A stretch of DNA of 64,000 nt from the NCBI GenBank assembly GCA_028753945.1, contig JAPNXP010000015.1, positions 3,516,022 to 3,580,021 of the forward strand, read 5' to 3'. The stretch's first letter is position 1. The number at the start of each line of letters is the position of its first letter. Position numbers and translations under genes: made by a program. Origin of the DNA: Hexactinellida sp. DTS-2022 (Eukaryota; Porifera; Hexactinellida). Positions 1-64,000 of this stretch are shown here, in pieces. The notes beneath the pieces were generated by a model. The model was not told where the DNA came from. It was given only the letters and a program-made list of their open reading frames with translations, and made no database searches.

Positions 1-58
1 CCGGAGCAGACCCTCCGGCACCTGGTTCTGCAACGGGTGCATCAGGAGAGTAGAGTGA
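1..58 (+). CDS. 3' end of a PHD-finger protein gene (partial, cut by window edge)
   Basis: The first bases are GC-rich like the coding exons here. The frame starting at base 2 reads through a WFCxxC motif (Cys codons at 29-31 and 38-40) followed by six residues and a stop at 56-58. A Gly-x-Trp-Phe-Cys-x-x-Cys motif close to the C-terminus is typical of the last zinc-ligand pair of a PHD finger, as at the end of ING-family proteins. Only about 18 residues are visible, so the family is a suggestion. The frame starting at base 1 is also open, to 102, and cannot be excluded. Confidence 0.4.
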   Translation, partial: RSRPSGTWFCNGCIRRVE

Positions 59-295
59 CGCGTCTTAAGGTTACGCCATATTACCTTTGTTATTGTCAGT
101 AATTGTGCAATAAAGGTCAGTCCCATCTTTAAATATTACATAAGTTAATTAACTATTTCTAAATATAAGTATTTGTTTAGGATATGATATTATGCAAATT
201 ATTGTACTCGTACACATGATTAGACTAAAAGACTGCCTTTTGTTGCTTACAAGTGTTGACGATTTGAATTTTTGCGAGTAATAATTTCTCATAAA

Positions 296-1831
296 ATGCT
301 GAACGAATATTGGATTGTAACACTTCTCTGTTGCGTGCACTTGGCTGTCTCCACAGACATAACTCTCACTTTCGTTTTCGACCAAACTTCCTATCTTTCT
401 TGCGAGAAAGAGAACTCCGATTCGAGCTCCGTTTGGTTGAAGGACGACGTCGCTATTGACGTCACAGCTGACCCCAACCTTAGCGTTTCCCCTTCTGGCA
501 CTCTCATATTTGACAAGTTTGCTTTCTCCGACGCGGGCACCTACCAATGTCTCGACACGTCACTCCGCTACACACTCATTATAGAGTGTCCGCGGAACTC
601 GGACCCCAATTACCTGTCTGACCGCTGCATATGCTCCTCGGGCGCCACCAGTAACGCCTCCTCTCACAGTCTGGTCTGCTCGCTATGTCCTATAGGACAG
701 TACAAGCCGCATCCAGGGAACCACGACTGCTTCTCCTGCCCGACATCCCTGGTCACAGAGAAGACAGGCAGCATATCCGAGACCAGCTGTGTGTGCATGC
801 CCGGGTACGGGATAGCGAGCTCCCTCTGTGTGCCCTGTCCGGCAGACTTCTACCAGAGCCAGTACGAAGAGGCGCCCTGCGAGGCCTGTCCCGACTTCTC
901 CGCCACGCCCCAGCCCCCGGGCGAGGCGGACGCAGAGGCATTCACCAGCGAGAGCGACTGCGTATGTCTGTACTCTCCTGACAACGCCGGGAATGCGACT
1001 TGCTGGCCGTTTGTTACGCAGCCTGTCGTGTCCCTTGTGCAGGCTGAACTAAATAGCGCTACGGTGAAATGGGAAACTCAGACGTACGCGCGCGCACACG
1101 ACGGGGCGTATAGGGGCATAGTGTCCGGGTACCACGTGGAGGTGAGGCAGGACAACGACCTGAAAACGAATGTGTTCACGCGGAAGTTCACACCTAACGA
1201 CTACACCCCTGGAGACAACTTCACTGTTGAGATTACCGGCCTCACTCCTGGTAACAGCTATAACGTTATGGTTAACGCATTTACCAAGAGCACTGGTTAT
1301 GAAGACGGGCCGCCATTCAACTTATATGTAACAACTGCAGCCTTGCCTACAACTCCTGTGCAGACAGCAACTGGAGCAACAGCTGGATCAACAACAACAA
1401 CAACAACAACAACACCAGCTGTAACAACAACACCACCACCACCAATACCAACAACAACAACACCACCAATACCACCACCAACAACAACATCTTCACCAAC
1501 AACAACAACAACATCTTCACCAACAACAACACCAACAGCTCACACAGGAGTAACTACAGAAGAGGAGACAGCTGCCCCAAGTGTGGTGGTTGTCCGTAGC
1601 GACAGCACTGCCAGCTCCATCCTGGCTGTGCTGGTGGTGCTATTGTCGCTGTGCTTAGTAGCGATGTTCCTGTTCCTGCTGGTCCGCTATTGGCGCAAGC
1701 GGGGGAGACGCTCTCAGATGAAATACGTCCGAGCGAGCGACGGAATGAAGCGCTTGGGACCGAATGCTCATTACGGGGTCTACGGCAATGCTATGTTTAG
1801 CAACTCGGACACGGGCGACTCTGTTATCTGA
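296..1831 (+). CDS. Type I membrane receptor-like protein: Ig, ephrin-receptor-like Cys-rich region, FN3, mucin stalk, TM
   Basis: I place the start at the ATG at 296, giving 511 residues; the frame extends upstream without an ATG. Residues 1-20 are a signal peptide. Residues about 25-97 form an Ig-like domain with Cys36 and Cys85, the latter in a DAGTYQC motif. Residues 98-236 are cysteine-rich with repeated C-x-x-G-x-Y/F and C-x-x-C spacing, like the GCC2/GCC3 (ephrin-receptor-like) module. Residues about 242-347 resemble a fibronectin III domain. Residues 350-425 are almost all Thr/Pro, probably an O-glycosylated stalk. Residues about 441-464 are a membrane span followed by a basic stop-transfer run. 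The cytoplasmic tail is only about 47 residues, has no kinase, and ends in DSVI, which fits a class I PDZ ligand. The order Cys-rich then FN3 recalls the Eph receptor ectodomain, but the ephrin-binding and kinase domains are absent. Cell-surface adhesion or recognition is inferred. Confidence 0.85.
   Translation: MLNEYWIVTLLCCVHLAVSTDITLTFVFDQTSYLSCEKENSDSSSVWLKDDVAIDVTADPNLSVSPSGTLIFDKFAFSDAGTYQCLDTSLRYTLIIECPRNSDPNYLSDRCICSSGATSNASSHSLVCSLCPIGQYKPHPGNHDCFSCPTSLVTEKTGSISETSCVCMPGYGIASSLCVPCPADFYQSQYEEAPCEACPDFSATPQPPGEADAEAFTSESDCVCLYSPDNAGNATCWPFVTQPVVSLVQAELNSATVKWETQTYARAHDGAYRGIVSGYHVEVRQDNDLKTNVFTRKFTPNDYTPGDNFTVEITGLTPGNSYNVMVNAFTKSTGYEDGPPFNLYVTTAALPTTPVQTATGATAGSTTTTTTTTPAVTTTPPPPIPTTTTPPIPPPTTTSSPTTTTTSSPTTTPTAHTGVTTEEETAAPSVVVVRSDSTASSILAVLVVLLSLCLVAMFLFLLVRYWRKRGRRSQMKYVRASDGMKRLGPNAHYGVYGNAMFSNSDTGDSVI
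1389..1537 (+). repeat. ACA/ACC trinucleotide tract encoding a Thr/Pro-rich stalk
   Basis: Imperfect runs of ACA and ACC codons, including a repeated ACATCTTCACCAAC block, encode the Thr/Pro stalk of the receptor-like protein. Such tracts often vary in length between alleles. Confidence 0.85.
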
Positions 1832-2065
1832 CCCGATCACTTAATTAATTTCCCCCCATTTATATTAGAACCTCTTTTTAGGCCTTTTGTAAGCTCTTTT
1901 TATGAATACTAACTTAGTTATATCTATACTTATAAGTACACAGTTAATCAGCTGACTTATTAATTATAAACATTTATGCAAATTAATTGATGTCAGTTGG
2001 CCAAAAGCATAATTAAATACCAAATCTTCTAATTAACAATAGTCGATCTAGCCGAGAGATTCGCT

Positions 2066-2995
2066 ATGTCTGTAGCTATTGTCAGTCGTGAGAGACTTGT
2101 TCTCAGAGAAAAGCAGTTTAGCGAAATACATTTGATGCAGCACGTGAAAAGTGAGAACATTGGAGAGACTCGATTAGTTATTCCTTTCAAAGGTTTGCCA
2201 GTGCAGAATGACCGCTTGGTTCCGAAACTGGAGAATGAAGACTCGAGCGAGAGTTCGCACTCAAGCACGAGGGACGGAGATTCGGCAGTTAACGATTCGT
2301 TCTCTTTGAAGATTGATTCTTTCTCTTCGCATTTCGCCGAGGAAACCAGACAGGATAGTTTAAAAGAAGAGCTGTGTGAAGATATATTAGTTTCTTCGTT
2401 TGAATCTCTCCGAAACAGCAGTTACCCTCAGTATCTGACTAACCACACACACTGCATTAATATTAAACACGTGGATCCGTTCAATTTCTGTCTGAAAGGA
2501 ATGCAGGCCGCTGAGTTCGATTTTAATTCTATGAAATCATTTCCTGAAGAGACGCCCCCCTACTCCAAGATAGTCCCCACCTGCCACCGATTCAGGGACC
2601 TCACCACTGTACAAGCTAACGCGAAGAGAATAGCGAAAGGGAATAGAGGAGCTTGTGCTAAATCTGCAACCAAGTTTGCAAAAAATGATAAATTGCAATT
2701 AAAAAATGATAAATTGCAATTAAAAAATGCTAAAACAATTAAACCAAGTTTAGCAAAACCCGCAAAGCAGAGGAAGCAGTTTATTTGCAAAGTTTGCTCT
2801 GCCCAGTATTTCTACGAACTGGCCTTTGTAAACCACATTTCCAAGCACACGCCAGAATTTGGATGCGATAAATGTGCCGAATCATACACCACACAACGCG
2901 CCCTTTCACTGCACATGCGAGCACACAGGATTTACACTACCAACAAAAATAAACAAAAACAGTCGAATCATAAAATATCCAAACGAATACACTAG
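2066..2995 (+). CDS. Two-finger C2H2 zinc-finger protein
   Basis: 309 residues from the ATG at 2066. The first 235 residues are Ser/Lys-rich with no recognisable domain. Two classical C2H2 fingers lie near the C-terminus: Cys241, Cys244, His257, His261 and Cys267, Cys270, His283, His287. Both have the C-x2-C-x12-H-x3-H spacing, with a short linker of five residues. A basic tail follows. Lysine-rich segments at about 185-235 contain a duplicated seven-residue motif produced by a 21-bp DNA tandem repeat. Nucleic-acid binding is inferred from the fingers; the target is unknown. I cannot assign an orthologue. Codon composition is less GC-rich than in neighbouring housekeeping genes. Confidence 0.75.
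   Translation: MSVAIVSRERLVLREKQFSEIHLMQHVKSENIGETRLVIPFKGLPVQNDRLVPKLENEDSSESSHSSTRDGDSAVNDSFSLKIDSFSSHFAEETRQDSLKEELCEDILVSSFESLRNSSYPQYLTNHTHCINIKHVDPFNFCLKGMQAAEFDFNSMKSFPEETPPYSKIVPTCHRFRDLTTVQANAKRIAKGNRGACAKSATKFAKNDKLQLKNDKLQLKNAKTIKPSLAKPAKQRKQFICKVCSAQYFYELAFVNHISKHTPEFGCDKCAESYTTQRALSLHMRAHRIYTTNKNKQKQSNHKISKRIH
2681..2722 (+). repeat. 21-bp in-frame tandem duplication
   Basis: Two adjacent exact copies of a 21-bp AT-rich unit (2681-2701 and 2702-2722), with a partial third copy after them. They encode a repeated N-D-K-L-Q-L-K motif within the zinc-finger gene. Confidence 0.8.
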
Positions 2996-3269
2996 CTTTA
3001 TTGCTGCTCCATGCGTCACTTGGATTCTAAACTGATATTGTGAACTGTATTTGTTTACTGTACATTTGATATGTCCTAATCCCATTAAATTCTGCTCTCT
3101 GAATCGTATGTAATTCTAGCTAATTTGTCTATTATAAGATCGCCTGCCCTCAAGCCTTATATATCCCATAACTTGTAGTTTAATAAATCTAGGCTTTTAA
3201 ACTTTCCATATTAACAAATTAGTGGGCCAAATGAATTAACTGATTGATCGATACTCATAGGCTGGAGAA

Positions 3270-6200
3270 ATGGCGACTATAGATAATAATATAGTCAAAG
3301 AATCCACAAACAAGGGTGCCGAGCTAAATGATATTGAAATAAAATGTAAGATTTGGTATAAAGTCAATAATTGCCTGCTGGTCCTATTCTATTTCCTGGG
3401 CCTGCTTAGTCTCGGCGGTCTGCTGTTGCTCTGCTATTGGTTCCCGCGGGTCAAGAGCTGCCTTGTCGGACGTCGCTGTCGCTTGAAGGAAGCCACCCAT
3501 GTGCTTATTCGCGATATTGATAATGACTGGAATATTGTTAAGATCCGCTCTATTCACCTAGAAAACAGAGATCCGTTGGAAATAAATGAATCCTCGGGCG
3601 AGGACGAGAGCGCTCGACTCGTGGTAGAGCAAAACTGTCCGTTTCGTTATTTCTCTTTCCGTCAGGCCAGATATGTAATTGACGAGAAATCGGATGATGC
3701 CTATTTGCAAACTGCCTATGACGTAGGCTACACCTGTGAGCAGATATACGAACTGGCGGATAGGAACTCAGCGCATACCTTCAGTGACATAACAAAGATA
3801 TACGGACCCAATGTGATCGACGTCCCGGTTAAATCCTACGTACAACTGTTCATTGAGGAGATTCTAAATCCGTTCTACCTATTCCAGATATTCAGCATCG
3901 CTATCTGGGTGCTAGTCAACTACTACTACTACGCCGGTGCCGTGTTGATTATCTCCACAGTATCCATTGTGCTGAGTCTCTACCAGACCCGCACGAACAT
4001 GGTCCAGCTGAAGAACATGGTTGCGTTCTCCTGCAGTGTGACGGTGCACCGCGGGCTTGTCATCCACCCGAACACGCCGAGTCATGCGCTGTATCCCGGT
4101 GACGTCATTGAGATTCCCCGAAGCGGCTTCAGAGTCCCTTGCGATTGCGCGCTTATATCCGGCAATGCGATCGTTAACGAGAGCATGCTAACGGGTGAGA
4201 GCGTGCCCGTGTTTAAGACCCCCCTATTGCACGACGCCCAACTGTACAGTGTGAGTGAAAGCAAGCGACAGACGCTATTTAACGGCACTCAAGTCATACA
4301 AACGAGAAATCTGCCGAACTCTAAAATCTTCGCGTTCGTGCTTAGAACCGGCTACAGCACTTCTAAGGGAGAGCTCGTTCGCTCCATTCTCTACCCCAGA
4401 CCGACCAGACTGCGCTTCTATCGCCAATCTCTCAAGTTCCTCGTGTTCCTGATTATCCTGGGCCTCATAGGCATGACGTACACACTCGTGTACGAGACGA
4501 TCAAGAAAGAACAGCCGTTCACCATATTCCTGTACATGTCGGACCTGTTCACCACAGCGGTGCCGCCCTCCCTGCCTGCAGCCATGACTGTAGGCATCAT
4601 ATACGCGCTGGCGCGGCTTAAAAAGAAGAATATATTCTGTATCAGTCCCCAGAGGATTAACGTGTGTGGAAAGATTAAATGTGTGTGTTTCGACAAGACT
4701 GGGACACTGACTGAGGACGGGCTGAACTTCTGGGGCGTGGTTCCGGCAGGGGAGGGCCCGGTGCACGAGCCTCGGGGCCTAGGCATAACCCCGCTAACAA
4801 CCGCCATGTCCTGCTGCCACACACTCACGCTCGTAGACGGCCAGTTGGTGGGAGACTCTGTAGACATCAACATGTTCAGGGCCACGGGCTGGGAGTTCGA
4901 AGAGCCGCAGGAAGAGACCAACCGGTTCGATTTGTTAGTCCCCGCTCTGGTCCGGGCCCCTGTCTCCGCCGGCGCCTTCGAGGCTGGCATCCTGCACCAG
5001 TACCCGTTCGCCTCGGAGCTGCAGCGAATGAGCGTGGTGGTTAAGTCTCTGAGAGACGACCGGCCCGAGGACCTCATGCTCTACGCCAAGGGCTCTCCCG
5101 AAATGATCGCCAGCCTGTCGGTCCCGGAATCCCTCCCCGGGAACTTCGACGAGGTTCTGGCCCTCTACACTAACCTGGGTCTGCGCGTGCTGGCATTCGC
5201 CTGCAAGGAAGTGACCGTTCCGTGGCACAAGGTCAGCCGCATCCCTCGTCTGGAGATGGAGCGCGAGCTGACCTTCCTAGGCCTGCTGTTGATGCAGAAC
5301 AAACTCAAGCCCGTCACTACCAACGTTATTCGCGAGCTAACCACAGCCGACATCCGTAGCATAATGATAACTGGCGACAATCTGTTGACAGCTGTCAACG
5401 TGGCTTTCGAATGCGAAGTGATACCACCACAAATGGAAGTATTCATAATTTCGATTGACGAGTCATCCCTCTCAAAGTCCCCAGACATAGATGCAAGCAT
5501 TATTTTCACGCCGCAGAACTCGGAACGGGTTCTAGAGCCAGTCTCACATTCCAACCCCCTCTCCGTGTTACCCAACACTAAGTACTGTTTCGCTATTAGC
5601 GGCCCCACCTTCCATTTGCTGCAGACACGCGCCAGTAAGTGGCTGCTGTCTGCTGTGCTGTTAAAGTGCGCCGTGTTCGCTAGAATGTCTCCCAAACAGA
5701 AATCCGTTGTTGTAGAAGAGCTACAGAAACTAGGATATGTCGTGGCCATGTGTGGAGACGGAGCCAATGACTGCGGGGCGTTAAAAGCCGCAGATGTGGG
5801 CGTGAGTCTCTCTGACTCCGAGGCTTCTGTGGCCTCCCATTTCACATCCAAGGTACAAGACGTTCGATGCGTGCCTGTCGTTATTAAGGAGGGCCGGACT
5901 GCACTCGTCACCTCGTTCAGCATTTTCAAATTCATGGCTCTGTACTGCGTGACGGAGTTCACCTCTGTAGTGATGATGTACTGGTGGCTGTCCAACCTGG
6001 GCGACTGGCAATACCTGTACATAGACCTGGTGCAGGTGTTCGCGCTCGCCCTGGTGATGGGCTACACCAAGCCTTACCCGCATCTGGCTAAGAGACGGCC
6101 CTCCGCTAATCTTGTTAACTCCATTAATCTTATTTCCTGCGGGCTGCACATGCTGCTGGCCATTGGATTCCAGGTGAGCGCTTACATGCTGCTGAGAACC

Positions 6201-6710
6201 ACCAAGTGGTACGTGCCGACCTTTGTAGCGCCACGGGCGAACCCGTTTGGGGTAGACTACGTGTATATATTCGAGAATACGGTAATTTTCTCTTTCTCTA
6301 CTTTTCAGTACTTGATCCTAGCCTTCGTGTTTTCAGTGGGCCCGCCATACCGCATGCCATTCTACACGAATATTTATTTCCTTCTCTGCTTTATAATATT
6401 AACACTCGTCTCCTTGGTGTTTGCATTTCTCCCCTGGAATGAGTGGTTTGTTCTCCGGGCCGTGTACCAGTTCATTCAGATAAAGTACATCCACTCGTGG
6501 ACTTTCAAGCTGGGGCTGATACTTTTCGCGGGCGTCTACCTGCTAGTCGCTCTCATTGTTGAGGATTTCATAATTCAGACGGAATGGTTTCGCGTGTTGG
6601 TTCATTTCTTTCTCTGTAAGAGACGACAAAAGAATTTATACAAACGTTTGTTGGCGGATTTGAAGAAGGGGCCTGATGTTTTCAGACAGGCCGTACTCGA
6701 GTTGAAATAG
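3270..6710 (+). CDS. ATP13A: P5B-type transport ATPase (ATP13A2/ATP13A3-like)
   Basis: 1146 residues in one exon, close to human ATP13A2 (about 1180). It has the full P-type ATPase set: an actuator-domain LTGES motif, the phosphorylation motif DKTGTLT with catalytic Asp475, a TGDN motif in the P domain, and the hinge GDGANDCGALK. The membrane motif PPSLPA before the P domain fits P5B (PPALP) rather than P5A (PPELP). An N-terminal hydrophobic segment around residues 35-52 fits the extra P5 membrane insertion, and six C-terminal membrane spans are visible. In animals, P5B pumps in late endosomes/lysosomes export polyamines to the cytosol or affect cation homeostasis; which substrate applies here is inferred. 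The stop lies 157 bp before the next same-strand gene. Intronless structure of such a long gene is notable. Confidence 0.95.
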   Translation: MATIDNNIVKESTNKGAELNDIEIKCKIWYKVNNCLLVLFYFLGLLSLGGLLLLCYWFPRVKSCLVGRRCRLKEATHVLIRDIDNDWNIVKIRSIHLENRDPLEINESSGEDESARLVVEQNCPFRYFSFRQARYVIDEKSDDAYLQTAYDVGYTCEQIYELADRNSAHTFSDITKIYGPNVIDVPVKSYVQLFIEEILNPFYLFQIFSIAIWVLVNYYYYAGAVLIISTVSIVLSLYQTRTNMVQLKNMVAFSCSVTVHRGLVIHPNTPSHALYPGDVIEIPRSGFRVPCDCALISGNAIVNESMLTGESVPVFKTPLLHDAQLYSVSESKRQTLFNGTQVIQTRNLPNSKIFAFVLRTGYSTSKGELVRSILYPRPTRLRFYRQSLKFLVFLIILGLIGMTYTLVYETIKKEQPFTIFLYMSDLFTTAVPPSLPAAMTVGIIYALARLKKKNIFCISPQRINVCGKIKCVCFDKTGTLTEDGLNFWGVVPAGEGPVHEPRGLGITPLTTAMSCCHTLTLVDGQLVGDSVDINMFRATGWEFEEPQEETNRFDLLVPALVRAPVSAGAFEAGILHQYPFASELQRMSVVVKSLRDDRPEDLMLYAKGSPEMIASLSVPESLPGNFDEVLALYTNLGLRVLAFACKEVTVPWHKVSRIPRLEMERELTFLGLLLMQNKLKPVTTNVIRELTTADIRSIMITGDNLLTAVNVAFECEVIPPQMEVFIISIDESSLSKSPDIDASIIFTPQNSERVLEPVSHSNPLSVLPNTKYCFAISGPTFHLLQTRASKWLLSAVLLKCAVFARMSPKQKSVVVEELQKLGYVVAMCGDGANDCGALKAADVGVSLSDSEASVASHFTSKVQDVRCVPVVIKEGRTALVTSFSIFKFMALYCVTEFTSVVMMYWWLSNLGDWQYLYIDLVQVFALALVMGYTKPYPHLAKRRPSANLVNSINLISCGLHMLLAIGFQVSAYMLLRTTKWYVPTFVAPRANPFGVDYVYIFENTVIFSFSTFQYLILAFVFSVGPPYRMPFYTNIYFLLCFIILTLVSLVFAFLPWNEWFVLRAVYQFIQIKYIHSWTFKLGLILFAGVYLLVALIVEDFIIQTEWFRVLVHFFLCKRRQKNLYKRLLADLKKGPDVFRQAVLELK

Positions 6711-6867
6711 AGATGCTATCGCATCCTTTTTTTAGTTTTATTTGTGTGCTTAAATTGCTAAATTGTTATATAATTTATTGCTCTACCCGAATGATATCCT
6801 ATATATTTTGAAAAGTTCAATTAAATCCCTCTTTATATGCCGTACGTGTATCGAATAGCGATATCAT

Positions 6868-7605
6868 ATGCTGCGGAGAGTCGCACAGGGCAGGGAGGTT
6901 GTTATCGACCCGCTTTCTGGGAATTCCTACTACCAATCCTCTCTCGCTCCCGCCGCACAGCCTAAGCCCCTGTTCGACGCTACCCCGATACAGCAGAGAC
7001 GGGCACCAGAGGGGGGGCACTCACGTTTGACTCTAGATTCCAGCTCACAATCGAGAGAGCGAGTGGCCAGCTCTCTCGCCCTGGAAACGAATGCGTTCTC
7101 TTCGCATCCTCTGATTACCAACACTAACAGGGGCATTAATAAGTCGCAGGACTCTGTTTGCTTTTCCAAATCAGACATCGACTCCGTTGAGTATATTAAC
7201 CAGGTTGACAACAAGTTCATATGCTGTCTGTTGTCGGTTAAGAAGAGAGATATTCTTGTGTTGTTCGACCAGCACGCAGTGCATGAGCGAATACGCCTGG
7301 AAGGGTTAATTTCGGAAGCGAAGAAATGCACCAAAGACAGTTCCATTCCCAGAGCGCAGCTAGAAATGCTGCAATCCAGGGCTTGTCACGGCGCTATTAA
7401 GTTCGGAGACAAACTGGACGAAGAAACCTCCAGGCGACTCCTGGACTCACTCAAGCACTGCGCTCTCCCGTTCCAATGCGCGCACGGACGGCCGTCAATC
7501 GCCCCGCTGCTGAACATTGCTAGCTCCACTGCTAGCACATACACTTACACTTGTAACCTCACAAAGCTTAGAACACTATGTACAAACTCGGGTTTATTTG
7601 ATTGA
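6868..7605 (+). CDS. MLH3: MLH3-like MutL C-terminal endonuclease domain protein, lacking the ATPase half
   Basis: 245 residues from the ATG at 6868. The region from about residue 107 to the end matches the C-terminal dimerisation/endonuclease domain of MLH3. The metal-binding motif DQHAVHERIRLE (D134 to E145) fits DQHA-x2-E-x4-E exactly. ACHGAIKF and CAHGRP (Cys204-Pro209) match the other conserved blocks, and the C-terminal NLTKLR motif is MLH3-like. In animals MLH3 pairs with MLH1 (MutL-gamma) in mismatch repair and meiotic crossover resolution. The N-terminal GHKL ATPase domain, normally about 330 residues, is missing: an in-frame stop lies 12 bp upstream and the P5B ATPase ends only 157 bp before. 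Residues 1-105 are polar and low-complexity, like the MLH3 linker. Either this is a separate C-terminal-only gene, or the N-terminal exons lie elsewhere. Confidence 0.85.
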   Translation: MLRRVAQGREVVIDPLSGNSYYQSSLAPAAQPKPLFDATPIQQRRAPEGGHSRLTLDSSSQSRERVASSLALETNAFSSHPLITNTNRGINKSQDSVCFSKSDIDSVEYINQVDNKFICCLLSVKKRDILVLFDQHAVHERIRLEGLISEAKKCTKDSSIPRAQLEMLQSRACHGAIKFGDKLDEETSRRLLDSLKHCALPFQCAHGRPSIAPLLNIASSTASTYTYTCNLTKLRTLCTNSGLFD

Positions 7606-8269
7606 GATTTAATTTAATTAATATGGTTACACTTTCTTGCATCAGTTGTACAGCCCTACAGCGAAGCATCTATTAATGTTGCCTCCCTGGAATAAGCTAG
7701 CTATTAGTTATGAGATAACTGAACAGCAATGTTGTGTCTGGTGTAGGTAGTCAGCTAGCCTAATTAGCAGGTAATTAGCCACGTGAAGCTGTTTCCACGA
7801 GTTTTCTATTGCGTTTCCATAATAAGTATTCCCTTATAGAGAGACTGCTAAATACCAGATATTCTTCCCGGGATTCTAACAACGGGTTTTCTTTCGCAGC
7901 GCTGTATTAACCTTCGTATGGATATTCTTAACAGCTGATTTCCTTATTCGCTAATTATGGAAACGATTAGTGGTTAATTAAGTTTCTTCAAGAGATATGA
8001 CCTCCATCTTCTCAATTGTAATTGAAAGGAATAAAACATCGATAATAGAATTGACTACATCATCTGACCTCAGATTTCTTTATACGTAAATACAGTAAAT
8101 CAATTAAATGATCAGGTCACGAACAATTCAATTTCTTCTACATAGTATGCCCACTGATCTAGACCACTTCTTGAGTTCGTACAATATTGAATTGCCAAAC
8201 AATTGTACAATTATATAAGAGAAAGTACGAATGACTAATAACAAAAAGAATAACATTTAAATCTCTACA
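7606..8269. other. AT-rich intergenic region
   Basis: About 660 bp between two same-strand genes. It has TTAATTAA-type runs and no open frame, RNA gene or repeat that I could support. It presumably holds the MLH3-like 3' end and the promoter of the next gene. Confidence 0.6.
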
Positions 8270-9562
8270 ATGAGTGCGATAAACACTGCAATAAAACAGG
8301 ACGGGAAAATTAAAATCGCCGGATGCTCAAAGGTATCTACAAAAGATAGTAATTCATCTCCAAACTCTGAGAAAAAGATCTCAGTTCCAACTACTAACAA
8401 ATCGAATATTCCTAAATCTGGGGTTCCTGTGAAGTCCCAGCAGTTATCACACAGACCACACTCCTATTCCAGCTTCAACAAGGATAAAGTTCCTGGCGAG
8501 AACGCGGAAACGCATCAAGCAAATAGGATCCGTGCCTCCAAAAGTAAAACTCCTCTAGGGCACTCCGCCATTACATTTACCAGTCAAACTAACGACAGTA
8601 TGAAACACAGGATCGGTCAGTCGACAGCCCTGCCTCAAGAGTTAAAACGTAAGAGCATCTCAGGTCCTAGTGTCCCCTTAAGATCGGAGTCGCCCGAGTT
8701 CCCCTTAACTGCGGAATCTCCCACCTCGTCCAGCGCGGATAACTCGGAAACCGCCTCTCCCAAACTCGAGCTAGCTAACGAAATTAGCGACGACTCTTTA
8801 GTCGTTTCAGACAATCCCGAGGATGCCGGCAAGCCTCCGTTTGTTATTACCAAGTCGCTCCCCGAGGAATCCCTGTCGCGGCTGCACGTCCACGAGTGCC
8901 ACTCCGAGACGGACAGTCGCGGGAACACCCCCGCTTGCTGCCACACCGGCCTGCTCGCCTCCAAGAAGAGATCCGTCAGCAAGCGGCCCGGACACCTGAG
9001 ACACCTGAAGAAGCTCAGCGTGACCCGCATGCAGACTCTGAAGGACTACCTGAGCATTTACGAGGAGCGTCTCGGGCGCATCAAGGCGGACCAGCCCGTC
9101 CTTATGAACGCAGCCCAGCAGCGGTGCGACGAGATGGTTTGTAGGCTCACCGCTCAGTGGATGGGATACAAGTCCCAGATTGAGAAGCAGTACGAAGAGC
9201 TGGTGAAGGAGACTGAAACGCACAGACAGAGTATAATCAATGACCTCGAGAAGCTGGAGAATCTCCAGAGCGAGTCCTCCACCCTCTACGACATCTGCGA
9301 CCTGGAAGAAGATGACCTGAACCTTGGGAAGTGGATTCAAGCGATTAAAGAGAAATACAACAACACATTCACCGAATACAACAACATAGAGGCCATAGAG
9401 TTCTTCCCTTCAATTTCCATAGAGAAGATTGATGGGATACGAACTGGTTACGAAACTCAAATGCTACAGCTGTACGAATCTATTCCCAACTTGACGCCTC
9501 CGAACACAAACACAGAGGAACCTGCCCGCAAACATGACTATCCACGAACCTCTACTCTGTAG
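8270..9562 (+). CDS. Ser-rich protein with C-terminal coiled coil (function unknown)
   Basis: 430 residues from the ATG at 8270, single exon. Residues 1-200 are Ser/Pro/Lys-rich and probably disordered, with several S-P sites. Residues about 205-225 contain a small Cys/His cluster that does not fit a complete B-box. Residues about 250-335 form a strong amphipathic coiled coil. The segment that follows, ending with an F-F-P-S pattern near 378-381, vaguely resembles the coiled coil that follows a B-box in TRIM proteins, but no RING or proper B-box is present. No orthologue recognised. Base composition shifts from AT-rich at the 5' half to GC-rich at the coiled coil. Confidence 0.7.
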   Translation: MSAINTAIKQDGKIKIAGCSKVSTKDSNSSPNSEKKISVPTTNKSNIPKSGVPVKSQQLSHRPHSYSSFNKDKVPGENAETHQANRIRASKSKTPLGHSAITFTSQTNDSMKHRIGQSTALPQELKRKSISGPSVPLRSESPEFPLTAESPTSSSADNSETASPKLELANEISDDSLVVSDNPEDAGKPPFVITKSLPEESLSRLHVHECHSETDSRGNTPACCHTGLLASKKRSVSKRPGHLRHLKKLSVTRMQTLKDYLSIYEERLGRIKADQPVLMNAAQQRCDEMVCRLTAQWMGYKSQIEKQYEELVKETETHRQSIINDLEKLENLQSESSTLYDICDLEEDDLNLGKWIQAIKEKYNNTFTEYNNIEAIEFFPSISIEKIDGIRTGYETQMLQLYESIPNLTPPNTNTEEPARKHDYPRTSTL

Positions 9563-11441
9563 TAACTGCATACCCTCTAACTAACGCAGTGTTAAGTTGT
9601 AAATTGTATATACTGCTCAATTACTATACTTTTATACACGTCAGTATTTGGGATACGTTGTTAAATCGTATTGTTAATTTTTAACAGGTCAATGATAAGG
9701 GTTCAATGATATAAGCTGTCGATAATTTGTTCAAAATTATTATCTAATCGATTTGCAATCTTGTTATAATGTCCATCTGTAGAGATTACGAAGTCTAATC
9801 GTTTCGTAGTATGCAGAACTTGTATCTGCTCTGTTAATTTGTTGACAAGCTAGTTTAATGGCCGCCTCGCGTCTGTCTTAATTATAATAAGATACTAATT
9901 ATAATAGGAATTCGGATAATCTGTACATTTCGGATTCCACTGGCCATAAAGGACAAATTTTAACGCGATAGCAATTTTATCAAATTATTAGTAATTTATT
10001 TCGATGCGTATTTATGTGCAAGACTTCATTCGTCAGAAACTAATTGTTATTAATTGCTAATTATGCTCCTTCAATTAACGAATTTTATCCAAATAAGGGC
10101 CCAAATATATTTACAAGTCAGATTTGATTAATTGTATTGTTGCACTGCTAACACCTTATGTGGTAATAAATATTAATATTATAATCATTCATTCATATAA
10201 ATACATACATGTTACTCAGTTAATATTTTCTTATAAAGTAATGGGTCTGACCCAGCCTTGAAATCCTTGATTGCACAAGGATTGAATATTTTTGCTTATC
10301 ATATGATAGTGACATAAATTCATTATTTTATTAGAGATTTTATGACGTTTGAAATCTTAATCACAGAGTTTAGTCTATAGCCAATAATTATGAGAAAATT
10401 TCCTCGATATGGGCACACGTAGTCAAGAAGACGCTAGAATCATAATGACTGTTATTTTGATATTTCCCATCTTATTCTCACCAATTAATACTGTTGGGCA
10501 ACTAGATATATCCAGTCTATTACAACAAATTTGTACCTGTTTACGTTGTATCCGAACACAATTTATGGATAATTAGGATGATATTTGTTGTTTTGTTTGA
10601 ATTAATTAATTTCGAAGTATTCATTCTATTCATGCTATTTTCTAAGAATTTGATCAAACTTATTACATGATATTTCTCATGACCTAGGCTATCAAATCTC
10701 TCCTATATCCGGCCTATAATTGGAGTTATTTCACAAAATGCGAATAAACAATAATTTCTTGATTAATTTCAAAATATTTTCCCCAATTTTAATATTAAAC
10801 TAGCTCACATTAATCCCACGTGGTGATACTATACAAAATCTCCAATAAATAGCAATTATAGTTAAGTATTCACTTTCATTTTCTCTTTGAAGATATATCC
10901 CATTTAACTTATCTATGCAGCTATAAGGTTACAATTAGATCATGGATTCCAGATAGTGTATCACATATATTCTGTCTTCAGTTAATTTCCCTCCGGACTA
11001 TACCCAGTTAGAACACTGAGGCATTACTGCAACCCAATATGCCATCTTGTGAGGCGTTGGAATTTATTTACCATTTGCAAAGCTCTATTCTAGAGCAAAT
11101 GATGAAAGAGTTCATCGTTAAATCCATATTATTTATTTTTCTAATCACTAGATATTAGCAAGTGTCCGTGCTTTTTAGTAAGACAATTAATAAGCACTAA
11201 TACCGTATAGCAGTTTTTATCTGTGAAGACTAGATTTTAACTGTCCGCCTTTCTAGCTGAATACTTTGATATATTTCATAATCATTAGAAGGACTAACTG
11301 TTATGTTGTCAGTATGGGATATTTAATATATAGCGTTTAAATACACAGCAAAACATATAAAACTTAATGCTCCAATACTAGCCAAAGCCCGCTTGCTAAA
11401 CAGTTTGCATTTATTTAATTGATTAATGAAATGTGCATTAA
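9563..11441. other. AT-rich gene-free region (1.9 kb)
   Basis: Very AT-rich sequence with frequent stops in all frames. I see no coding region, tRNA-like element, or internal repeat. It separates the + strand cluster from the - strand FADD-like gene. Confidence 0.6.
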
Positions 11442-12359
11442 CTAATTCAAGGCGACTCTTGATACTGCTGTCGGGAAGGTCCCCTTTACGATTCCTCTAA
11501 GGTTCGACCTGCACAAGGCGTTGGCTAGGGCCAGTTGGCTGCAATCCTCTGTTAGACTCTTCCACAGGGTTATCATCCTCACGACTTGGTCCTTTAATCT
11601 CCTCGAGTCGTACTCGATCTCGTCGATCTTTCCTTCTTCCAGCTTGAAGCCTTTCCTCGCCACTGTTTTCCACTCGCGGCCAATCTCGCTAGCGATAATG
11701 TCTATGAACTCTGGACTGATGGGCGAGTTCGCTTCCTCCGGCTCCTCCACGGGGGATTTGGACTCCGGGGAGGGCGTGCACGCCTTCATGAAGTGTATCG
11801 GTCCGTTGTAGGTGAGGTTATTTATCGTCATTGCCCCTCCGTTAACTTCTGCGTGGTAACTACTCTCGTTTGAAAATACATTTTTCTGTAGATTCATCTC
11901 AATGGGATTGTAGTTGTGGTTGGGCGGAGACGTTGGCGTGGAGTTTGGAAATCCGCCGAACTCTGGAAGGTTGTATCTGTAGAAACCGTTGTGCATCGGA
12001 TACTGTGGGTATAGAGGGGCCTCTTGTCCCGAATATATAACTTCGACTGGCGATGGTTGTTCCATTCTCTTCGACTGGGAGTGAACGCGATAACTGCAGA
12101 GATGAGTTAGATTGCTTTCTTTAAGGAAGTCTTCGATTATGTTGTTGCAGAAATGGTCGATTAATCCTTTCTTTTTCAAAATATCAAATATTACCAGAAC
12201 GGAGTATTTATCCATTTCTGAAAGTTGTAGTTCACTAAACTGTATTTCGTAGTTGGTAGTTGCAATCAACCACTTTTTAAATTGCTCAACTTGTTCGGGA
12301 TTTAGCTCTCTGGACAGCTTTACTAAGAAACATGAATATGTGAATGATTTGTACTCCAT
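11442..12359 (-). CDS. FADD: FADD-like adaptor: N-terminal DED, long linker, C-terminal death domain
   Basis: 305 residues, one exon, with ATG at 12359. Residues about 5-92 fit a death effector domain (six-helix pattern with F-L-V-K-L-S-R-E-L at helix 1). Residues about 214-295 fit a death domain with the FADD-like pattern I-G-R-E-W-K-x-V-A-R, K-I-D-E-I-E and L-W-K-S-L. DED followed by DD is the FADD arrangement, in which the DD binds death receptors or adaptors and the DED recruits caspase-8-type proteases. Human FADD is 208 residues with almost no linker; here residues 93-213 form a Pro/Asn/Tyr-rich linker of about 120 residues. No caspase or receptor gene is adjacent, and the gene stands alone in an AT-rich region. 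Orthology to FADD is likely; the role in apoptosis or immune signalling is inferred. Confidence 0.88.
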   Translation of the reverse strand: MEYKSFTYSCFLVKLSRELNPEQVEQFKKWLIATTNYEIQFSELQLSEMDKYSVLVIFDILKKKGLIDHFCNNIIEDFLKESNLTHLCSYRVHSQSKRMEQPSPVEVIYSGQEAPLYPQYPMHNGFYRYNLPEFGGFPNSTPTSPPNHNYNPIEMNLQKNVFSNESSYHAEVNGGAMTINNLTYNGPIHFMKACTPSPESKSPVEEPEEANSPISPEFIDIIASEIGREWKTVARKGFKLEEGKIDEIEYDSRRLKDQVVRMITLWKSLTEDCSQLALANALCRSNLRGIVKGTFPTAVSRVALN

Positions 12360-15245
12360 GATGCTGATCCTTCGGTTTGTTTATTTTATTTTTAATCAAC
12401 TAGCAATGGAAACTGTGATACCAATTTCTATTTATACTTTTGTATACAGGTTTCCCTTTGAATTTTACTAAATAAATTTTCCCTTTTACACTTTCAATAT
12501 CAACCCACATTCCTAGCATTCTATAGCTAATACGCTATCATGATCTTCTGGTTTGATAGGGATTTACTTTTAATATCTTTCCCTCTATAGAATGCAATTA
12601 AATAATGTTTCACTATAACTGTGTTTCACTACCATCTTACCACAGGGACTTATCAGCAAATTCACTATTACATTATCATCTAACTAGTAATTTGTGATGA
12701 GATATTATTCGTATAAGGAACTTAGCAGATGTACTAGTTTTAATTAAAAACTGACTTCTATTCTGTGTAAAATTTGTAATTATTATTCTTGGTAATTAAA
12801 AACTGACTTCTATTTTGTGGAACATTTGCATTTGTCGTTATTATTATTGGTAATTAACTTACTAAGCACTTTATTAAACAACTGTATTACTAATGCTTAA
12901 TGTCCTCCTTATCAGATATAATGCTGTACTGTGCACCTTACAACAGCATTAATGATATACAAACGAACAAACGGCAAAATGAACGCATCTGATGATTTGT
13001 TTGGATTTATTTAATGTAATACTAGGCAATATTTGTATATACTCGTGGAATGGTTTGCAAATATGAAAGACTATTTTTAATTTGTGTCATTTCTAGAATT
13101 GTTAATTAATTAATTGTGTCATTTCTATCGCAATCGTTGAGGTAATAGTATGGTGTCCTCATCAACGGATAACACAGATATTCTTGTGTGGTTTTAGGTC
13201 ACTAAAGCTGATGAATTGACAGTATTTAAATTTCAAGCGTATCACTGAATGCTTTCAAATTGCACATTACCATATTAACAGTTTAAATTCTTCAGGGAAC
13301 CTACGCTTTATTTCAATGACACCAAAATTAAGAGACACTTTTAAGAGCTTAGCTAACGAAGATAAGTTTTGCTTTTATTCCTGGTTTAGATATGGTATAA
13401 TATAATTTTGTCTCTTCATACAACGCGCAATACTTTTAATTGAATAAATGAATATTTAAACAACCTACTTATTTATTGATAGTCATCTGATCTAAATTGA
13501 GTCGATTATTACTGCGAATTGGTACTTTGTACTTGTGTAACAAACCACTTAAATAGACTTACATATGTGCACACAATTGTATAGATGCCAACAGGGAAAA
13601 GATTAAAGAAATAATATTGTCCACAATTCCTTGGATTGGACAAATTAGTTTCCTGTATAACAATCTACGTCTTAACTTTCTCTGTTCTCCAAAGGTTATG
13701 TAATTACAGCATTTATTTCATTCCTTAATTAGTCTACCTATTCGGGATCTCGAGACGCCACTGAATTAAATACGACTCTCTGAGAACGATATTTATGTCC
13801 CAGTGCTAGCAATGCAATATAAAATGTGGCTATGATTGTGGTTGCCATCTGAATTCCTTTACATAATTTCAATTCCAGTATGTATCCGCCAACTATGTTA
13901 CATCTGAGAGATACTCATAGTTCAAATGATTTCACACGCTAGGTAGAAACACATGATAGCTTTAACTGCGTGGGTACATCTACAAGTTTGAGATCTTATC
14001 ATTGTTGGAATATTATTTTATAATTAGTTGTTGTTGTGCGTCGACCTAATGCAAAACAGAGATGCTCGTTCCATGTAGACGTAATATTCCTACTTCGAAT
14101 CGATAATGCCACATTAGTGCAATTTTAGCGAGTCTCCTCTTTACTTTTACTTGGTTATTCACAACGCAACTCAAAATATGTGTGTATGTTTATACTAATC
14201 TTTGGATCTGATCAATAAAATTATTTTGTTATTAAAAATTAATTTACAACATTCTGTGAATCAGCTTCGGTCGTCCCAGTCTGACAGAAATTTTCATTTC
14301 AAAGAATCTCATTTCTTTGATGAATGTATTGCAGGATATTTCCATAATTCTACAGTATTGAATATCACTGCTGGTCAGGGGCTTGTTATTACGTACTTGT
14401 TATGAGTTTGCAACAAATATTCAATTCCAGTCTAAACTATTACCATTCAGGTTATTATCTGCACTAATTCTGAGTATAATCGTCTGTATTACATAATTTA
14501 GCATAGCAAACTTTATGGCTATCTCGCAATTAATATTATTATCTATTCACTTGACAAACCTAATTTGTTAATACGTAGTAATTTAAAACCAAATGTAATT
14601 GTTTATAAATTCTTTTTTAGAATTGACAGATCAATTGGGTTAGTGTTTATTTGTTTAAACTTAGATTAAATATATCTCATATAATATCCTAGAGCGCTAA
14701 CTAATTTGTTAATATCGTTGTAGCGGTTACTATGCCTCTTTCGATTCCTAGAAAGATATCGTGTCTAGCTAAAAGTGCTACGGTATTAGTGGAATACTGA
14801 AATACTTTGAACAATTAATAACGATTAACTTATACATAATTTTCCAATATAATAATCCTCTTCGGTTACTATAGATCGAGTGAGTGCTTTAGTAAGAAAA
14901 TACTTTCAAATTTACTATACGACAAATCAATGGGTGTATCGAATGACTTATTATGCCAACAACACGTGCAGTAACTTATGTGCAGACAGCATATGAGCTA
15001 TCAGCTAGGTAGACGGTACAATATCGATGTTATGTTCGATAATGTAAAATTGTAAATAATACTCTGCCCTGGCCTGGCTAAGTAGCTAGTTTAGCATGTA
15101 TGGACTAAAAGGACTCTTTGCAATCAGATTTTTAATTATTATACGAATACAAAATATTCATTTAACAAATAGGGTATAATTTTTCTGTTGGGAATAGTTC
15201 ATCGGTCGATAAAATTGTAAAATACATTAAACAAATATTAATCTA
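12360..15245. other. AT-rich gene-free region (2.9 kb)
   Basis: No supported gene. Short open frames occur (for example around 14202-14405) but lack an ATG start and coding-like composition. It contains a small tandem duplication at 12741-12850 and another pair of short direct repeats near 13083 and 13115. It presumably holds the FADD-like promoter at its left end and the ubiquitin-like gene 3' end at its right. Confidence 0.55.
12741..12850. repeat. Tandem duplication, units of 52 and 58 bp
   Basis: Units 12741-12792 and 12793-12850 both begin with TAATTAAAAACTGACTTCTA and end in a TTATTATT..TTGG stretch. They have diverged slightly, and a third TAATTAA follows. Confidence 0.75.
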
Positions 15246-15560
15246 TTACATAATGCTACAAGTACCCAGAAAATTAACTGATGATTTCATTCCTAAATTA
15301 CGAAAGTATTCTTCTGAAAATTGAGAGGTCGCCCCCGAGCTGTGCCCCCCCACTGTGAGCAATCTCGCTTCGATCCGTGATCCATTTCTGATCGCGTAGT
15401 CGGAGGTGTATCTGTCGTCGCTCAGTAATCTGTTCTTGTAAAAGAGTTCTATTAATTGCGGCTGCGAACAAACTTTGCTTTTCAATTCTTCAATTGTGCA
15501 ATCTTCAATGTAGAGCTCCTTCGGAATCCTCATTATCTCAACTAGTACGTAAAATCCCAT
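15246..15560 (-). CDS. Ubiquitin-like protein with Gly-Gly and a 32-residue C-terminal tail
   Basis: 104 residues with ATG at 15560. Residues about 1-72 fit a ubiquitin fold: an IEELKSKV helix, an LIELFYKNRLLSDD segment matching the RLIFAGKQLEDG region of ubiquitin, and a SDYAIRNGS segment matching SDYNIQKES. The fold ends with R-L-L-T-V-G-G (Gly71-Gly72), like the LRLRGG terminus. A Ser/Phe-rich tail of 32 residues follows, ending in C-S-I-M. If the protein is conjugated, the tail would need proteolytic removal, as for other ubiquitin-like precursors. The C-S-I-M end also resembles a CaaX box, which is an alternative reading. A good 3' splice-site-like sequence (ATTTCAG) lies 15 bp upstream of the ATG, so an upstream non-coding exon is likely. 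I cannot name the family (not SUMO, NEDD8 or FAU by eye). Confidence 0.7.
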   Translation of the reverse strand: MGFYVLVEIMRIPKELYIEDCTIEELKSKVCSQPQLIELFYKNRLLSDDRYTSDYAIRNGSRIEARLLTVGGHSSGATSQFSEEYFRNLGMKSSVNFLGTCSIM

Positions 15561-17254
15561 TTTCCTTATTCCTTTCTGAAATCGAGATGAGTATTATTTT
15601 TGCTTTGTAGAATCTCTTTTGCCAACAGACACTTAGTTTGTAACTGTAGTCAGTATCTGAGTGCTCCTGAGCTTAGTATTTATATTTATTGCGAGTAGCA
15701 AGCCGAGTGCTTCGTATACACACTGTCTTGCAATTGAATATTTATATGTTCTATAGCGATAATATTTGATAGCTTTCTACTTTCGGTTGTTAAAAAATGA
15801 TAAGGAATGAGTCATTAAAGCCATTTATTTGCTGTTTTATTGGATTCCTTAGATATATTGCTCATTCTTGTGATGATATCCGAATGGAATGTGTGCCACA
15901 ATTTGATGCTGGATTCTAATGAGAGGAGTTTGTAAAACTATGATTACTATTTGCCAACAAGAAAATGCCATTTATTATCTACAATGAAGCTCTGTGTATT
16001 ATTTAATACCTTGGAAAAGCAATTGATTCTGGCAAAAAGCACAATTCCTTTCTGAAATAGTAATCGCGAAAACGGTAGCATTATGTAGCGATAACTGGGG
16101 AGCCACTTTGTAGGGAATTCTAGAAAATAAAGTGGATTCTGCTTCCCTCAACGCATTCGTATAAGTTGTTATTCTCCGTACTAATCAGTCTAATCACTGC
16201 ACAATTACTATTCATTATCTCATTAGTTATTACTCTCCACCTTGGTCTTGACCTGTGTAAGATCCCGATGCTCTACGCCACTGATGTTTACTTGCTTGTT
16301 TACACACAAATAACTTTGTTACACTAAATTATCTTGTTGTTTACTGCCAAAGTTTCATATTACGGCCCTTGCAGGAATCACTACAGCTCTGTATTTCGAT
16401 TCTGATAAGCAACTTGGCTGGATCCGAACTCTGATCTTTTAATTGAATTTTAAATTTAAATTGTTGTTCTCGTTTGCACCAATTAGGATTTTAGTGATGT
16501 GGCATTATATCCTGATGTGAAATTACTAATTTCAATCTATTAAAATTAGCCGTTTAAATTAAATTGTTATCGTTTTCACAACATGCTCTCTGACCCATTG
16601 TTTCCCTCCGATTGCCAATCTTATCTTCTTAATACAATCTCATTCGCTTCGGTTCTAAAGCAGATTGTGGCCAACAACAGTGTTACTTGAGAGCGTCCTT
16701 AACTCAACCAATTGTTCCCAGTTTAGCTCGAGAAAAATGTCAAAAATTTGAACATTATCATGCGTGGATTCTTTTGGCGACGAAGTGGTTACAATTCGAT
16801 TATATTAATGAAGCCCAATTCCTCTTTACTGTAATTAGTTTTGAGTCTGTTAATTTATTTAGAGATTAAAACAGCAGTCAAAATCAATTTGTCTCCCACA
16901 TTTGTAGATCTTCATTGTTACGATAACTGAGCGATACTAGGTAGAAAGTTTTTACGATTAACTGTTATGAGAGATAAGCGAGTTAAGAGGCTCTACAATG
17001 TGGCACTTAGCTTCCCAATTATCAGTTGATTTCTCTTCAATTTTCTGTTTCCTCCTTATCTCCAATTTGTTTGCATTTGTTAACCGCTTGTAAGGGTAGC
17101 GTGTTGACATTCTCAGACAAAATTTCATTCGTTTAGTTAATTAAGTTACCGCCCCTGACACGAGTGTTTAGTCTATAATCTGATTCTAATTAGTTTACTA
17201 TTCAATTACTTGCATTCTAAGTAGATTCCTAATCTTATTAGCTAGCTAGCATAA
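15561..17254. other. AT-rich intergenic region (1.7 kb)
   Basis: Lies between the divergent ubiquitin-like gene and SF3A1, so it should contain both promoters. No coding region, tRNA or clear repeat is visible. Confidence 0.55.
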
Positions 17255-19447
17255 ATGTCTGTAGTAGTAGTACAGCCAGCTCCCAAAGTCGTCACCCATT
17301 CCATTCCCATCACCAATGGAAGCAGCAGCGAGCAGACACAGGAAATCCCGGAACAGCCGCGATCGAAATCCCTGATCGGCATAATATACCCCCCGCCCGA
17401 GGTGCGGAATATAATAGACAGAACCGCAGAGTTTGTGGCGCGGAATGGCGCTGCGTACGAGGCGAAGGTCCGGGATTCTGAAACAGGGAATAATAAATTC
17501 AATTTCCTGCACCCCACCGACCCCTACCACGCGTACTACCGAATGCGCGTGAATGAGTTCAAGGAAGGAAAGGCGGTTCCCAATCCGGTCATGCACATCA
17601 CCACTGGCTCTGCTCCCAAGCCCTCCATTCAGACCATAAAGCTGGACAGCTTGGTGCCCAAGGAACCGCCGAATGACTTCGATTTCATCGCCGAGCCGCC
17701 TTCGATCTCCTCGCTGGACTTAGACTTTGTGAAACTGACGGCGCTGTTCGCTGCGCAGCACGGCCGCTCCTTCGTGAACAGACTGATGGACAAGGAGCAG
17801 AAGAACTACCAGTTCGACTTCCTGCGTCCGCAGCACAGCCTATTCACCTACTTCAACAAACTAATCGAGCAGTACCAGCGAGTGCTGCTGCACCCGAAGA
17901 ACATCCTGGACTCCCTCTCCCGAGACCTGTACTCAACGGACAACTTATTCGAACGCGTCGACAACCGTTTCCATTGGAACAACTACCAGCGCCGGCAGCG
18001 CCAGGGCGAGGAGGAGAAGAACGAGCGCGAGCGCGTGGCATACGCGCAGATCGACTGGCACGACTTTGTTGTTGTGGAGACTATCAACTTCACCGAGGAG
18101 GAGACCGGCTTCTTCCCGCCGCCCGTCACCCCGCAGACCCTGACCGCGCGGCTTATCGCGCAGGCCAAGCACGAGGCGAAGGCCAACGCGGAGCCTGGCG
18201 AGGAGGCGCGGGAGGTGGAGATGGAGGACGAGCTGCTGCCGGCAGAGACCGCCCCGCAGCCGGAGGAACCCGACCCGGTCCCGCCGGTGCCGGTCATAGA
18301 CACCGCGCCCCCGGTGCAGGAGGGGGACATCATCATCCGGTCCGACTACGATCCGAAGGCCCGGCCTAAGCCCCCGCCCGCCGGGCCCGCCGCCGACAAG
18401 TTCCTGGCCTCCCCCATAACCGGGGAGAGCGTCCCCTCTCAGAAGGTGACGTCACACGTGAAACACCTGCTCGTGGACGCCAAGTGGCGCGAGGCGCAAG
18501 CGAAGCTGGGGCAGCAGCAGCACCAGCAGGTGGAGGTCTACGCGGAGGGCAGCCAGATCACGCAGAACCTGCGCGGGCTGGCCGAGCGGCGGACCGACAT
18601 ATTCGGGTCCGAGGAGACTGTCATCGGCCGCACGATAGGGGAGGAGCAGGGGCCCGAGGCGGTGGCGCTGGCCTCGGAGCTGGCGGAGGGCGGGGTGCTG
18701 GACGACGCGCTGAAGGCTCTCAAGTACACCATCGAGGAGTCCCCCAAGATCGGGCCCTCCATGCCGCAGAAACCTCCGCAGAAGCCGCCGCCCGTTCTGG
18801 CGCCAGCCATCCCTCCCCCGCGGCCGATGCTCCCTGCGAATCCGCGCGTCCCGCCGCCGCGCGCGCCGCTCGAGATCCGCCACTCGGCCCCGGCCCTGCC
18901 CCCCGGGCCCCCGCCCAGACCCATGGGGGAGCCCAGGCCGCACTTCGGCATGCAGCCCAACCCGGGCCTGATGCCGCGGGCCCCGATGCCCGGGAACTTC
19001 CCGCCCCCCATGATGGCGCCGCAGCCGTTCATGCACCCGCCGGCTAACCCGGACCCCATGCACGCGCGACCGCCGCACTTCCCGCCGCCCCCCCTCGAGC
19101 CCGGGCCCAAGCGGCCGCGCACCGAGGAGGAGATGCTCGTGCTCGAGGAGGAGTTCGTCCGGTTCCACCCGGGGCCCGTCTCATTCAGGGTGCACTGCCC
19201 ACAGCTGCCCGATAAGCCCGAGTGGAACCTGAATGGACAGATCCTGACCATAACCCTGCCTGTACAGGACCAGGTGTCCGTCGTGAAGGCGATGATCGCC
19301 GGGCAGATCGACATGCCCATCGGCAAGCAGAAGCTGCAGCTAGGGACCATATTCCTGAAGGACTCGAACAGTCTGGCGTTCTACAACTTCTCCGAGGAGT
19401 CAGTTGTACAGCTCGTGGTCAAGGAGAGGGGCGGGAGGAAGAAGTGA
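17255..19447 (+). CDS. SF3A1: Splicing factor 3A subunit 1
   Basis: 730 residues from the ATG at 17255, one exon; human SF3A1 has 793. Two SURP (SWAP) domains lie at about 50-92 and 155-200. Each has the helix followed by an F-x-F-L-x-P motif (F-N-F-L-H-P and F-D-F-L-R-P). The middle is acidic and then very proline-rich (about 500-620). Residues about 645-728 are a ubiquitin-like domain, and the protein ends in KERGGRKK like human SF3A1. SF3A1 is part of the U2 snRNP SF3a complex with SF3A2 and SF3A3 and acts at the branch site in the nucleus. The gene is extremely GC-rich, which creates long antisense open frames that are not genes. It starts a run of tightly spaced same-strand genes. Confidence 0.97.
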   Translation: MSVVVVQPAPKVVTHSIPITNGSSSEQTQEIPEQPRSKSLIGIIYPPPEVRNIIDRTAEFVARNGAAYEAKVRDSETGNNKFNFLHPTDPYHAYYRMRVNEFKEGKAVPNPVMHITTGSAPKPSIQTIKLDSLVPKEPPNDFDFIAEPPSISSLDLDFVKLTALFAAQHGRSFVNRLMDKEQKNYQFDFLRPQHSLFTYFNKLIEQYQRVLLHPKNILDSLSRDLYSTDNLFERVDNRFHWNNYQRRQRQGEEEKNERERVAYAQIDWHDFVVVETINFTEEETGFFPPPVTPQTLTARLIAQAKHEAKANAEPGEEAREVEMEDELLPAETAPQPEEPDPVPPVPVIDTAPPVQEGDIIIRSDYDPKARPKPPPAGPAADKFLASPITGESVPSQKVTSHVKHLLVDAKWREAQAKLGQQQHQQVEVYAEGSQITQNLRGLAERRTDIFGSEETVIGRTIGEEQGPEAVALASELAEGGVLDDALKALKYTIEESPKIGPSMPQKPPQKPPPVLAPAIPPPRPMLPANPRVPPPRAPLEIRHSAPALPPGPPPRPMGEPRPHFGMQPNPGLMPRAPMPGNFPPPMMAPQPFMHPPANPDPMHARPPHFPPPPLEPGPKRPRTEEEMLVLEEEFVRFHPGPVSFRVHCPQLPDKPEWNLNGQILTITLPVQDQVSVVKAMIAGQIDMPIGKQKLQLGTIFLKDSNSLAFYNFSEESVVQLVVKERGGRKK

Positions 19448-19648
19448 GACATTCCAGCTAGTAATTAATTAATTAATTAACTGACACTTGAACATTATTC
19501 ACTCTGGTAGTTGGTTTAATTTGTAGGCCGCGTTATACAGTGGCACTTGTACAATAATATGTGCAACTGTGCTGTAAGATTGCAATTTAGTTGACAGTTG
19601 GGAAGCGATTGGATTCTGAGCTATAGCATTACGATATACTGCGCTATA

Positions 19649-20347
19649 ATGAAATGGTACAGATCGTACTCGCTGGCGCTGATCTTAGGGCCGGTTAGCG
19701 GCTCGCTGTACCACAGATCGAAAGAGGACGCTAAACTGAGAAAAACTTTAATCCAGTTGGCCGTAGCCTCGCTGTGCTACACGTCCTTTGGATTCGCGGC
19801 TTCCGCTCTGATCCCGCGGTTCCGCCTGGGCTGCTCCTACTACACACTCGCGGCTCTGCTCACCTCCTCCAACTTCCTATTCACGCGGCAGTTCCTCCTG
19901 GAGAAGGAGTGGCTATTTAGAGCTGAGTTCTCTCCTAAGCTGAACCTGTACGCGACCAGCGCGGTGGCGGGCGCAGAGACCGGGTTCGTAGTGGAGGCCA
20001 TCCTGGCGGAGGGCGGTCTGCTGTCCACAGCGAGAGCGGTCGGCTTCTGGGCGTTGGCGGCGGTGGCAGCGCAGTTCTGCTTCGACCGATTGGAGGCCTG
20101 GCGGATCCGTAAGTCCCTGCAGCTGCACAGCCCGCAGCTGTTCCCGCGGTCCGAGCTGAGCTCCCCCGAGGCGGCCGTGACCTGGCTGGAGAGACTCATC
20201 CTGCGCGAGTGGGAGATCGACAAGATGCGGAAGGAGAGCGCCTCGCTAAACCTGAGACTCATCCGGGAGGTGGACAGGGTGCGGCAGGCCAAGGCTGTGC
20301 TCAGCGATAATAATATTTCTGATAACATCGACCGATTAAACGAATAG
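19649..20347 (+). CDS. Multi-pass membrane protein of unknown function
   Basis: 232 residues from the ATG at 19649; the frame is open further upstream but without an ATG. Hydrophobic segments at about 5-20, 33-55, 60-76, 97-115 and 123-142 suggest four or five membrane spans. The C-terminal 80 residues are charged and helical, with a possible coiled coil at about 185-220. The basic, non-acidic N-terminus would fit a mitochondrial membrane protein, but that is a guess. It lies 201 bp after SF3A1 and only 69 bp before the eIF1 ATG on the same strand. No family recognised. Confidence 0.7.
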   Translation: MKWYRSYSLALILGPVSGSLYHRSKEDAKLRKTLIQLAVASLCYTSFGFAASALIPRFRLGCSYYTLAALLTSSNFLFTRQFLLEKEWLFRAEFSPKLNLYATSAVAGAETGFVVEAILAEGGLLSTARAVGFWALAAVAAQFCFDRLEAWRIRKSLQLHSPQLFPRSELSSPEAAVTWLERLILREWEIDKMRKESASLNLRLIREVDRVRQAKAVLSDNNISDNIDRLNE

Positions 20348-20416
20348 CTATTCTCCCTTGCTAGCCACATAACCCTGTGTATAACTTTGGATAGAATAGT
20401 TAGCTCGCTAGACAGA

Positions 20417-20740
20417 ATGGCCACCGGCTTAGAGAACCTGCTAAGCATAGCAGAGACTGACCAGGAGGACGCGGTACAACATGACATCATTCATATCCGC
20501 GTGCAGCAGCGCAGCGGCCGCAAGCTGCTCACCACGGTGCAGGGAATAGAGGAGAAGTTCGACAAGCGGAAACTGGTCAAGTACATCCGCAAGCAGTACG
20601 CCTGCAGCGGCACCGTTATAACGCACCCCGAGTACGGACAGGTGCTGCAGTTCCAGGGGGACCAGCGCGCACACGTGCAGGAGTTCCTGCTGCAGATAGA
20701 GATGTGCGGGAAGGGACTCATCAAGATACACGGATTCTAG
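20417..20740 (+). CDS. EIF1: Translation initiation factor eIF1 (SUI1)
   Basis: 107 residues from the ATG at 20417 (human eIF1 has 113). The motifs are diagnostic: IHIRVQQRSGRKLLTTVQG, KLVKYIRKQYACSGTV, HPEYGQVLQFQGDQR and the C-terminal KIHGF. eIF1 binds the 40S subunit near the P site and enforces start-codon selection. The N-terminal tail is a little shorter than in human. The ATG lies just 69 bp after the stop of the preceding gene, leaving little room for a separate promoter plus 3' UTR; this raises the question of polycistronic transcription. Confidence 0.97.
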   Translation: MATGLENLLSIAETDQEDAVQHDIIHIRVQQRSGRKLLTTVQGIEEKFDKRKLVKYIRKQYACSGTVITHPEYGQVLQFQGDQRAHVQEFLLQIEMCGKGLIKIHGF

Positions 20741-20847
20741 ACACTGTTATAGCTTATTTGGTGTATTGTTTGAACTCCATTACAAATGCTTGCTTAGTTG
20801 GTATATGAATATAGTGCCTGTTTGGTGCATTAGTTAGCTGCATACGC

Positions 20848-23800
20848 ATGTCTGCATTCCCACACGCACACCCCCGCAGCGGGCCCCAGGAGCCGCCCTT
20901 CCTCAAGCAGAACACGCTCCCCACTCAGGACCGAGATCTGCGTTTCCTCAACCACCGCTCCCCCAACCACACCGGCCCGGTCTACCCAGGAGACCCGCAC
21001 GCGTGCGGACAGTTCATCCAGCCGCCGCCCCAGATAGACATGCCCCCCTATCGCGGCCAGCTGCCCCCCGTCCGGCCGCACTACGTCCCGCGGCACCAGC
21101 AGCAACAGAACCTGCAGAGACAGGTGTCGCTGCAGCTTTTCAACTACGCCAGCAGCGCAACTGCAGCTTCAGGTACGGACTAACTGCGAACTGATTACAA
21201 CCGAATTCTTGTTTTATTGTATTAGTGTAGGCAAGTTAAGTCAGCGATGATCCAGTGATTTTTATAATTGGATAAGAAATAGATTAGTTAGTTTGCAGGC
21301 GAAGGTATTTAATATTTGTTAGTGCGAGTAATTAATTGTTAATTTTTAATCAATATAATATGTCAACTATTTATATTATTTGTTTCTTTTGCAATTTCAG
21401 TGGAGTCCCCCCAAGCCCCTGAATTGCCACCGAAGCCGAACTCTGGCCTGCAGGCACAACAACAACAACACCCACAACAACAACAACAACAACATCAACA
21501 ACATCAACACCCACAACAACAACAACAACAACAACAACATATTACAGACCCATATGCCCCCCCTCCCCTCCCGGCTAGGCCGATGCACCAACTCGCCGTG
21601 GAGGCTGTGCCCCCCCACAGGGAGCCGCCCAGGTTAGTTTAGCTATCTCAGTTATTAGACTACCTCAACTGTATTGTAAGACTAGGAATATGTATTAGAA
21701 CAATGTGCTATGTAACAATAGTTATAATGAAAACAATCTCTCGCTGCATTCCATTTGCTCTCTTCTGTTGCTGTTCTATGCTTGTGTCGGCGGAAGAGGG
21801 ATTCTCCAGGTCCGCCACGCCCTCAGACGCGCCCGTGCAACTCGTGAAGCCCGACTACGAGCACCAGAAGCTGGAGATTATAGAGGAGAACGTGGACCTG
21901 CTGAATAGCATCGCCGGGGCGGTTGCCGTTGTCGCCGTCGTGGGTCCGTTTCATAGCGGAAAGTCGTTCCTGATGAATCAGCTGATGGGCAAGAGCAGCG
22001 GCTTCGGAATAGGAAAGTACGTGGACCCCAAGACCATGGGCATCTGGATGTGGGGGAACCCGATGACCGCAGACCTCGCGAGCAGGGGGAACATATCCAT
22101 TGTCTTTCTGGACACAGAGGGCTTCTCCTCGCGAAATGTTTCCGAGTTGTACGATGCGAAAATATTCGCAGTGACGAGTCTTCTTAGCTCGTTTTTGCTG
22201 TACAATTCTGTGAAGATCATCAACCAAGATGACCTGGAATACCTGGAGCTGTTGGCGCGCAGAACGCGGCTTTTCGCACTCCAGGCGCAGATCAATAAGT
22301 CCATCTACCACGACTCGTTCGACCACGAGCTGCTGCGCTTCCCGCCGCTGATCTGGGTGGTGCAGGACTTCGTGCAGGCCGCCAAGCCGGGCGAGTCCCC
22401 CACCGACTGGCTCAACAAACTGGTCGCCTCCACGATGAAGGAGAACCAGGACTTCGACCTCAGCCTCGCGGAAATATTCGCAGATCTGCACTGCCACCCA
22501 ATCTTTATCCCTTCCGCGGAAAAGAAGATTCTAGAAGATCTCTCCCTCGCGACTGAGGCCGATCTCACCGCGGACTTCAGAGCAGACCGCGACGCCCTCA
22601 AGAAGCGAATTACAGATACGATTAAGCCTAAGATGAAGTACAACAAGCCCATCCGCGGGCCCGAGCTGGCCACTTTGCTGCGCGTGCTAGTCATCGCCTC
22701 CAACGACGGGTCTCTGCCCGAGATCCCCGGGAGATGGAAGATATTCCTCGACCAGCTGAAGGTCTCCAGCAAGGAGAGCTGCATCCGCTACTACAACACA
22801 GAGCTCGAGAGCTTCAAGAACTCCACTGGGAACATCCCCCTCAACGTGAGCGTCCTGCGGCACTGGCACCTAGATATGCTCGCCAAGACCGAGGCTCTGT
22901 TTCGCAGTCTGCTGCTGGGCTACTCGGAGCTGGTCGCGGTTCCGCTCACCGACCTCGCCAACAAGCTGGAGACCAAGTACCGCCTCGAGCGGGAGATAAA
23001 CCTGAAGCGGATTAACTCCAAGTGCATCGAGAGCAAGCAGCAGCAGAGCATAAGGGCGGAGCAGATGCTCGGCTCGCTGGAGCTCCCGCAGCGCATGCAC
23101 GAGCTGCGCGAGTACATAGAGTTCGTAAAGCGGGAGTGCTACAAGGACTACTGGGCAGCCGTGACATACCTGTCGGACGTTAAGGACGTTAAGCAGATCG
23201 GTAACGAGCTGCTGACTGCCATTAGTGAGATAGCGGTCACGTTTGTGGAGGAAAATTTAAGAAAGATTGTTGAGCTTTATGTGAGCGCGAAACAAATCGG
23301 AATTTCTGATTTCCGAAGTTCAACTGAGTTTAAGGTACAGGAACCTCTCATTTCGCGGGAGTTGAAACGGTTATCCGACCTCGCGGCTAATCAGGCGCGA
23401 AAAGCCGCAGAAACGTATGCTGACTCCTCTCTTGACAAAGGGAGCTACAAGGAGTTCTTAGAACAGCTAGAACAAGAGCTGATGAAAGAAGCAGCTGTGT
23501 TTTCTAACAAGAATGTTGCGATTTTAGCTTCCAAATGCCGCGAAGTAATCTCCGCTCTGAAGCTGGAGTTCACTGGCAACACGGGCCCCGACAAGATTCA
23601 GCTGCCGCTGTTCGAGGCGACCTTACAGACGCGCCTGCAGCTCGAGGAGAGCAAGGTGCATCGCAGGTACAGCGACCACTTCAATCAGTTCACGGAGTTC
23701 CCGGAAATAGAGGAGCACAGACAGAATCTGAAGAAGGAAATTCAGACACTGAGAGAGCAGCGGGTCCAGGATAATCTAGACGCGCTCACCAAAGAGGTTT

Positions 23801-26341
23801 CCATTCCTCTGGCCAATGCCGTCTCCATTGTTAAACTGTCCGCCGCGAAATATGACACTGTTTATGAGTTCAGAGAGTTTGTTATCCGCGTGTGTAGCAT
23901 CGAGCTGAAGAAAGGGAAGGCAGTCGACTGGTCGGAAGACATGCGAGCGAATGTGATAGATAACTTTATAAGCGGAGATAAGTTCGTTCAAAGCGAGATC
24001 CAGGAAAGAGAGGGACTGTTTTCTAGCGTGAAGGGGTGGCTGTTGAGAATCTTTAGTTTTTTCATGTCATTTTTGTTTAGTGAATCTAGTGATCTATAAA
24101 TTGATAGCATACATGTTAGCCATTGTTAGGAGTTTAATAATTTCTCTCTTTGCTTAGTCCTGAGAAGAGGTCGACCAGCGGGCGGTATAACGGGGCGGAC
24201 CCGGGCCTGACTGCCCAGCTGGAGGAGCTCTCCAGGGATCCGGGCGCCGTCGCGGAGAAGCTGAAGCGCGTCGCGGAAGTTCTCATCGCTTTTCCGCGGA
24301 AATACGAGGCCGCCATCCAGGGCAAGACCAAGCTGCTGCAGGAGTCCATTCTGCTCGGACAGCAGGACCTGCGGCTGCTGCGCGAAGAGCTGCAGCGGGC
24401 CAGGAGCTCCCTCGTGACGTCACAGACCGACACACACGCCCTCATGGGGGAGATGCAGGTGCTGAGACAGGAGAACCTGCAGCTTAAACAGGTGAGTGGG
24501 TTAAGAGTTGCACAGGTTATAAGTTACAAGTTGTAACAGGCTGGGAGTTTGCCCGAGCCCTGCTACACGGACGAAGAGACGCAGCTGCTGATTGCGGATC
24601 TGAGGAGTCAGATTGCGAACCTCAAGTCGGAGGTCCCGGACCCGAATCTCTGCGAGAGTCTCCGTCTCATGATTAAGCTCCTCGAGGAGGACAGGAAGGC
24701 AGTCGAGGTATGACAGCATTCTCTGTCATTTGTTAACTTTAGTTCTAACGGCTTTTGTAGAAAAAGTACACACAAGTTAGCGACGAGCTGCATAACCGGG
24801 ACAACGAGATTTCGCGTCTCCTGAAGGAGCACGAGGCGAGCGGTAACTTCATCCAGGAGGGCCGGACGGGTCTGGAGAAGCACTTCAACGCTCAGATGGA
24901 GGAGCTGCGCCGGGAGCGGGGCTCTCTGCGGCAGCAGCTGGAGATAGCGGAGCAGAAGCTGGAGGTGTCGCAGCGGAGAGAAGTGGCCGAGCACGAGCCG
25001 GGGCCCAGCCGGGTAGAGCTACAGGTAACCAGTGTGTTACAGGCGTTTGTAATACGCTCCTAATCCTGTCTGATCCGATTTCCATACGCATAATCACAAA
25101 TTAAAGTTACGGTACTACAGGGGAAGTTTCCAAATTTTTGCGCTCCTAAATTTATTCCTAGACGGACTGTGTATATGAATGTGTGTGCTGTAGGGAGTGA
25201 TAGAGACTGCGAACGGGTTCCGTGAGCAGCTGCAGGGGCGCATACGGGACCGGGACGAGGAGATAACGCGCCTGAAGAAACAGCTGGTGGACAGCAGACA
25301 GGTCATCTCCTCTTCCTACACCGGAAGTGACCCCAGCTCTAGCCCGTACAGCGGGTCCGAGAGTGAGGCGCGGATTAGCGAGGAGATGCTGGGACTGCAG
25401 ATAGAGAACCGGAACCTGGACAGAGAGGTGCGGGAGCTGCGAAAGCGCAGCGGGGCGGAGGGGGAGACCGAGCGGCTGGAGAGAGAGCTCGCGGGGGAGC
25501 GGGAGCGCGTGCGGCGCTGCGAGAGACTCGTCGAGGAGAAGGAAGCGGAGCTGCAGCTGCTAGCCAGTGCGGACCACGGACACAAGGATAGCGTAGGTGC
25601 TGTTGCCCCTATGCGATGTGTTGTTAACTCTGTGCTTAGGAGAAGGACGATATGATAGAAACGCTGCTGGGAACAAAGGCGTCTCTGTCGCATGCTGTGC
25701 AAGAACTGAATGTGAAGCTGGAGGACCAGAAGCAGCTGAAGAACGAGATCGTGGTGCTCCGCAACTGGCTGGAGGGCAGAGACAGACACATACAGCAAAC
25801 CAACGACTCCATGTCCCAGCAGATCAAGGAGCTGGACTACTACAAGCGACTGGCAGACGAGTACGTAAAGCGGTACAACGGCACCATGGACTACTACAAT
25901 AAGCTGAAAGAGGACCTGGCCAAGAGCGACAACTCACTGCAGTGGTTCAAGCAGCGAGCGCGGGATCTGGAAACCAAGCAGTCCTCCACGCCCGACTTCA
26001 ACACGGCCAAGGAGGTGTACGACGCGCACGTAGAACAGCTGACGCAGGAGATCGAGGCGCTGCGGGCCGACAAGAAGAAGGCGGACAGTGCGTGCAGCGA
26101 GCGCGAGACCCAGATCAAGCGGCTCGAGAGAGACCTCAAGGACCTGAGTGTGGAGTTCGCGCAGCTCAAGAACGAGAGGCACCAGCCCATGGCCCCGTAT
26201 CCGCAGAACATGTACTACATGCAAGACCCCCCCGGGGCCGCCAGGATTCCCGAGCCGTACAACGTGCCGAGGCTCCCGCCCAGTAGGGAGTATGGACAGG
26301 GACGAGACACCGGCGTGGCGTATCCCAATCCGAAGAAATAA
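20848..26341 (+). CDS. Long coiled-coil protein with Pro/Gln-rich N-terminus; 7 exons, one intron holding another gene
   Basis: Exons: 20848-21172, 21401-21632, 24158-24491, 24540-24707, 24761-25024, 25194-25592, 25640-26341. All junctions are GT..AG and the phases agree, giving 807 residues. Residues about 1-185 are Pro-rich, then Gln/His-rich (CAA repeats). Residues about 200-750 are mostly heptad-type coiled coil. The C-terminus is Pro/Tyr-rich, ending N-P-K-K. Introns are 228, 2525, 48, 53, 169 and 47 bp; the five short ones contrast with the 2525-bp intron, which is almost entirely filled by a separate GTPase gene. Exon 2 ends after two bases of a codon and exon 3 begins with the third, restoring a Ser codon, which supports joining across the nested gene. 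No orthologue recognised; a cytoskeletal or scaffold role is inferred only from the coiled coil. The next gene is a probable paralogue. Confidence 0.75.
21455..21540 (+). repeat. CAA-rich tract encoding Gln/His repeats
   Basis: Long runs of CAA interrupted by CAT and CCA encode poly-Gln with His and Pro in exon 2 of the coiled-coil gene. Confidence 0.85.
21703..24099 (+). CDS. GBP/atlastin-like large GTPase with signal peptide, nested in an intron
   Basis: 798 residues from the ATG at 21703; a second ATG at 21727 gives a better signal peptide (MKTISRC.. then a hydrophobic run ending near V-S-A). The GTPase domain has the P-loop GPFHSGKSF, a TMGIW switch I segment typical of guanylate-binding proteins, and DTEGF in G3. 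The G4 region reads W-V-V-Q-D-F where GBPs usually have R-D. A long helical C-terminal half follows, as in GBPs, and the last 25 residues contain a hydrophobic stretch (F-S-F-F-M-S-F-L-F). GBPs are interferon-type immune GTPases in vertebrates; atlastin and Sey1 relatives fuse ER membranes. A signal peptide plus a C-terminal hydrophobic segment suggests an ER or secretory location, unlike vertebrate GBPs. The gene is a single exon lying wholly within the 2525-bp intron of a coiled-coil gene on the same strand. Confidence 0.88.
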   Translation: MCYVTIVIMKTISRCIPFALFCCCSMLVSAEEGFSRSATPSDAPVQLVKPDYEHQKLEIIEENVDLLNSIAGAVAVVAVVGPFHSGKSFLMNQLMGKSSGFGIGKYVDPKTMGIWMWGNPMTADLASRGNISIVFLDTEGFSSRNVSELYDAKIFAVTSLLSSFLLYNSVKIINQDDLEYLELLARRTRLFALQAQINKSIYHDSFDHELLRFPPLIWVVQDFVQAAKPGESPTDWLNKLVASTMKENQDFDLSLAEIFADLHCHPIFIPSAEKKILEDLSLATEADLTADFRADRDALKKRITDTIKPKMKYNKPIRGPELATLLRVLVIASNDGSLPEIPGRWKIFLDQLKVSSKESCIRYYNTELESFKNSTGNIPLNVSVLRHWHLDMLAKTEALFRSLLLGYSELVAVPLTDLANKLETKYRLEREINLKRINSKCIESKQQQSIRAEQMLGSLELPQRMHELREYIEFVKRECYKDYWAAVTYLSDVKDVKQIGNELLTAISEIAVTFVEENLRKIVELYVSAKQIGISDFRSSTEFKVQEPLISRELKRLSDLAANQARKAAETYADSSLDKGSYKEFLEQLEQELMKEAAVFSNKNVAILASKCREVISALKLEFTGNTGPDKIQLPLFEATLQTRLQLEESKVHRRYSDHFNQFTEFPEIEEHRQNLKKEIQTLREQRVQDNLDALTKEVSIPLANAVSIVKLSAAKYDTVYEFREFVIRVCSIELKKGKAVDWSEDMRANVIDNFISGDKFVQSEIQEREGLFSSVKGWLLRIFSFFMSFLFSESSDL

Positions 26342-26516
26342 CAACTAATCTGAGTGAGTAGTCTCCCTAAACAAACTCTATTTGAGACTGGATTAATGAT
26401 TTTATCCTCTTTGAATTATACTGTTAGTTTTAGCACTTTGTATTTCTGTACTTCTGTAACTTTTCTAATTGTCTGAAGGTCTTCTATATTAGCGAGTTTG
26501 TGCCGGTTATTTGAGA

Positions 26517-28264
26517 ATGGCGAGCAGCATGAACGCTATTGAAGGCTTCGGGCTGTCCCCCGGTTTGCAGGACCTGCTCCAGAGACGGGAACAGCAGTTC
26601 AGCCTGTTCCAGCAGGAGAACGAGCGAAACAACGCTAATCTGCGCGGAGAGATTGATATGATTAAGCAGCGACTTAACGATCTCGAGACCCAGCCTCCTA
26701 ACCCCACCTCCATGCTCGCTTCCTCTAACAGCTACCGGGAGAGCGACCAGCCCGAGAGTATGAACAGGGATGGCATTAACAGCATGCCCGCGAAATATCC
26801 GTCAGAAACCGCAGACGCTGCCAACGGAGAGACAGTGGCCTGCGGGCCGGATAACTCAGCGTACGAACTCCTGAATGAGCAGTACTTTGCTCTGAAAATA
26901 GAATTCCAAATGTTCAAGTACCAAACCGGGAACCCCAACTGCTCAATTGCACGCAATACGGGAGAGCTCGCTATTGTGCAGGTTGCCAAGTGCGAGCTGG
27001 AGAGACAGATCGCGGACATGCGACAGGAGCTGCAGGCGTCCAGGGACACCATACAAACTCTGCAAGTGAAGAATGAGCAGTTGGAGTTGAAGGTTTGGAT
27101 ATCTCTGAATAGCAATATACTGATTATCTGTATATATTGTGTTATTTTGTTTCTATTAGGAGGACGGTCTTAACAATTCCGAGAACCAGATGTCCAACCT
27201 GGAGACGACCTACGCCGATCTCCAGGGGCAGTACAACGAAATGTCCCGCAACAACGGGGCTCTGGAGAGACAGATCCGGGACCTGCGCGAGGAGCTGAGG
27301 GAGGCGCGGGGCGGGGCCGAGGGGGCCGCTATGGACCGGAGTCTGGAGCGCACCAGACAAGAGACCGGCCGTCTCGAGGCTGCTCTCCGACAGCGGGAGG
27401 AGCTCCTGCAGAGGAACGAAGTAACGTCTCTAACTGGGCTATATACTGTGTAGTTATTTAGTTATTCTGTAGCAAACGATCGCAGCTCTCCATCAAGATA
27501 AGCAGAGTATCCAGAGAGAACTGTTGCGCCTGGAGAACGAGAAAGACGAGATTCTCAAAAAGAACGAAGTATTATTTTTATATTATTAGAATAATAGTAG
27601 GAACCAGTGCGTCACTCTCTGTTTGATTTAGGACAAGGAGGATATGCTGCAGGCCTTGTTGGACGACAAACAGTATTTCTCCGCTAAGCTGGAGGCGCAG
27701 GAGAGGACGATCTCCGAGCTGCGGTCGCTGGCGGAGGCAGGGGACGGCGCTCAGAAGCGGTGCCACAATCTGGAGATAGAGATTTCCGAGCTGGAGTTGA
27801 ATTGCCAGACCAAGTGCTCCGAGTACACTCTCGTGATCGAGCAGCGGAACCGACTGCTCACGCACTGCGATATGCGCAACAAGGAGCTGCAGGACCTGCG
27901 AATGGGGGTGCAGACATACGAGAATGCTATCAAGGAGAAGGACGACATGCTCCGGATTGCGAAGGAGAGCGACCAAGAATTTCAAACTAAGATCGACACG
28001 CACTCGGTAACGCACCACTACCTGCAGGACGAACTGAATCACAGAGAAGTGGAGTGCCAGGACCGGAAGGCGGAGCTGCAGAAGGCGCGCGCCGACCTGG
28101 AAAAGAAAGACAAAGAAATATGCGATCTAAGGAAAATAATCGAGGCGAAAAAGAACCTCGAAAACCGAGTTCCAAACCCGTACATGCTCCCGTACGGACA
28201 GCCAGGGGCCTCCGCCTACCTCCCGCCAGCCTCCTCCAGCTACTACAACTCTCCCGACTCCTGA
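26517..28264 (+). CDS. Coiled-coil protein, probable tandem paralogue of the preceding gene; 4 exons
   Basis: Exons: 26517-27092, 27160-27420, 27473-27568, 27632-28264, giving 521 residues. The three introns are 67, 52 and 63 bp, all GT..AG and all phase 0. Residues about 15-60 and 115-480 are coiled coil, with a Ser/Pro-rich gap between. The C-terminus is Pro/Tyr/Ser-rich. The last exon starts DKEDMLQALLDDK, which matches EKDDMIETLLGTK at the start of the last exon of the upstream gene. Both genes also share phase-0 tiny introns and a Pro/Tyr-rich tail, so they are likely tandem duplicates. The ATG is 175 bp after the upstream stop. Function unknown. Confidence 0.78.
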
Positions 28265-28507
28265 GCTCTCTGCCCTACTTGACATCAGATGTGTCCTGAC
28301 TTCGTTTATAATTTTATTATTTTGCAAAAGTGACCCAAACCTTAGGCAAAGCGTTTGAAACTTTGTATTTTCTTTTACATTTTGGTTAATTAATTGTCAG
28401 TCGGTTAGTGGGAATCGGACGTACAAATGAGTCATTTAATTTAATTATTTACTAAACATAACAAGTTAAACAGACCAGTGAGAGGATATATATACCGTAT
28501 ATCTATT

Positions 28508-29404
28508 CTAAGCTAGGAGAGCTGAGATACGTTCACAGGCCTCCTTCTCCTCTTTATAAATATCTTTCTGCAGTCCGTACTCCCTAACTATGCCAAGCAG
28601 TCCCACTCTCTCCTGTCTACAGAATGCCACTGCGTTCTCGTGTTGGGCCAGACAGGTGGAGAGGAGGGACAGGATGTGTTCGTGCGTCGGTCTTCGCGGC
28701 TCTCTCAGCTTCGCTACGAGAATCTCCAGCAGCCCCGAAGCTAGCACCTCCTGCTTGAGGGAACTGTCGTCGTCAATTAGACTTTTGATTAGGAAAACTG
28801 CTTTTGTGGACAGCAGACTATCTAGGTTCTCAATAAAAGGAATCAGTTTGTAAATTCCTTTCTCCGCTTTGAAAACTAGGGTGGCTGGCTGGAACCCGCG
28901 GCAGAGACAGGAGAGCGCGTAGAGAACTTTCTTCTTTGCTGGTTCTTGCAGATTCTGGTCACTGAGCAGTGACAGATAAGCCGGAATTGTATTTGTCTGT
29001 AAGATCGTTTGCTGAACCTTAGGATTGTTCTGCGCGATAACTGCCAGTACCTCGCAGCTCTCTTGTACTAGCTGTTTGTACTGTAGACATTTCAGCATAA
29101 CTTCATGACCACCCATTTGCACAAAGTCCTGCGCCAGGTCCAGGTCATCAACGAGTAGCGCGATCTCTTCCATAATCTCATTTATTTCCTGCGTCTTTTC
29201 AGCATCCAGCTCGGATTCTAGCAGGAGACCGATGCTGTCCAAATGTTTCTTCAGATCTCTAGCCAGGTCTGTTGCATTCTTCGCCACACTGCTCAGAGCG
29301 CCGGACAGCCACTGCTTGTCTCCCTCTGACAGCGGCTTAGGCGCCTCTGCCGCGGGGGCTGTCGCCTGTATCGACATCTTCAGTACTTCCTGCAGTGCTG
29401 CCAT
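28508..29404 (-). CDS. HSPBP1: Hsp70 nucleotide-exchange factor HSPBP1/Fes1
   Basis: 298 residues from the ATG at 29404. The protein is all helical with armadillo-type repeats. The N-terminal part has K-Q-W-L-S-G-A-L, followed by the acidic segment around D-D-L-D-L-A-Q-D-F, G-G near residue 100, and repeated L-x-x-L helices, as in the HspBP1/Fes1 family. These proteins bind the Hsc70 nucleotide-binding domain and release ADP in the cytosol. Length is shorter than human HSPBP1 (about 360), mainly at the N-terminus. It is divergent from ATP synthase alpha with only 189 bp between the two ATGs. Confidence 0.88.
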   Translation of the reverse strand: MAALQEVLKMSIQATAPAAEAPKPLSEGDKQWLSGALSSVAKNATDLARDLKKHLDSIGLLLESELDAEKTQEINEIMEEIALLVDDLDLAQDFVQMGGHEVMLKCLQYKQLVQESCEVLAVIAQNNPKVQQTILQTNTIPAYLSLLSDQNLQEPAKKKVLYALSCLCRGFQPATLVFKAEKGIYKLIPFIENLDSLLSTKAVFLIKSLIDDDSSLKQEVLASGLLEILVAKLREPRRPTHEHILSLLSTCLAQHENAVAFCRQERVGLLGIVREYGLQKDIYKEEKEACERISALLA

Positions 29405-29593
29405 GTACGTATACGTGTCTGCTTATAACTAATGTCTGAAATAGAAGTGGGGTCATATTTTATAAGTAACTTTAGATATTAGTCAAGAATATTCTAGAAA
29501 ATTCTATAGCTTCTAGATAGTGCGGGTTGAATCTAGCTGTTCTAGAATCGCTGGTTTATTCTTACAGTTATAGCACTTATTCGGATTAGCAAA
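29405..29593. promoter_or_regulatory. Short divergent promoter region, HSPBP1 / ATP synthase alpha
   Basis: 189 bp separate the two start codons, so both promoters and 5' UTRs must lie here or overlap. TTCTAGAA-type repeats occur around 29490-29550 (TATTCTAGAAAATTCTA, CTTCTAGATA, TGTTCTAGAATC). These inverted NTTCN/NGAAN modules fit heat-shock elements, which would suit a Hsp70 cofactor; this is an inference. Confidence 0.5.
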
Positions 29594-31216
29594 ATGGCCA
29601 CAGGTATTCGTCTTCTTCGCGCGCTCCGGCCGCTGGCCGCGGCTCGCTTCGCGCCGCGCGCTGCGCTCTGGCGACAGGTGCGCGCGGCCAGCGGCGGCAC
29701 CGCGGAGGTATCCTCCATTCTGGAGGAGCGCATCTTGGGACACAGCACGCGCGCCGAGCTCGAGGAGACGGGGCGCGTGCTCTCGATCGGGGACGGGATC
29801 GCGCGCGTGTACGGCCTGAAGAACATACAGGCGGAAGAGATGGTAGAGTTCAGCAGCGGACTGAAAGGAATGGCCCTCAACCTGGAGCCGGACAATGTGG
29901 GGATAGTCGTGTTTGGAAACGACAAGCTGATCAAGGAGGGGGACGTGGTGAAGCGGACAGGAGCGATCGTAGACGTGCCCACTGGGGAGGGGCTCCTGGG
30001 GCGGGTAGTAGACGCTCTCGGGACTCCGATCGACGGGCTGGGACCGATCCCGTCCGACAAACGCCGGCGAGTCGGCCTCAAGGCGCCCGGCATAATCCCT
30101 CGGCGGTCCGTGAACGAGCCCATGCTCACCGGCATAAAGGCAGTCGACTCGCTGGTGCCGATCGGACGCGGGCAGCGCGAGCTGATCATCGGAGACCGAC
30201 AGACCGGAAAGACGGCCATTGCCATCGACACGATCATAAACCAGAGGCGCTTCAACGAGGGCGCGGACGAGAAGAAGAAGCTCTACTGCATCTACGTGGC
30301 CATCGGCCAGAAGCGCAGCACGGTCGCGCAGATAGTCAAGCGGCTCACGGACGAGGGCGCCATGAAGTACGTCATCGTCGTCTCCGCCACTGCCTCCGAC
30401 GCGGCCCCTCTGCAGTACCTGGCCCCGTACAGCGGCTGCGCAATGGGGGAGTACTTCCGCGACAACGGGAAGCACGCGCTCATCATATACGACGACCTGT
30501 CTAAGCAGGCCGTGGCCTACCGACAGATGTCCCTGCTGCTGCGACGCCCGCCCGGACGGGAGGCGTACCCCGGGGACGTGTTCTACCTGCACTCGCGGCT
30601 GCTGGAGAGAGCCGCCAAGATGAGCGAGGACTACGGGGGCGGCTCCCTGACCGCGCTGCCCGTCATAGAGACGCAGGCGGGCGACGTGTCTGCCTACATC
30701 CCAACCAACGTCATCTCCATAACGGACGGACAGATATTTCTGGAGACCGAGCTCTTCTACAAGGGAATCCGCCCCGCCATAAACGTGGGTCTCTCCGTGT
30801 CCCGCGTGGGCTCCGCGGCGCAGACCAAGTCCATGAAGCAGGTGGCGGGCACCATGAAGCTGGACCTGGCGCAGTATAGGGAGGTGGCGGCCTTCGCGCA
30901 GTTCGGCTCCGACCTGGACACGGCCACGCAGAACCTGCTCAACCGCGGCGTGCGCCTCACGGAGCTGCTGAAGCAGGGGCAGTACCAACCCATGGACATT
31001 GCAGAGCAAGTGGCAGTGATATTCTCAGGCGTCAGGGGACATCTGGACAAAGTGGACCCTTCTAGGATAACGGACTTCGAGGTGGCATTCCTGAAGCACA
31101 TCAGGAACACCCAGCAGAACCTATTAGATGAGATTCGGAAGAAAGGAGAGATTTCAAAGGAGAATGAGGATTTGTTGCGCTCAGTGGTAGTGGCTTTCGT
31201 GAAGTCATTCTTATAG
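29594..31216 (+). CDS. ATP5F1A: Mitochondrial ATP synthase subunit alpha
   Basis: 540 residues from the ATG at 29594. The Arg/Ala-rich, acid-free first 35 residues are a mitochondrial targeting peptide. The mature part has the P-loop GDRQTGKT (200-207), the N-terminal beta-barrel with [16 protein letters not shown], and the conserved [14 protein letters not shown] and S-R-V-G-S-A-A-Q segments. The alpha subunit forms the F1 hexamer with beta and binds nucleotide non-catalytically. GC-rich, single exon; large antisense frames are shadows. The ATG is preceded by GGATTAGCAAA and a CTTACAG 20 bp further upstream. Confidence 0.98.
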
Positions 31217-31388
31217 CGCCCACTAATTGCACTGACGCGTACGTTAGAGTAGTATAGACCATAATAAGTAATGTGTGTTATTATTGATAGTTTGTGTCCG
31301 ACAATGAATCAAAACCCTGAATGTGTCTTATCGCACCTGGCAACATCTATTTACAATAGGTATTTATAATTAATTAGCGGTGTTGCCG

Positions 31389-32435
31389 ATGGCAGAACTG
31401 AACCCCCCAGAGCTGTTCATCGGATCGGACGCCATTCAGCAGTTCCCGCAGGAGCCTGTCTCCCTGGCAGAGCAAGAGGCGAAGCCGAAAATAATTCTAA
31501 TGGGTCTGCGGCGCTGCGGCAAATCCTCGATTTCGCAGGTGGTCTTCAACAAGATGACCGCGCACGGGACGCTGCTGCTGGAGAGCACCACCAAGATCGA
31601 GTTTCGGGACATCGAGACGAACTGCTTCCTGCACTACGAGCTCGTGGAGATCCCCGGACAGATGGACATCTTCGAGTCGACCGTCCCGCTCAACCACGAG
31701 GGGCTCTTCTCGAACTGCGACGCGGTTATCTACATCATAGACTGCTCGGACACCTACGAAGCGGCGCTGCCCTACCTCTACCAGATCGTCAACTGCGCGC
31801 ACAGGATAAACCCGCGCATCCGCTTCGAGGTGTTCATCCACAAGACGGACGTGCTGCGCCAGGAGGGCGACAAGCTGGCGATCCGCCGCGACATTTACTA
31901 CAAGGTGACGCGGGAACTGCAGGATTCCTGTCTCGAGGTGGTCAAGCTGCACTTCCATCTGACCAGCATATACGACTACAGCATATTCGAGGCGCTGAGC
32001 ACCGTGGTGCAGAAGCTGATCCCCGAGCTGCCCACGCTGGAGAACATGCTGAACCTGCTCAACCAGAAGTGCCGCATCGAGAAGTCCTATCTGTTCGACC
32101 TGCACAGCAAGATATACGTTGCTACCGACAGCACGCCCCTGGACATCAGCATGTACGGTCTCGTGTCCGACAAGATTGACATCGTCCTGGACATGGCCAA
32201 CATGTACGACTCCAGTGGCGACGGGAAGATGGCCAATCTGTCCTCCACTTTCGACATAAACAACAAAGTGGTTCTCTTTCTGAAGAAAGTGAATCTGTAC
32301 CTGGCGCTGGTGTGCATAATGAATGGGGAGGACCTGCAAGAGACCAGCGGACTGATCGAGTACAACTTCCAGCTGTTCAAGCTGCAGCTGGAGCACGTGT
32401 TCGCTGTGCGGACGCGAAACTCGAAGGAGAAATGA
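31389..32435 (+). CDS. RRAGC: Rag GTPase, RagC/RagD type
   Basis: 348 residues from the ATG at 31389. The P-loop G-L-R-R-C-G-K-S-S begins at residue 39 and matches RagC/D. The segment F-E-V-F-I-H-K-T-D has the RagC-type HKxD in place of NKxD, and L-T-S-I-Y-D-Y-S-I-F-E-A is conserved. The roadblock-like C-terminal domain (I-E-K-S-Y-L-F-D..S-K-I-Y-V-A-T-D-S) follows. RagC/D pairs with RagA/B on the lysosome to recruit mTORC1 in response to amino acids. The switch II motif reads E-I-P-G-Q where RagC has D-F-P-G-Q. Single exon; starts 172 bp after the ATP synthase stop. Confidence 0.95.
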   Translation: MAELNPPELFIGSDAIQQFPQEPVSLAEQEAKPKIILMGLRRCGKSSISQVVFNKMTAHGTLLLESTTKIEFRDIETNCFLHYELVEIPGQMDIFESTVPLNHEGLFSNCDAVIYIIDCSDTYEAALPYLYQIVNCAHRINPRIRFEVFIHKTDVLRQEGDKLAIRRDIYYKVTRELQDSCLEVVKLHFHLTSIYDYSIFEALSTVVQKLIPELPTLENMLNLLNQKCRIEKSYLFDLHSKIYVATDSTPLDISMYGLVSDKIDIVLDMANMYDSSGDGKMANLSSTFDINNKVVLFLKKVNLYLALVCIMNGEDLQETSGLIEYNFQLFKLQLEHVFAVRTRNSKEK

Positions 32436-32590
32436 CCTAGCATGGCACCTAACAACTCTTTAATTGTAATTAATTCGTCAGGAGTTACTTGTGCTGTTAT
32501 TCTTATTTACCAGTTTAATGAATGAAATGTTGCTAGAATTAATTATTAATTAATAGAATGGAGATAGGAGCTAACTGATCAGACTGGTTA

Positions 32591-33214
32591 ATGGCGCTTA
32601 AAGAGAACGGAGTCCCATTTTTGGAGGACATTTTCAAGATACTTCTGGTCGGTGACCTGTCGGTGGGCAAGACCAGCTTGATGCTGAGGTTCACCGAGGC
32701 CTCTTTCAGCGCGAAGCAGCCCTCCACGGTCGGAATCGACTACAAATGCAAGCGCCTATTTATCGGGGAGGAGAACTTCAAGGTGCAGGTCTGGGACACG
32801 GCCGGACAGGAGCGCTTCCGCACTCTAACCAACGCGTACTACCGCGGCGCCAACGGCATCATCATAGTGTACGACATTACAAGCCAGCTGTCATTCGACC
32901 ACTGCACACTCTGGATTGAGTCCGTGAGGCAGAACGCGCCCGTCAACGCCAAGGTGATGATATGCGGCTGCAAGTCGGACCTGCAGGAGGAGAGGGAGGT
33001 GCCGCGCGTCTCGGGCGAGGAGCTGGCTCGGGCTGTCGAGGGGCAGTTCTACGAATGCTCCGCGCAGACAGGGGAGAACTGCGAAGATATATTCGTAGAG
33101 ATTATGCAGGAAATAAAGAAGAATCGGAAGAGCACCAAGGAGCGACAGGACCCGTACTATTATCAGAGAATCCACGACCACAAGGTTAATAAAACTGGCT
33201 GCTGCCATAACTGA
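32591..33214 (+). CDS. Rab-family small GTPase with altered G4 and G5 motifs
   Basis: 207 residues from the ATG at 32591. G1 is GDLSVGKT (21-28), switch I has S-T-V-G-I-D-Y, and G3 is W-D-T-A-G-Q-E-R-F. The protein ends in CCHN, a Rab-type double-cysteine prenylation motif. The guanine-specificity motif NKxD is changed to CKSD (Cys127), and the G5 SAK is SAQ (Gln159). The rest resembles the Rab8/10/35 group, but I cannot assign a subfamily. Rabs control vesicle traffic; the substitutions could weaken guanine specificity. It starts 155 bp after the RagC gene on the same strand. Confidence 0.9.
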   Translation: MALKENGVPFLEDIFKILLVGDLSVGKTSLMLRFTEASFSAKQPSTVGIDYKCKRLFIGEENFKVQVWDTAGQERFRTLTNAYYRGANGIIIVYDITSQLSFDHCTLWIESVRQNAPVNAKVMICGCKSDLQEEREVPRVSGEELARAVEGQFYECSAQTGENCEDIFVEIMQEIKKNRKSTKERQDPYYYQRIHDHKVNKTGCCHN

Positions 33215-33391
33215 GACTTTTTGCTAATTTTCTAGCTGTTTTTAATTTGTATCTGTGATTATTTAAATTTAAATAATTGAGTTTTATACATATTGAAAAT
33301 TTTGATATTTGTTTATTAATAAATCGCAAATCTGTTATTTACATAATAAAATAACAATTGAAATAATATTAATATTATTAATTAAACGCAT

Positions 33392-33703
33392 CTACATGTC
33401 AATAACCTCAACACAGTAAGGATTGTCATTGAATAAGGAATTCCATTCAATCAGACCATAATATCGAGATTGGTTTGTAAAATCGTCGCTAACCGAGAAA
33501 TAATCGCTCCTTGCATAAACCTGCCTCCTCGACCTAGTTGCTCGCGGGTGGCTGTCTCTTCTTAAGCAGAACATCTTTGTTATTTGGACTGCACAAATAA
33601 CAATGAGAAAACTCATAAATATAATAGATCCTAGCACAACCACGCTTACTGACAATCCAATTAGAGTTGCGACGGATTCGCTTACCGACTCCTGGGACTG
33701 CAT
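33392..33703 (-). CDS. Small single-pass membrane protein (unknown)
   Basis: 103 residues from the ATG at 33703. The N-terminus is short and polar without Lys/Arg (residues 1-11). One long hydrophobic helix spans about 12-42, followed by a basic stretch (L-R-R-D..R-A-T-R-S-R-R) and a tail with several Tyr residues. By the positive-inside rule the tail would be cytoplasmic, making this a signal-anchor protein with an outside N-terminus. No family recognised; the coding nature is supported only by the ATG, the coherent membrane topology and length. Convergent with the Rab gene. Confidence 0.5.
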   Translation of the reverse strand: MQSQESVSESVATLIGLSVSVVVLGSIIFMSFLIVICAVQITKMFCLRRDSHPRATRSRRQVYARSDYFSVSDDFTNQSRYYGLIEWNSLFNDNPYCVEVIDM

Positions 33704-33835
33704 GCTAATTTATATTAGTTTGTTTGTCCTTTTTATGTAAACTCCTATGTCAGCTCGGCTGCTTTTATTCTGCAGACATTAAGCTATCCTATTTCTACTG
33801 ATGACATCAACATTCTTGTTTAAATAGTCACCAAA

Positions 33836-33901
33836 ATGAATTCCTCCAACATTTGGGTTTATTACTCAAACAGTGACGTTTTGTTGCCTGCCTCCTCAAA
33901 G
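33836..33901 (+). other. Candidate first coding exon of the F-box gene
   Basis: An ATG at 33836 opens 22 codons ending in AAG|GTATTC, a good donor. A CTCTATTTAG acceptor at 33991 would join it in phase 0 to seven in-frame codons leading into the ATG at 34013. The intron would be 90 bp. This would add 29 residues to the F-box protein. Confidence 0.4.
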
Positions 33902-34012
33902 GTATTCCCATTTTTTAATTAGATACTAAATTCTACACGAATTCACTTCCATACGTTTCTAGTACTAGTCAATACAACAGCCTCTATTTAGCTGATTGCA
34001 CTGAGCTACCCG

Positions 34013-36007
34013 ATGGCATTGGCTAACGTAGATAATAGCCTCAGTCACCAGTTGCGCGTCCCGCCCGAGGTCCTATACCGCATTATTAACCATTTGGCGC
34101 TGGCAGACATCCTGGCACTGGGGGGCACCTGCAGCCACCTGTACCAGGTCTGCCAGTCGCCCGCCGCGTACGAGCATCTCACAGTCGACAGGAAGATTAA
34201 TGTTAAGAAGATAATAAGGAAATGTGACAGGCACTACTTCGTCAAAACCCGTTCTATTTCTTTGAATGGTTGCCCACTAAGCGCGCACTCTCTTCTCGAG
34301 GGAAAACTGCAAAGTTTCCCAAGGCTTGCAAGTATCGACCTCTCAATCGCACCCATTAACCTGCAGCAAATAAGTCAGCTTGCGGAGTACTTTGCGCAGT
34401 TACAAAATGTTAAACTGTGCGTGGGAGTTCCCCACGTATTCCCAGGGACCGGGTTCTGGTCTTTGGATCAGTGCAAAGAGCTGAAACAGGTTCTGGTCGG
34501 TCTGCTCGCTCGCTTGCTACAATCCAACTCAATCAGAGAACTGCATTTGGTGTTTACTTTAAAAGACTCGATTTGTAACATAGAGAGTAAGGACGGTCTT
34601 GAAAATCTGTGTTTAAACTTGGCCCGAGTGCCGAGGAGAGTCAGAATAGAAAACTTTGCTTTATTCCGTCTTGAGGTCACAAATTACCTTCCCTTATTCT
34701 CCAACTCGCATTGCGTAGAAGAGTTCATCTTGCAGCAGTTCGATACCGGCGTCAATAACTTTACGGTTCCCATCTCTTTCTATGTGCCAGAAGATTCGGT
34801 TCCTATTAGCACTAATTGCAGGCGCCTCTACTTGGAACATAATGCCATCGCGAGGCCCGCATCAATACAGGCCAGTATAGCGGATAGCGCATTCAACAGA
34901 GAGTACAGCTCTCTCAACTTAATACCGGAGCATTTCCTGAATTGCATTGAGTTTGCAAACCTGTCCTATCTGGACCTGTCCCGTGTGTCCCCCTCCGTCG
35001 CTACGAAGGTTAGTCTGGATTCACTGCGCAGTCTGAGAGGCCTGAACATCTGCGGACAGGCCGCGCTGCTGCTGGAGATCCTGGAGCGAGTGCAGGTGTC
35101 CGCGGCCTTCCCGAGCCTCACGGAGCTAAACGTAGCGGGGATCCAGTGCAGTCAGCTGTTCGACCTCGTCCCCAAGAAGAACCTGATGCTGCTGGTCTCG
35201 CGGCTGCAGAACCTGAGATCTCTAACGCTCACACCCTGCATGACGCTACTGCCCTCAAACTCCATTGTTAAAGAGAATTCCTACCAGCCTGTCAAGATGC
35301 TAAAGCTCGACTCCTTTGGCATTTGTGTGCCTCAACTGTTCAAGTGCTGCCCCCGACTGGAGGCGCTCACTGTTACGGATAAGAATCTTATTCGGTGTCA
35401 GTTGTGCATAGACGAGTATTCAAATCTAAAGCAGACTCGTAAGCTCCTAAACCCGTCCTCAGAGAGCGCCCCTATTCCCCTCTCCCGCTTCTCTCTGTAC
35501 TACAAACAGGGAGTCATCGACAACTACAGCGCCCTCCTCCTGGAGGAGATCTCATACTTCCAACTAACTACTCTTACGCACTTCAGTATTCAGACCAATA
35601 GGAACTTCCTTACCAACATTCTATGCAAGTTTATCCACAACAACTCGGACTTGCTAACGCTTCGCATAGAATCTCCTATAAACTTTACTCCCTTGGTATT
35701 CAAGGCAATGCACGGCCTCACCTCTCTGCGGAACCTGTTTCTCATCGGTTCCGCGGCCAGCGACGCCACCGTCCTGGAGCGGGCGATAGCCGCGCTGCCG
35801 CAGCTGGAGACGGTCTGGCTGCACTTTAAGAGTCTGTCCGCCAAACAGGGCAAGGAGCTGCAGACCAGACTCATGCGCCTTAGGGAGGTGCGAGCCGTAC
35901 AGGACAGTAGCCTTACTGTGAACTACAGCAACAGAGAGTCCCAACTAGCGGACAGAATGTATGCCAGCATTGTTGGCTATCTGTACAGTAAAAGCGGGAT
36001 TAGATAG
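34013..36007 (+). CDS. F-box protein with leucine-rich-repeat-like C-terminal region
   Basis: 664 residues from the ATG at 34013. Residues about 15-57 fit an F-box: L-R-V-P-P-E-V-L-Y-R-I-I-N-H-L-A-L-A-D-I-L-A-L-G followed by C-x-x-L-Y-x-V-C. The rest has many L-x-x-L-x-L patterns (for example L-S-Y-L-D-L-S, L-R-G-L-N-I-C, L-R-S-L-T-L-T) that suggest degenerate leucine-rich repeats from about 90 to 630. Such proteins are substrate receptors of SCF ubiquitin ligases via Skp1. The substrate is unknown and I cannot name an orthologue. A possible upstream exon at 33836-33901 would extend the N-terminus. Confidence 0.82.
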   Translation: MALANVDNSLSHQLRVPPEVLYRIINHLALADILALGGTCSHLYQVCQSPAAYEHLTVDRKINVKKIIRKCDRHYFVKTRSISLNGCPLSAHSLLEGKLQSFPRLASIDLSIAPINLQQISQLAEYFAQLQNVKLCVGVPHVFPGTGFWSLDQCKELKQVLVGLLARLLQSNSIRELHLVFTLKDSICNIESKDGLENLCLNLARVPRRVRIENFALFRLEVTNYLPLFSNSHCVEEFILQQFDTGVNNFTVPISFYVPEDSVPISTNCRRLYLEHNAIARPASIQASIADSAFNREYSSLNLIPEHFLNCIEFANLSYLDLSRVSPSVATKVSLDSLRSLRGLNICGQAALLLEILERVQVSAAFPSLTELNVAGIQCSQLFDLVPKKNLMLLVSRLQNLRSLTLTPCMTLLPSNSIVKENSYQPVKMLKLDSFGICVPQLFKCCPRLEALTVTDKNLIRCQLCIDEYSNLKQTRKLLNPSSESAPIPLSRFSLYYKQGVIDNYSALLLEEISYFQLTTLTHFSIQTNRNFLTNILCKFIHNNSDLLTLRIESPINFTPLVFKAMHGLTSLRNLFLIGSAASDATVLERAIAALPQLETVWLHFKSLSAKQGKELQTRLMRLREVRAVQDSSLTVNYSNRESQLADRMYASIVGYLYSKSGIR

Positions 36008-36399
36008 CTCCTATATTGTGTGTATATTCTGTACTAAATGGCTATTAAAGAAGTTTATATCTTTTCTAAATTTTTAGGTCAGCTATTCAGCCGTATTAAT
36101 GACTCAGCTGATAATCAAGTTGTACCTCGCTCTATACAGGCCTCTATGGAATAATGATTGAGGATATTTGGTTGATTAGTCAGCTGTGGTTTGAATAGGT
36201 ACAGACAGCAGCTATGGAGTAGGTGGATGCTGGTCATTATCCTGATGAGAATATAAATATTCAAATGCTAACTCGTGAGGCTCGTGAGTCTTAGATTTCA
36301 ATTCAAAGTTATTTGTCACACGCACAGGTTGTCTCATTTTATTAATTCATACAATTAGGTGAAATACCTCCAATAATGAATTTTAATAAGGGTTTTGAT
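36008..36399. other. Convergent intergenic region
   Basis: 392 bp between the 3' ends of the F-box gene and QTRT2. A short ATTAAA lies near 36044 and could serve the F-box mRNA. Nothing else is visible. Confidence 0.5.
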
Positions 36400-37599
36400 T
36401 TACAGTTTGCTATTTAGACTTAATAATTCTATTTTCTTCTGATAGTCTTGAAATGTTTGCCTGGTGATGTGCTCTCTAATATCTGAGAAGAATCTCTGAT
36501 ACTGGTTAATGTTGTGCAGCATTAGCAGCATTGGGAGTAGCATCTCTTTCGTGTTTGCCAAGTGGTGCAGATATGCACATGTGTAGTGGCAGCACGTGTA
36601 GCAGGGACAGCGGGGGTTAATCGGATGGAAGCACTCTCTCAGCTCGCTGTTGCTTATGTCTATCGTTATGCTGTTTGATTGCGAGTGGTGCTCTGTCGAT
36701 TGCTCTCCTGGAGAGTTCTCAAAAGGGATGTTGAGAGCCGAGTTCTTGTTTTTGAGTTCCGTTAGGTACGAGCCGTCCAGGAGGTCCACTCCGTTCGCAA
36801 TAGCGAGCAGGGCCAGGCCGGGACTGCCCACGCTGTGCAGCAGTTTCGGCTTGTCCCTCGGGAGCTCTGAGTGGATCTGTGTGAGCAGGTTAGCTAGGAG
36901 CGTGACGTCATTAGAATACGTAGCTTCGGTTACGCCATTTATAGAGAATCCAGCCACGGGCCTGTGTGAGATTGCCTTGGCCATAGCGACGCGCTTGTCC
37001 ACCCTGTCTCCGCCCTCCAGACAGGCAAACAGCTTGCAGCCAGATTCTGTGCCGAACAGGGCAACGAGTTCATCCAAGTGCTCAATGCTCCTATTTATAG
37101 ACTTGTCGATGCGTTTGGATGTAGCGGGGGTTTGTAGGGTGTCTCCTAAGCTCTCGAACATGTCCGGGGCCGCCTGGCCAACAAATGCTGCGTAATCATG
37201 CACAGTAACCTTTCTTCTGCCAGAAGGGGTCCACACAGAAACCGTGCTCTTGTCATTAAATTCGTGCGGCATCGGATTTAGCGAATCTTGGACAGATAAG
37301 AAGGTTGGAAATTGCAAGTCATTTAGAGCAGCGAATTCTTGGATATTTTGGTCCATCTCTTTGAGCCCCTCTGTCCCCGGGAATTTTATGAAATGGCCAA
37401 GCGAGATATTCAAGCAAACAGCTGTGCCCCCGAGATTAGCCTTGACAATGTCTCGCGTCAAATGCGGCACTGAGCCAGCGTTAGTGTCGATAAGAACAGC
37501 CGGCGTTTCTATCGGCTTTCTGTTTGGAATGCACAGGATGCCTCTGCGGGCAAGCGAGCCCCCAACGCTCTCGCATACGATTGAAAAGGGATTAGTCAT
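36400..37599 (-). CDS. QTRT2: Queuine tRNA-ribosyltransferase accessory subunit 2
   Basis: 399 residues from the ATG at 37599 (human about 415). TGT-superfamily zinc ligands are present: Cys331, Cys333, Cys336 (C-P-C-Y-T-C) and His362 in L-M-L-H-N, with the 26-residue spacing of the family. The segments G-F-S-I-N-G and H-S-V-G-S-P match TGT-fold regions. QTRT2 is the non-catalytic partner of QTRT1; the dimer inserts queuine at position 34 of GUN-anticodon tRNAs, partly at mitochondria. Single exon, divergent from the DED/CAP-Gly gene with 247 bp between ATGs. Confidence 0.94.
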   Translation of the reverse strand: MTNPFSIVCESVGGSLARRGILCIPNRKPIETPAVLIDTNAGSVPHLTRDIVKANLGGTAVCLNISLGHFIKFPGTEGLKEMDQNIQEFAALNDLQFPTFLSVQDSLNPMPHEFNDKSTVSVWTPSGRRKVTVHDYAAFVGQAAPDMFESLGDTLQTPATSKRIDKSINRSIEHLDELVALFGTESGCKLFACLEGGDRVDKRVAMAKAISHRPVAGFSINGVTEATYSNDVTLLANLLTQIHSELPRDKPKLLHSVGSPGLALLAIANGVDLLDGSYLTELKNKNSALNIPFENSPGEQSTEHHSQSNSITIDISNSELRECFHPINPRCPCYTCCHYTCAYLHHLANTKEMLLPMLLMLHNINQYQRFFSDIREHITRQTFQDYQKKIELLSLNSKL

Positions 37600-37846
37600 A
37601 AGTAGTGTTCGAATCAGACCAATTATCCTTTCACCATTAAGGGATAAGCAAAATATCTAATTACTCTTGTTGAAACCAATAACTTTGGGTCTTTGCAATA
37701 TCCAAATTCGTCTATTGTTATTTGTATGTGTTGTAGACAACCTGTGCAACATTAAGTAGATTGAATATCAATAAATACGTTTGACTATTAAATGAATGTT
37801 AATTAATTAATTATAACCATAGTAGTATCTGTAAATAGACCGAGAG

Positions 37847-39862
37847 ATGGAGTATGACATCCCAGACAAACACGCGTTTGTATTCATCGTCATATCGAAG
37901 CGGCTCAGTTCAGAAAGTCTCTCCTCGCTAATGCGTCTGTTCGGAATCAAATCCGATGAGTGGGATAGGATTTGCCGCTCGCAATGCCCGCCCTTGGCCT
38001 TCCTGTGCTACCTGCATTTGATAGACTTGTTGGATAAATCGCTGCTCGAGAAACACCTGAAGAGCATCGGGGAGCTGGCTCTCTCCCGATGGCTGGCGGA
38101 CAACTGGAGCAGCACGGACCGACCGGGCCCCGAGGACAAGCGCGACTGCGAACACAGAGCATTCACGGGGCTGGACTCGATCTTCTCGTCAGAGGTGTTC
38201 ACGCCCGGAGACGCGTTGCAGAGCCGTCTCTTCATGAACGGAGTCATTGAGCAGCAAATGCAAATGCAAAGGAAATCTTCCTCGCGCACGTTCGTATGGC
38301 CAACTTCTAGTTCCTCCAGCGACTCCCGCAAAACACCGATTTCCCTTCCGGAAGCCAGTTTCCCAGACTCGTCGTTCGACTACAGAAGCAACCCCGCCTC
38401 CAGCCTCGCGCAGCACAGAGGCATGCAGGCGCGCTTCGAACGGACAAACAAGATAATGCGCACTCAGAGCCAAACGGACCTGTACACCTCTGTCGGAAGA
38501 AATAAAAGTTTACCTTCGAAGCAACAGCAGGCCAACTGCTGCTATGGGGAGTTTTCTGAGATTTTTCTTTTGTTGAAATCCACGAAAGACATCAACAACG
38601 CCATTGGTATTTACTTCCTGCAAGAGAAGCTACAAGAAGAGTTCAATGAGGCGATCTGTATCAGTGCGTGGGCTAATATTAAGGACCTGTTCACCAGTGA
38701 GAACCCGCAACTCAAACTTTTCTTCTTAGACTTTTTCCGTTCTTTTTTGAAAGCATCGGTTGTCTTTTTGCTAGAAAACCCAAATATTCTGGAAGAGATA
38801 TTGCTATCTCTCTTTCAGGAACTGAGTTTGGCTTATGGAGCAGCAAAGTTCAAAACTTATCGCATTTTAAACGAAGTCATTCAGGATTTCCCGCCCCTCC
38901 TGCTCCTGGTGAGTCTGACGCGAGTGATTCTCCGCTTGGTTGAGAGGAGCCCCGAGGCCGTCAAGCAGTTAATTATTTCGCAAGAAGTATATTCGGATTT
39001 CCTCACGCTACTCTCATTGGAAGATTTGGTCTCAATCCCAGAGATAAATGTGCTCGCTCGAAAGTGCGTAAATCAGGCGCGAAGTAATGACCCGCTCCTG
39101 CAGAAAATCGCCCAACAAATAATAGTTAATTTTTATAATCTACAGCCGACTCTTATCTTTACTTTAATCCGAGACCTGATGGACTACGACGACAAACGCT
39201 TCGTAAGCAAGATACTGCAGGGCCACTTGCTGGAAGAGGATATTTCCATGGGCATTCCCCGGCAAGAGACAGAAAAGAAGCAGCCGCCACCCCTGCCCCC
39301 GCGCCCCGCCCTCTCATCCAAAAACTCGCACAGCTTTTCGGACGAGGGATACTCCAACGGACTGGAAGACGTCTCGGATAAAGTCCTGTGCGACGATTCT
39401 AGTTTGGATAATTTCATATTAGAAGAACTGAGAGAGCTAGAACTCAAATCAAAGAAAGTAGAACACATTTCAGTTAAGATCCCACAGCCCGGTAAGCTCG
39501 CTACAATGCGCTCTTTCCTGGCGCCGGCTACCCCCATAATATCCAACAGCATCATCAGTCACGAGGACAGCAAGTTCGTGAGTCTCGTCTCCAAGCGAGA
39601 CCCCAAGCGCTACTTCAGCAAGCGCGTGTTCGTGTTTCTCCGCTCGCGACTGGTGGCAGGCGTCCTAAGGGCAATCTTCAAGGAAGAGTGCGCAACCGAG
39701 TTTCTGCTGTTTCCTGCGAAACGCAGCAGCATGGCCGGGCTAGAGTTCACGCACACAGTCGGCGACTGCGACGGGACTTATAAGGGAAAGCGCCGCTTCT
39801 TCTGTCGAGCTAACTGCGCCATATTTTTATCGCTTGAGGGAGTGTTTGTACTGAGGGACTGA
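37847..39862 (+). CDS. DED-like N-terminus, helical repeat middle, C-terminal CAP-Gly-like domain
   Basis: 671 residues from the ATG at 37847. Residues about 8-86 fit a death-effector-type domain: F-I-V-I-S-K-R-L-S-S-E-S-L-S-S-L in helices 1-2, then F-L-C-Y-L-H-L-I-D-L-L-D-K-S-L-L and a final R-W-L-A-D-N. Residues 90-225 are Ser-rich. Residues about 232-440 are helical and look like ARM/HEAT or TOG-type repeats. A poly-Pro SH3 ligand (P-P-P-L-P-P-R-P) lies near 480. Residues about 590-671 fit a CAP-Gly domain: V-A-G-V-L-R at strand 2 and D-C-D-G-T-Y-K-G-K-R-R-F-F-C in place of the canonical GKNDGxxxGxRYFxC. The closest match I can recall is the third CAP-Gly of CYLD, but no USP domain is present. 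The combination suggests an adaptor linking death-fold signalling to microtubule ends or to a NEMO-type partner; that is inference. Confidence 0.7.
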   Translation: MEYDIPDKHAFVFIVISKRLSSESLSSLMRLFGIKSDEWDRICRSQCPPLAFLCYLHLIDLLDKSLLEKHLKSIGELALSRWLADNWSSTDRPGPEDKRDCEHRAFTGLDSIFSSEVFTPGDALQSRLFMNGVIEQQMQMQRKSSSRTFVWPTSSSSSDSRKTPISLPEASFPDSSFDYRSNPASSLAQHRGMQARFERTNKIMRTQSQTDLYTSVGRNKSLPSKQQQANCCYGEFSEIFLLLKSTKDINNAIGIYFLQEKLQEEFNEAICISAWANIKDLFTSENPQLKLFFLDFFRSFLKASVVFLLENPNILEEILLSLFQELSLAYGAAKFKTYRILNEVIQDFPPLLLLVSLTRVILRLVERSPEAVKQLIISQEVYSDFLTLLSLEDLVSIPEINVLARKCVNQARSNDPLLQKIAQQIIVNFYNLQPTLIFTLIRDLMDYDDKRFVSKILQGHLLEEDISMGIPRQETEKKQPPPLPPRPALSSKNSHSFSDEGYSNGLEDVSDKVLCDDSSLDNFILEELRELELKSKKVEHISVKIPQPGKLATMRSFLAPATPIISNSIISHEDSKFVSLVSKRDPKRYFSKRVFVFLRSRLVAGVLRAIFKEECATEFLLFPAKRSSMAGLEFTHTVGDCDGTYKGKRRFFCRANCAIFLSLEGVFVLRD

Positions 39863-39982
39863 GGTGTTTATATTTTATTCTTTTTGTTGTAAATACTTGC
39901 ATTTTATTATATTTTTGTTAAAATTATAATATTTATGTTTTGTTCGTGTCTAAACCAATGATTTGATCTGTTGATAGTAAAG

Positions 39983-41770
39983 ATGCCTAAAACCGTTAAA
40001 ACGACGAATAAAGACCGGAAACCCAACAAATCGATGAGCAGTTCGAATCCGGACCGCCCGCGCACGAATGTTGGCATGCGAGACAAAGCGACCATAAAGC
40101 GACTGCAGATGTACAAGTACGGGGGGAAGGCTGTCCGGAACAAGGGAGGGAAAATAATAAAACCAGCGCCGTTCCAGAACCGGGCGAAGAGTGGCGAGAT
40201 GGGCCGAGTGGAGCCGAACAGAAAATGGTTTGGCAACACGCGGGTAATTGCGCAGAACTCGCTGCAGAAGTTCCAGGAGGAGATGGGCCAGGTAAGGAGC
40301 GACCCGTACAAGGTGGTCATGCGGCGGAGCAAGCTGCCGGTCTCGCTGCTGCAGGAGAGACGCAAGCAGGCGCGGGTGCACATCCTAGACACCGAGTCGT
40401 TCGCGCACACATTCGGAAGGAAAGCGCAGAGGAAACGGCCGAATCTCGTTTCCAGCGATCTGGGAGAGTTGGTAACGAACGCAGACACTTGTAACTCAAG
40501 CTACGACAAGTTGCAGGACTCCAACTTGGTTGTAGAGGAGCCTGAGTGCAGAGAGGAGGCAAGCGACATTAAGTTTAGGGCGGGGCAGTCTCGCCGCATT
40601 TGGCACGAGCTCTACAAAGTGATTGACTCCTCTGACGTGGTGGTGCAGGTGCTGGACGCGAGGAACGCCCCCGGGACGCGCTGCCACCAGGTGGAGGCCT
40701 ATCTCAAGAGCCAGAAGGCCCACAAGCACCTCGTGTTCGTGCTGAACAAGTGCGACCTGGTGCCCACCTGGGTGACCAAGCACTGGATCACCGCCCTCTC
40801 CAAGTCCCACCCCACCCTAGCCTTCCACGCCTCCATCACAAACTCGTTCGGGAAGGGCTCCTTAATTCATCTGCTGCGGCAGTTCGCACGGCTGCACCTG
40901 GACCTGAAGCAGATCAGCGTGGGCTTCATAGGCTACCCCAACGTGGGCAAGAGCTCCGTTATAAACACGCTCCGCAGCAAGAAGGTGTGCAAGGTCGCGC
41001 CGATCCCCGGAGAGACGAAGGTCTGGCAGTACATCCGCTTAACCAGGCGCATCCACCTCATAGACTGCCCGGGCGTGGTGTACCCCCAGGGGGAGACCGA
41101 GGCCGACAAGGTCCTTAAAGGCGTCACTCGCGTGGAGTATCTGAAAACGCCGACTTTCTACGTGTCGCACGTGCTGGCGCAAGTGCAGCCCGCGTATCTG
41201 CGGAAACTGTACGGCATAGAGGGCTGGGGAGACGAACAGGAATTCCTGGAGAAACTCGCCAGGAAAACAGGCAAGCTGCTGAAGGGCGGGGAGTGCGATG
41301 TGGACACGGTCGCTAAGATGGTGCTCAGCGACTGGCAGAGAGGAAAGATTCCCTACTTCGTTAAACCGGAAGATACCAAGCCTGAGGCAGAGAGCTCTGG
41401 TAAAGTGGAAGTTACTATTGAAGTGATCGGCAAGAAATCAGGTAACAAGCAGTTATCAGTCGTTCAGAATTTGGATAAAATAAAACAGAAATCAGCTGAC
41501 TACTCCCAGCCCGCGGAGCAATGCCAGAGCTCGGACGGCAGCGAAAATGACAGCGAAATGGAAATTAGCATTTCGGACGTGGACACTGCGGTAAGCGAGG
41601 CCAAACTGGAAATGACAAAAACGGACAAAACGAACAAAGTTACACAAGAAGACTCAAGTGAGGAACCAGGGATTAGCCAGAAGAGAAACAAGAAGAGAAA
41701 AACTGGAGTACACTTCTACTCCATGGTTAGTGCCAAAAACCGCAAAAAACCCAAACTTAATGTCAGTTGA
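39983..41770 (+). CDS. GNL2: Nucleolar GTPase GNL2/Nog2 (60S subunit export)
   Basis: 595 residues from the ATG at 39983. The GTPase motifs are circularly permuted as in the YlqF/YawG family: NKCD (G4) at 255-258 comes before GYPNVGKSS (G1, from 317) and DCPG (G3) at 361-364. The N-terminal NGP1-type segment ([10 protein letters not shown]-x-M-Y, then R-K-W-F-G-N-T-R) is typical of Nog2. Nog2 binds pre-60S particles and controls their maturation and export from the nucleolus/nucleus. The acidic/basic C-terminal tail is low-complexity. It starts 120 bp after the preceding stop on the same strand. Confidence 0.95.
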
Positions 41771-41968
41771 ATTTGTTTGTAACAGAATTAGTTTGATACT
41801 AGCCTAAGTTGAATCTGACAGTGAATCGTTCGAATACAAAATGTATAATAAGTTGGAATGTGAGTGCATTGAAAAAGAAATTATAGTAGCATGCAACGAG
41901 AGTACTGTGGGCACGTGTAGAATTATGTTATTAGTGGGATAGCGTGCAAACTGATCAGATTAGACAAT

Positions 41969-44490
41969 TTAATACAAAATCTCATATAAAGTAGTCTTTT
42001 TGTCTCCGGACCCAGTCGCGATTAACTGGTCGTCCTGCGAAATGTCCGAGCTGAGCACAGAGCTGTTTTCGCGTCTGCTCACCAGCTGCTGGCCCGTGGG
42101 CGAGTGCCACAGGTTTAGCACCGTGTCCTTTCCCCCGGTCAGACACCACTGGGCTTCGTGCGCGTATTTTAACGTAAGAATAGACTGAGTGTGAATGTTA
42201 AAATGAAATCTTTCTTCCTTCTTCAAATTCTGGACCTCGACGCTGGCGTTCTCGTTTCCGACGGCTATCCAGTCCCTGGAGGGACACGCCCCCAGCGCGA
42301 ATATCTGTCCGGAGAAGGAGTACTCCTTAACCTTGTCCAGCTCGCGGATGTCCCAGGACTTCACGGTGTGGTCCAGCCCGCCCGTGAAGAGCGTGTTTCC
42401 GTCCGCGGAGATGTCAATGCTGCTGGCGCCCTCCCCGTGTCCGTCGACCTGCTTTATGAGGGAGAAGGTCTGGGAGCTCCAGATGCTGATCTTCCCGTCG
42501 CTGCCGCAGGTGAAGAAGTACTTCCCGTCGGGCGACAGTGCCAGCGCGTAGTACACGGGCCCGCCGGAGTTCTGCTTGACCACGGGCAGCGGGTTCCCCG
42601 ACTGGATGTCGAACACGCAGAGGTTCGAGAGCTCGCCGCCCACGATGAGGTGGTTCCTATCGGGCAGCAGCTTGCAGAAGCGCAGATAGGTGTCCTCCTC
42701 GCAGTTTAGGGTGTGCACGGGCCCGCCCGCGCCCGACTGGTTGATGTCCCACACCTTCACGGTCCCCTTGTCCCCTGCGAATATCCTGGAGAGCGACTGC
42801 TCCAGCCAAATGGCGCACACCACCTCGTCGTGCTGGTACTCCCGGAGCACCTTAATGTCCTTGGGGTAGGTCCCGCTCTGCGGGGGCGACAGGCCGTAGG
42901 GCTCGGGGGCGCCGTCCCTGTGCTTGGTGCCGGACAGCAGCACGGAGGGCGGGTTCCTGAGGCGCTGCGACTGCGTGAAGGCCGAGGGTCGCCCCGTCCG
43001 GTCGACCTGCGCGCTCCCCGAGTAGGACGCGAGGGAGCCGTTGCGCGGCGAGTCCGCGGTCACGTTGAGGGAGAGCTTCAGGTTGAGGTCCACCTGGCCC
43101 TGCTTGCCGGTGGGCGAGTCGAGCGGGGAGGCGTACACGCGCGGGTTGGAGGAGGCGGAGAGCGTGAGGGTGCTGGTCTTGGAGGGCGGCTTCGAGTGGA
43201 AGGACCTGCTGACGGAGTGGGACTTGTCGGGAGAGGGCTCGTCGTCGTCCACAACCAGGTCCGTGTCGCTCTTCTCCTCGTCTGAGCTGTGCGGGGAGAG
43301 GTCGGGACGGACGCGCTTAGGTTTGCTGCCGAGACCGGTCGCGGGGCTCTTGTGCCGCGCGTGCGGGCCGCGGGGACTGGTGCTCTTGGGCTCCAGCAGC
43401 TCCTGCTTTATGCCGGCAGGCAGCAGCGGGGCCTGCAGCGGCGGCGGCAGCAGCGGCATGACGCCGGCCTGACCGGATGTGAGGAGGCCGGGGGACCCTA
43501 TGAGGCTCTGCGGAGGGAGGCGGATGGCCTGCAGGTTGGGCGGGAGCAGGGGCGTGGTCTGCGCCTGGGCCATCTGCTGGCCCAGCAGCGCACTCAGCTC
43601 TGTAACGCTCACCTACAACAGACACAAGTTAATTACCTAACTAATCTAATTAGATAGCTAAGTAGTCTCTGTGAGTTGTAAGTACTAAAGCCTATAAAAT
43701 TCAATATTGTCAATTGCCCAATTGGCGGAATCCAGCAACATTGAACAAATTGCTACAAGCTAACTGAAGAGATACGGTAGCCTAATAGGAATAAGAAATA
43801 AGCCAACTTCCTACACACTATGCGAGGGTTGCTGAGTGCGATAATTGCAAACTCTGATCCGGTAATTGCTGGCGGTGTCGCAGGTTAATTAATTTAATTA
43901 AATCTAATTGGAATCAATTGATAATCAGTTTTATTCCAAACTTAGTTCTCTACGGGAGTAAAGAGTTGCTAAATAATAAGTGAATAAGAATAGCGCTAAC
44001 TAATTCCGGGAGTAGTATAGTGGCGTTATTTCCAAGGGGAACTCACTTGCTTCGCCTTGTCCAGACTGGCCATGGCGTGTGCGTGCATTTCCCCCGGCAA
44101 GTGCGGCAGGTACTGAGTGACGAGAGTTGCGAGTCGCTTGTTTACCTCGGAAGTCTTCTGCACCTCCATGTTGAGGCCGTAGCACATCTCGTAGTACATG
44201 ACCTGCTGCTTGTGCAGCTCCGCCTTCTCGGCCTGCAGTCGCTCCGCCTCCAGGCGCAGCTGCAGGTTGTGCGACTCCAGCAGCGCGAACTGGTCGCGGA
44301 TCTTGTCGAGCGGCTCCGAGACGGAGGGCTTGGCGCCCGGGACGGACGCGTGCGGGTGCGCGGAGGGGACTGGCGGCTGCTGCTGCAGGACCGGGTTGGG
44401 AGCGTGCGAGAACTGGGACGTGTGCGGGATGAAACTCATCGGAGAGATCAGGTTTAGCCCCGCGGGATGAGAGCCATTGATCGGCTTCAT
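41969..44490 (-). CDS. TLE: Groucho/TLE transcriptional co-repressor (2 exons)
   Basis: Exon 1 is 44490-44047, exon 2 is 43612-41969, with a 434-bp phase-0 GT..AG intron; 695 residues. The Q domain (about 60-160) has the diagnostic V-M-Y-Y-E-M-C-Y-G-L-N-M-E-V, and the intron falls inside it, between K-A-K-Q and V-S-V-T-E-L. A Gly/Pro region follows, then a CcN-like segment with a basic stretch and acidic S-S-D-E-E, then an SP region and WD40 repeats over the last 300 residues. Groucho binds WRPW/eh1 motif factors and TCF and recruits histone deacetylases. Length and order match animal TLE proteins (about 700-770). The Q-domain exon is preceded by a Pro/His-rich N-terminal stretch of about 55 residues not present in human TLE1. 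Confidence 0.95.
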
Positions 44491-46160
44491 AGTTTGTTTG
44501 AAATCAGTAAACTGCAGTGAGAAGAGATTCAGTATTTCTGGAAACTTAAAGAAGGGATCGAGACCTGAATGCTAGAGATAATAGGACCTTCGTACTTAGG
44601 CAGAGTTCTCTGTATTATAAATTGTTGAATTATTGCAATTGCGATAGTCTATGGGCAAAGTAAAAGTGAAGACAAGAAATATTACTCTGCGCCATCCATC
44701 CATATATACTACTATTGCATAGAGCATATATACTAGAACGCATATAGCGTAATCTCAAGTATACCCCGCTATCAAGGGCTCCTTACACGATCAGAAATGA
44801 TGCCTACTTGTAACAACATTAATATGTAGATTTATCAGATAATATACACGATAATTTGTAGCAAATTCTTTCGCGTTTATTTCAGTGGGGATAAGAGATT
44901 ACCTATTTGTACTTGGTATGACTTTGTATTGTCCGATTTCCCACACAGTCAGAAAATACATAGGTTAACACCTGTCAGTTAGACTGTTTAGAAATCGAAC
45001 TATCAAATGTTAGAATCCGGCTTATGTTAGACTAATGAAAATGCCCCAAAGTGGACATTCTATCTAAGCTTATTCCCTCGCGTCTGAGGACTAATGCCAG
45101 CTAGTTGGCTGCCCGCGTTACCTTAAAAGGCGAATTGATATCGCATCACAACTGAGAATAAAGCACTGCGTACAATTTGAGGTTAGTTGCTAGTTGCTAA
45201 AATTAGAGCACCCTTGTTAAGTTGCAGCGCTATCTTAGAACAGTTATGAGATACGATGCGGATAAAGAGAGTAGTTTATGGTTGCGCTGTGCTCCCAATT
45301 ATGTTAGTGGCTTCAATAGCCTATTTGAGCAACATTGCAATAATTGAATGGAGCCATAATAAATACACTATAGCAAACAATTAGATGCGCTTATCTAGTG
45401 TAGACATGACAACAAATGCTTTTAAGAAAGTATTCAGGTGCTTTGCGAGTTTTAATTAATTAACTAATACTGATATCTCTTACTATCAAACTTATCGTGG
45501 CGAAGTAAGTAAGCAGGGAGATAATATTACTGTGAAATATTATAGCCTAATCCGTTGGGCACTGGTCAGATAATTAGACATCACAGTCTGAATTATCAAC
45601 CGTAATCGTGTGTGTATAATGGACAGATAATCTAGGCGCTACTATCAGTCGCATTTCAGTGATTGCTTAACTAGGACGTGAGTCCTGTCGCTTGAAAACA
45701 GATTGTAATCAAATAGATAGATATCTGTCAGAAACCAATTATTGCCACTTAATACAGAAGCTCGCATAAAACCTGCCGAGATGGGGGCTTCTGCCGTGAA
45801 GAGTGAGTTGAGAAGCTTTCCAACAGAGGGAGTTATAATAATGCTATTGCTAGGAGTTCATACTTAGACCAGACAATCCGATTCTAGGAGATTGGATAGG
45901 AATTATCTACTGATACAAAGGAAATTTGGGAACTGCTGTGAAGTGAAGAATCGATCTAAATGTCTGCTAACCAGTTTATCAGTCGCCAACAACCATTCAA
46001 ATTAATACGTATAGGGCAATAGATTAAATAAGACTTCGGCAACTTAAAACAAAGTGAAGATTTATACACGTTAGTATTCCACGCAGCAATCATAAAAATA
46101 GTTTCAAATTTACACACACTCAAAATGATAAAATATCCTAAATAAAGTACTAGAAACTAA
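44491..46160. other. Intergenic region between Groucho and the kinase gene (1.7 kb)
   Basis: AT-rich sequence upstream of Groucho and downstream of the kinase gene; both are on the - strand. It should hold the Groucho promoter. No coding frame, tRNA or strong repeat is visible. Confidence 0.55.
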
Positions 46161-48386
46161 CTACATAGCTTGGTTCTCGGGAATGGCTTGGAACTCTTGG
46201 TCTTGCTTATCAGAGGTGAGGTAGCAGGAGCAAGTCCGGGACTCTATTTGCTTGAGCGCTTGCCACATATTCTTGTCTTTGAACCAGACGTGCTGTAGAG
46301 CCCTGCTCACGTTGAATCTCTGCCTCACGCTCACCTCCATCAGATGGTTAACCAGGTCGATAGCGGGCGGAGAGATCAGTTTCCAAGGGTGGGAGGGGTA
46401 CATGAACTCCTGGTTGCTCACTTGCGACTTTATATCTTCGTCCTCGTTGAAAGGGAAGGTTCCGCTGAGACTGACGTAGGTGATGACGCCGCAGGACCAC
46501 ATGTCCAGCGCGCGGTTGTACCCGCTGCTGTCCAGCACCTCCGGCGCCACGTACGCAGGGGTGCCCACCAGCGACCGGCGGAACTGCTCGGTGTTAATCA
46601 TGCGCGCGTAGCCGAAGTCGCAGAGCTTAACCTGGTAGGGCGTCTCCTTGCTGACCAGCAGCACGTTCTCCGGCTTCAGGTCGCAGTGCACCGCGTCGTG
46701 CTTGTGCAGGTACCGGAGCGCTATTAGGATCTGGTAGATGACTACTTTGGTGTTGAACTCGTCCAGACGGCCCGTGGGCTGAGTGAGGATCAGCTCCAGC
46801 ATGTCTCCGGCCAGTCGCTCCATTACCACAAACAGCATCTTCCAATTCTCAAACACTTTCTCTAACCCCACTATACCGGAATGGTTTATGCCCTGTAGGA
46901 ACAGAACTTCGTTCAGGAGCGCCTGCTTCTCCTCAACAGGAAACTGGTTCTTCTCAATGGCCTTAACTGCGACCAGTCTGCCCGACTTCCTGTTCACGCC
47001 TCCGAACACGGTTCCGAACTGCCCGCTGCCCAGGATGTCCTGGTGGAAGACCTGGTAGAATAGACTGATGTCCAGCGTCTCGGTTTTTATGATGGCCTCA
47101 GAAGCTAATTTTGGAACTTTGAAAGATCCGCGCATGTGTTGTTGCTTGTGCAGTGCACCAAATTTACCCTTACGAGCTGGCCTAAAAGCGATGAATTCTG
47201 ACTTTCCAGAAATAACAGCTGTGGGCTCTCTGGCGGCGCCTTTGGGTGCTTGTTCAGTTCGCGTGGGCGGTTCTGGATCTGATTCCAGAGTAAAAGGCAT
47301 GAGCAGTGCGTGAATTTCATTCTCCCAATTAACCATGGATGCGAGTCCTATCCCGAACTCTGGCCAGTCCTTCTCCTGCAGCTCGTGCAGATTGAACACG
47401 TCTCCGGGATTAACAGGGTTGTTAGAGAAATGAATCAGCTCATCCTTGGTGGTAACGTCCAATCCCATATAGTATTCCATACCATCATTAGTAATCAGTA
47501 ACAGACAAGGAACAGGACTTATCTTAGAAGGTCCTTGCGGAGAGATCACTGCCCCATGGGGAACAATCGTCTGGATGGAGGCGAGGGAGATTTGGAAAGT
47601 TCTTTGCTTAGCGTCTGGAGTTAAAAAGAAGCTCAGGGATTTGTAAGAGAGGCGACAGTATAGCTGCTGATGGACCAAATTCTTGTTTGTACAGAAAATA
47701 ATCCATCCCTCCTTCATTGAAGCAGGAACCTGTCCATGCACTTTAACTGAAGCGCCTTTGCGTTGTGAAATTCGCGACACTCGCGAAAATGTATTCTTAC
47801 GATCCTGTATCTTTAGTACTTTCGGTTGATCGACTTCGCCTCGAAGAATGCATCCTAGTTCCCTGGCATCCGATGCATTAGGTATGTGGAAACACGAAAT
47901 TGAATCTGGATTGTCGATGTATCCGGGAAGAAGAGACTTGTCGATTGCTCGCTCTAAAAATATATAAACACACTTATCGTGTCTGTGATAGGTTTCAAGC
48001 GATTTGAAGAGTCCGGTCGTGGAAAAACGTTGAAAGGATTCCTCATAGATTGCACCAGACTCTTTGTTCAAGAGAATCTGTTTGAGAGTGGGAGAGCATA
48101 CAACGAGGATTATATTAGACTCATTCATGTGTTTATTATACCAGCCATGCCAAGCTGAAACAGTAAACCTTTTCGATTCAAAAAATGGTTCAGAAAATGC
48201 ATCGATTTTTTCGGCTTCCCGCAGAGATTTCGTCAATGTTACTATACGCTCCTTTTCCTCCTTCATTTGCGATTTGTCCAAATCCATATCGGGTTCTCTG
48301 GAAAAGACTATGAGGGCCTTGTAAGAAATGTCAGCAGTTTCATAAGTAGAAACTGGAGGTAGGGGAGAAGCATTTGAGGTGGCCAT
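46161..48386 (-). CDS. SEFIR/TIR-like domain + PH + protein kinase D catalytic domain
   Basis: 741 residues from the ATG at 48386. I chose this start because a strong 3' splice-like tract (TTTTTTGCTTTTCAG) ends 5 bp upstream; the frame is open to an ATG at 48539. Residues about 20-170 fit a SEFIR fold: K-A-L-I-V-F-S-R at strand A, W-H-G-W-Y-N-K-H-M-N-E-S-N-I-I-L-V-V-C-S, and V-Y-I-F-L-E. Residues about 225-365 match the PH domain of protein kinase D, including E-I-H-A-L-L-M-P-F at its end. The kinase domain (about 445-703) is PKD-type and looks active: G-loop 453-459, Lys475, Glu493, HCD 567-569, DFG 590-592, then Y-V-S-L-S-G-T-F-P-F-N-E-D-E-D-I. The two activation-loop serines of PKD are Gln601 and Ser605 here. 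The C1a/C1b domains that bind diacylglycerol in all classical PKDs are absent. Confidence 0.88.
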   Translation of the reverse strand: MATSNASPLPPVSTYETADISYKALIVFSREPDMDLDKSQMKEEKERIVTLTKSLREAEKIDAFSEPFFESKRFTVSAWHGWYNKHMNESNIILVVCSPTLKQILLNKESGAIYEESFQRFSTTGLFKSLETYHRHDKCVYIFLERAIDKSLLPGYIDNPDSISCFHIPNASDARELGCILRGEVDQPKVLKIQDRKNTFSRVSRISQRKGASVKVHGQVPASMKEGWIIFCTNKNLVHQQLYCRLSYKSLSFFLTPDAKQRTFQISLASIQTIVPHGAVISPQGPSKISPVPCLLLITNDGMEYYMGLDVTTKDELIHFSNNPVNPGDVFNLHELQEKDWPEFGIGLASMVNWENEIHALLMPFTLESDPEPPTRTEQAPKGAAREPTAVISGKSEFIAFRPARKGKFGALHKQQHMRGSFKVPKLASEAIIKTETLDISLFYQVFHQDILGSGQFGTVFGGVNRKSGRLVAVKAIEKNQFPVEEKQALLNEVLFLQGINHSGIVGLEKVFENWKMLFVVMERLAGDMLELILTQPTGRLDEFNTKVVIYQILIALRYLHKHDAVHCDLKPENVLLVSKETPYQVKLCDFGYARMINTEQFRRSLVGTPAYVAPEVLDSSGYNRALDMWSCGVITYVSLSGTFPFNEDEDIKSQVSNQEFMYPSHPWKLISPPAIDLVNHLMEVSVRQRFNVSRALQHVWFKDKNMWQALKQIESRTCSCYLTSDKQDQEFQAIPENQAM

Positions 48387-48573
48387 ATTGGCTGAAAAGC
48401 AAAAAAGGAAAAATATGGAGATTAAAACAATCAATAACAGAAAATACAGTATAGAACGAAAGCCGAAAGGGTAAGGCAAGTATTTATACAATGGAATCAA
48501 ATAATCTGAACGAAAAATGATGTAATGACAATTCCACATACAATTTAAAAAAAATTGCAGCTGTGCCTACGTA

Positions 48574-48707
48574 CAGGGCCCGATTAAGCTAGATGGGGGC
48601 CTGAAGCACAGCTCAATTTGGGGGCCCCTTAGACCTCCCGATAGAGCCCCTAGAGGCTGGGGGCCTGAGGCCTGTGCCTCAGGTGCCTCATGGTTAATCG
48701 GGCACTG
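48574..48707. mobile_element. 134-bp hAT-type MITE with 8-bp target-site duplication
   Basis: Ends are CAGGGCCCGATTAA and its near-perfect inverse TTAATCGGGCACTG (13 of 14 match). The identical 8-bp sequence CCTACGTA flanks the element at 48566-48573 and 48708-48715. CAG-NG termini with 8-bp duplications are the hallmark of the hAT superfamily. The interior is GC-rich with palindromic GGGGGCC motifs and no coding capacity, so it is non-autonomous. Confidence 0.9.
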
Positions 48708-48895
48708 CCTACGTATACCCCTTTGACCTTTGTAGGCACTAACCATTGTTGTCTACTGGCTGGTTATTGGATAGAGCCTCCAAAGGAAAATGCAGTCAGC
48801 ACAGACTACAATATTTGATTTTTTTCATCATGTCAAAGAACTTTTAAAGTGGTAAGACTCATTTAGCAATTTGTTATGGCACAGAGACGATAGTT

Positions 48896-49275
48896 AGGCC
48901 ACTGTTTGTTGGATTCTTGTTTCAGCTCCACCCCGCGTCAGATTTCACTCCTGCACGAATATTGTCATTATTCCCATTATTACACCTATAATTCAAAGTA
49001 AGGCCACTGTTCGTTGCCAATTTTATTGTAGGACACACTCTAAATAGCCATAATTAGCTAGTAACAAAATCAGAACCTATAACAAGGAATATTACCCAAC
49101 GATTGCATATTTTATCAATAAGCACTCACAAATTAGAATATTTACTCAGATAATTATTAACTATGTCGTCATCAAATAATGAGATAATGATAATGAGATG
49201 CCGAACGCCCGAAAACTCTGATAGACTTCGTGTGGAGCTGAAACAACAAAGTCATTAACAGTGGCCTTATATTTG
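48896..49275. repeat. Inverted-repeat element with a third internal copy of its end
   Basis: 48896-48931 (AGGCCACTG..CAGCTCCAC) pairs with the inverse sequence at 49232-49267, matching over about 30 of 36 positions. A second copy of the outer end (TTCAAAGTAAGGCCACTGTT) lies at about 48992 and matches the inverse of 49255-49275. The layout suggests a nested or partly duplicated non-autonomous transposon. No coding frame. Confidence 0.65.
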
Positions 49276-49359
49276 AAGTTAATTTCTATCTTGGAACATC
49301 TTGAGTCAGAGATGAATGCCAATCGTTAATTAATTATGTATTGATAAAAAATGAAATTA

Positions 49360-50158
49360 CAGTAGAACTCGGTTAAATAAGACCAATGAACCTTTCAAAG
49401 ACGATTTTGATAGTCTAAAAATACAAGACAACCAGAAAATTGTTCCTTTTCACTAGACTAATTGAATTTACATTGAATACCGACAGTTTTCACAAGGCAA
49501 CCGTTCAAAGTCTACACAAATAGCAGTCACTGCTTTACCCCGGAAACTCGCATTAGAATCAATTAGACAGATACATTTTAAATTTAAGCAAATGGACCAG
49601 TTAGAAGACGCTTTGGTGATTAAAAAAAATAGTCTCGATTTAGAATTGGCTATTCTTGACACTGGAATACACCAAAGTCACTTAACTATGCGAGACTTTT
49701 CTCTAGGTGCCATATATACACAATTTATATCACTGGTTTTACCCCTGATCCATACTAGAAAATTAGCAAAAGTGATGATTTTAACTACATCCAATGAACC
49801 CTTCATAAGACAATTTGTTACTCTAAAAAAGACATGACGAACCGGAAAGAGTTCATTTTCACGAGGCTGCATAGAACTGACATTGAATAGAGACAGTTTT
49901 CACAAGGCATCCCTTCCAACACAATTCAAATAGGACTTCTTTACCCCGAAAACTCGCATTACAGTCCATTAAAAACATAGATTTTAAATTTAAGCAAATG
50001 GACCAGTTAGAAGACGCTTTGGTGATAAAAAAATATAGTCTTGATTTAGAATTGGCTATTCTTGACACTGGAATACACCAAAGTAACTTAACTATGCGAG
50101 ACTATTCTCTAGGTGCCATATATACACAATTAATATCACTGGTTTTACCCATAAAAAA
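49360..50158. repeat. Two tandem ~408-bp units bordering the satellite
   Basis: The unit starts with CCAATGAACC at 49383 and again at 49791; later landmarks (AATTTAAGCAAATGGACCAG at 49581 and 49987) confirm a 406-408-bp period. The second copy is cut at about 50150 where the 212-bp satellite begins. The left flank at 49360 reads TACAGTAGAACTCGGTTAAA, which resembles a pogo/Tigger-type transposon end (CAGTAGAAC-CTCGGTTA) after a TA, but no matching right end is seen. Short open frames in both copies lack conserved features. Confidence 0.65.
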
Positions 50159-53100
50159 ATAGATTTTAAGAATGCTATAAAAGTCCATTTGGAAGGTGAC
50201 TGTTTGACAATAAACAATCCAGGTCACTTTAAAAAGAGATTTACTTTTCACCAGACATCCCAAACATCACATAAAGATAGCCAGTCCTTTCACTATACCC
50301 CATCAAACACAATTAAGAAGAAGAATTCTATCACTCCCTTCGTTCCCAGCCAATTTTTAACCAACCAAAGATAGATTTTAAGAATGCTATAAAAGTCCAT
50401 TTGGAAGGTGACTGTTTGACAATAAACAATCCAGGTCACTTTAAAAAGAGATTTACTTTTCACCAGACATCCCAAACATCACATAAAGATAGCCAGTCCT
50501 TTCACTATACCCCATCAAACACAATTAAGAAGAAGAATTCTATCACTCCCTTCGTTCCCAGCCAATTTTTAACCAACCAAAGATAGATTTTAAGAATGCT
50601 ATAAAAGTCCATTTGGAAGGTGACTGTTTGACAATAAACAATCCAGGTCACTTTAAAAAGAGATTTACTTTTCACCAGACATCCCAAACATCACATAAAG
50701 ATAGCCAGTCCTTTCACTATACCCCATCAAACACAATTAAGAAGAAGAATTCTATCACTCCCTTCGTTCCCAGCCAATTTTTAACCAACCAAAGATAGAT
50801 TTTAAGAATGCTATAAAAGTCCATTTGGAAGGTGACTGTTTGACAATAAACAATCCAGGTCACTTTAAAAAGAGATTTACTTTTCACCAGACATCCCAAA
50901 CATCACATAAAGATAGCCAGTCCTTTCACTATACCCCATCAAACACAATTAAGAAGAAGAATTCTATCACTCCCTTCGTTCCCAGCCAATTTTTAACCAA
51001 CCAAAGATAGATTTTAAGAATGCTATAAAAGTCCATTTGGAAGGTGACTGTTTGACAATAAACAATCCAGGTCACTTTAAAAAGAGATTTACTTTTCACC
51101 AGACATCCCAAACATCACATAAAGATAGCCAGTCCTTTCACTATACCCCATCAAACACAATTAAGAAGAAGAATTCTATCACTCCCTTCGTTCCCAGCCA
51201 ATTTTTAACCAACCAAAGATAGATTTTAAGAATGCTATAAAAGTCCATTTGGAAGGTGACTGTTTGACAATAAACAATCCAGGTCACTTTAAAAAGAGAT
51301 TTACTTTTCACCAGACATCCCAAACATCACATAAAGATAGCCAGTCCTTTCACTATACCCCATCAAACACAATTAAGAAGAAGAATTCTATCACTCCCTT
51401 CGTTCCCAGCCAATTTTTAACCAACCAAAGATAGATTTTAAGAATGCTATAAAAGTCCATTTGGAAGGTGACTGTTTGACAATAAACAATCCAGGTCACT
51501 TTAAAAAGAGATTTACTTTTCACCAGACATCCCAAACATCACATAAAGATAGCCAGTCCTTTCACTATACCCCATCAAACACAATTAAGAAGAAGAATTC
51601 TATCACTCCCTTCGTTCCCAGCCAATTTTTAACCAACCAAAGATAGATTTTAAGAATGCTATAAAAGTCCATTTGGAAGGTGACTGTTTGACAATAAACA
51701 ATCCAGGTCACTTTAAAAAGAGATTTACTTTTCACCAGACATCCCAAACATCACATAAAGATAGCCAGTCCTTTCACTATACCCCATCAAACACAATTAA
51801 GAAGAAGAATTCTATCACTCCCTTCGTTCCCAGCCAATTTTTAACCAACCAAAGATAGATTTTAAGAATGCTATAAAAGTCCATTTGGAAGGTGACTGTT
51901 TGACAATAAACAATCCAGGTCACTTTAAAAAGAGATTTACTTTTCACCAGACATCCCAAACATCACATAAAGATAGCCAGTCCTTTCACTATACCCCATC
52001 AAACACAATTAAGAAGAAGAATTCTATCACTCCCTTCGTTCCCAGCCAATTTTTAACCAACCAAAGATAGATTTTAAGAATGCTATAAAAGTCCATTTGG
52101 AAGGTGACTGTTTGACAATAAACAATCCAGGTCACTTTAAAAAGAGATTTACTTTTCACCAGACATCCCAAACATCACATAAAGATAGCCAGTCCTTTCA
52201 CTATACCCCATCAAACACAATTAAGAAGAAGAATTCTATCACTCCCTTCGTTCCCAGCCAATTTTTAACCAACCAAAGATAGATTTTAAGAATGCTATAA
52301 AAGTCCATTTGGAAGGTGACTGTTTGACAATAAACAATCCAGGTCACTTTAAAAAGAGATTTACTTTTCACCAGACATCCCAAACATCACATAAAGATAG
52401 CCAGTCCTTTCACTATACCCCATCAAACACAATTAAGAAGAAGAATTCTATCACTCCCTTCGTTCCCAGCCAATTTTTAACCAACCAAAGATAGATTTTA
52501 AGAATGCTATAAAAGTCCATTTGGAAGGTGACTGTTTGACAATAAACAATCCAGGTCACTTTAAAAAGAGATTTACTTTTCACCAGACATCCCAAACATC
52601 ACATAAAGATAGCCAGTCCTTTCACTATACCCCATCAAACACAATTAAGAAGAAGAATTCTATCACTCCCTTCGTTCCCAGCCAATTTTTAACCAACCAA
52701 AGATAGATTTTAAGAATGCTATAAAAGTCCATTTGGAAGGTGACTGTTTGACAATAAACAATCCAGGTCACTTTAAAAAGAGATTTACTTTTCACCAGAC
52801 ATCCCAAACATCACATAAAGATAGCCAGTCCTTTCACTATACCCCATCAAACACAATTAAGAAGAAGAATTCTATCACTCCCTTCGTTCCCAGCCAATTT
52901 TTAACCAACCAAAGATAGATTTTAAGAATGCTATAAAAGTCCATTTGGAAGGTGACTGTTTGACAATAAACAATCCAGGTCACTTTAAAAAGAGATTTAC
53001 TTTTCACCAGACATCCCAAACATCACATAAAGATAGCCAGTCCTTTCACTATACCCCATCAAACACAATTAAGAAGAAGAATTCTATCACTCCCTTCGTT

Positions 53101-56100
53101 CCCAGCCAATTTTTAACCAACCAAAGATAGATTTTAAGAATGCTATAAAAGTCCATTTGGAAGGTGACTGTTTGACAATAAACAATCCAGGTCACTTTAA
53201 AAAGAGATTTACTTTTCACCAGACATCCCAAACATCACATAAAGATAGCCAGTCCTTTCACTATACCCCATCAAACACAATTAAGAAGAAGAATTCTATC
53301 ACTCCCTTCGTTCCCAGCCAATTTTTAACCAACCAAAGATAGATTTTAAGAATGCTATAAAAGTCCATTTGGAAGGTGACTGTTTGACAATAAACAATCC
53401 AGGTCACTTTAAAAAGAGATTTACTTTTCACCAGACATCCCAAACATCACATAAAGATAGCCAGTCCTTTCACTATACCCCATCAAACACAATTAAGAAG
53501 AAGAATTCTATCACTCCCTTCGTTCCCAGCCAATTTTTAACCAACCAAAGATAGATTTTAAGAATGCTATAAAAGTCCATTTGGAAGGTGACTGTTTGAC
53601 AATAAACAATCCAGGTCACTTTAAAAAGAGATTTACTTTTCACCAGACATCCCAAACATCACATAAAGATAGCCAGTCCTTTCACTATACCCCATCAAAC
53701 ACAATTAAGAAGAAGAATTCTATCACTCCCTTCGTTCCCAGCCAATTTTTAACCAACCAAAGATAGATTTTAAGAATGCTATAAAAGTCCATTTGGAAGG
53801 TGACTGTTTGACAATAAACAATCCAGGTCACTTTAAAAAGAGATTTACTTTTCACCAGACATCCCAAACATCACATAAAGATAGCCAGTCCTTTCACTAT
53901 ACCCCATCAAACACAATTAAGAAGAAGAATTCTATCACTCCCTTCGTTCCCAGCCAATTTTTAACCAACCAAAGATAGATTTTAAGAATGCTATAAAAGT
54001 CCATTTGGAAGGTGACTGTTTGACAATAAACAATCCAGGTCACTTTAAAAAGAGATTTACTTTTCACCAGACATCCCAAACATCACATAAAGATAGCCAG
54101 TCCTTTCACTATACCCCATCAAACACAATTAAGAAGAAGAATTCTATCACTCCCTTCGTTCCCAGCCAATTTTTAACCAACCAAAGATAGATTTTAAGAA
54201 TGCTATAAAAGTCCATTTGGAAGGTGACTGTTTGACAATAAACAATCCAGGTCACTTTAAAAAGAGATTTACTTTTCACCAGACATCCCAAACATCACAT
54301 AAAGATAGCCAGTCCTTTCACTATACCCCATCAAACACAATTAAGAAGAAGAATTCTATCACTCCCTTCGTTCCCAGCCAATTTTTAACCAACCAAAGAT
54401 AGATTTTAAGAATGCTATAAAAGTCCATTTGGAAGGTGACTGTTTGACAATAAACAATCCAGGTCACTTTAAAAAGAGATTTACTTTTCACCAGACATCC
54501 CAAACATCACATAAAGATAGCCAGTCCTTTCACTATACCCCATCAAACACAATTAAGAAGAAGAATTCTATCACTCCCTTCGTTCCCAGCCAATTTTTAA
54601 CCAACCAAAGATAGATTTTAAGAATGCTATAAAAGTCCATTTGGAAGGTGACTGTTTGACAATAAACAATCCAGGTCACTTTAAAAAGAGATTTACTTTT
54701 CACCAGACATCCCAAACATCACATAAAGATAGCCAGTCCTTTCACTATACCCCATCAAACACAATTAAGAAGAAGAATTCTATCACTCCCTTCGTTCCCA
54801 GCCAATTTTTAACCAACCAAAGATAGATTTTAAGAATGCTATAAAAGTCCATTTGGAAGGTGACTGTTTGACAATAAACAATCCAGGTCACTTTAAAAAG
54901 AGATTTACTTTTCACCAGACATCCCAAACATCACATAAAGATAGCCAGTCCTTTCACTATACCCCATCAAACACAATTAAGAAGAAGAATTCTATCACTC
55001 CCTTCGTTCCCAGCCAATTTTTAACCAACCAAAGATAGATTTTAAGAATGCTATAAAAGTCCATTTGGAAGGTGACTGTTTGACAATAAACAATCCAGGT
55101 CACTTTAAAAAGAGATTTACTTTTCACCAGACATCCCAAACATCACATAAAGATAGCCAGTCCTTTCACTATACCCCATCAAACACAATTAAGAAGAAGA
55201 ATTCTATCACTCCCTTCGTTCCCAGCCAATTTTTAACCAACCAAAGATAGATTTTAAGAATGCTATAAAAGTCCATTTGGAAGGTGACTGTTTGACAATA
55301 AACAATCCAGGTCACTTTAAAAAGAGATTTACTTTTCACCAGACATCCCAAACATCACATAAAGATAGCCAGTCCTTTCACTATACCCCATCAAACACAA
55401 TTAAGAAGAAGAATTCTATCACTCCCTTCGTTCCCAGCCAATTTTTAACCAACCAAAGATAGATTTTAAGAATGCTATAAAAGTCCATTTGGAAGGTGAC
55501 TGTTTGACAATAAACAATCCAGGTCACTTTAAAAAGAGATTTACTTTTCACCAGACATCCCAAACATCACATAAAGATAGCCAGTCCTTTCACTATACCC
55601 CATCAAACACAATTAAGAAGAAGAATTCTATCACTCCCTTCGTTCCCAGCCAATTTTTAACCAACCAAAGATAGATTTTAAGAATGCTATAAAAGTCCAT
55701 TTGGAAGGTGACTGTTTGACAATAAACAATCCAGGTCACTTTAAAAAGAGATTTACTTTTCACCAGACATCCCAAACATCACATAAAGATAGCCAGTCCT
55801 TTCACTATACCCCATCAAACACAATTAAGAAGAAGAATTCTATCACTCCCTTCGTTCCCAGCCAATTTTTAACCAACCAAAGATAGATTTTAAGAATGCT
55901 ATAAAAGTCCATTTGGAAGGTGACTGTTTGACAATAAACAATCCAGGTCACTTTAAAAAGAGATTTACTTTTCACCAGACATCCCAAACATCACATAAAG
56001 ATAGCCAGTCCTTTCACTATACCCCATCAAACACAATTAAGAAGAAGAATTCTATCACTCCCTTCGTTCCCAGCCAATTTTTAACCAACCAAAGATAGAT

Positions 56101-59100
56101 TTTAAGAATGCTATAAAAGTCCATTTGGAAGGTGACTGTTTGACAATAAACAATCCAGGTCACTTTAAAAAGAGATTTACTTTTCACCAGACATCCCAAA
56201 CATCACATAAAGATAGCCAGTCCTTTCACTATACCCCATCAAACACAATTAAGAAGAAGAATTCTATCACTCCCTTCGTTCCCAGCCAATTTTTAACCAA
56301 CCAAAGATAGATTTTAAGAATGCTATAAAAGTCCATTTGGAAGGTGACTGTTTGACAATAAACAATCCAGGTCACTTTAAAAAGAGATTTACTTTTCACC
56401 AGACATCCCAAACATCACATAAAGATAGCCAGTCCTTTCACTATACCCCATCAAACACAATTAAGAAGAAGAATTCTATCACTCCCTTCGTTCCCAGCCA
56501 ATTTTTAACCAACCAAAGATAGATTTTAAGAATGCTATAAAAGTCCATTTGGAAGGTGACTGTTTGACAATAAACAATCCAGGTCACTTTAAAAAGAGAT
56601 TTACTTTTCACCAGACATCCCAAACATCACATAAAGATAGCCAGTCCTTTCACTATACCCCATCAAACACAATTAAGAAGAAGAATTCTATCACTCCCTT
56701 CGTTCCCAGCCAATTTTTAACCAACCAAAGATAGATTTTAAGAATGCTATAAAAGTCCATTTGGAAGGTGACTGTTTGACAATAAACAATCCAGGTCACT
56801 TTAAAAAGAGATTTACTTTTCACCAGACATCCCAAACATCACATAAAGATAGCCAGTCCTTTCACTATACCCCATCAAACACAATTAAGAAGAAGAATTC
56901 TATCACTCCCTTCGTTCCCAGCCAATTTTTAACCAACCAAAGATAGATTTTAAGAATGCTATAAAAGTCCATTTGGAAGGTGACTGTTTGACAATAAACA
57001 ATCCAGGTCACTTTAAAAAGAGATTTACTTTTCACCAGACATCCCAAACATCACATAAAGATAGCCAGTCCTTTCACTATACCCCATCAAACACAATTAA
57101 GAAGAAGAATTCTATCACTCCCTTCGTTCCCAGCCAATTTTTAACCAACCAAAGATAGATTTTAAGAATGCTATAAAAGTCCATTTGGAAGGTGACTGTT
57201 TGACAATAAACAATCCAGGTCACTTTAAAAAGAGATTTACTTTTCACCAGACATCCCAAACATCACATAAAGATAGCCAGTCCTTTCACTATACCCCATC
57301 AAACACAATTAAGAAGAAGAATTCTATCACTCCCTTCGTTCCCAGCCAATTTTTAACCAACCAAAGATAGATTTTAAGAATGCTATAAAAGTCCATTTGG
57401 AAGGTGACTGTTTGACAATAAACAATCCAGGTCACTTTAAAAAGAGATTTACTTTTCACCAGACATCCCAAACATCACATAAAGATAGCCAGTCCTTTCA
57501 CTATACCCCATCAAACACAATTAAGAAGAAGAATTCTATCACTCCCTTCGTTCCCAGCCAATTTTTAACCAACCAAAGATAGATTTTAAGAATGCTATAA
57601 AAGTCCATTTGGAAGGTGACTGTTTGACAATAAACAATCCAGGTCACTTTAAAAAGAGATTTACTTTTCACCAGACATCCCAAACATCACATAAAGATAG
57701 CCAGTCCTTTCACTATACCCCATCAAACACAATTAAGAAGAAGAATTCTATCACTCCCTTCGTTCCCAGCCAATTTTTAACCAACCAAAGATAGATTTTA
57801 AGAATGCTATAAAAGTCCATTTGGAAGGTGACTGTTTGACAATAAACAATCCAGGTCACTTTAAAAAGAGATTTACTTTTCACCAGACATCCCAAACATC
57901 ACATAAAGATAGCCAGTCCTTTCACTATACCCCATCAAACACAATTAAGAAGAAGAATTCTATCACTCCCTTCGTTCCCAGCCAATTTTTAACCAACCAA
58001 AGATAGATTTTAAGAATGCTATAAAAGTCCATTTGGAAGGTGACTGTTTGACAATAAACAATCCAGGTCACTTTAAAAAGAGATTTACTTTTCACCAGAC
58101 ATCCCAAACATCACATAAAGATAGCCAGTCCTTTCACTATACCCCATCAAACACAATTAAGAAGAAGAATTCTATCACTCCCTTCGTTCCCAGCCAATTT
58201 TTAACCAACCAAAGATAGATTTTAAGAATGCTATAAAAGTCCATTTGGAAGGTGACTGTTTGACAATAAACAATCCAGGTCACTTTAAAAAGAGATTTAC
58301 TTTTCACCAGACATCCCAAACATCACATAAAGATAGCCAGTCCTTTCACTATACCCCATCAAACACAATTAAGAAGAAGAATTCTATCACTCCCTTCGTT
58401 CCCAGCCAATTTTTAACCAACCAAAGATAGATTTTAAGAATGCTATAAAAGTCCATTTGGAAGGTGACTGTTTGACAATAAACAATCCAGGTCACTTTAA
58501 AAAGAGATTTACTTTTCACCAGACATCCCAAACATCACATAAAGATAGCCAGTCCTTTCACTATACCCCATCAAACACAATTAAGAAGAAGAATTCTATC
58601 ACTCCCTTCGTTCCCAGCCAATTTTTAACCAACCAAAGATAGATTTTAAGAATGCTATAAAAGTCCATTTGGAAGGTGACTGTTTGACAATAAACAATCC
58701 AGGTCACTTTAAAAAGAGATTTACTTTTCACCAGACATCCCAAACATCACATAAAGATAGCCAGTCCTTTCACTATACCCCATCAAACACAATTAAGAAG
58801 AAGAATTCTATCACTCCCTTCGTTCCCAGCCAATTTTTAACCAACCAAAGATAGATTTTAAGAATGCTATAAAAGTCCATTTGGAAGGTGACTGTTTGAC
58901 AATAAACAATCCAGGTCACTTTAAAAAGAGATTTACTTTTCACCAGACATCCCAAACATCACATAAAGATAGCCAGTCCTTTCACTATACCCCATCAAAC
59001 ACAATTAAGAAGAAGAATTCTATCACTCCCTTCGTTCCCAGCCAATTTTTAACCAACCAAAGATAGATTTTAAGAATGCTATAAAAGTCCATTTGGAAGG

Positions 59101-62100
59101 TGACTGTTTGACAATAAACAATCCAGGTCACTTTAAAAAGAGATTTACTTTTCACCAGACATCCCAAACATCACATAAAGATAGCCAGTCCTTTCACTAT
59201 ACCCCATCAAACACAATTAAGAAGAAGAATTCTATCACTCCCTTCGTTCCCAGCCAATTTTTAACCAACCAAAGATAGATTTTAAGAATGCTATAAAAGT
59301 CCATTTGGAAGGTGACTGTTTGACAATAAACAATCCAGGTCACTTTAAAAAGAGATTTACTTTTCACCAGACATCCCAAACATCACATAAAGATAGCCAG
59401 TCCTTTCACTATACCCCATCAAACACAATTAAGAAGAAGAATTCTATCACTCCCTTCGTTCCCAGCCAATTTTTAACCAACCAAAGATAGATTTTAAGAA
59501 TGCTATAAAAGTCCATTTGGAAGGTGACTGTTTGACAATAAACAATCCAGGTCACTTTAAAAAGAGATTTACTTTTCACCAGACATCCCAAACATCACAT
59601 AAAGATAGCCAGTCCTTTCACTATACCCCATCAAACACAATTAAGAAGAAGAATTCTATCACTCCCTTCGTTCCCAGCCAATTTTTAACCAACCAAAGAT
59701 AGATTTTAAGAATGCTATAAAAGTCCATTTGGAAGGTGACTGTTTGACAATAAACAATCCAGGTCACTTTAAAAAGAGATTTACTTTTCACCAGACATCC
59801 CAAACATCACATAAAGATAGCCAGTCCTTTCACTATACCCCATCAAACACAATTAAGAAGAAGAATTCTATCACTCCCTTCGTTCCCAGCCAATTTTTAA
59901 CCAACCAAAGATAGATTTTAAGAATGCTATAAAAGTCCATTTGGAAGGTGACTGTTTGACAATAAACAATCCAGGTCACTTTAAAAAGAGATTTACTTTT
60001 CACCAGACATCCCAAACATCACATAAAGATAGCCAGTCCTTTCACTATACCCCATCAAACACAATTAAGAAGAAGAATTCTATCACTCCCTTCGTTCCCA
60101 GCCAATTTTTAACCAACCAAAGATAGATTTTAAGAATGCTATAAAAGTCCATTTGGAAGGTGACTGTTTGACAATAAACAATCCAGGTCACTTTAAAAAG
60201 AGATTTACTTTTCACCAGACATCCCAAACATCACATAAAGATAGCCAGTCCTTTCACTATACCCCATCAAACACAATTAAGAAGAAGAATTCTATCACTC
60301 CCTTCGTTCCCAGCCAATTTTTAACCAACCAAAGATAGATTTTAAGAATGCTATAAAAGTCCATTTGGAAGGTGACTGTTTGACAATAAACAATCCAGGT
60401 CACTTTAAAAAGAGATTTACTTTTCACCAGACATCCCAAACATCACATAAAGATAGCCAGTCCTTTCACTATACCCCATCAAACACAATTAAGAAGAAGA
60501 ATTCTATCACTCCCTTCGTTCCCAGCCAATTTTTAACCAACCAAAGATAGATTTTAAGAATGCTATAAAAGTCCATTTGGAAGGTGACTGTTTGACAATA
60601 AACAATCCAGGTCACTTTAAAAAGAGATTTACTTTTCACCAGACATCCCAAACATCACATAAAGATAGCCAGTCCTTTCACTATACCCCATCAAACACAA
60701 TTAAGAAGAAGAATTCTATCACTCCCTTCGTTCCCAGCCAATTTTTAACCAACCAAAGATAGATTTTAAGAATGCTATAAAAGTCCATTTGGAAGGTGAC
60801 TGTTTGACAATAAACAATCCAGGTCACTTTAAAAAGAGATTTACTTTTCACCAGACATCCCAAACATCACATAAAGATAGCCAGTCCTTTCACTATACCC
60901 CATCAAACACAATTAAGAAGAAGAATTCTATCACTCCCTTCGTTCCCAGCCAATTTTTAACCAACCAAAGATAGATTTTAAGAATGCTATAAAAGTCCAT
61001 TTGGAAGGTGACTGTTTGACAATAAACAATCCAGGTCACTTTAAAAAGAGATTTACTTTTCACCAGACATCCCAAACATCACATAAAGATAGCCAGTCCT
61101 TTCACTATACCCCATCAAACACAATTAAGAAGAAGAATTCTATCACTCCCTTCGTTCCCAGCCAATTTTTAACCAACCAAAGATAGATTTTAAGAATGCT
61201 ATAAAAGTCCATTTGGAAGGTGACTGTTTGACAATAAACAATCCAGGTCACTTTAAAAAGAGATTTACTTTTCACCAGACATCCCAAACATCACATAAAG
61301 ATAGCCAGTCCTTTCACTATACCCCATCAAACACAATTAAGAAGAAGAATTCTATCACTCCCTTCGTTCCCAGCCAATTTTTAACCAACCAAAGATAGAT
61401 TTTAAGAATGCTATAAAAGTCCATTTGGAAGGTGACTGTTTGACAATAAACAATCCAGGTCACTTTAAAAAGAGATTTACTTTTCACCAGACATCCCAAA
61501 CATCACATAAAGATAGCCAGTCCTTTCACTATACCCCATCAAACACAATTAAGAAGAAGAATTCTATCACTCCCTTCGTTCCCAGCCAATTTTTAACCAA
61601 CCAAAGATAGATTTTAAGAATGCTATAAAAGTCCATTTGGAAGGTGACTGTTTGACAATAAACAATCCAGGTCACTTTAAAAAGAGATTTACTTTTCACC
61701 AGACATCCCAAACATCACATAAAGATAGCCAGTCCTTTCACTATACCCCATCAAACACAATTAAGAAGAAGAATTCTATCACTCCCTTCGTTCCCAGCCA
61801 ATTTTTAACCAACCAAAGATAGATTTTAAGAATGCTATAAAAGTCCATTTGGAAGGTGACTGTTTGACAATAAACAATCCAGGTCACTTTAAAAAGAGAT
61901 TTACTTTTCACCAGACATCCCAAACATCACATAAAGATAGCCAGTCCTTTCACTATACCCCATCAAACACAATTAAGAAGAAGAATTCTATCACTCCCTT
62001 CGTTCCCAGCCAATTTTTAACCAACCAAAGATAGATTTTAAGAATGCTATAAAAGTCCATTTGGAAGGTGACTGTTTGACAATAAACAATCCAGGTCACT

Positions 62101-64000
62101 TTAAAAAGAGATTTACTTTTCACCAGACATCCCAAACATCACATAAAGATAGCCAGTCCTTTCACTATACCCCATCAAACACAATTAAGAAGAAGAATTC
62201 TATCACTCCCTTCGTTCCCAGCCAATTTTTAACCAACCAAAGATAGATTTTAAGAATGCTATAAAAGTCCATTTGGAAGGTGACTGTTTGACAATAAACA
62301 ATCCAGGTCACTTTAAAAAGAGATTTACTTTTCACCAGACATCCCAAACATCACATAAAGATAGCCAGTCCTTTCACTATACCCCATCAAACACAATTAA
62401 GAAGAAGAATTCTATCACTCCCTTCGTTCCCAGCCAATTTTTAACCAACCAAAGATAGATTTTAAGAATGCTATAAAAGTCCATTTGGAAGGTGACTGTT
62501 TGACAATAAACAATCCAGGTCACTTTAAAAAGAGATTTACTTTTCACCAGACATCCCAAACATCACATAAAGATAGCCAGTCCTTTCACTATACCCCATC
62601 AAACACAATTAAGAAGAAGAATTCTATCACTCCCTTCGTTCCCAGCCAATTTTTAACCAACCAAAGATAGATTTTAAGAATGCTATAAAAGTCCATTTGG
62701 AAGGTGACTGTTTGACAATAAACAATCCAGGTCACTTTAAAAAGAGATTTACTTTTCACCAGACATCCCAAACATCACATAAAGATAGCCAGTCCTTTCA
62801 CTATACCCCATCAAACACAATTAAGAAGAAGAATTCTATCACTCCCTTCGTTCCCAGCCAATTTTTAACCAACCAAAGATAGATTTTAAGAATGCTATAA
62901 AAGTCCATTTGGAAGGTGACTGTTTGACAATAAACAATCCAGGTCACTTTAAAAAGAGATTTACTTTTCACCAGACATCCCAAACATCACATAAAGATAG
63001 CCAGTCCTTTCACTATACCCCATCAAACACAATTAAGAAGAAGAATTCTATCACTCCCTTCGTTCCCAGCCAATTTTTAACCAACCAAAGATAGATTTTA
63101 AGAATGCTATAAAAGTCCATTTGGAAGGTGACTGTTTGACAATAAACAATCCAGGTCACTTTAAAAAGAGATTTACTTTTCACCAGACATCCCAAACATC
63201 ACATAAAGATAGCCAGTCCTTTCACTATACCCCATCAAACACAATTAAGAAGAAGAATTCTATCACTCCCTTCGTTCCCAGCCAATTTTTAACCAACCAA
63301 AGATAGATTTTAAGAATGCTATAAAAGTCCATTTGGAAGGTGACTGTTTGACAATAAACAATCCAGGTCACTTTAAAAGAGATTTACTTTTCACCAGACA
63401 TCCCAAACATCACATAAAGATAGCCAGTCCTTTCACTATACCCCATCAAACACAATTAAGAAGAAGAATTCTATCACTCCCTTCGTTCCCAGCCAATTTT
63501 TAACCAACCAAAGATAGATTTTAAGAATGCTATAAAAGTCCATTTGGAAGGTGACTGTTTGACAATAAACAATCCAGGTCACTTTAAAAAGAGATTTACT
63601 TTTCACCAGACATCCCAAACATCACATAAAGATAGCCAGTCCTTTCACTATACCCCATCAAACACAATTAAGAAGAAGAATTCTATCACTCCCTTCGTTC
63701 CCAGCCAATTTTTAACCAACCAAAGATAGATTTTAAGAATGCTATAAAAGTCCATTTGGAAGGTGACTGTTTGACAATAAACAATCCAGGTCACTTTAAA
63801 AAGAGATTTACTTTTCACCAGACATCCCAAACATCACATAAAGATAGCCAGTCCTTTCACTATACCCCATCAAACACAATTAAGAAGAAGAATTCTATCA
63901 CTCCCTTCGTTCCCAGCCAATTTTTAACCAACCAAAGATAGATTTTAAGAATGCTATAAAAGTCCATTTGGAAGGTGACTGTTTGACAATAAACAATCCA
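50159..64000. repeat. 212-bp satellite array, at least 65 copies, continuing past the window
   Basis: From 50159 (ATAGATTTTAAG) the sequence is a head-to-tail array with a period of exactly 212 bp to the right edge: 65 full copies and a fraction. Copies appear identical by eye apart from one: a single A is missing from the A5 run in the monomer near 63375. Each monomer contains a TATAAAAG box, an AAGGTGAC/GTCACTTT inverted pair, and a CCCTTCGTTCCCAGCC block. The monomer has no ATG-started frame longer than a few codons, and 212 is not divisible by 3. Open frames that recur in each copy on both strands start at TTG and are not genes. This is satellite DNA, possibly centromeric, subtelomeric or heterochromatic. 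Confidence 0.97.

Follow-up and report, generated by a model that had tools for sequence, protein, structure and literature searches.

A PKD-type kinase frame with a SEFIR-like head at a probably subtelomeric locus

The window, a 64,000-nucleotide stretch of the genome of Hexactinellida sp. DTS-2022 at one end of contig JAPNXP010000015.1 (C7), carries on its minus strand a reading frame at 46161-48539 that is open over 792 codons. Within it, an ATG at 48386 opens an intact frame of 741 codons (46161-48386, minus strand) without internal intron, detected by frame scan and as a single full-length match in the genome. It encodes a SEFIR-like head, a PH domain of protein kinase D (PKD) type and a PKD kinase domain, so that the SEFIR-PH-PKD fusion described in an earlier note on this DNA holds in substance; the predicted protein, termed SEFIR-PKD here, likely has the domain order SEFIR-PH-PKD. 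The motifs on which that description relied are all present in the translation, both in the head (KALIVFS at residues 23-29, WHGWY from 79, ESNIILVVCS at 89-98) and in the PH and kinase parts (MKEGW from 224, ALLMPF at 360-365, FPFNEDEDI at 644-652).

The start of the gene needs revision relative to the earlier note, which had placed it at 48539, as the first ~50 residues of the longer frame are probably untranslated. These ~50 codons run into TTTTTCCTTTTTTGCTTTTCAG, which of 109 YAG sites at 46161-50160 has the strongest pyrimidine tract (by pyrimidine count) and is annotated as a putative 3' splice site (pyrimidine tract and CAG, 48392-48416, minus strand; first exon base 48391). The predicted acceptor thus lies 5 bases ahead of the ATGGCC with which the SEFIR-PKD frame begins. 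ATGGC is also found in 8 of the 20 first ATGs listed for other frames of the window, and by eye none of these 20 directly follows a comparably long pyrimidine tract; the frame start at 44490 has a shorter one, CTCTTCTCACTGCAG, ~25 bases upstream. Given this strong acceptor and an ATGGCC context like that of other starts in the window, the ATG at 48386 is the likely true start of a 741-residue protein, and the upstream portion (48387-48539) most likely belongs to an intron or leader. Its translation, if any, would yield a hydrophobic stretch (Kyte-Doolittle 3.1 across 19 residues); within the 792-residue frame, the most hydrophobic windows of 19 residues are confined to this probable intron. 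The idea of a compositional patchwork of domains was rejected: GC3 is ~0.4 near the 5' end and reaches 0.9 in the kinase, a rise that shows no step where SEFIR and PH meet.

Repeats fill much of the DNA upstream of the gene. A repeat scan identified a small inverted-repeat element of 134 bp ~35 bp upstream of 48539 (48574-48707; 48566-48715 with its flanks), whose 14-nt ends (48574-48587 and 48694-48707) begin with CAGTG and are bordered on both sides by the 8-bp direct repeat TACGTAGG; judged from its ends, we take it to be of hAT type. A second inverted-repeat pair lies at 48896-49267, accompanied by degenerate repeats spaced 406-410 bp apart. On its 5' side, SEFIR-PKD is bounded by a 212-bp satellite array (50155-64000; 13.8 kb, 99% uniform) running to the end of the window, which is also the end of C7. 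As the same satellite recurs at 36-43 kb of C7 and at the end of contig C5, the locus is probably subtelomeric.

Kinase and PH domains are of PKD type

The kinase domain comprises residues 450-702 (46281-47039, minus strand; Pfam PF00069, E 3.8e-65), and the kinase part is 58% identical to human PKD1 over 286 gap-free residues. In a tree of 22 rows (SEFIR-PKD, 18 of 59 other matches in the genome and three human kinases), it groups with human PKD1 at 100/100, and the CHK2-like and CAMK1-like kinases of the same genome each join the corresponding human kinase (98/97 and 100/96, respectively). A PDB search with the kinase part placed CHK2 kinases on top, with no PKD kinase chain among the best 60 of 2698 matches; CHK2 is named as the closest relative of PKD in PMC9962925 (excerpt). 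The PH domain was located at residues 224-365 (47292-47717, minus strand). Searching the PDB with this part (164 residues) yielded seven matches, headed by the PH domains of PKD3 (2d9z, E 0.0028) and PKD2 (2coa, E 0.0032), the other five having E 0.36 or worse; the Pfam scan of the protein returned no PH match. The PKD character that the earlier note had assigned to both domains is thereby borne out.

The catalytic residues checked (K475, D569, D590) and S605 of the activation loop are retained. Eight of ten PKD1 positions compared are kept, namely K612, D665, D706, D727, R740, R741, S742 and E787, and two are changed (S738 to Q601, N757 to S620). The activation loop at Q601-S605 (46572-46586, minus strand) pairs S605, within FRRSLVGT, with S742 of PKD1, of which it is the predicted counterpart as an autophosphorylation site; the PKD1 numbers match those that PMC9962925 (excerpt) gives for these residues. 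An acidic patch in alpha-G, NEDEDI (46431-46448, minus strand), contains E650, the counterpart of E787. In PKD1, an inhibitory dimer of kinases arranged face to face breaks up when R741 or E787 is changed or S742 is phosphorylated; N757 is mentioned together with this contact (PMC9962925, excerpt). With eight of ten positions kept and S738 and N757 changed, the dimer contact appears mostly, not wholly, preserved. A genome search with SEFIR-PKD, in which 60 of 240 candidate places were scored, gave as next best a place 36% identical across the kinase domain, and hence no second PKD gene was found among these 60 places, all such counts being lower bounds.

Profiles place the N-terminal domain in the TIR/SEFIR superfamily

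The SEFIR-like domain extends over residues ~23-173 (47868-48320, minus strand), with an HMM envelope of 37-173 and an hhalign match to residues 23-159/161. Whether the head is recognised as a SEFIR domain, as the earlier note had it, depends on the profile used. Residues 1-208 match no Pfam family at E 10, SEFIR (PF08357) included, and no PDB chain at E 10 in a single-sequence search; the PF08357 cut-off is passed by five human SEFIRs, by all eight tested bacterial domains and by L077, a SEFIR gene elsewhere in this genome. A profile of six human SEFIRs was likewise not significant: the HMM match (E 0.09) ranked second behind one of 1000 shuffles, hhalign gave 8.4% with one of 200 shuffles scoring higher, and a three-sequence hhalign test gave 2.2%.

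Support for the assignment comes from profiles that include bacterial domains, for which 27 of 30 loci were used. Eight of these 27 were scanned with Pfam; all eight pass the cut-offs of both SEFIR and TIR_2, the latter scoring higher in six. The 27 bacterial domains alone match the head at E 0.0025 (14.2 bits; hhalign 75%). Combined with the six human SEFIRs into a 33-sequence profile, they score it at 20.8 bits (E 2.5e-5), which ranks it at the top of a set of 1239 sequences made up of 238 frames (three of them longer frames of the SEFIR-PKD gene), 1000 shuffles and the query, and the best of 10,000 shuffles reaches 7.9 bits. hhalign with this profile gave 89% (89-90%) at a score of 41.7, compared with 21.7 for the best of 200 shuffles, and less than 1% for the PH and kinase parts. 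Four alignment settings of a 34-sequence profile with L077 added yielded 18.1 to 21.5 bits. When the human SEFIRs were omitted singly in turn, scores ranged from 15.3 bits, with Act1 omitted, to 21.1 bits, Act1 being the largest contributor among the six. When four human TIRs replaced the human SEFIRs beside the bacterial domains, the score dropped to 11.7 bits (hhalign 59%), and the four TIRs alone gave 1.0 bit. Because human SEFIRs raise the score of the bacterial profile and human TIRs lower it, the profiles support placing the N-terminal domain in the TIR/SEFIR superfamily, nearer to SEFIR than to TIR.

L55, G111, E115 and P154 are invariant in all 28 rows formed by the query and the 27 bacterial domains. 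The G-x-x-Y-E motif frequent among bacterial TIR_2/SEFIR domains is retained in SEFIR-PKD (G111 and E115; 48056-48042, minus strand), and E115 presumably marks the position at which NAD-cleaving TIR enzymes carry their catalytic glutamate. A three-dimensional model from the single sequence displayed no confident fold (pLDDT 31.7). A genome search with residues 1-208 recovered the SEFIR-PKD gene itself as the sole match. A search of prokaryote genomes for close relatives of the N-terminus gave 27 pattern matches, none of them confirmed, and a search of viral contigs with the full-length protein gave two, likewise unconfirmed.

In ordinary PKD, a ubiquitin-like domain dimerises and a pair of C1 domains binds diacylglycerol (PMC6768651 and PMC9962925, excerpts). 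In line with the earlier note, no C1 domain was found in the protein by Pfam, in the six frames of the window by motif, or upstream on C7. The genome search for C1 gave 39 matches, with 78 of 78 candidates scored, and the single match on C7 lies 237 kb from SEFIR-PKD on its 3' side. Reading the N-terminus as a diverged C1 region was rejected, since it holds no C1 motif and residues 1-215 contain only four cysteines and five histidines. Nor was a ubiquitin-like dimer domain recognised among the PDB chains searched, which may or may not include that of DKF-1 and of which none matched residues 1-208 at E 10; in view of the profile match to the TIR/SEFIR superfamily, a ubiquitin-like identity is unlikely. 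A SEFIR-like docking domain occupying the N-terminal place of PKD is thus well supported by profile comparison.

SEFIR, Death and TIR genes elsewhere in the genome

Pfam family searches of the genome for SEFIR and TIR returned nothing, which does not amount to absence, as TIR_2 and direct protein queries did find such genes. L077 (C4:393073-393555, minus strand) encodes a SEFIR domain (Pfam E 8.8e-6); its following exon has no Death match on its own and reaches a Death match of E 6.5e-6 only in a hand-made join. It is probably a SEFIR-Death gene and as such a candidate partner of SEFIR-PKD. L079 (match at C1:5361436-5361897) is a frame of 570 codons combining a SEFIR-like part, which scores 15.7 bits with the 33-sequence profile and has no Pfam SEFIR match, with a C-terminal Death domain (E 4.8e-11), a second SEFIR architecture out of the ordinary. 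Ahead of the SEFIR-like part, L079 has ~260 residues whose resemblance to a caspase or CHAT domain was judged by eye alone. In L073, exons for Death (E 8e-9) and TIR_2 (E 4.1e-7) share a strand, which makes the gene MyD88-like; in L072, TIR_2 (E 5e-11) is preceded by a region that is Death-like by eye, with no Pfam Death match. In L076 (match at C4:537705-537881), a stretch resembling a membrane segment precedes the beginning of a TIR domain, and a second TIR piece lies further on; by eye it resembles an Ig-TIR receptor, the first TIR piece having no Pfam TIR match.

A PKD that may be controlled by protein docking

SEFIR-PKD shares with PKD (PRKD1-3, DKF-1 of C. elegans) the PH domain, the kinase with HCDLKPEN, the S742 site and the NEDEDI patch. 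It differs in that no C1a/C1b and no recognised ubiquitin-like domain were found and a SEFIR-like head stands in their place, and relative to PKD1 also in Q for S738, S for N757 and the lack of a PKD1-type C-terminal tail. The comparison suggests activation via protein docking rather than via a membrane lipid. We favor, at a probability of about 0.58, reading SEFIR-PKD as the protein kinase D of this animal with a changed head, whose input would be protein docking and not diacylglycerol. The head would then do both jobs of the lost N-terminus: it would bring the kinase to adaptors or receptors of SEFIR/Death type, and it would keep kinase copies together, a task that falls to the ubiquitin-like domain in ordinary PKD. 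Once clustered or released at these partners, the kinase would autophosphorylate S605 (S742 of PKD1) and might feed an NF-kB or MAPK output. The main switch at kinase level (S605 and the acidic alpha-G patch) is kept, whereas the activation loop has lost its second site and no lipid sensor was found. PKD kinase-domain dimers are inhibitory (PMC9962925, excerpt), and clustering need therefore not activate SEFIR-PKD. Since the genome holds SEFIR-Death and SEFIR-like-Death genes as well as MyD88-like exons, SEFIR-PKD may act alongside adaptors and not in their place, and the bypass of TRAF or Act1 proposed in the earlier note is only one possibility.

The head might alternatively be a diverged TIR-like fold that serves PKD dimerisation only, a stand-in for the ubiquitin-like domain unconnected to immune adaptors. 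Ordinary PKD does carry an N-terminal dimer domain (PMC6768651, excerpt), the TIR-plus-bacterial profile still scores beyond all 10,000 shuffles with 59% in hhalign, and the tested bacterial domains mostly favour TIR_2 over SEFIR. Against this stand the opposite effects of human SEFIRs and TIRs on the score and the 1.0 bit of the four-TIR profile, and we consider such a purely dimerising head unlikely. Somewhat less probable still are further exons upstream of 48391, which would make the protein longer and the SEFIR part internal, possibly behind a membrane segment or paired C1 domains. The strong predicted acceptor ahead of the ATG, the hydrophobic stretch encoded by the ~50 open codons before it and the end of C7 at the window end, with sequence past the satellite outside view, would fit this. 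The DNA in question, however, is mostly repetitive, made up of the pair of inverted-repeat elements, the satellite and degenerate repeats; the ATGGCC context resembles a start, and C1 exons in particular are disfavored by the lack of a C1 motif in the six frames and by the distant, 3'-sided position of the only C1 match on C7.

That the fusion is decaying or neutral, its frame intact through recency and its protein without special role, is highly improbable in our estimate. It is a single-copy gene at a subtelomere-like site adjoining satellite; yet its 741 codons are free of stops, the compared PKD1 positions are kept apart from S738 and N757, and the places scored in the genome revealed no other PKD, a kinase described as essential in animals (PMC6768651, excerpt).

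For the proposed docking-controlled PKD, parallels exist in several systems. Act1/CIKS (TRAF3IP2) and the IL-17 receptors have a SEFIR domain in common with SEFIR-PKD and, to our knowledge, contain no kinase. Act1 is labelled an E3 ubiquitin ligase in its PDB entry, and unlike IL-17 receptors the 741-residue frame has no receptor ectodomain that would bear out the 'receptor-type' label of the earlier note. IRAKs carry a Death domain and belong to a kinase family other than PKD. Like SEFIR-PKD, they combine an N-terminal homotypic docking domain with a kinase (PMC6321704, excerpt), and their recruitment follows MyD88 (PMC3426515, excerpt). Placozoans possess a SEFIR-Death, MyD88-like protein (PMC6321704, excerpt), which L077 resembles; as in SEFIR-PKD, SEFIR docking occurs there outside IL-17 receptors, with Death replacing the kinase. 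PKD1 is recruited to TLR9/MyD88 via IRAK4, IRAK1 and TRAF6 and is required for TRAF6 ubiquitination (PMC3426515, excerpt).

No described family with the order SEFIR-PH-PKD was found in searches of an open-access library, which covers only a minor part of the subscription literature, in keeping with the novelty claimed earlier; the fusion is absent from the excerpted texts of PMC12909245, PMC6321704, PMC8353272, PMC11797021 and PMC9815663, and the literature match for SEFIR with Pkinase concerns fungal NLRs. PMC8005150 (excerpt) places PKD within the diacylglycerol network. If the favored reading is true, the only detectable PKD of this animal is C1-less and bears an immune docking domain, which would uncouple kinase output from the usual lipid input. 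Domain fusions frequently mark cooperating proteins, and SEFIR-PKD thus points to a direct role of PKD in SEFIR/TIR signalling; we know of no mammalian link of PKD to that signalling other than via recruitment by IRAK4, IRAK1 and TRAF6. More tentatively, and in our judgement a little short of even odds, the lineage's only PKD would have shifted from lipid control to docking, placing the kinase directly in SEFIR/Death/MyD88-like assemblies as a one-polypeptide form of the IRAK-TRAF6 link. In a bolder form of the docking reading, the SEFIR domain, with G111 and E115, might also keep a residual nucleotide-related activity. Such a natural domain swap would offer a way to ask which tasks the N-terminus of PKD must perform.

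Elsewhere in the window, a 305-residue protein encoded at 11445-12359 (minus strand) carries a Death domain (E 5e-9) and an N-terminus that is death-effector-like by eye. A guanylate-binding-protein GTPase (E 1.2e-37) is encoded at 21703-24096 (plus strand) and represents a further immunity-type gene in the window.
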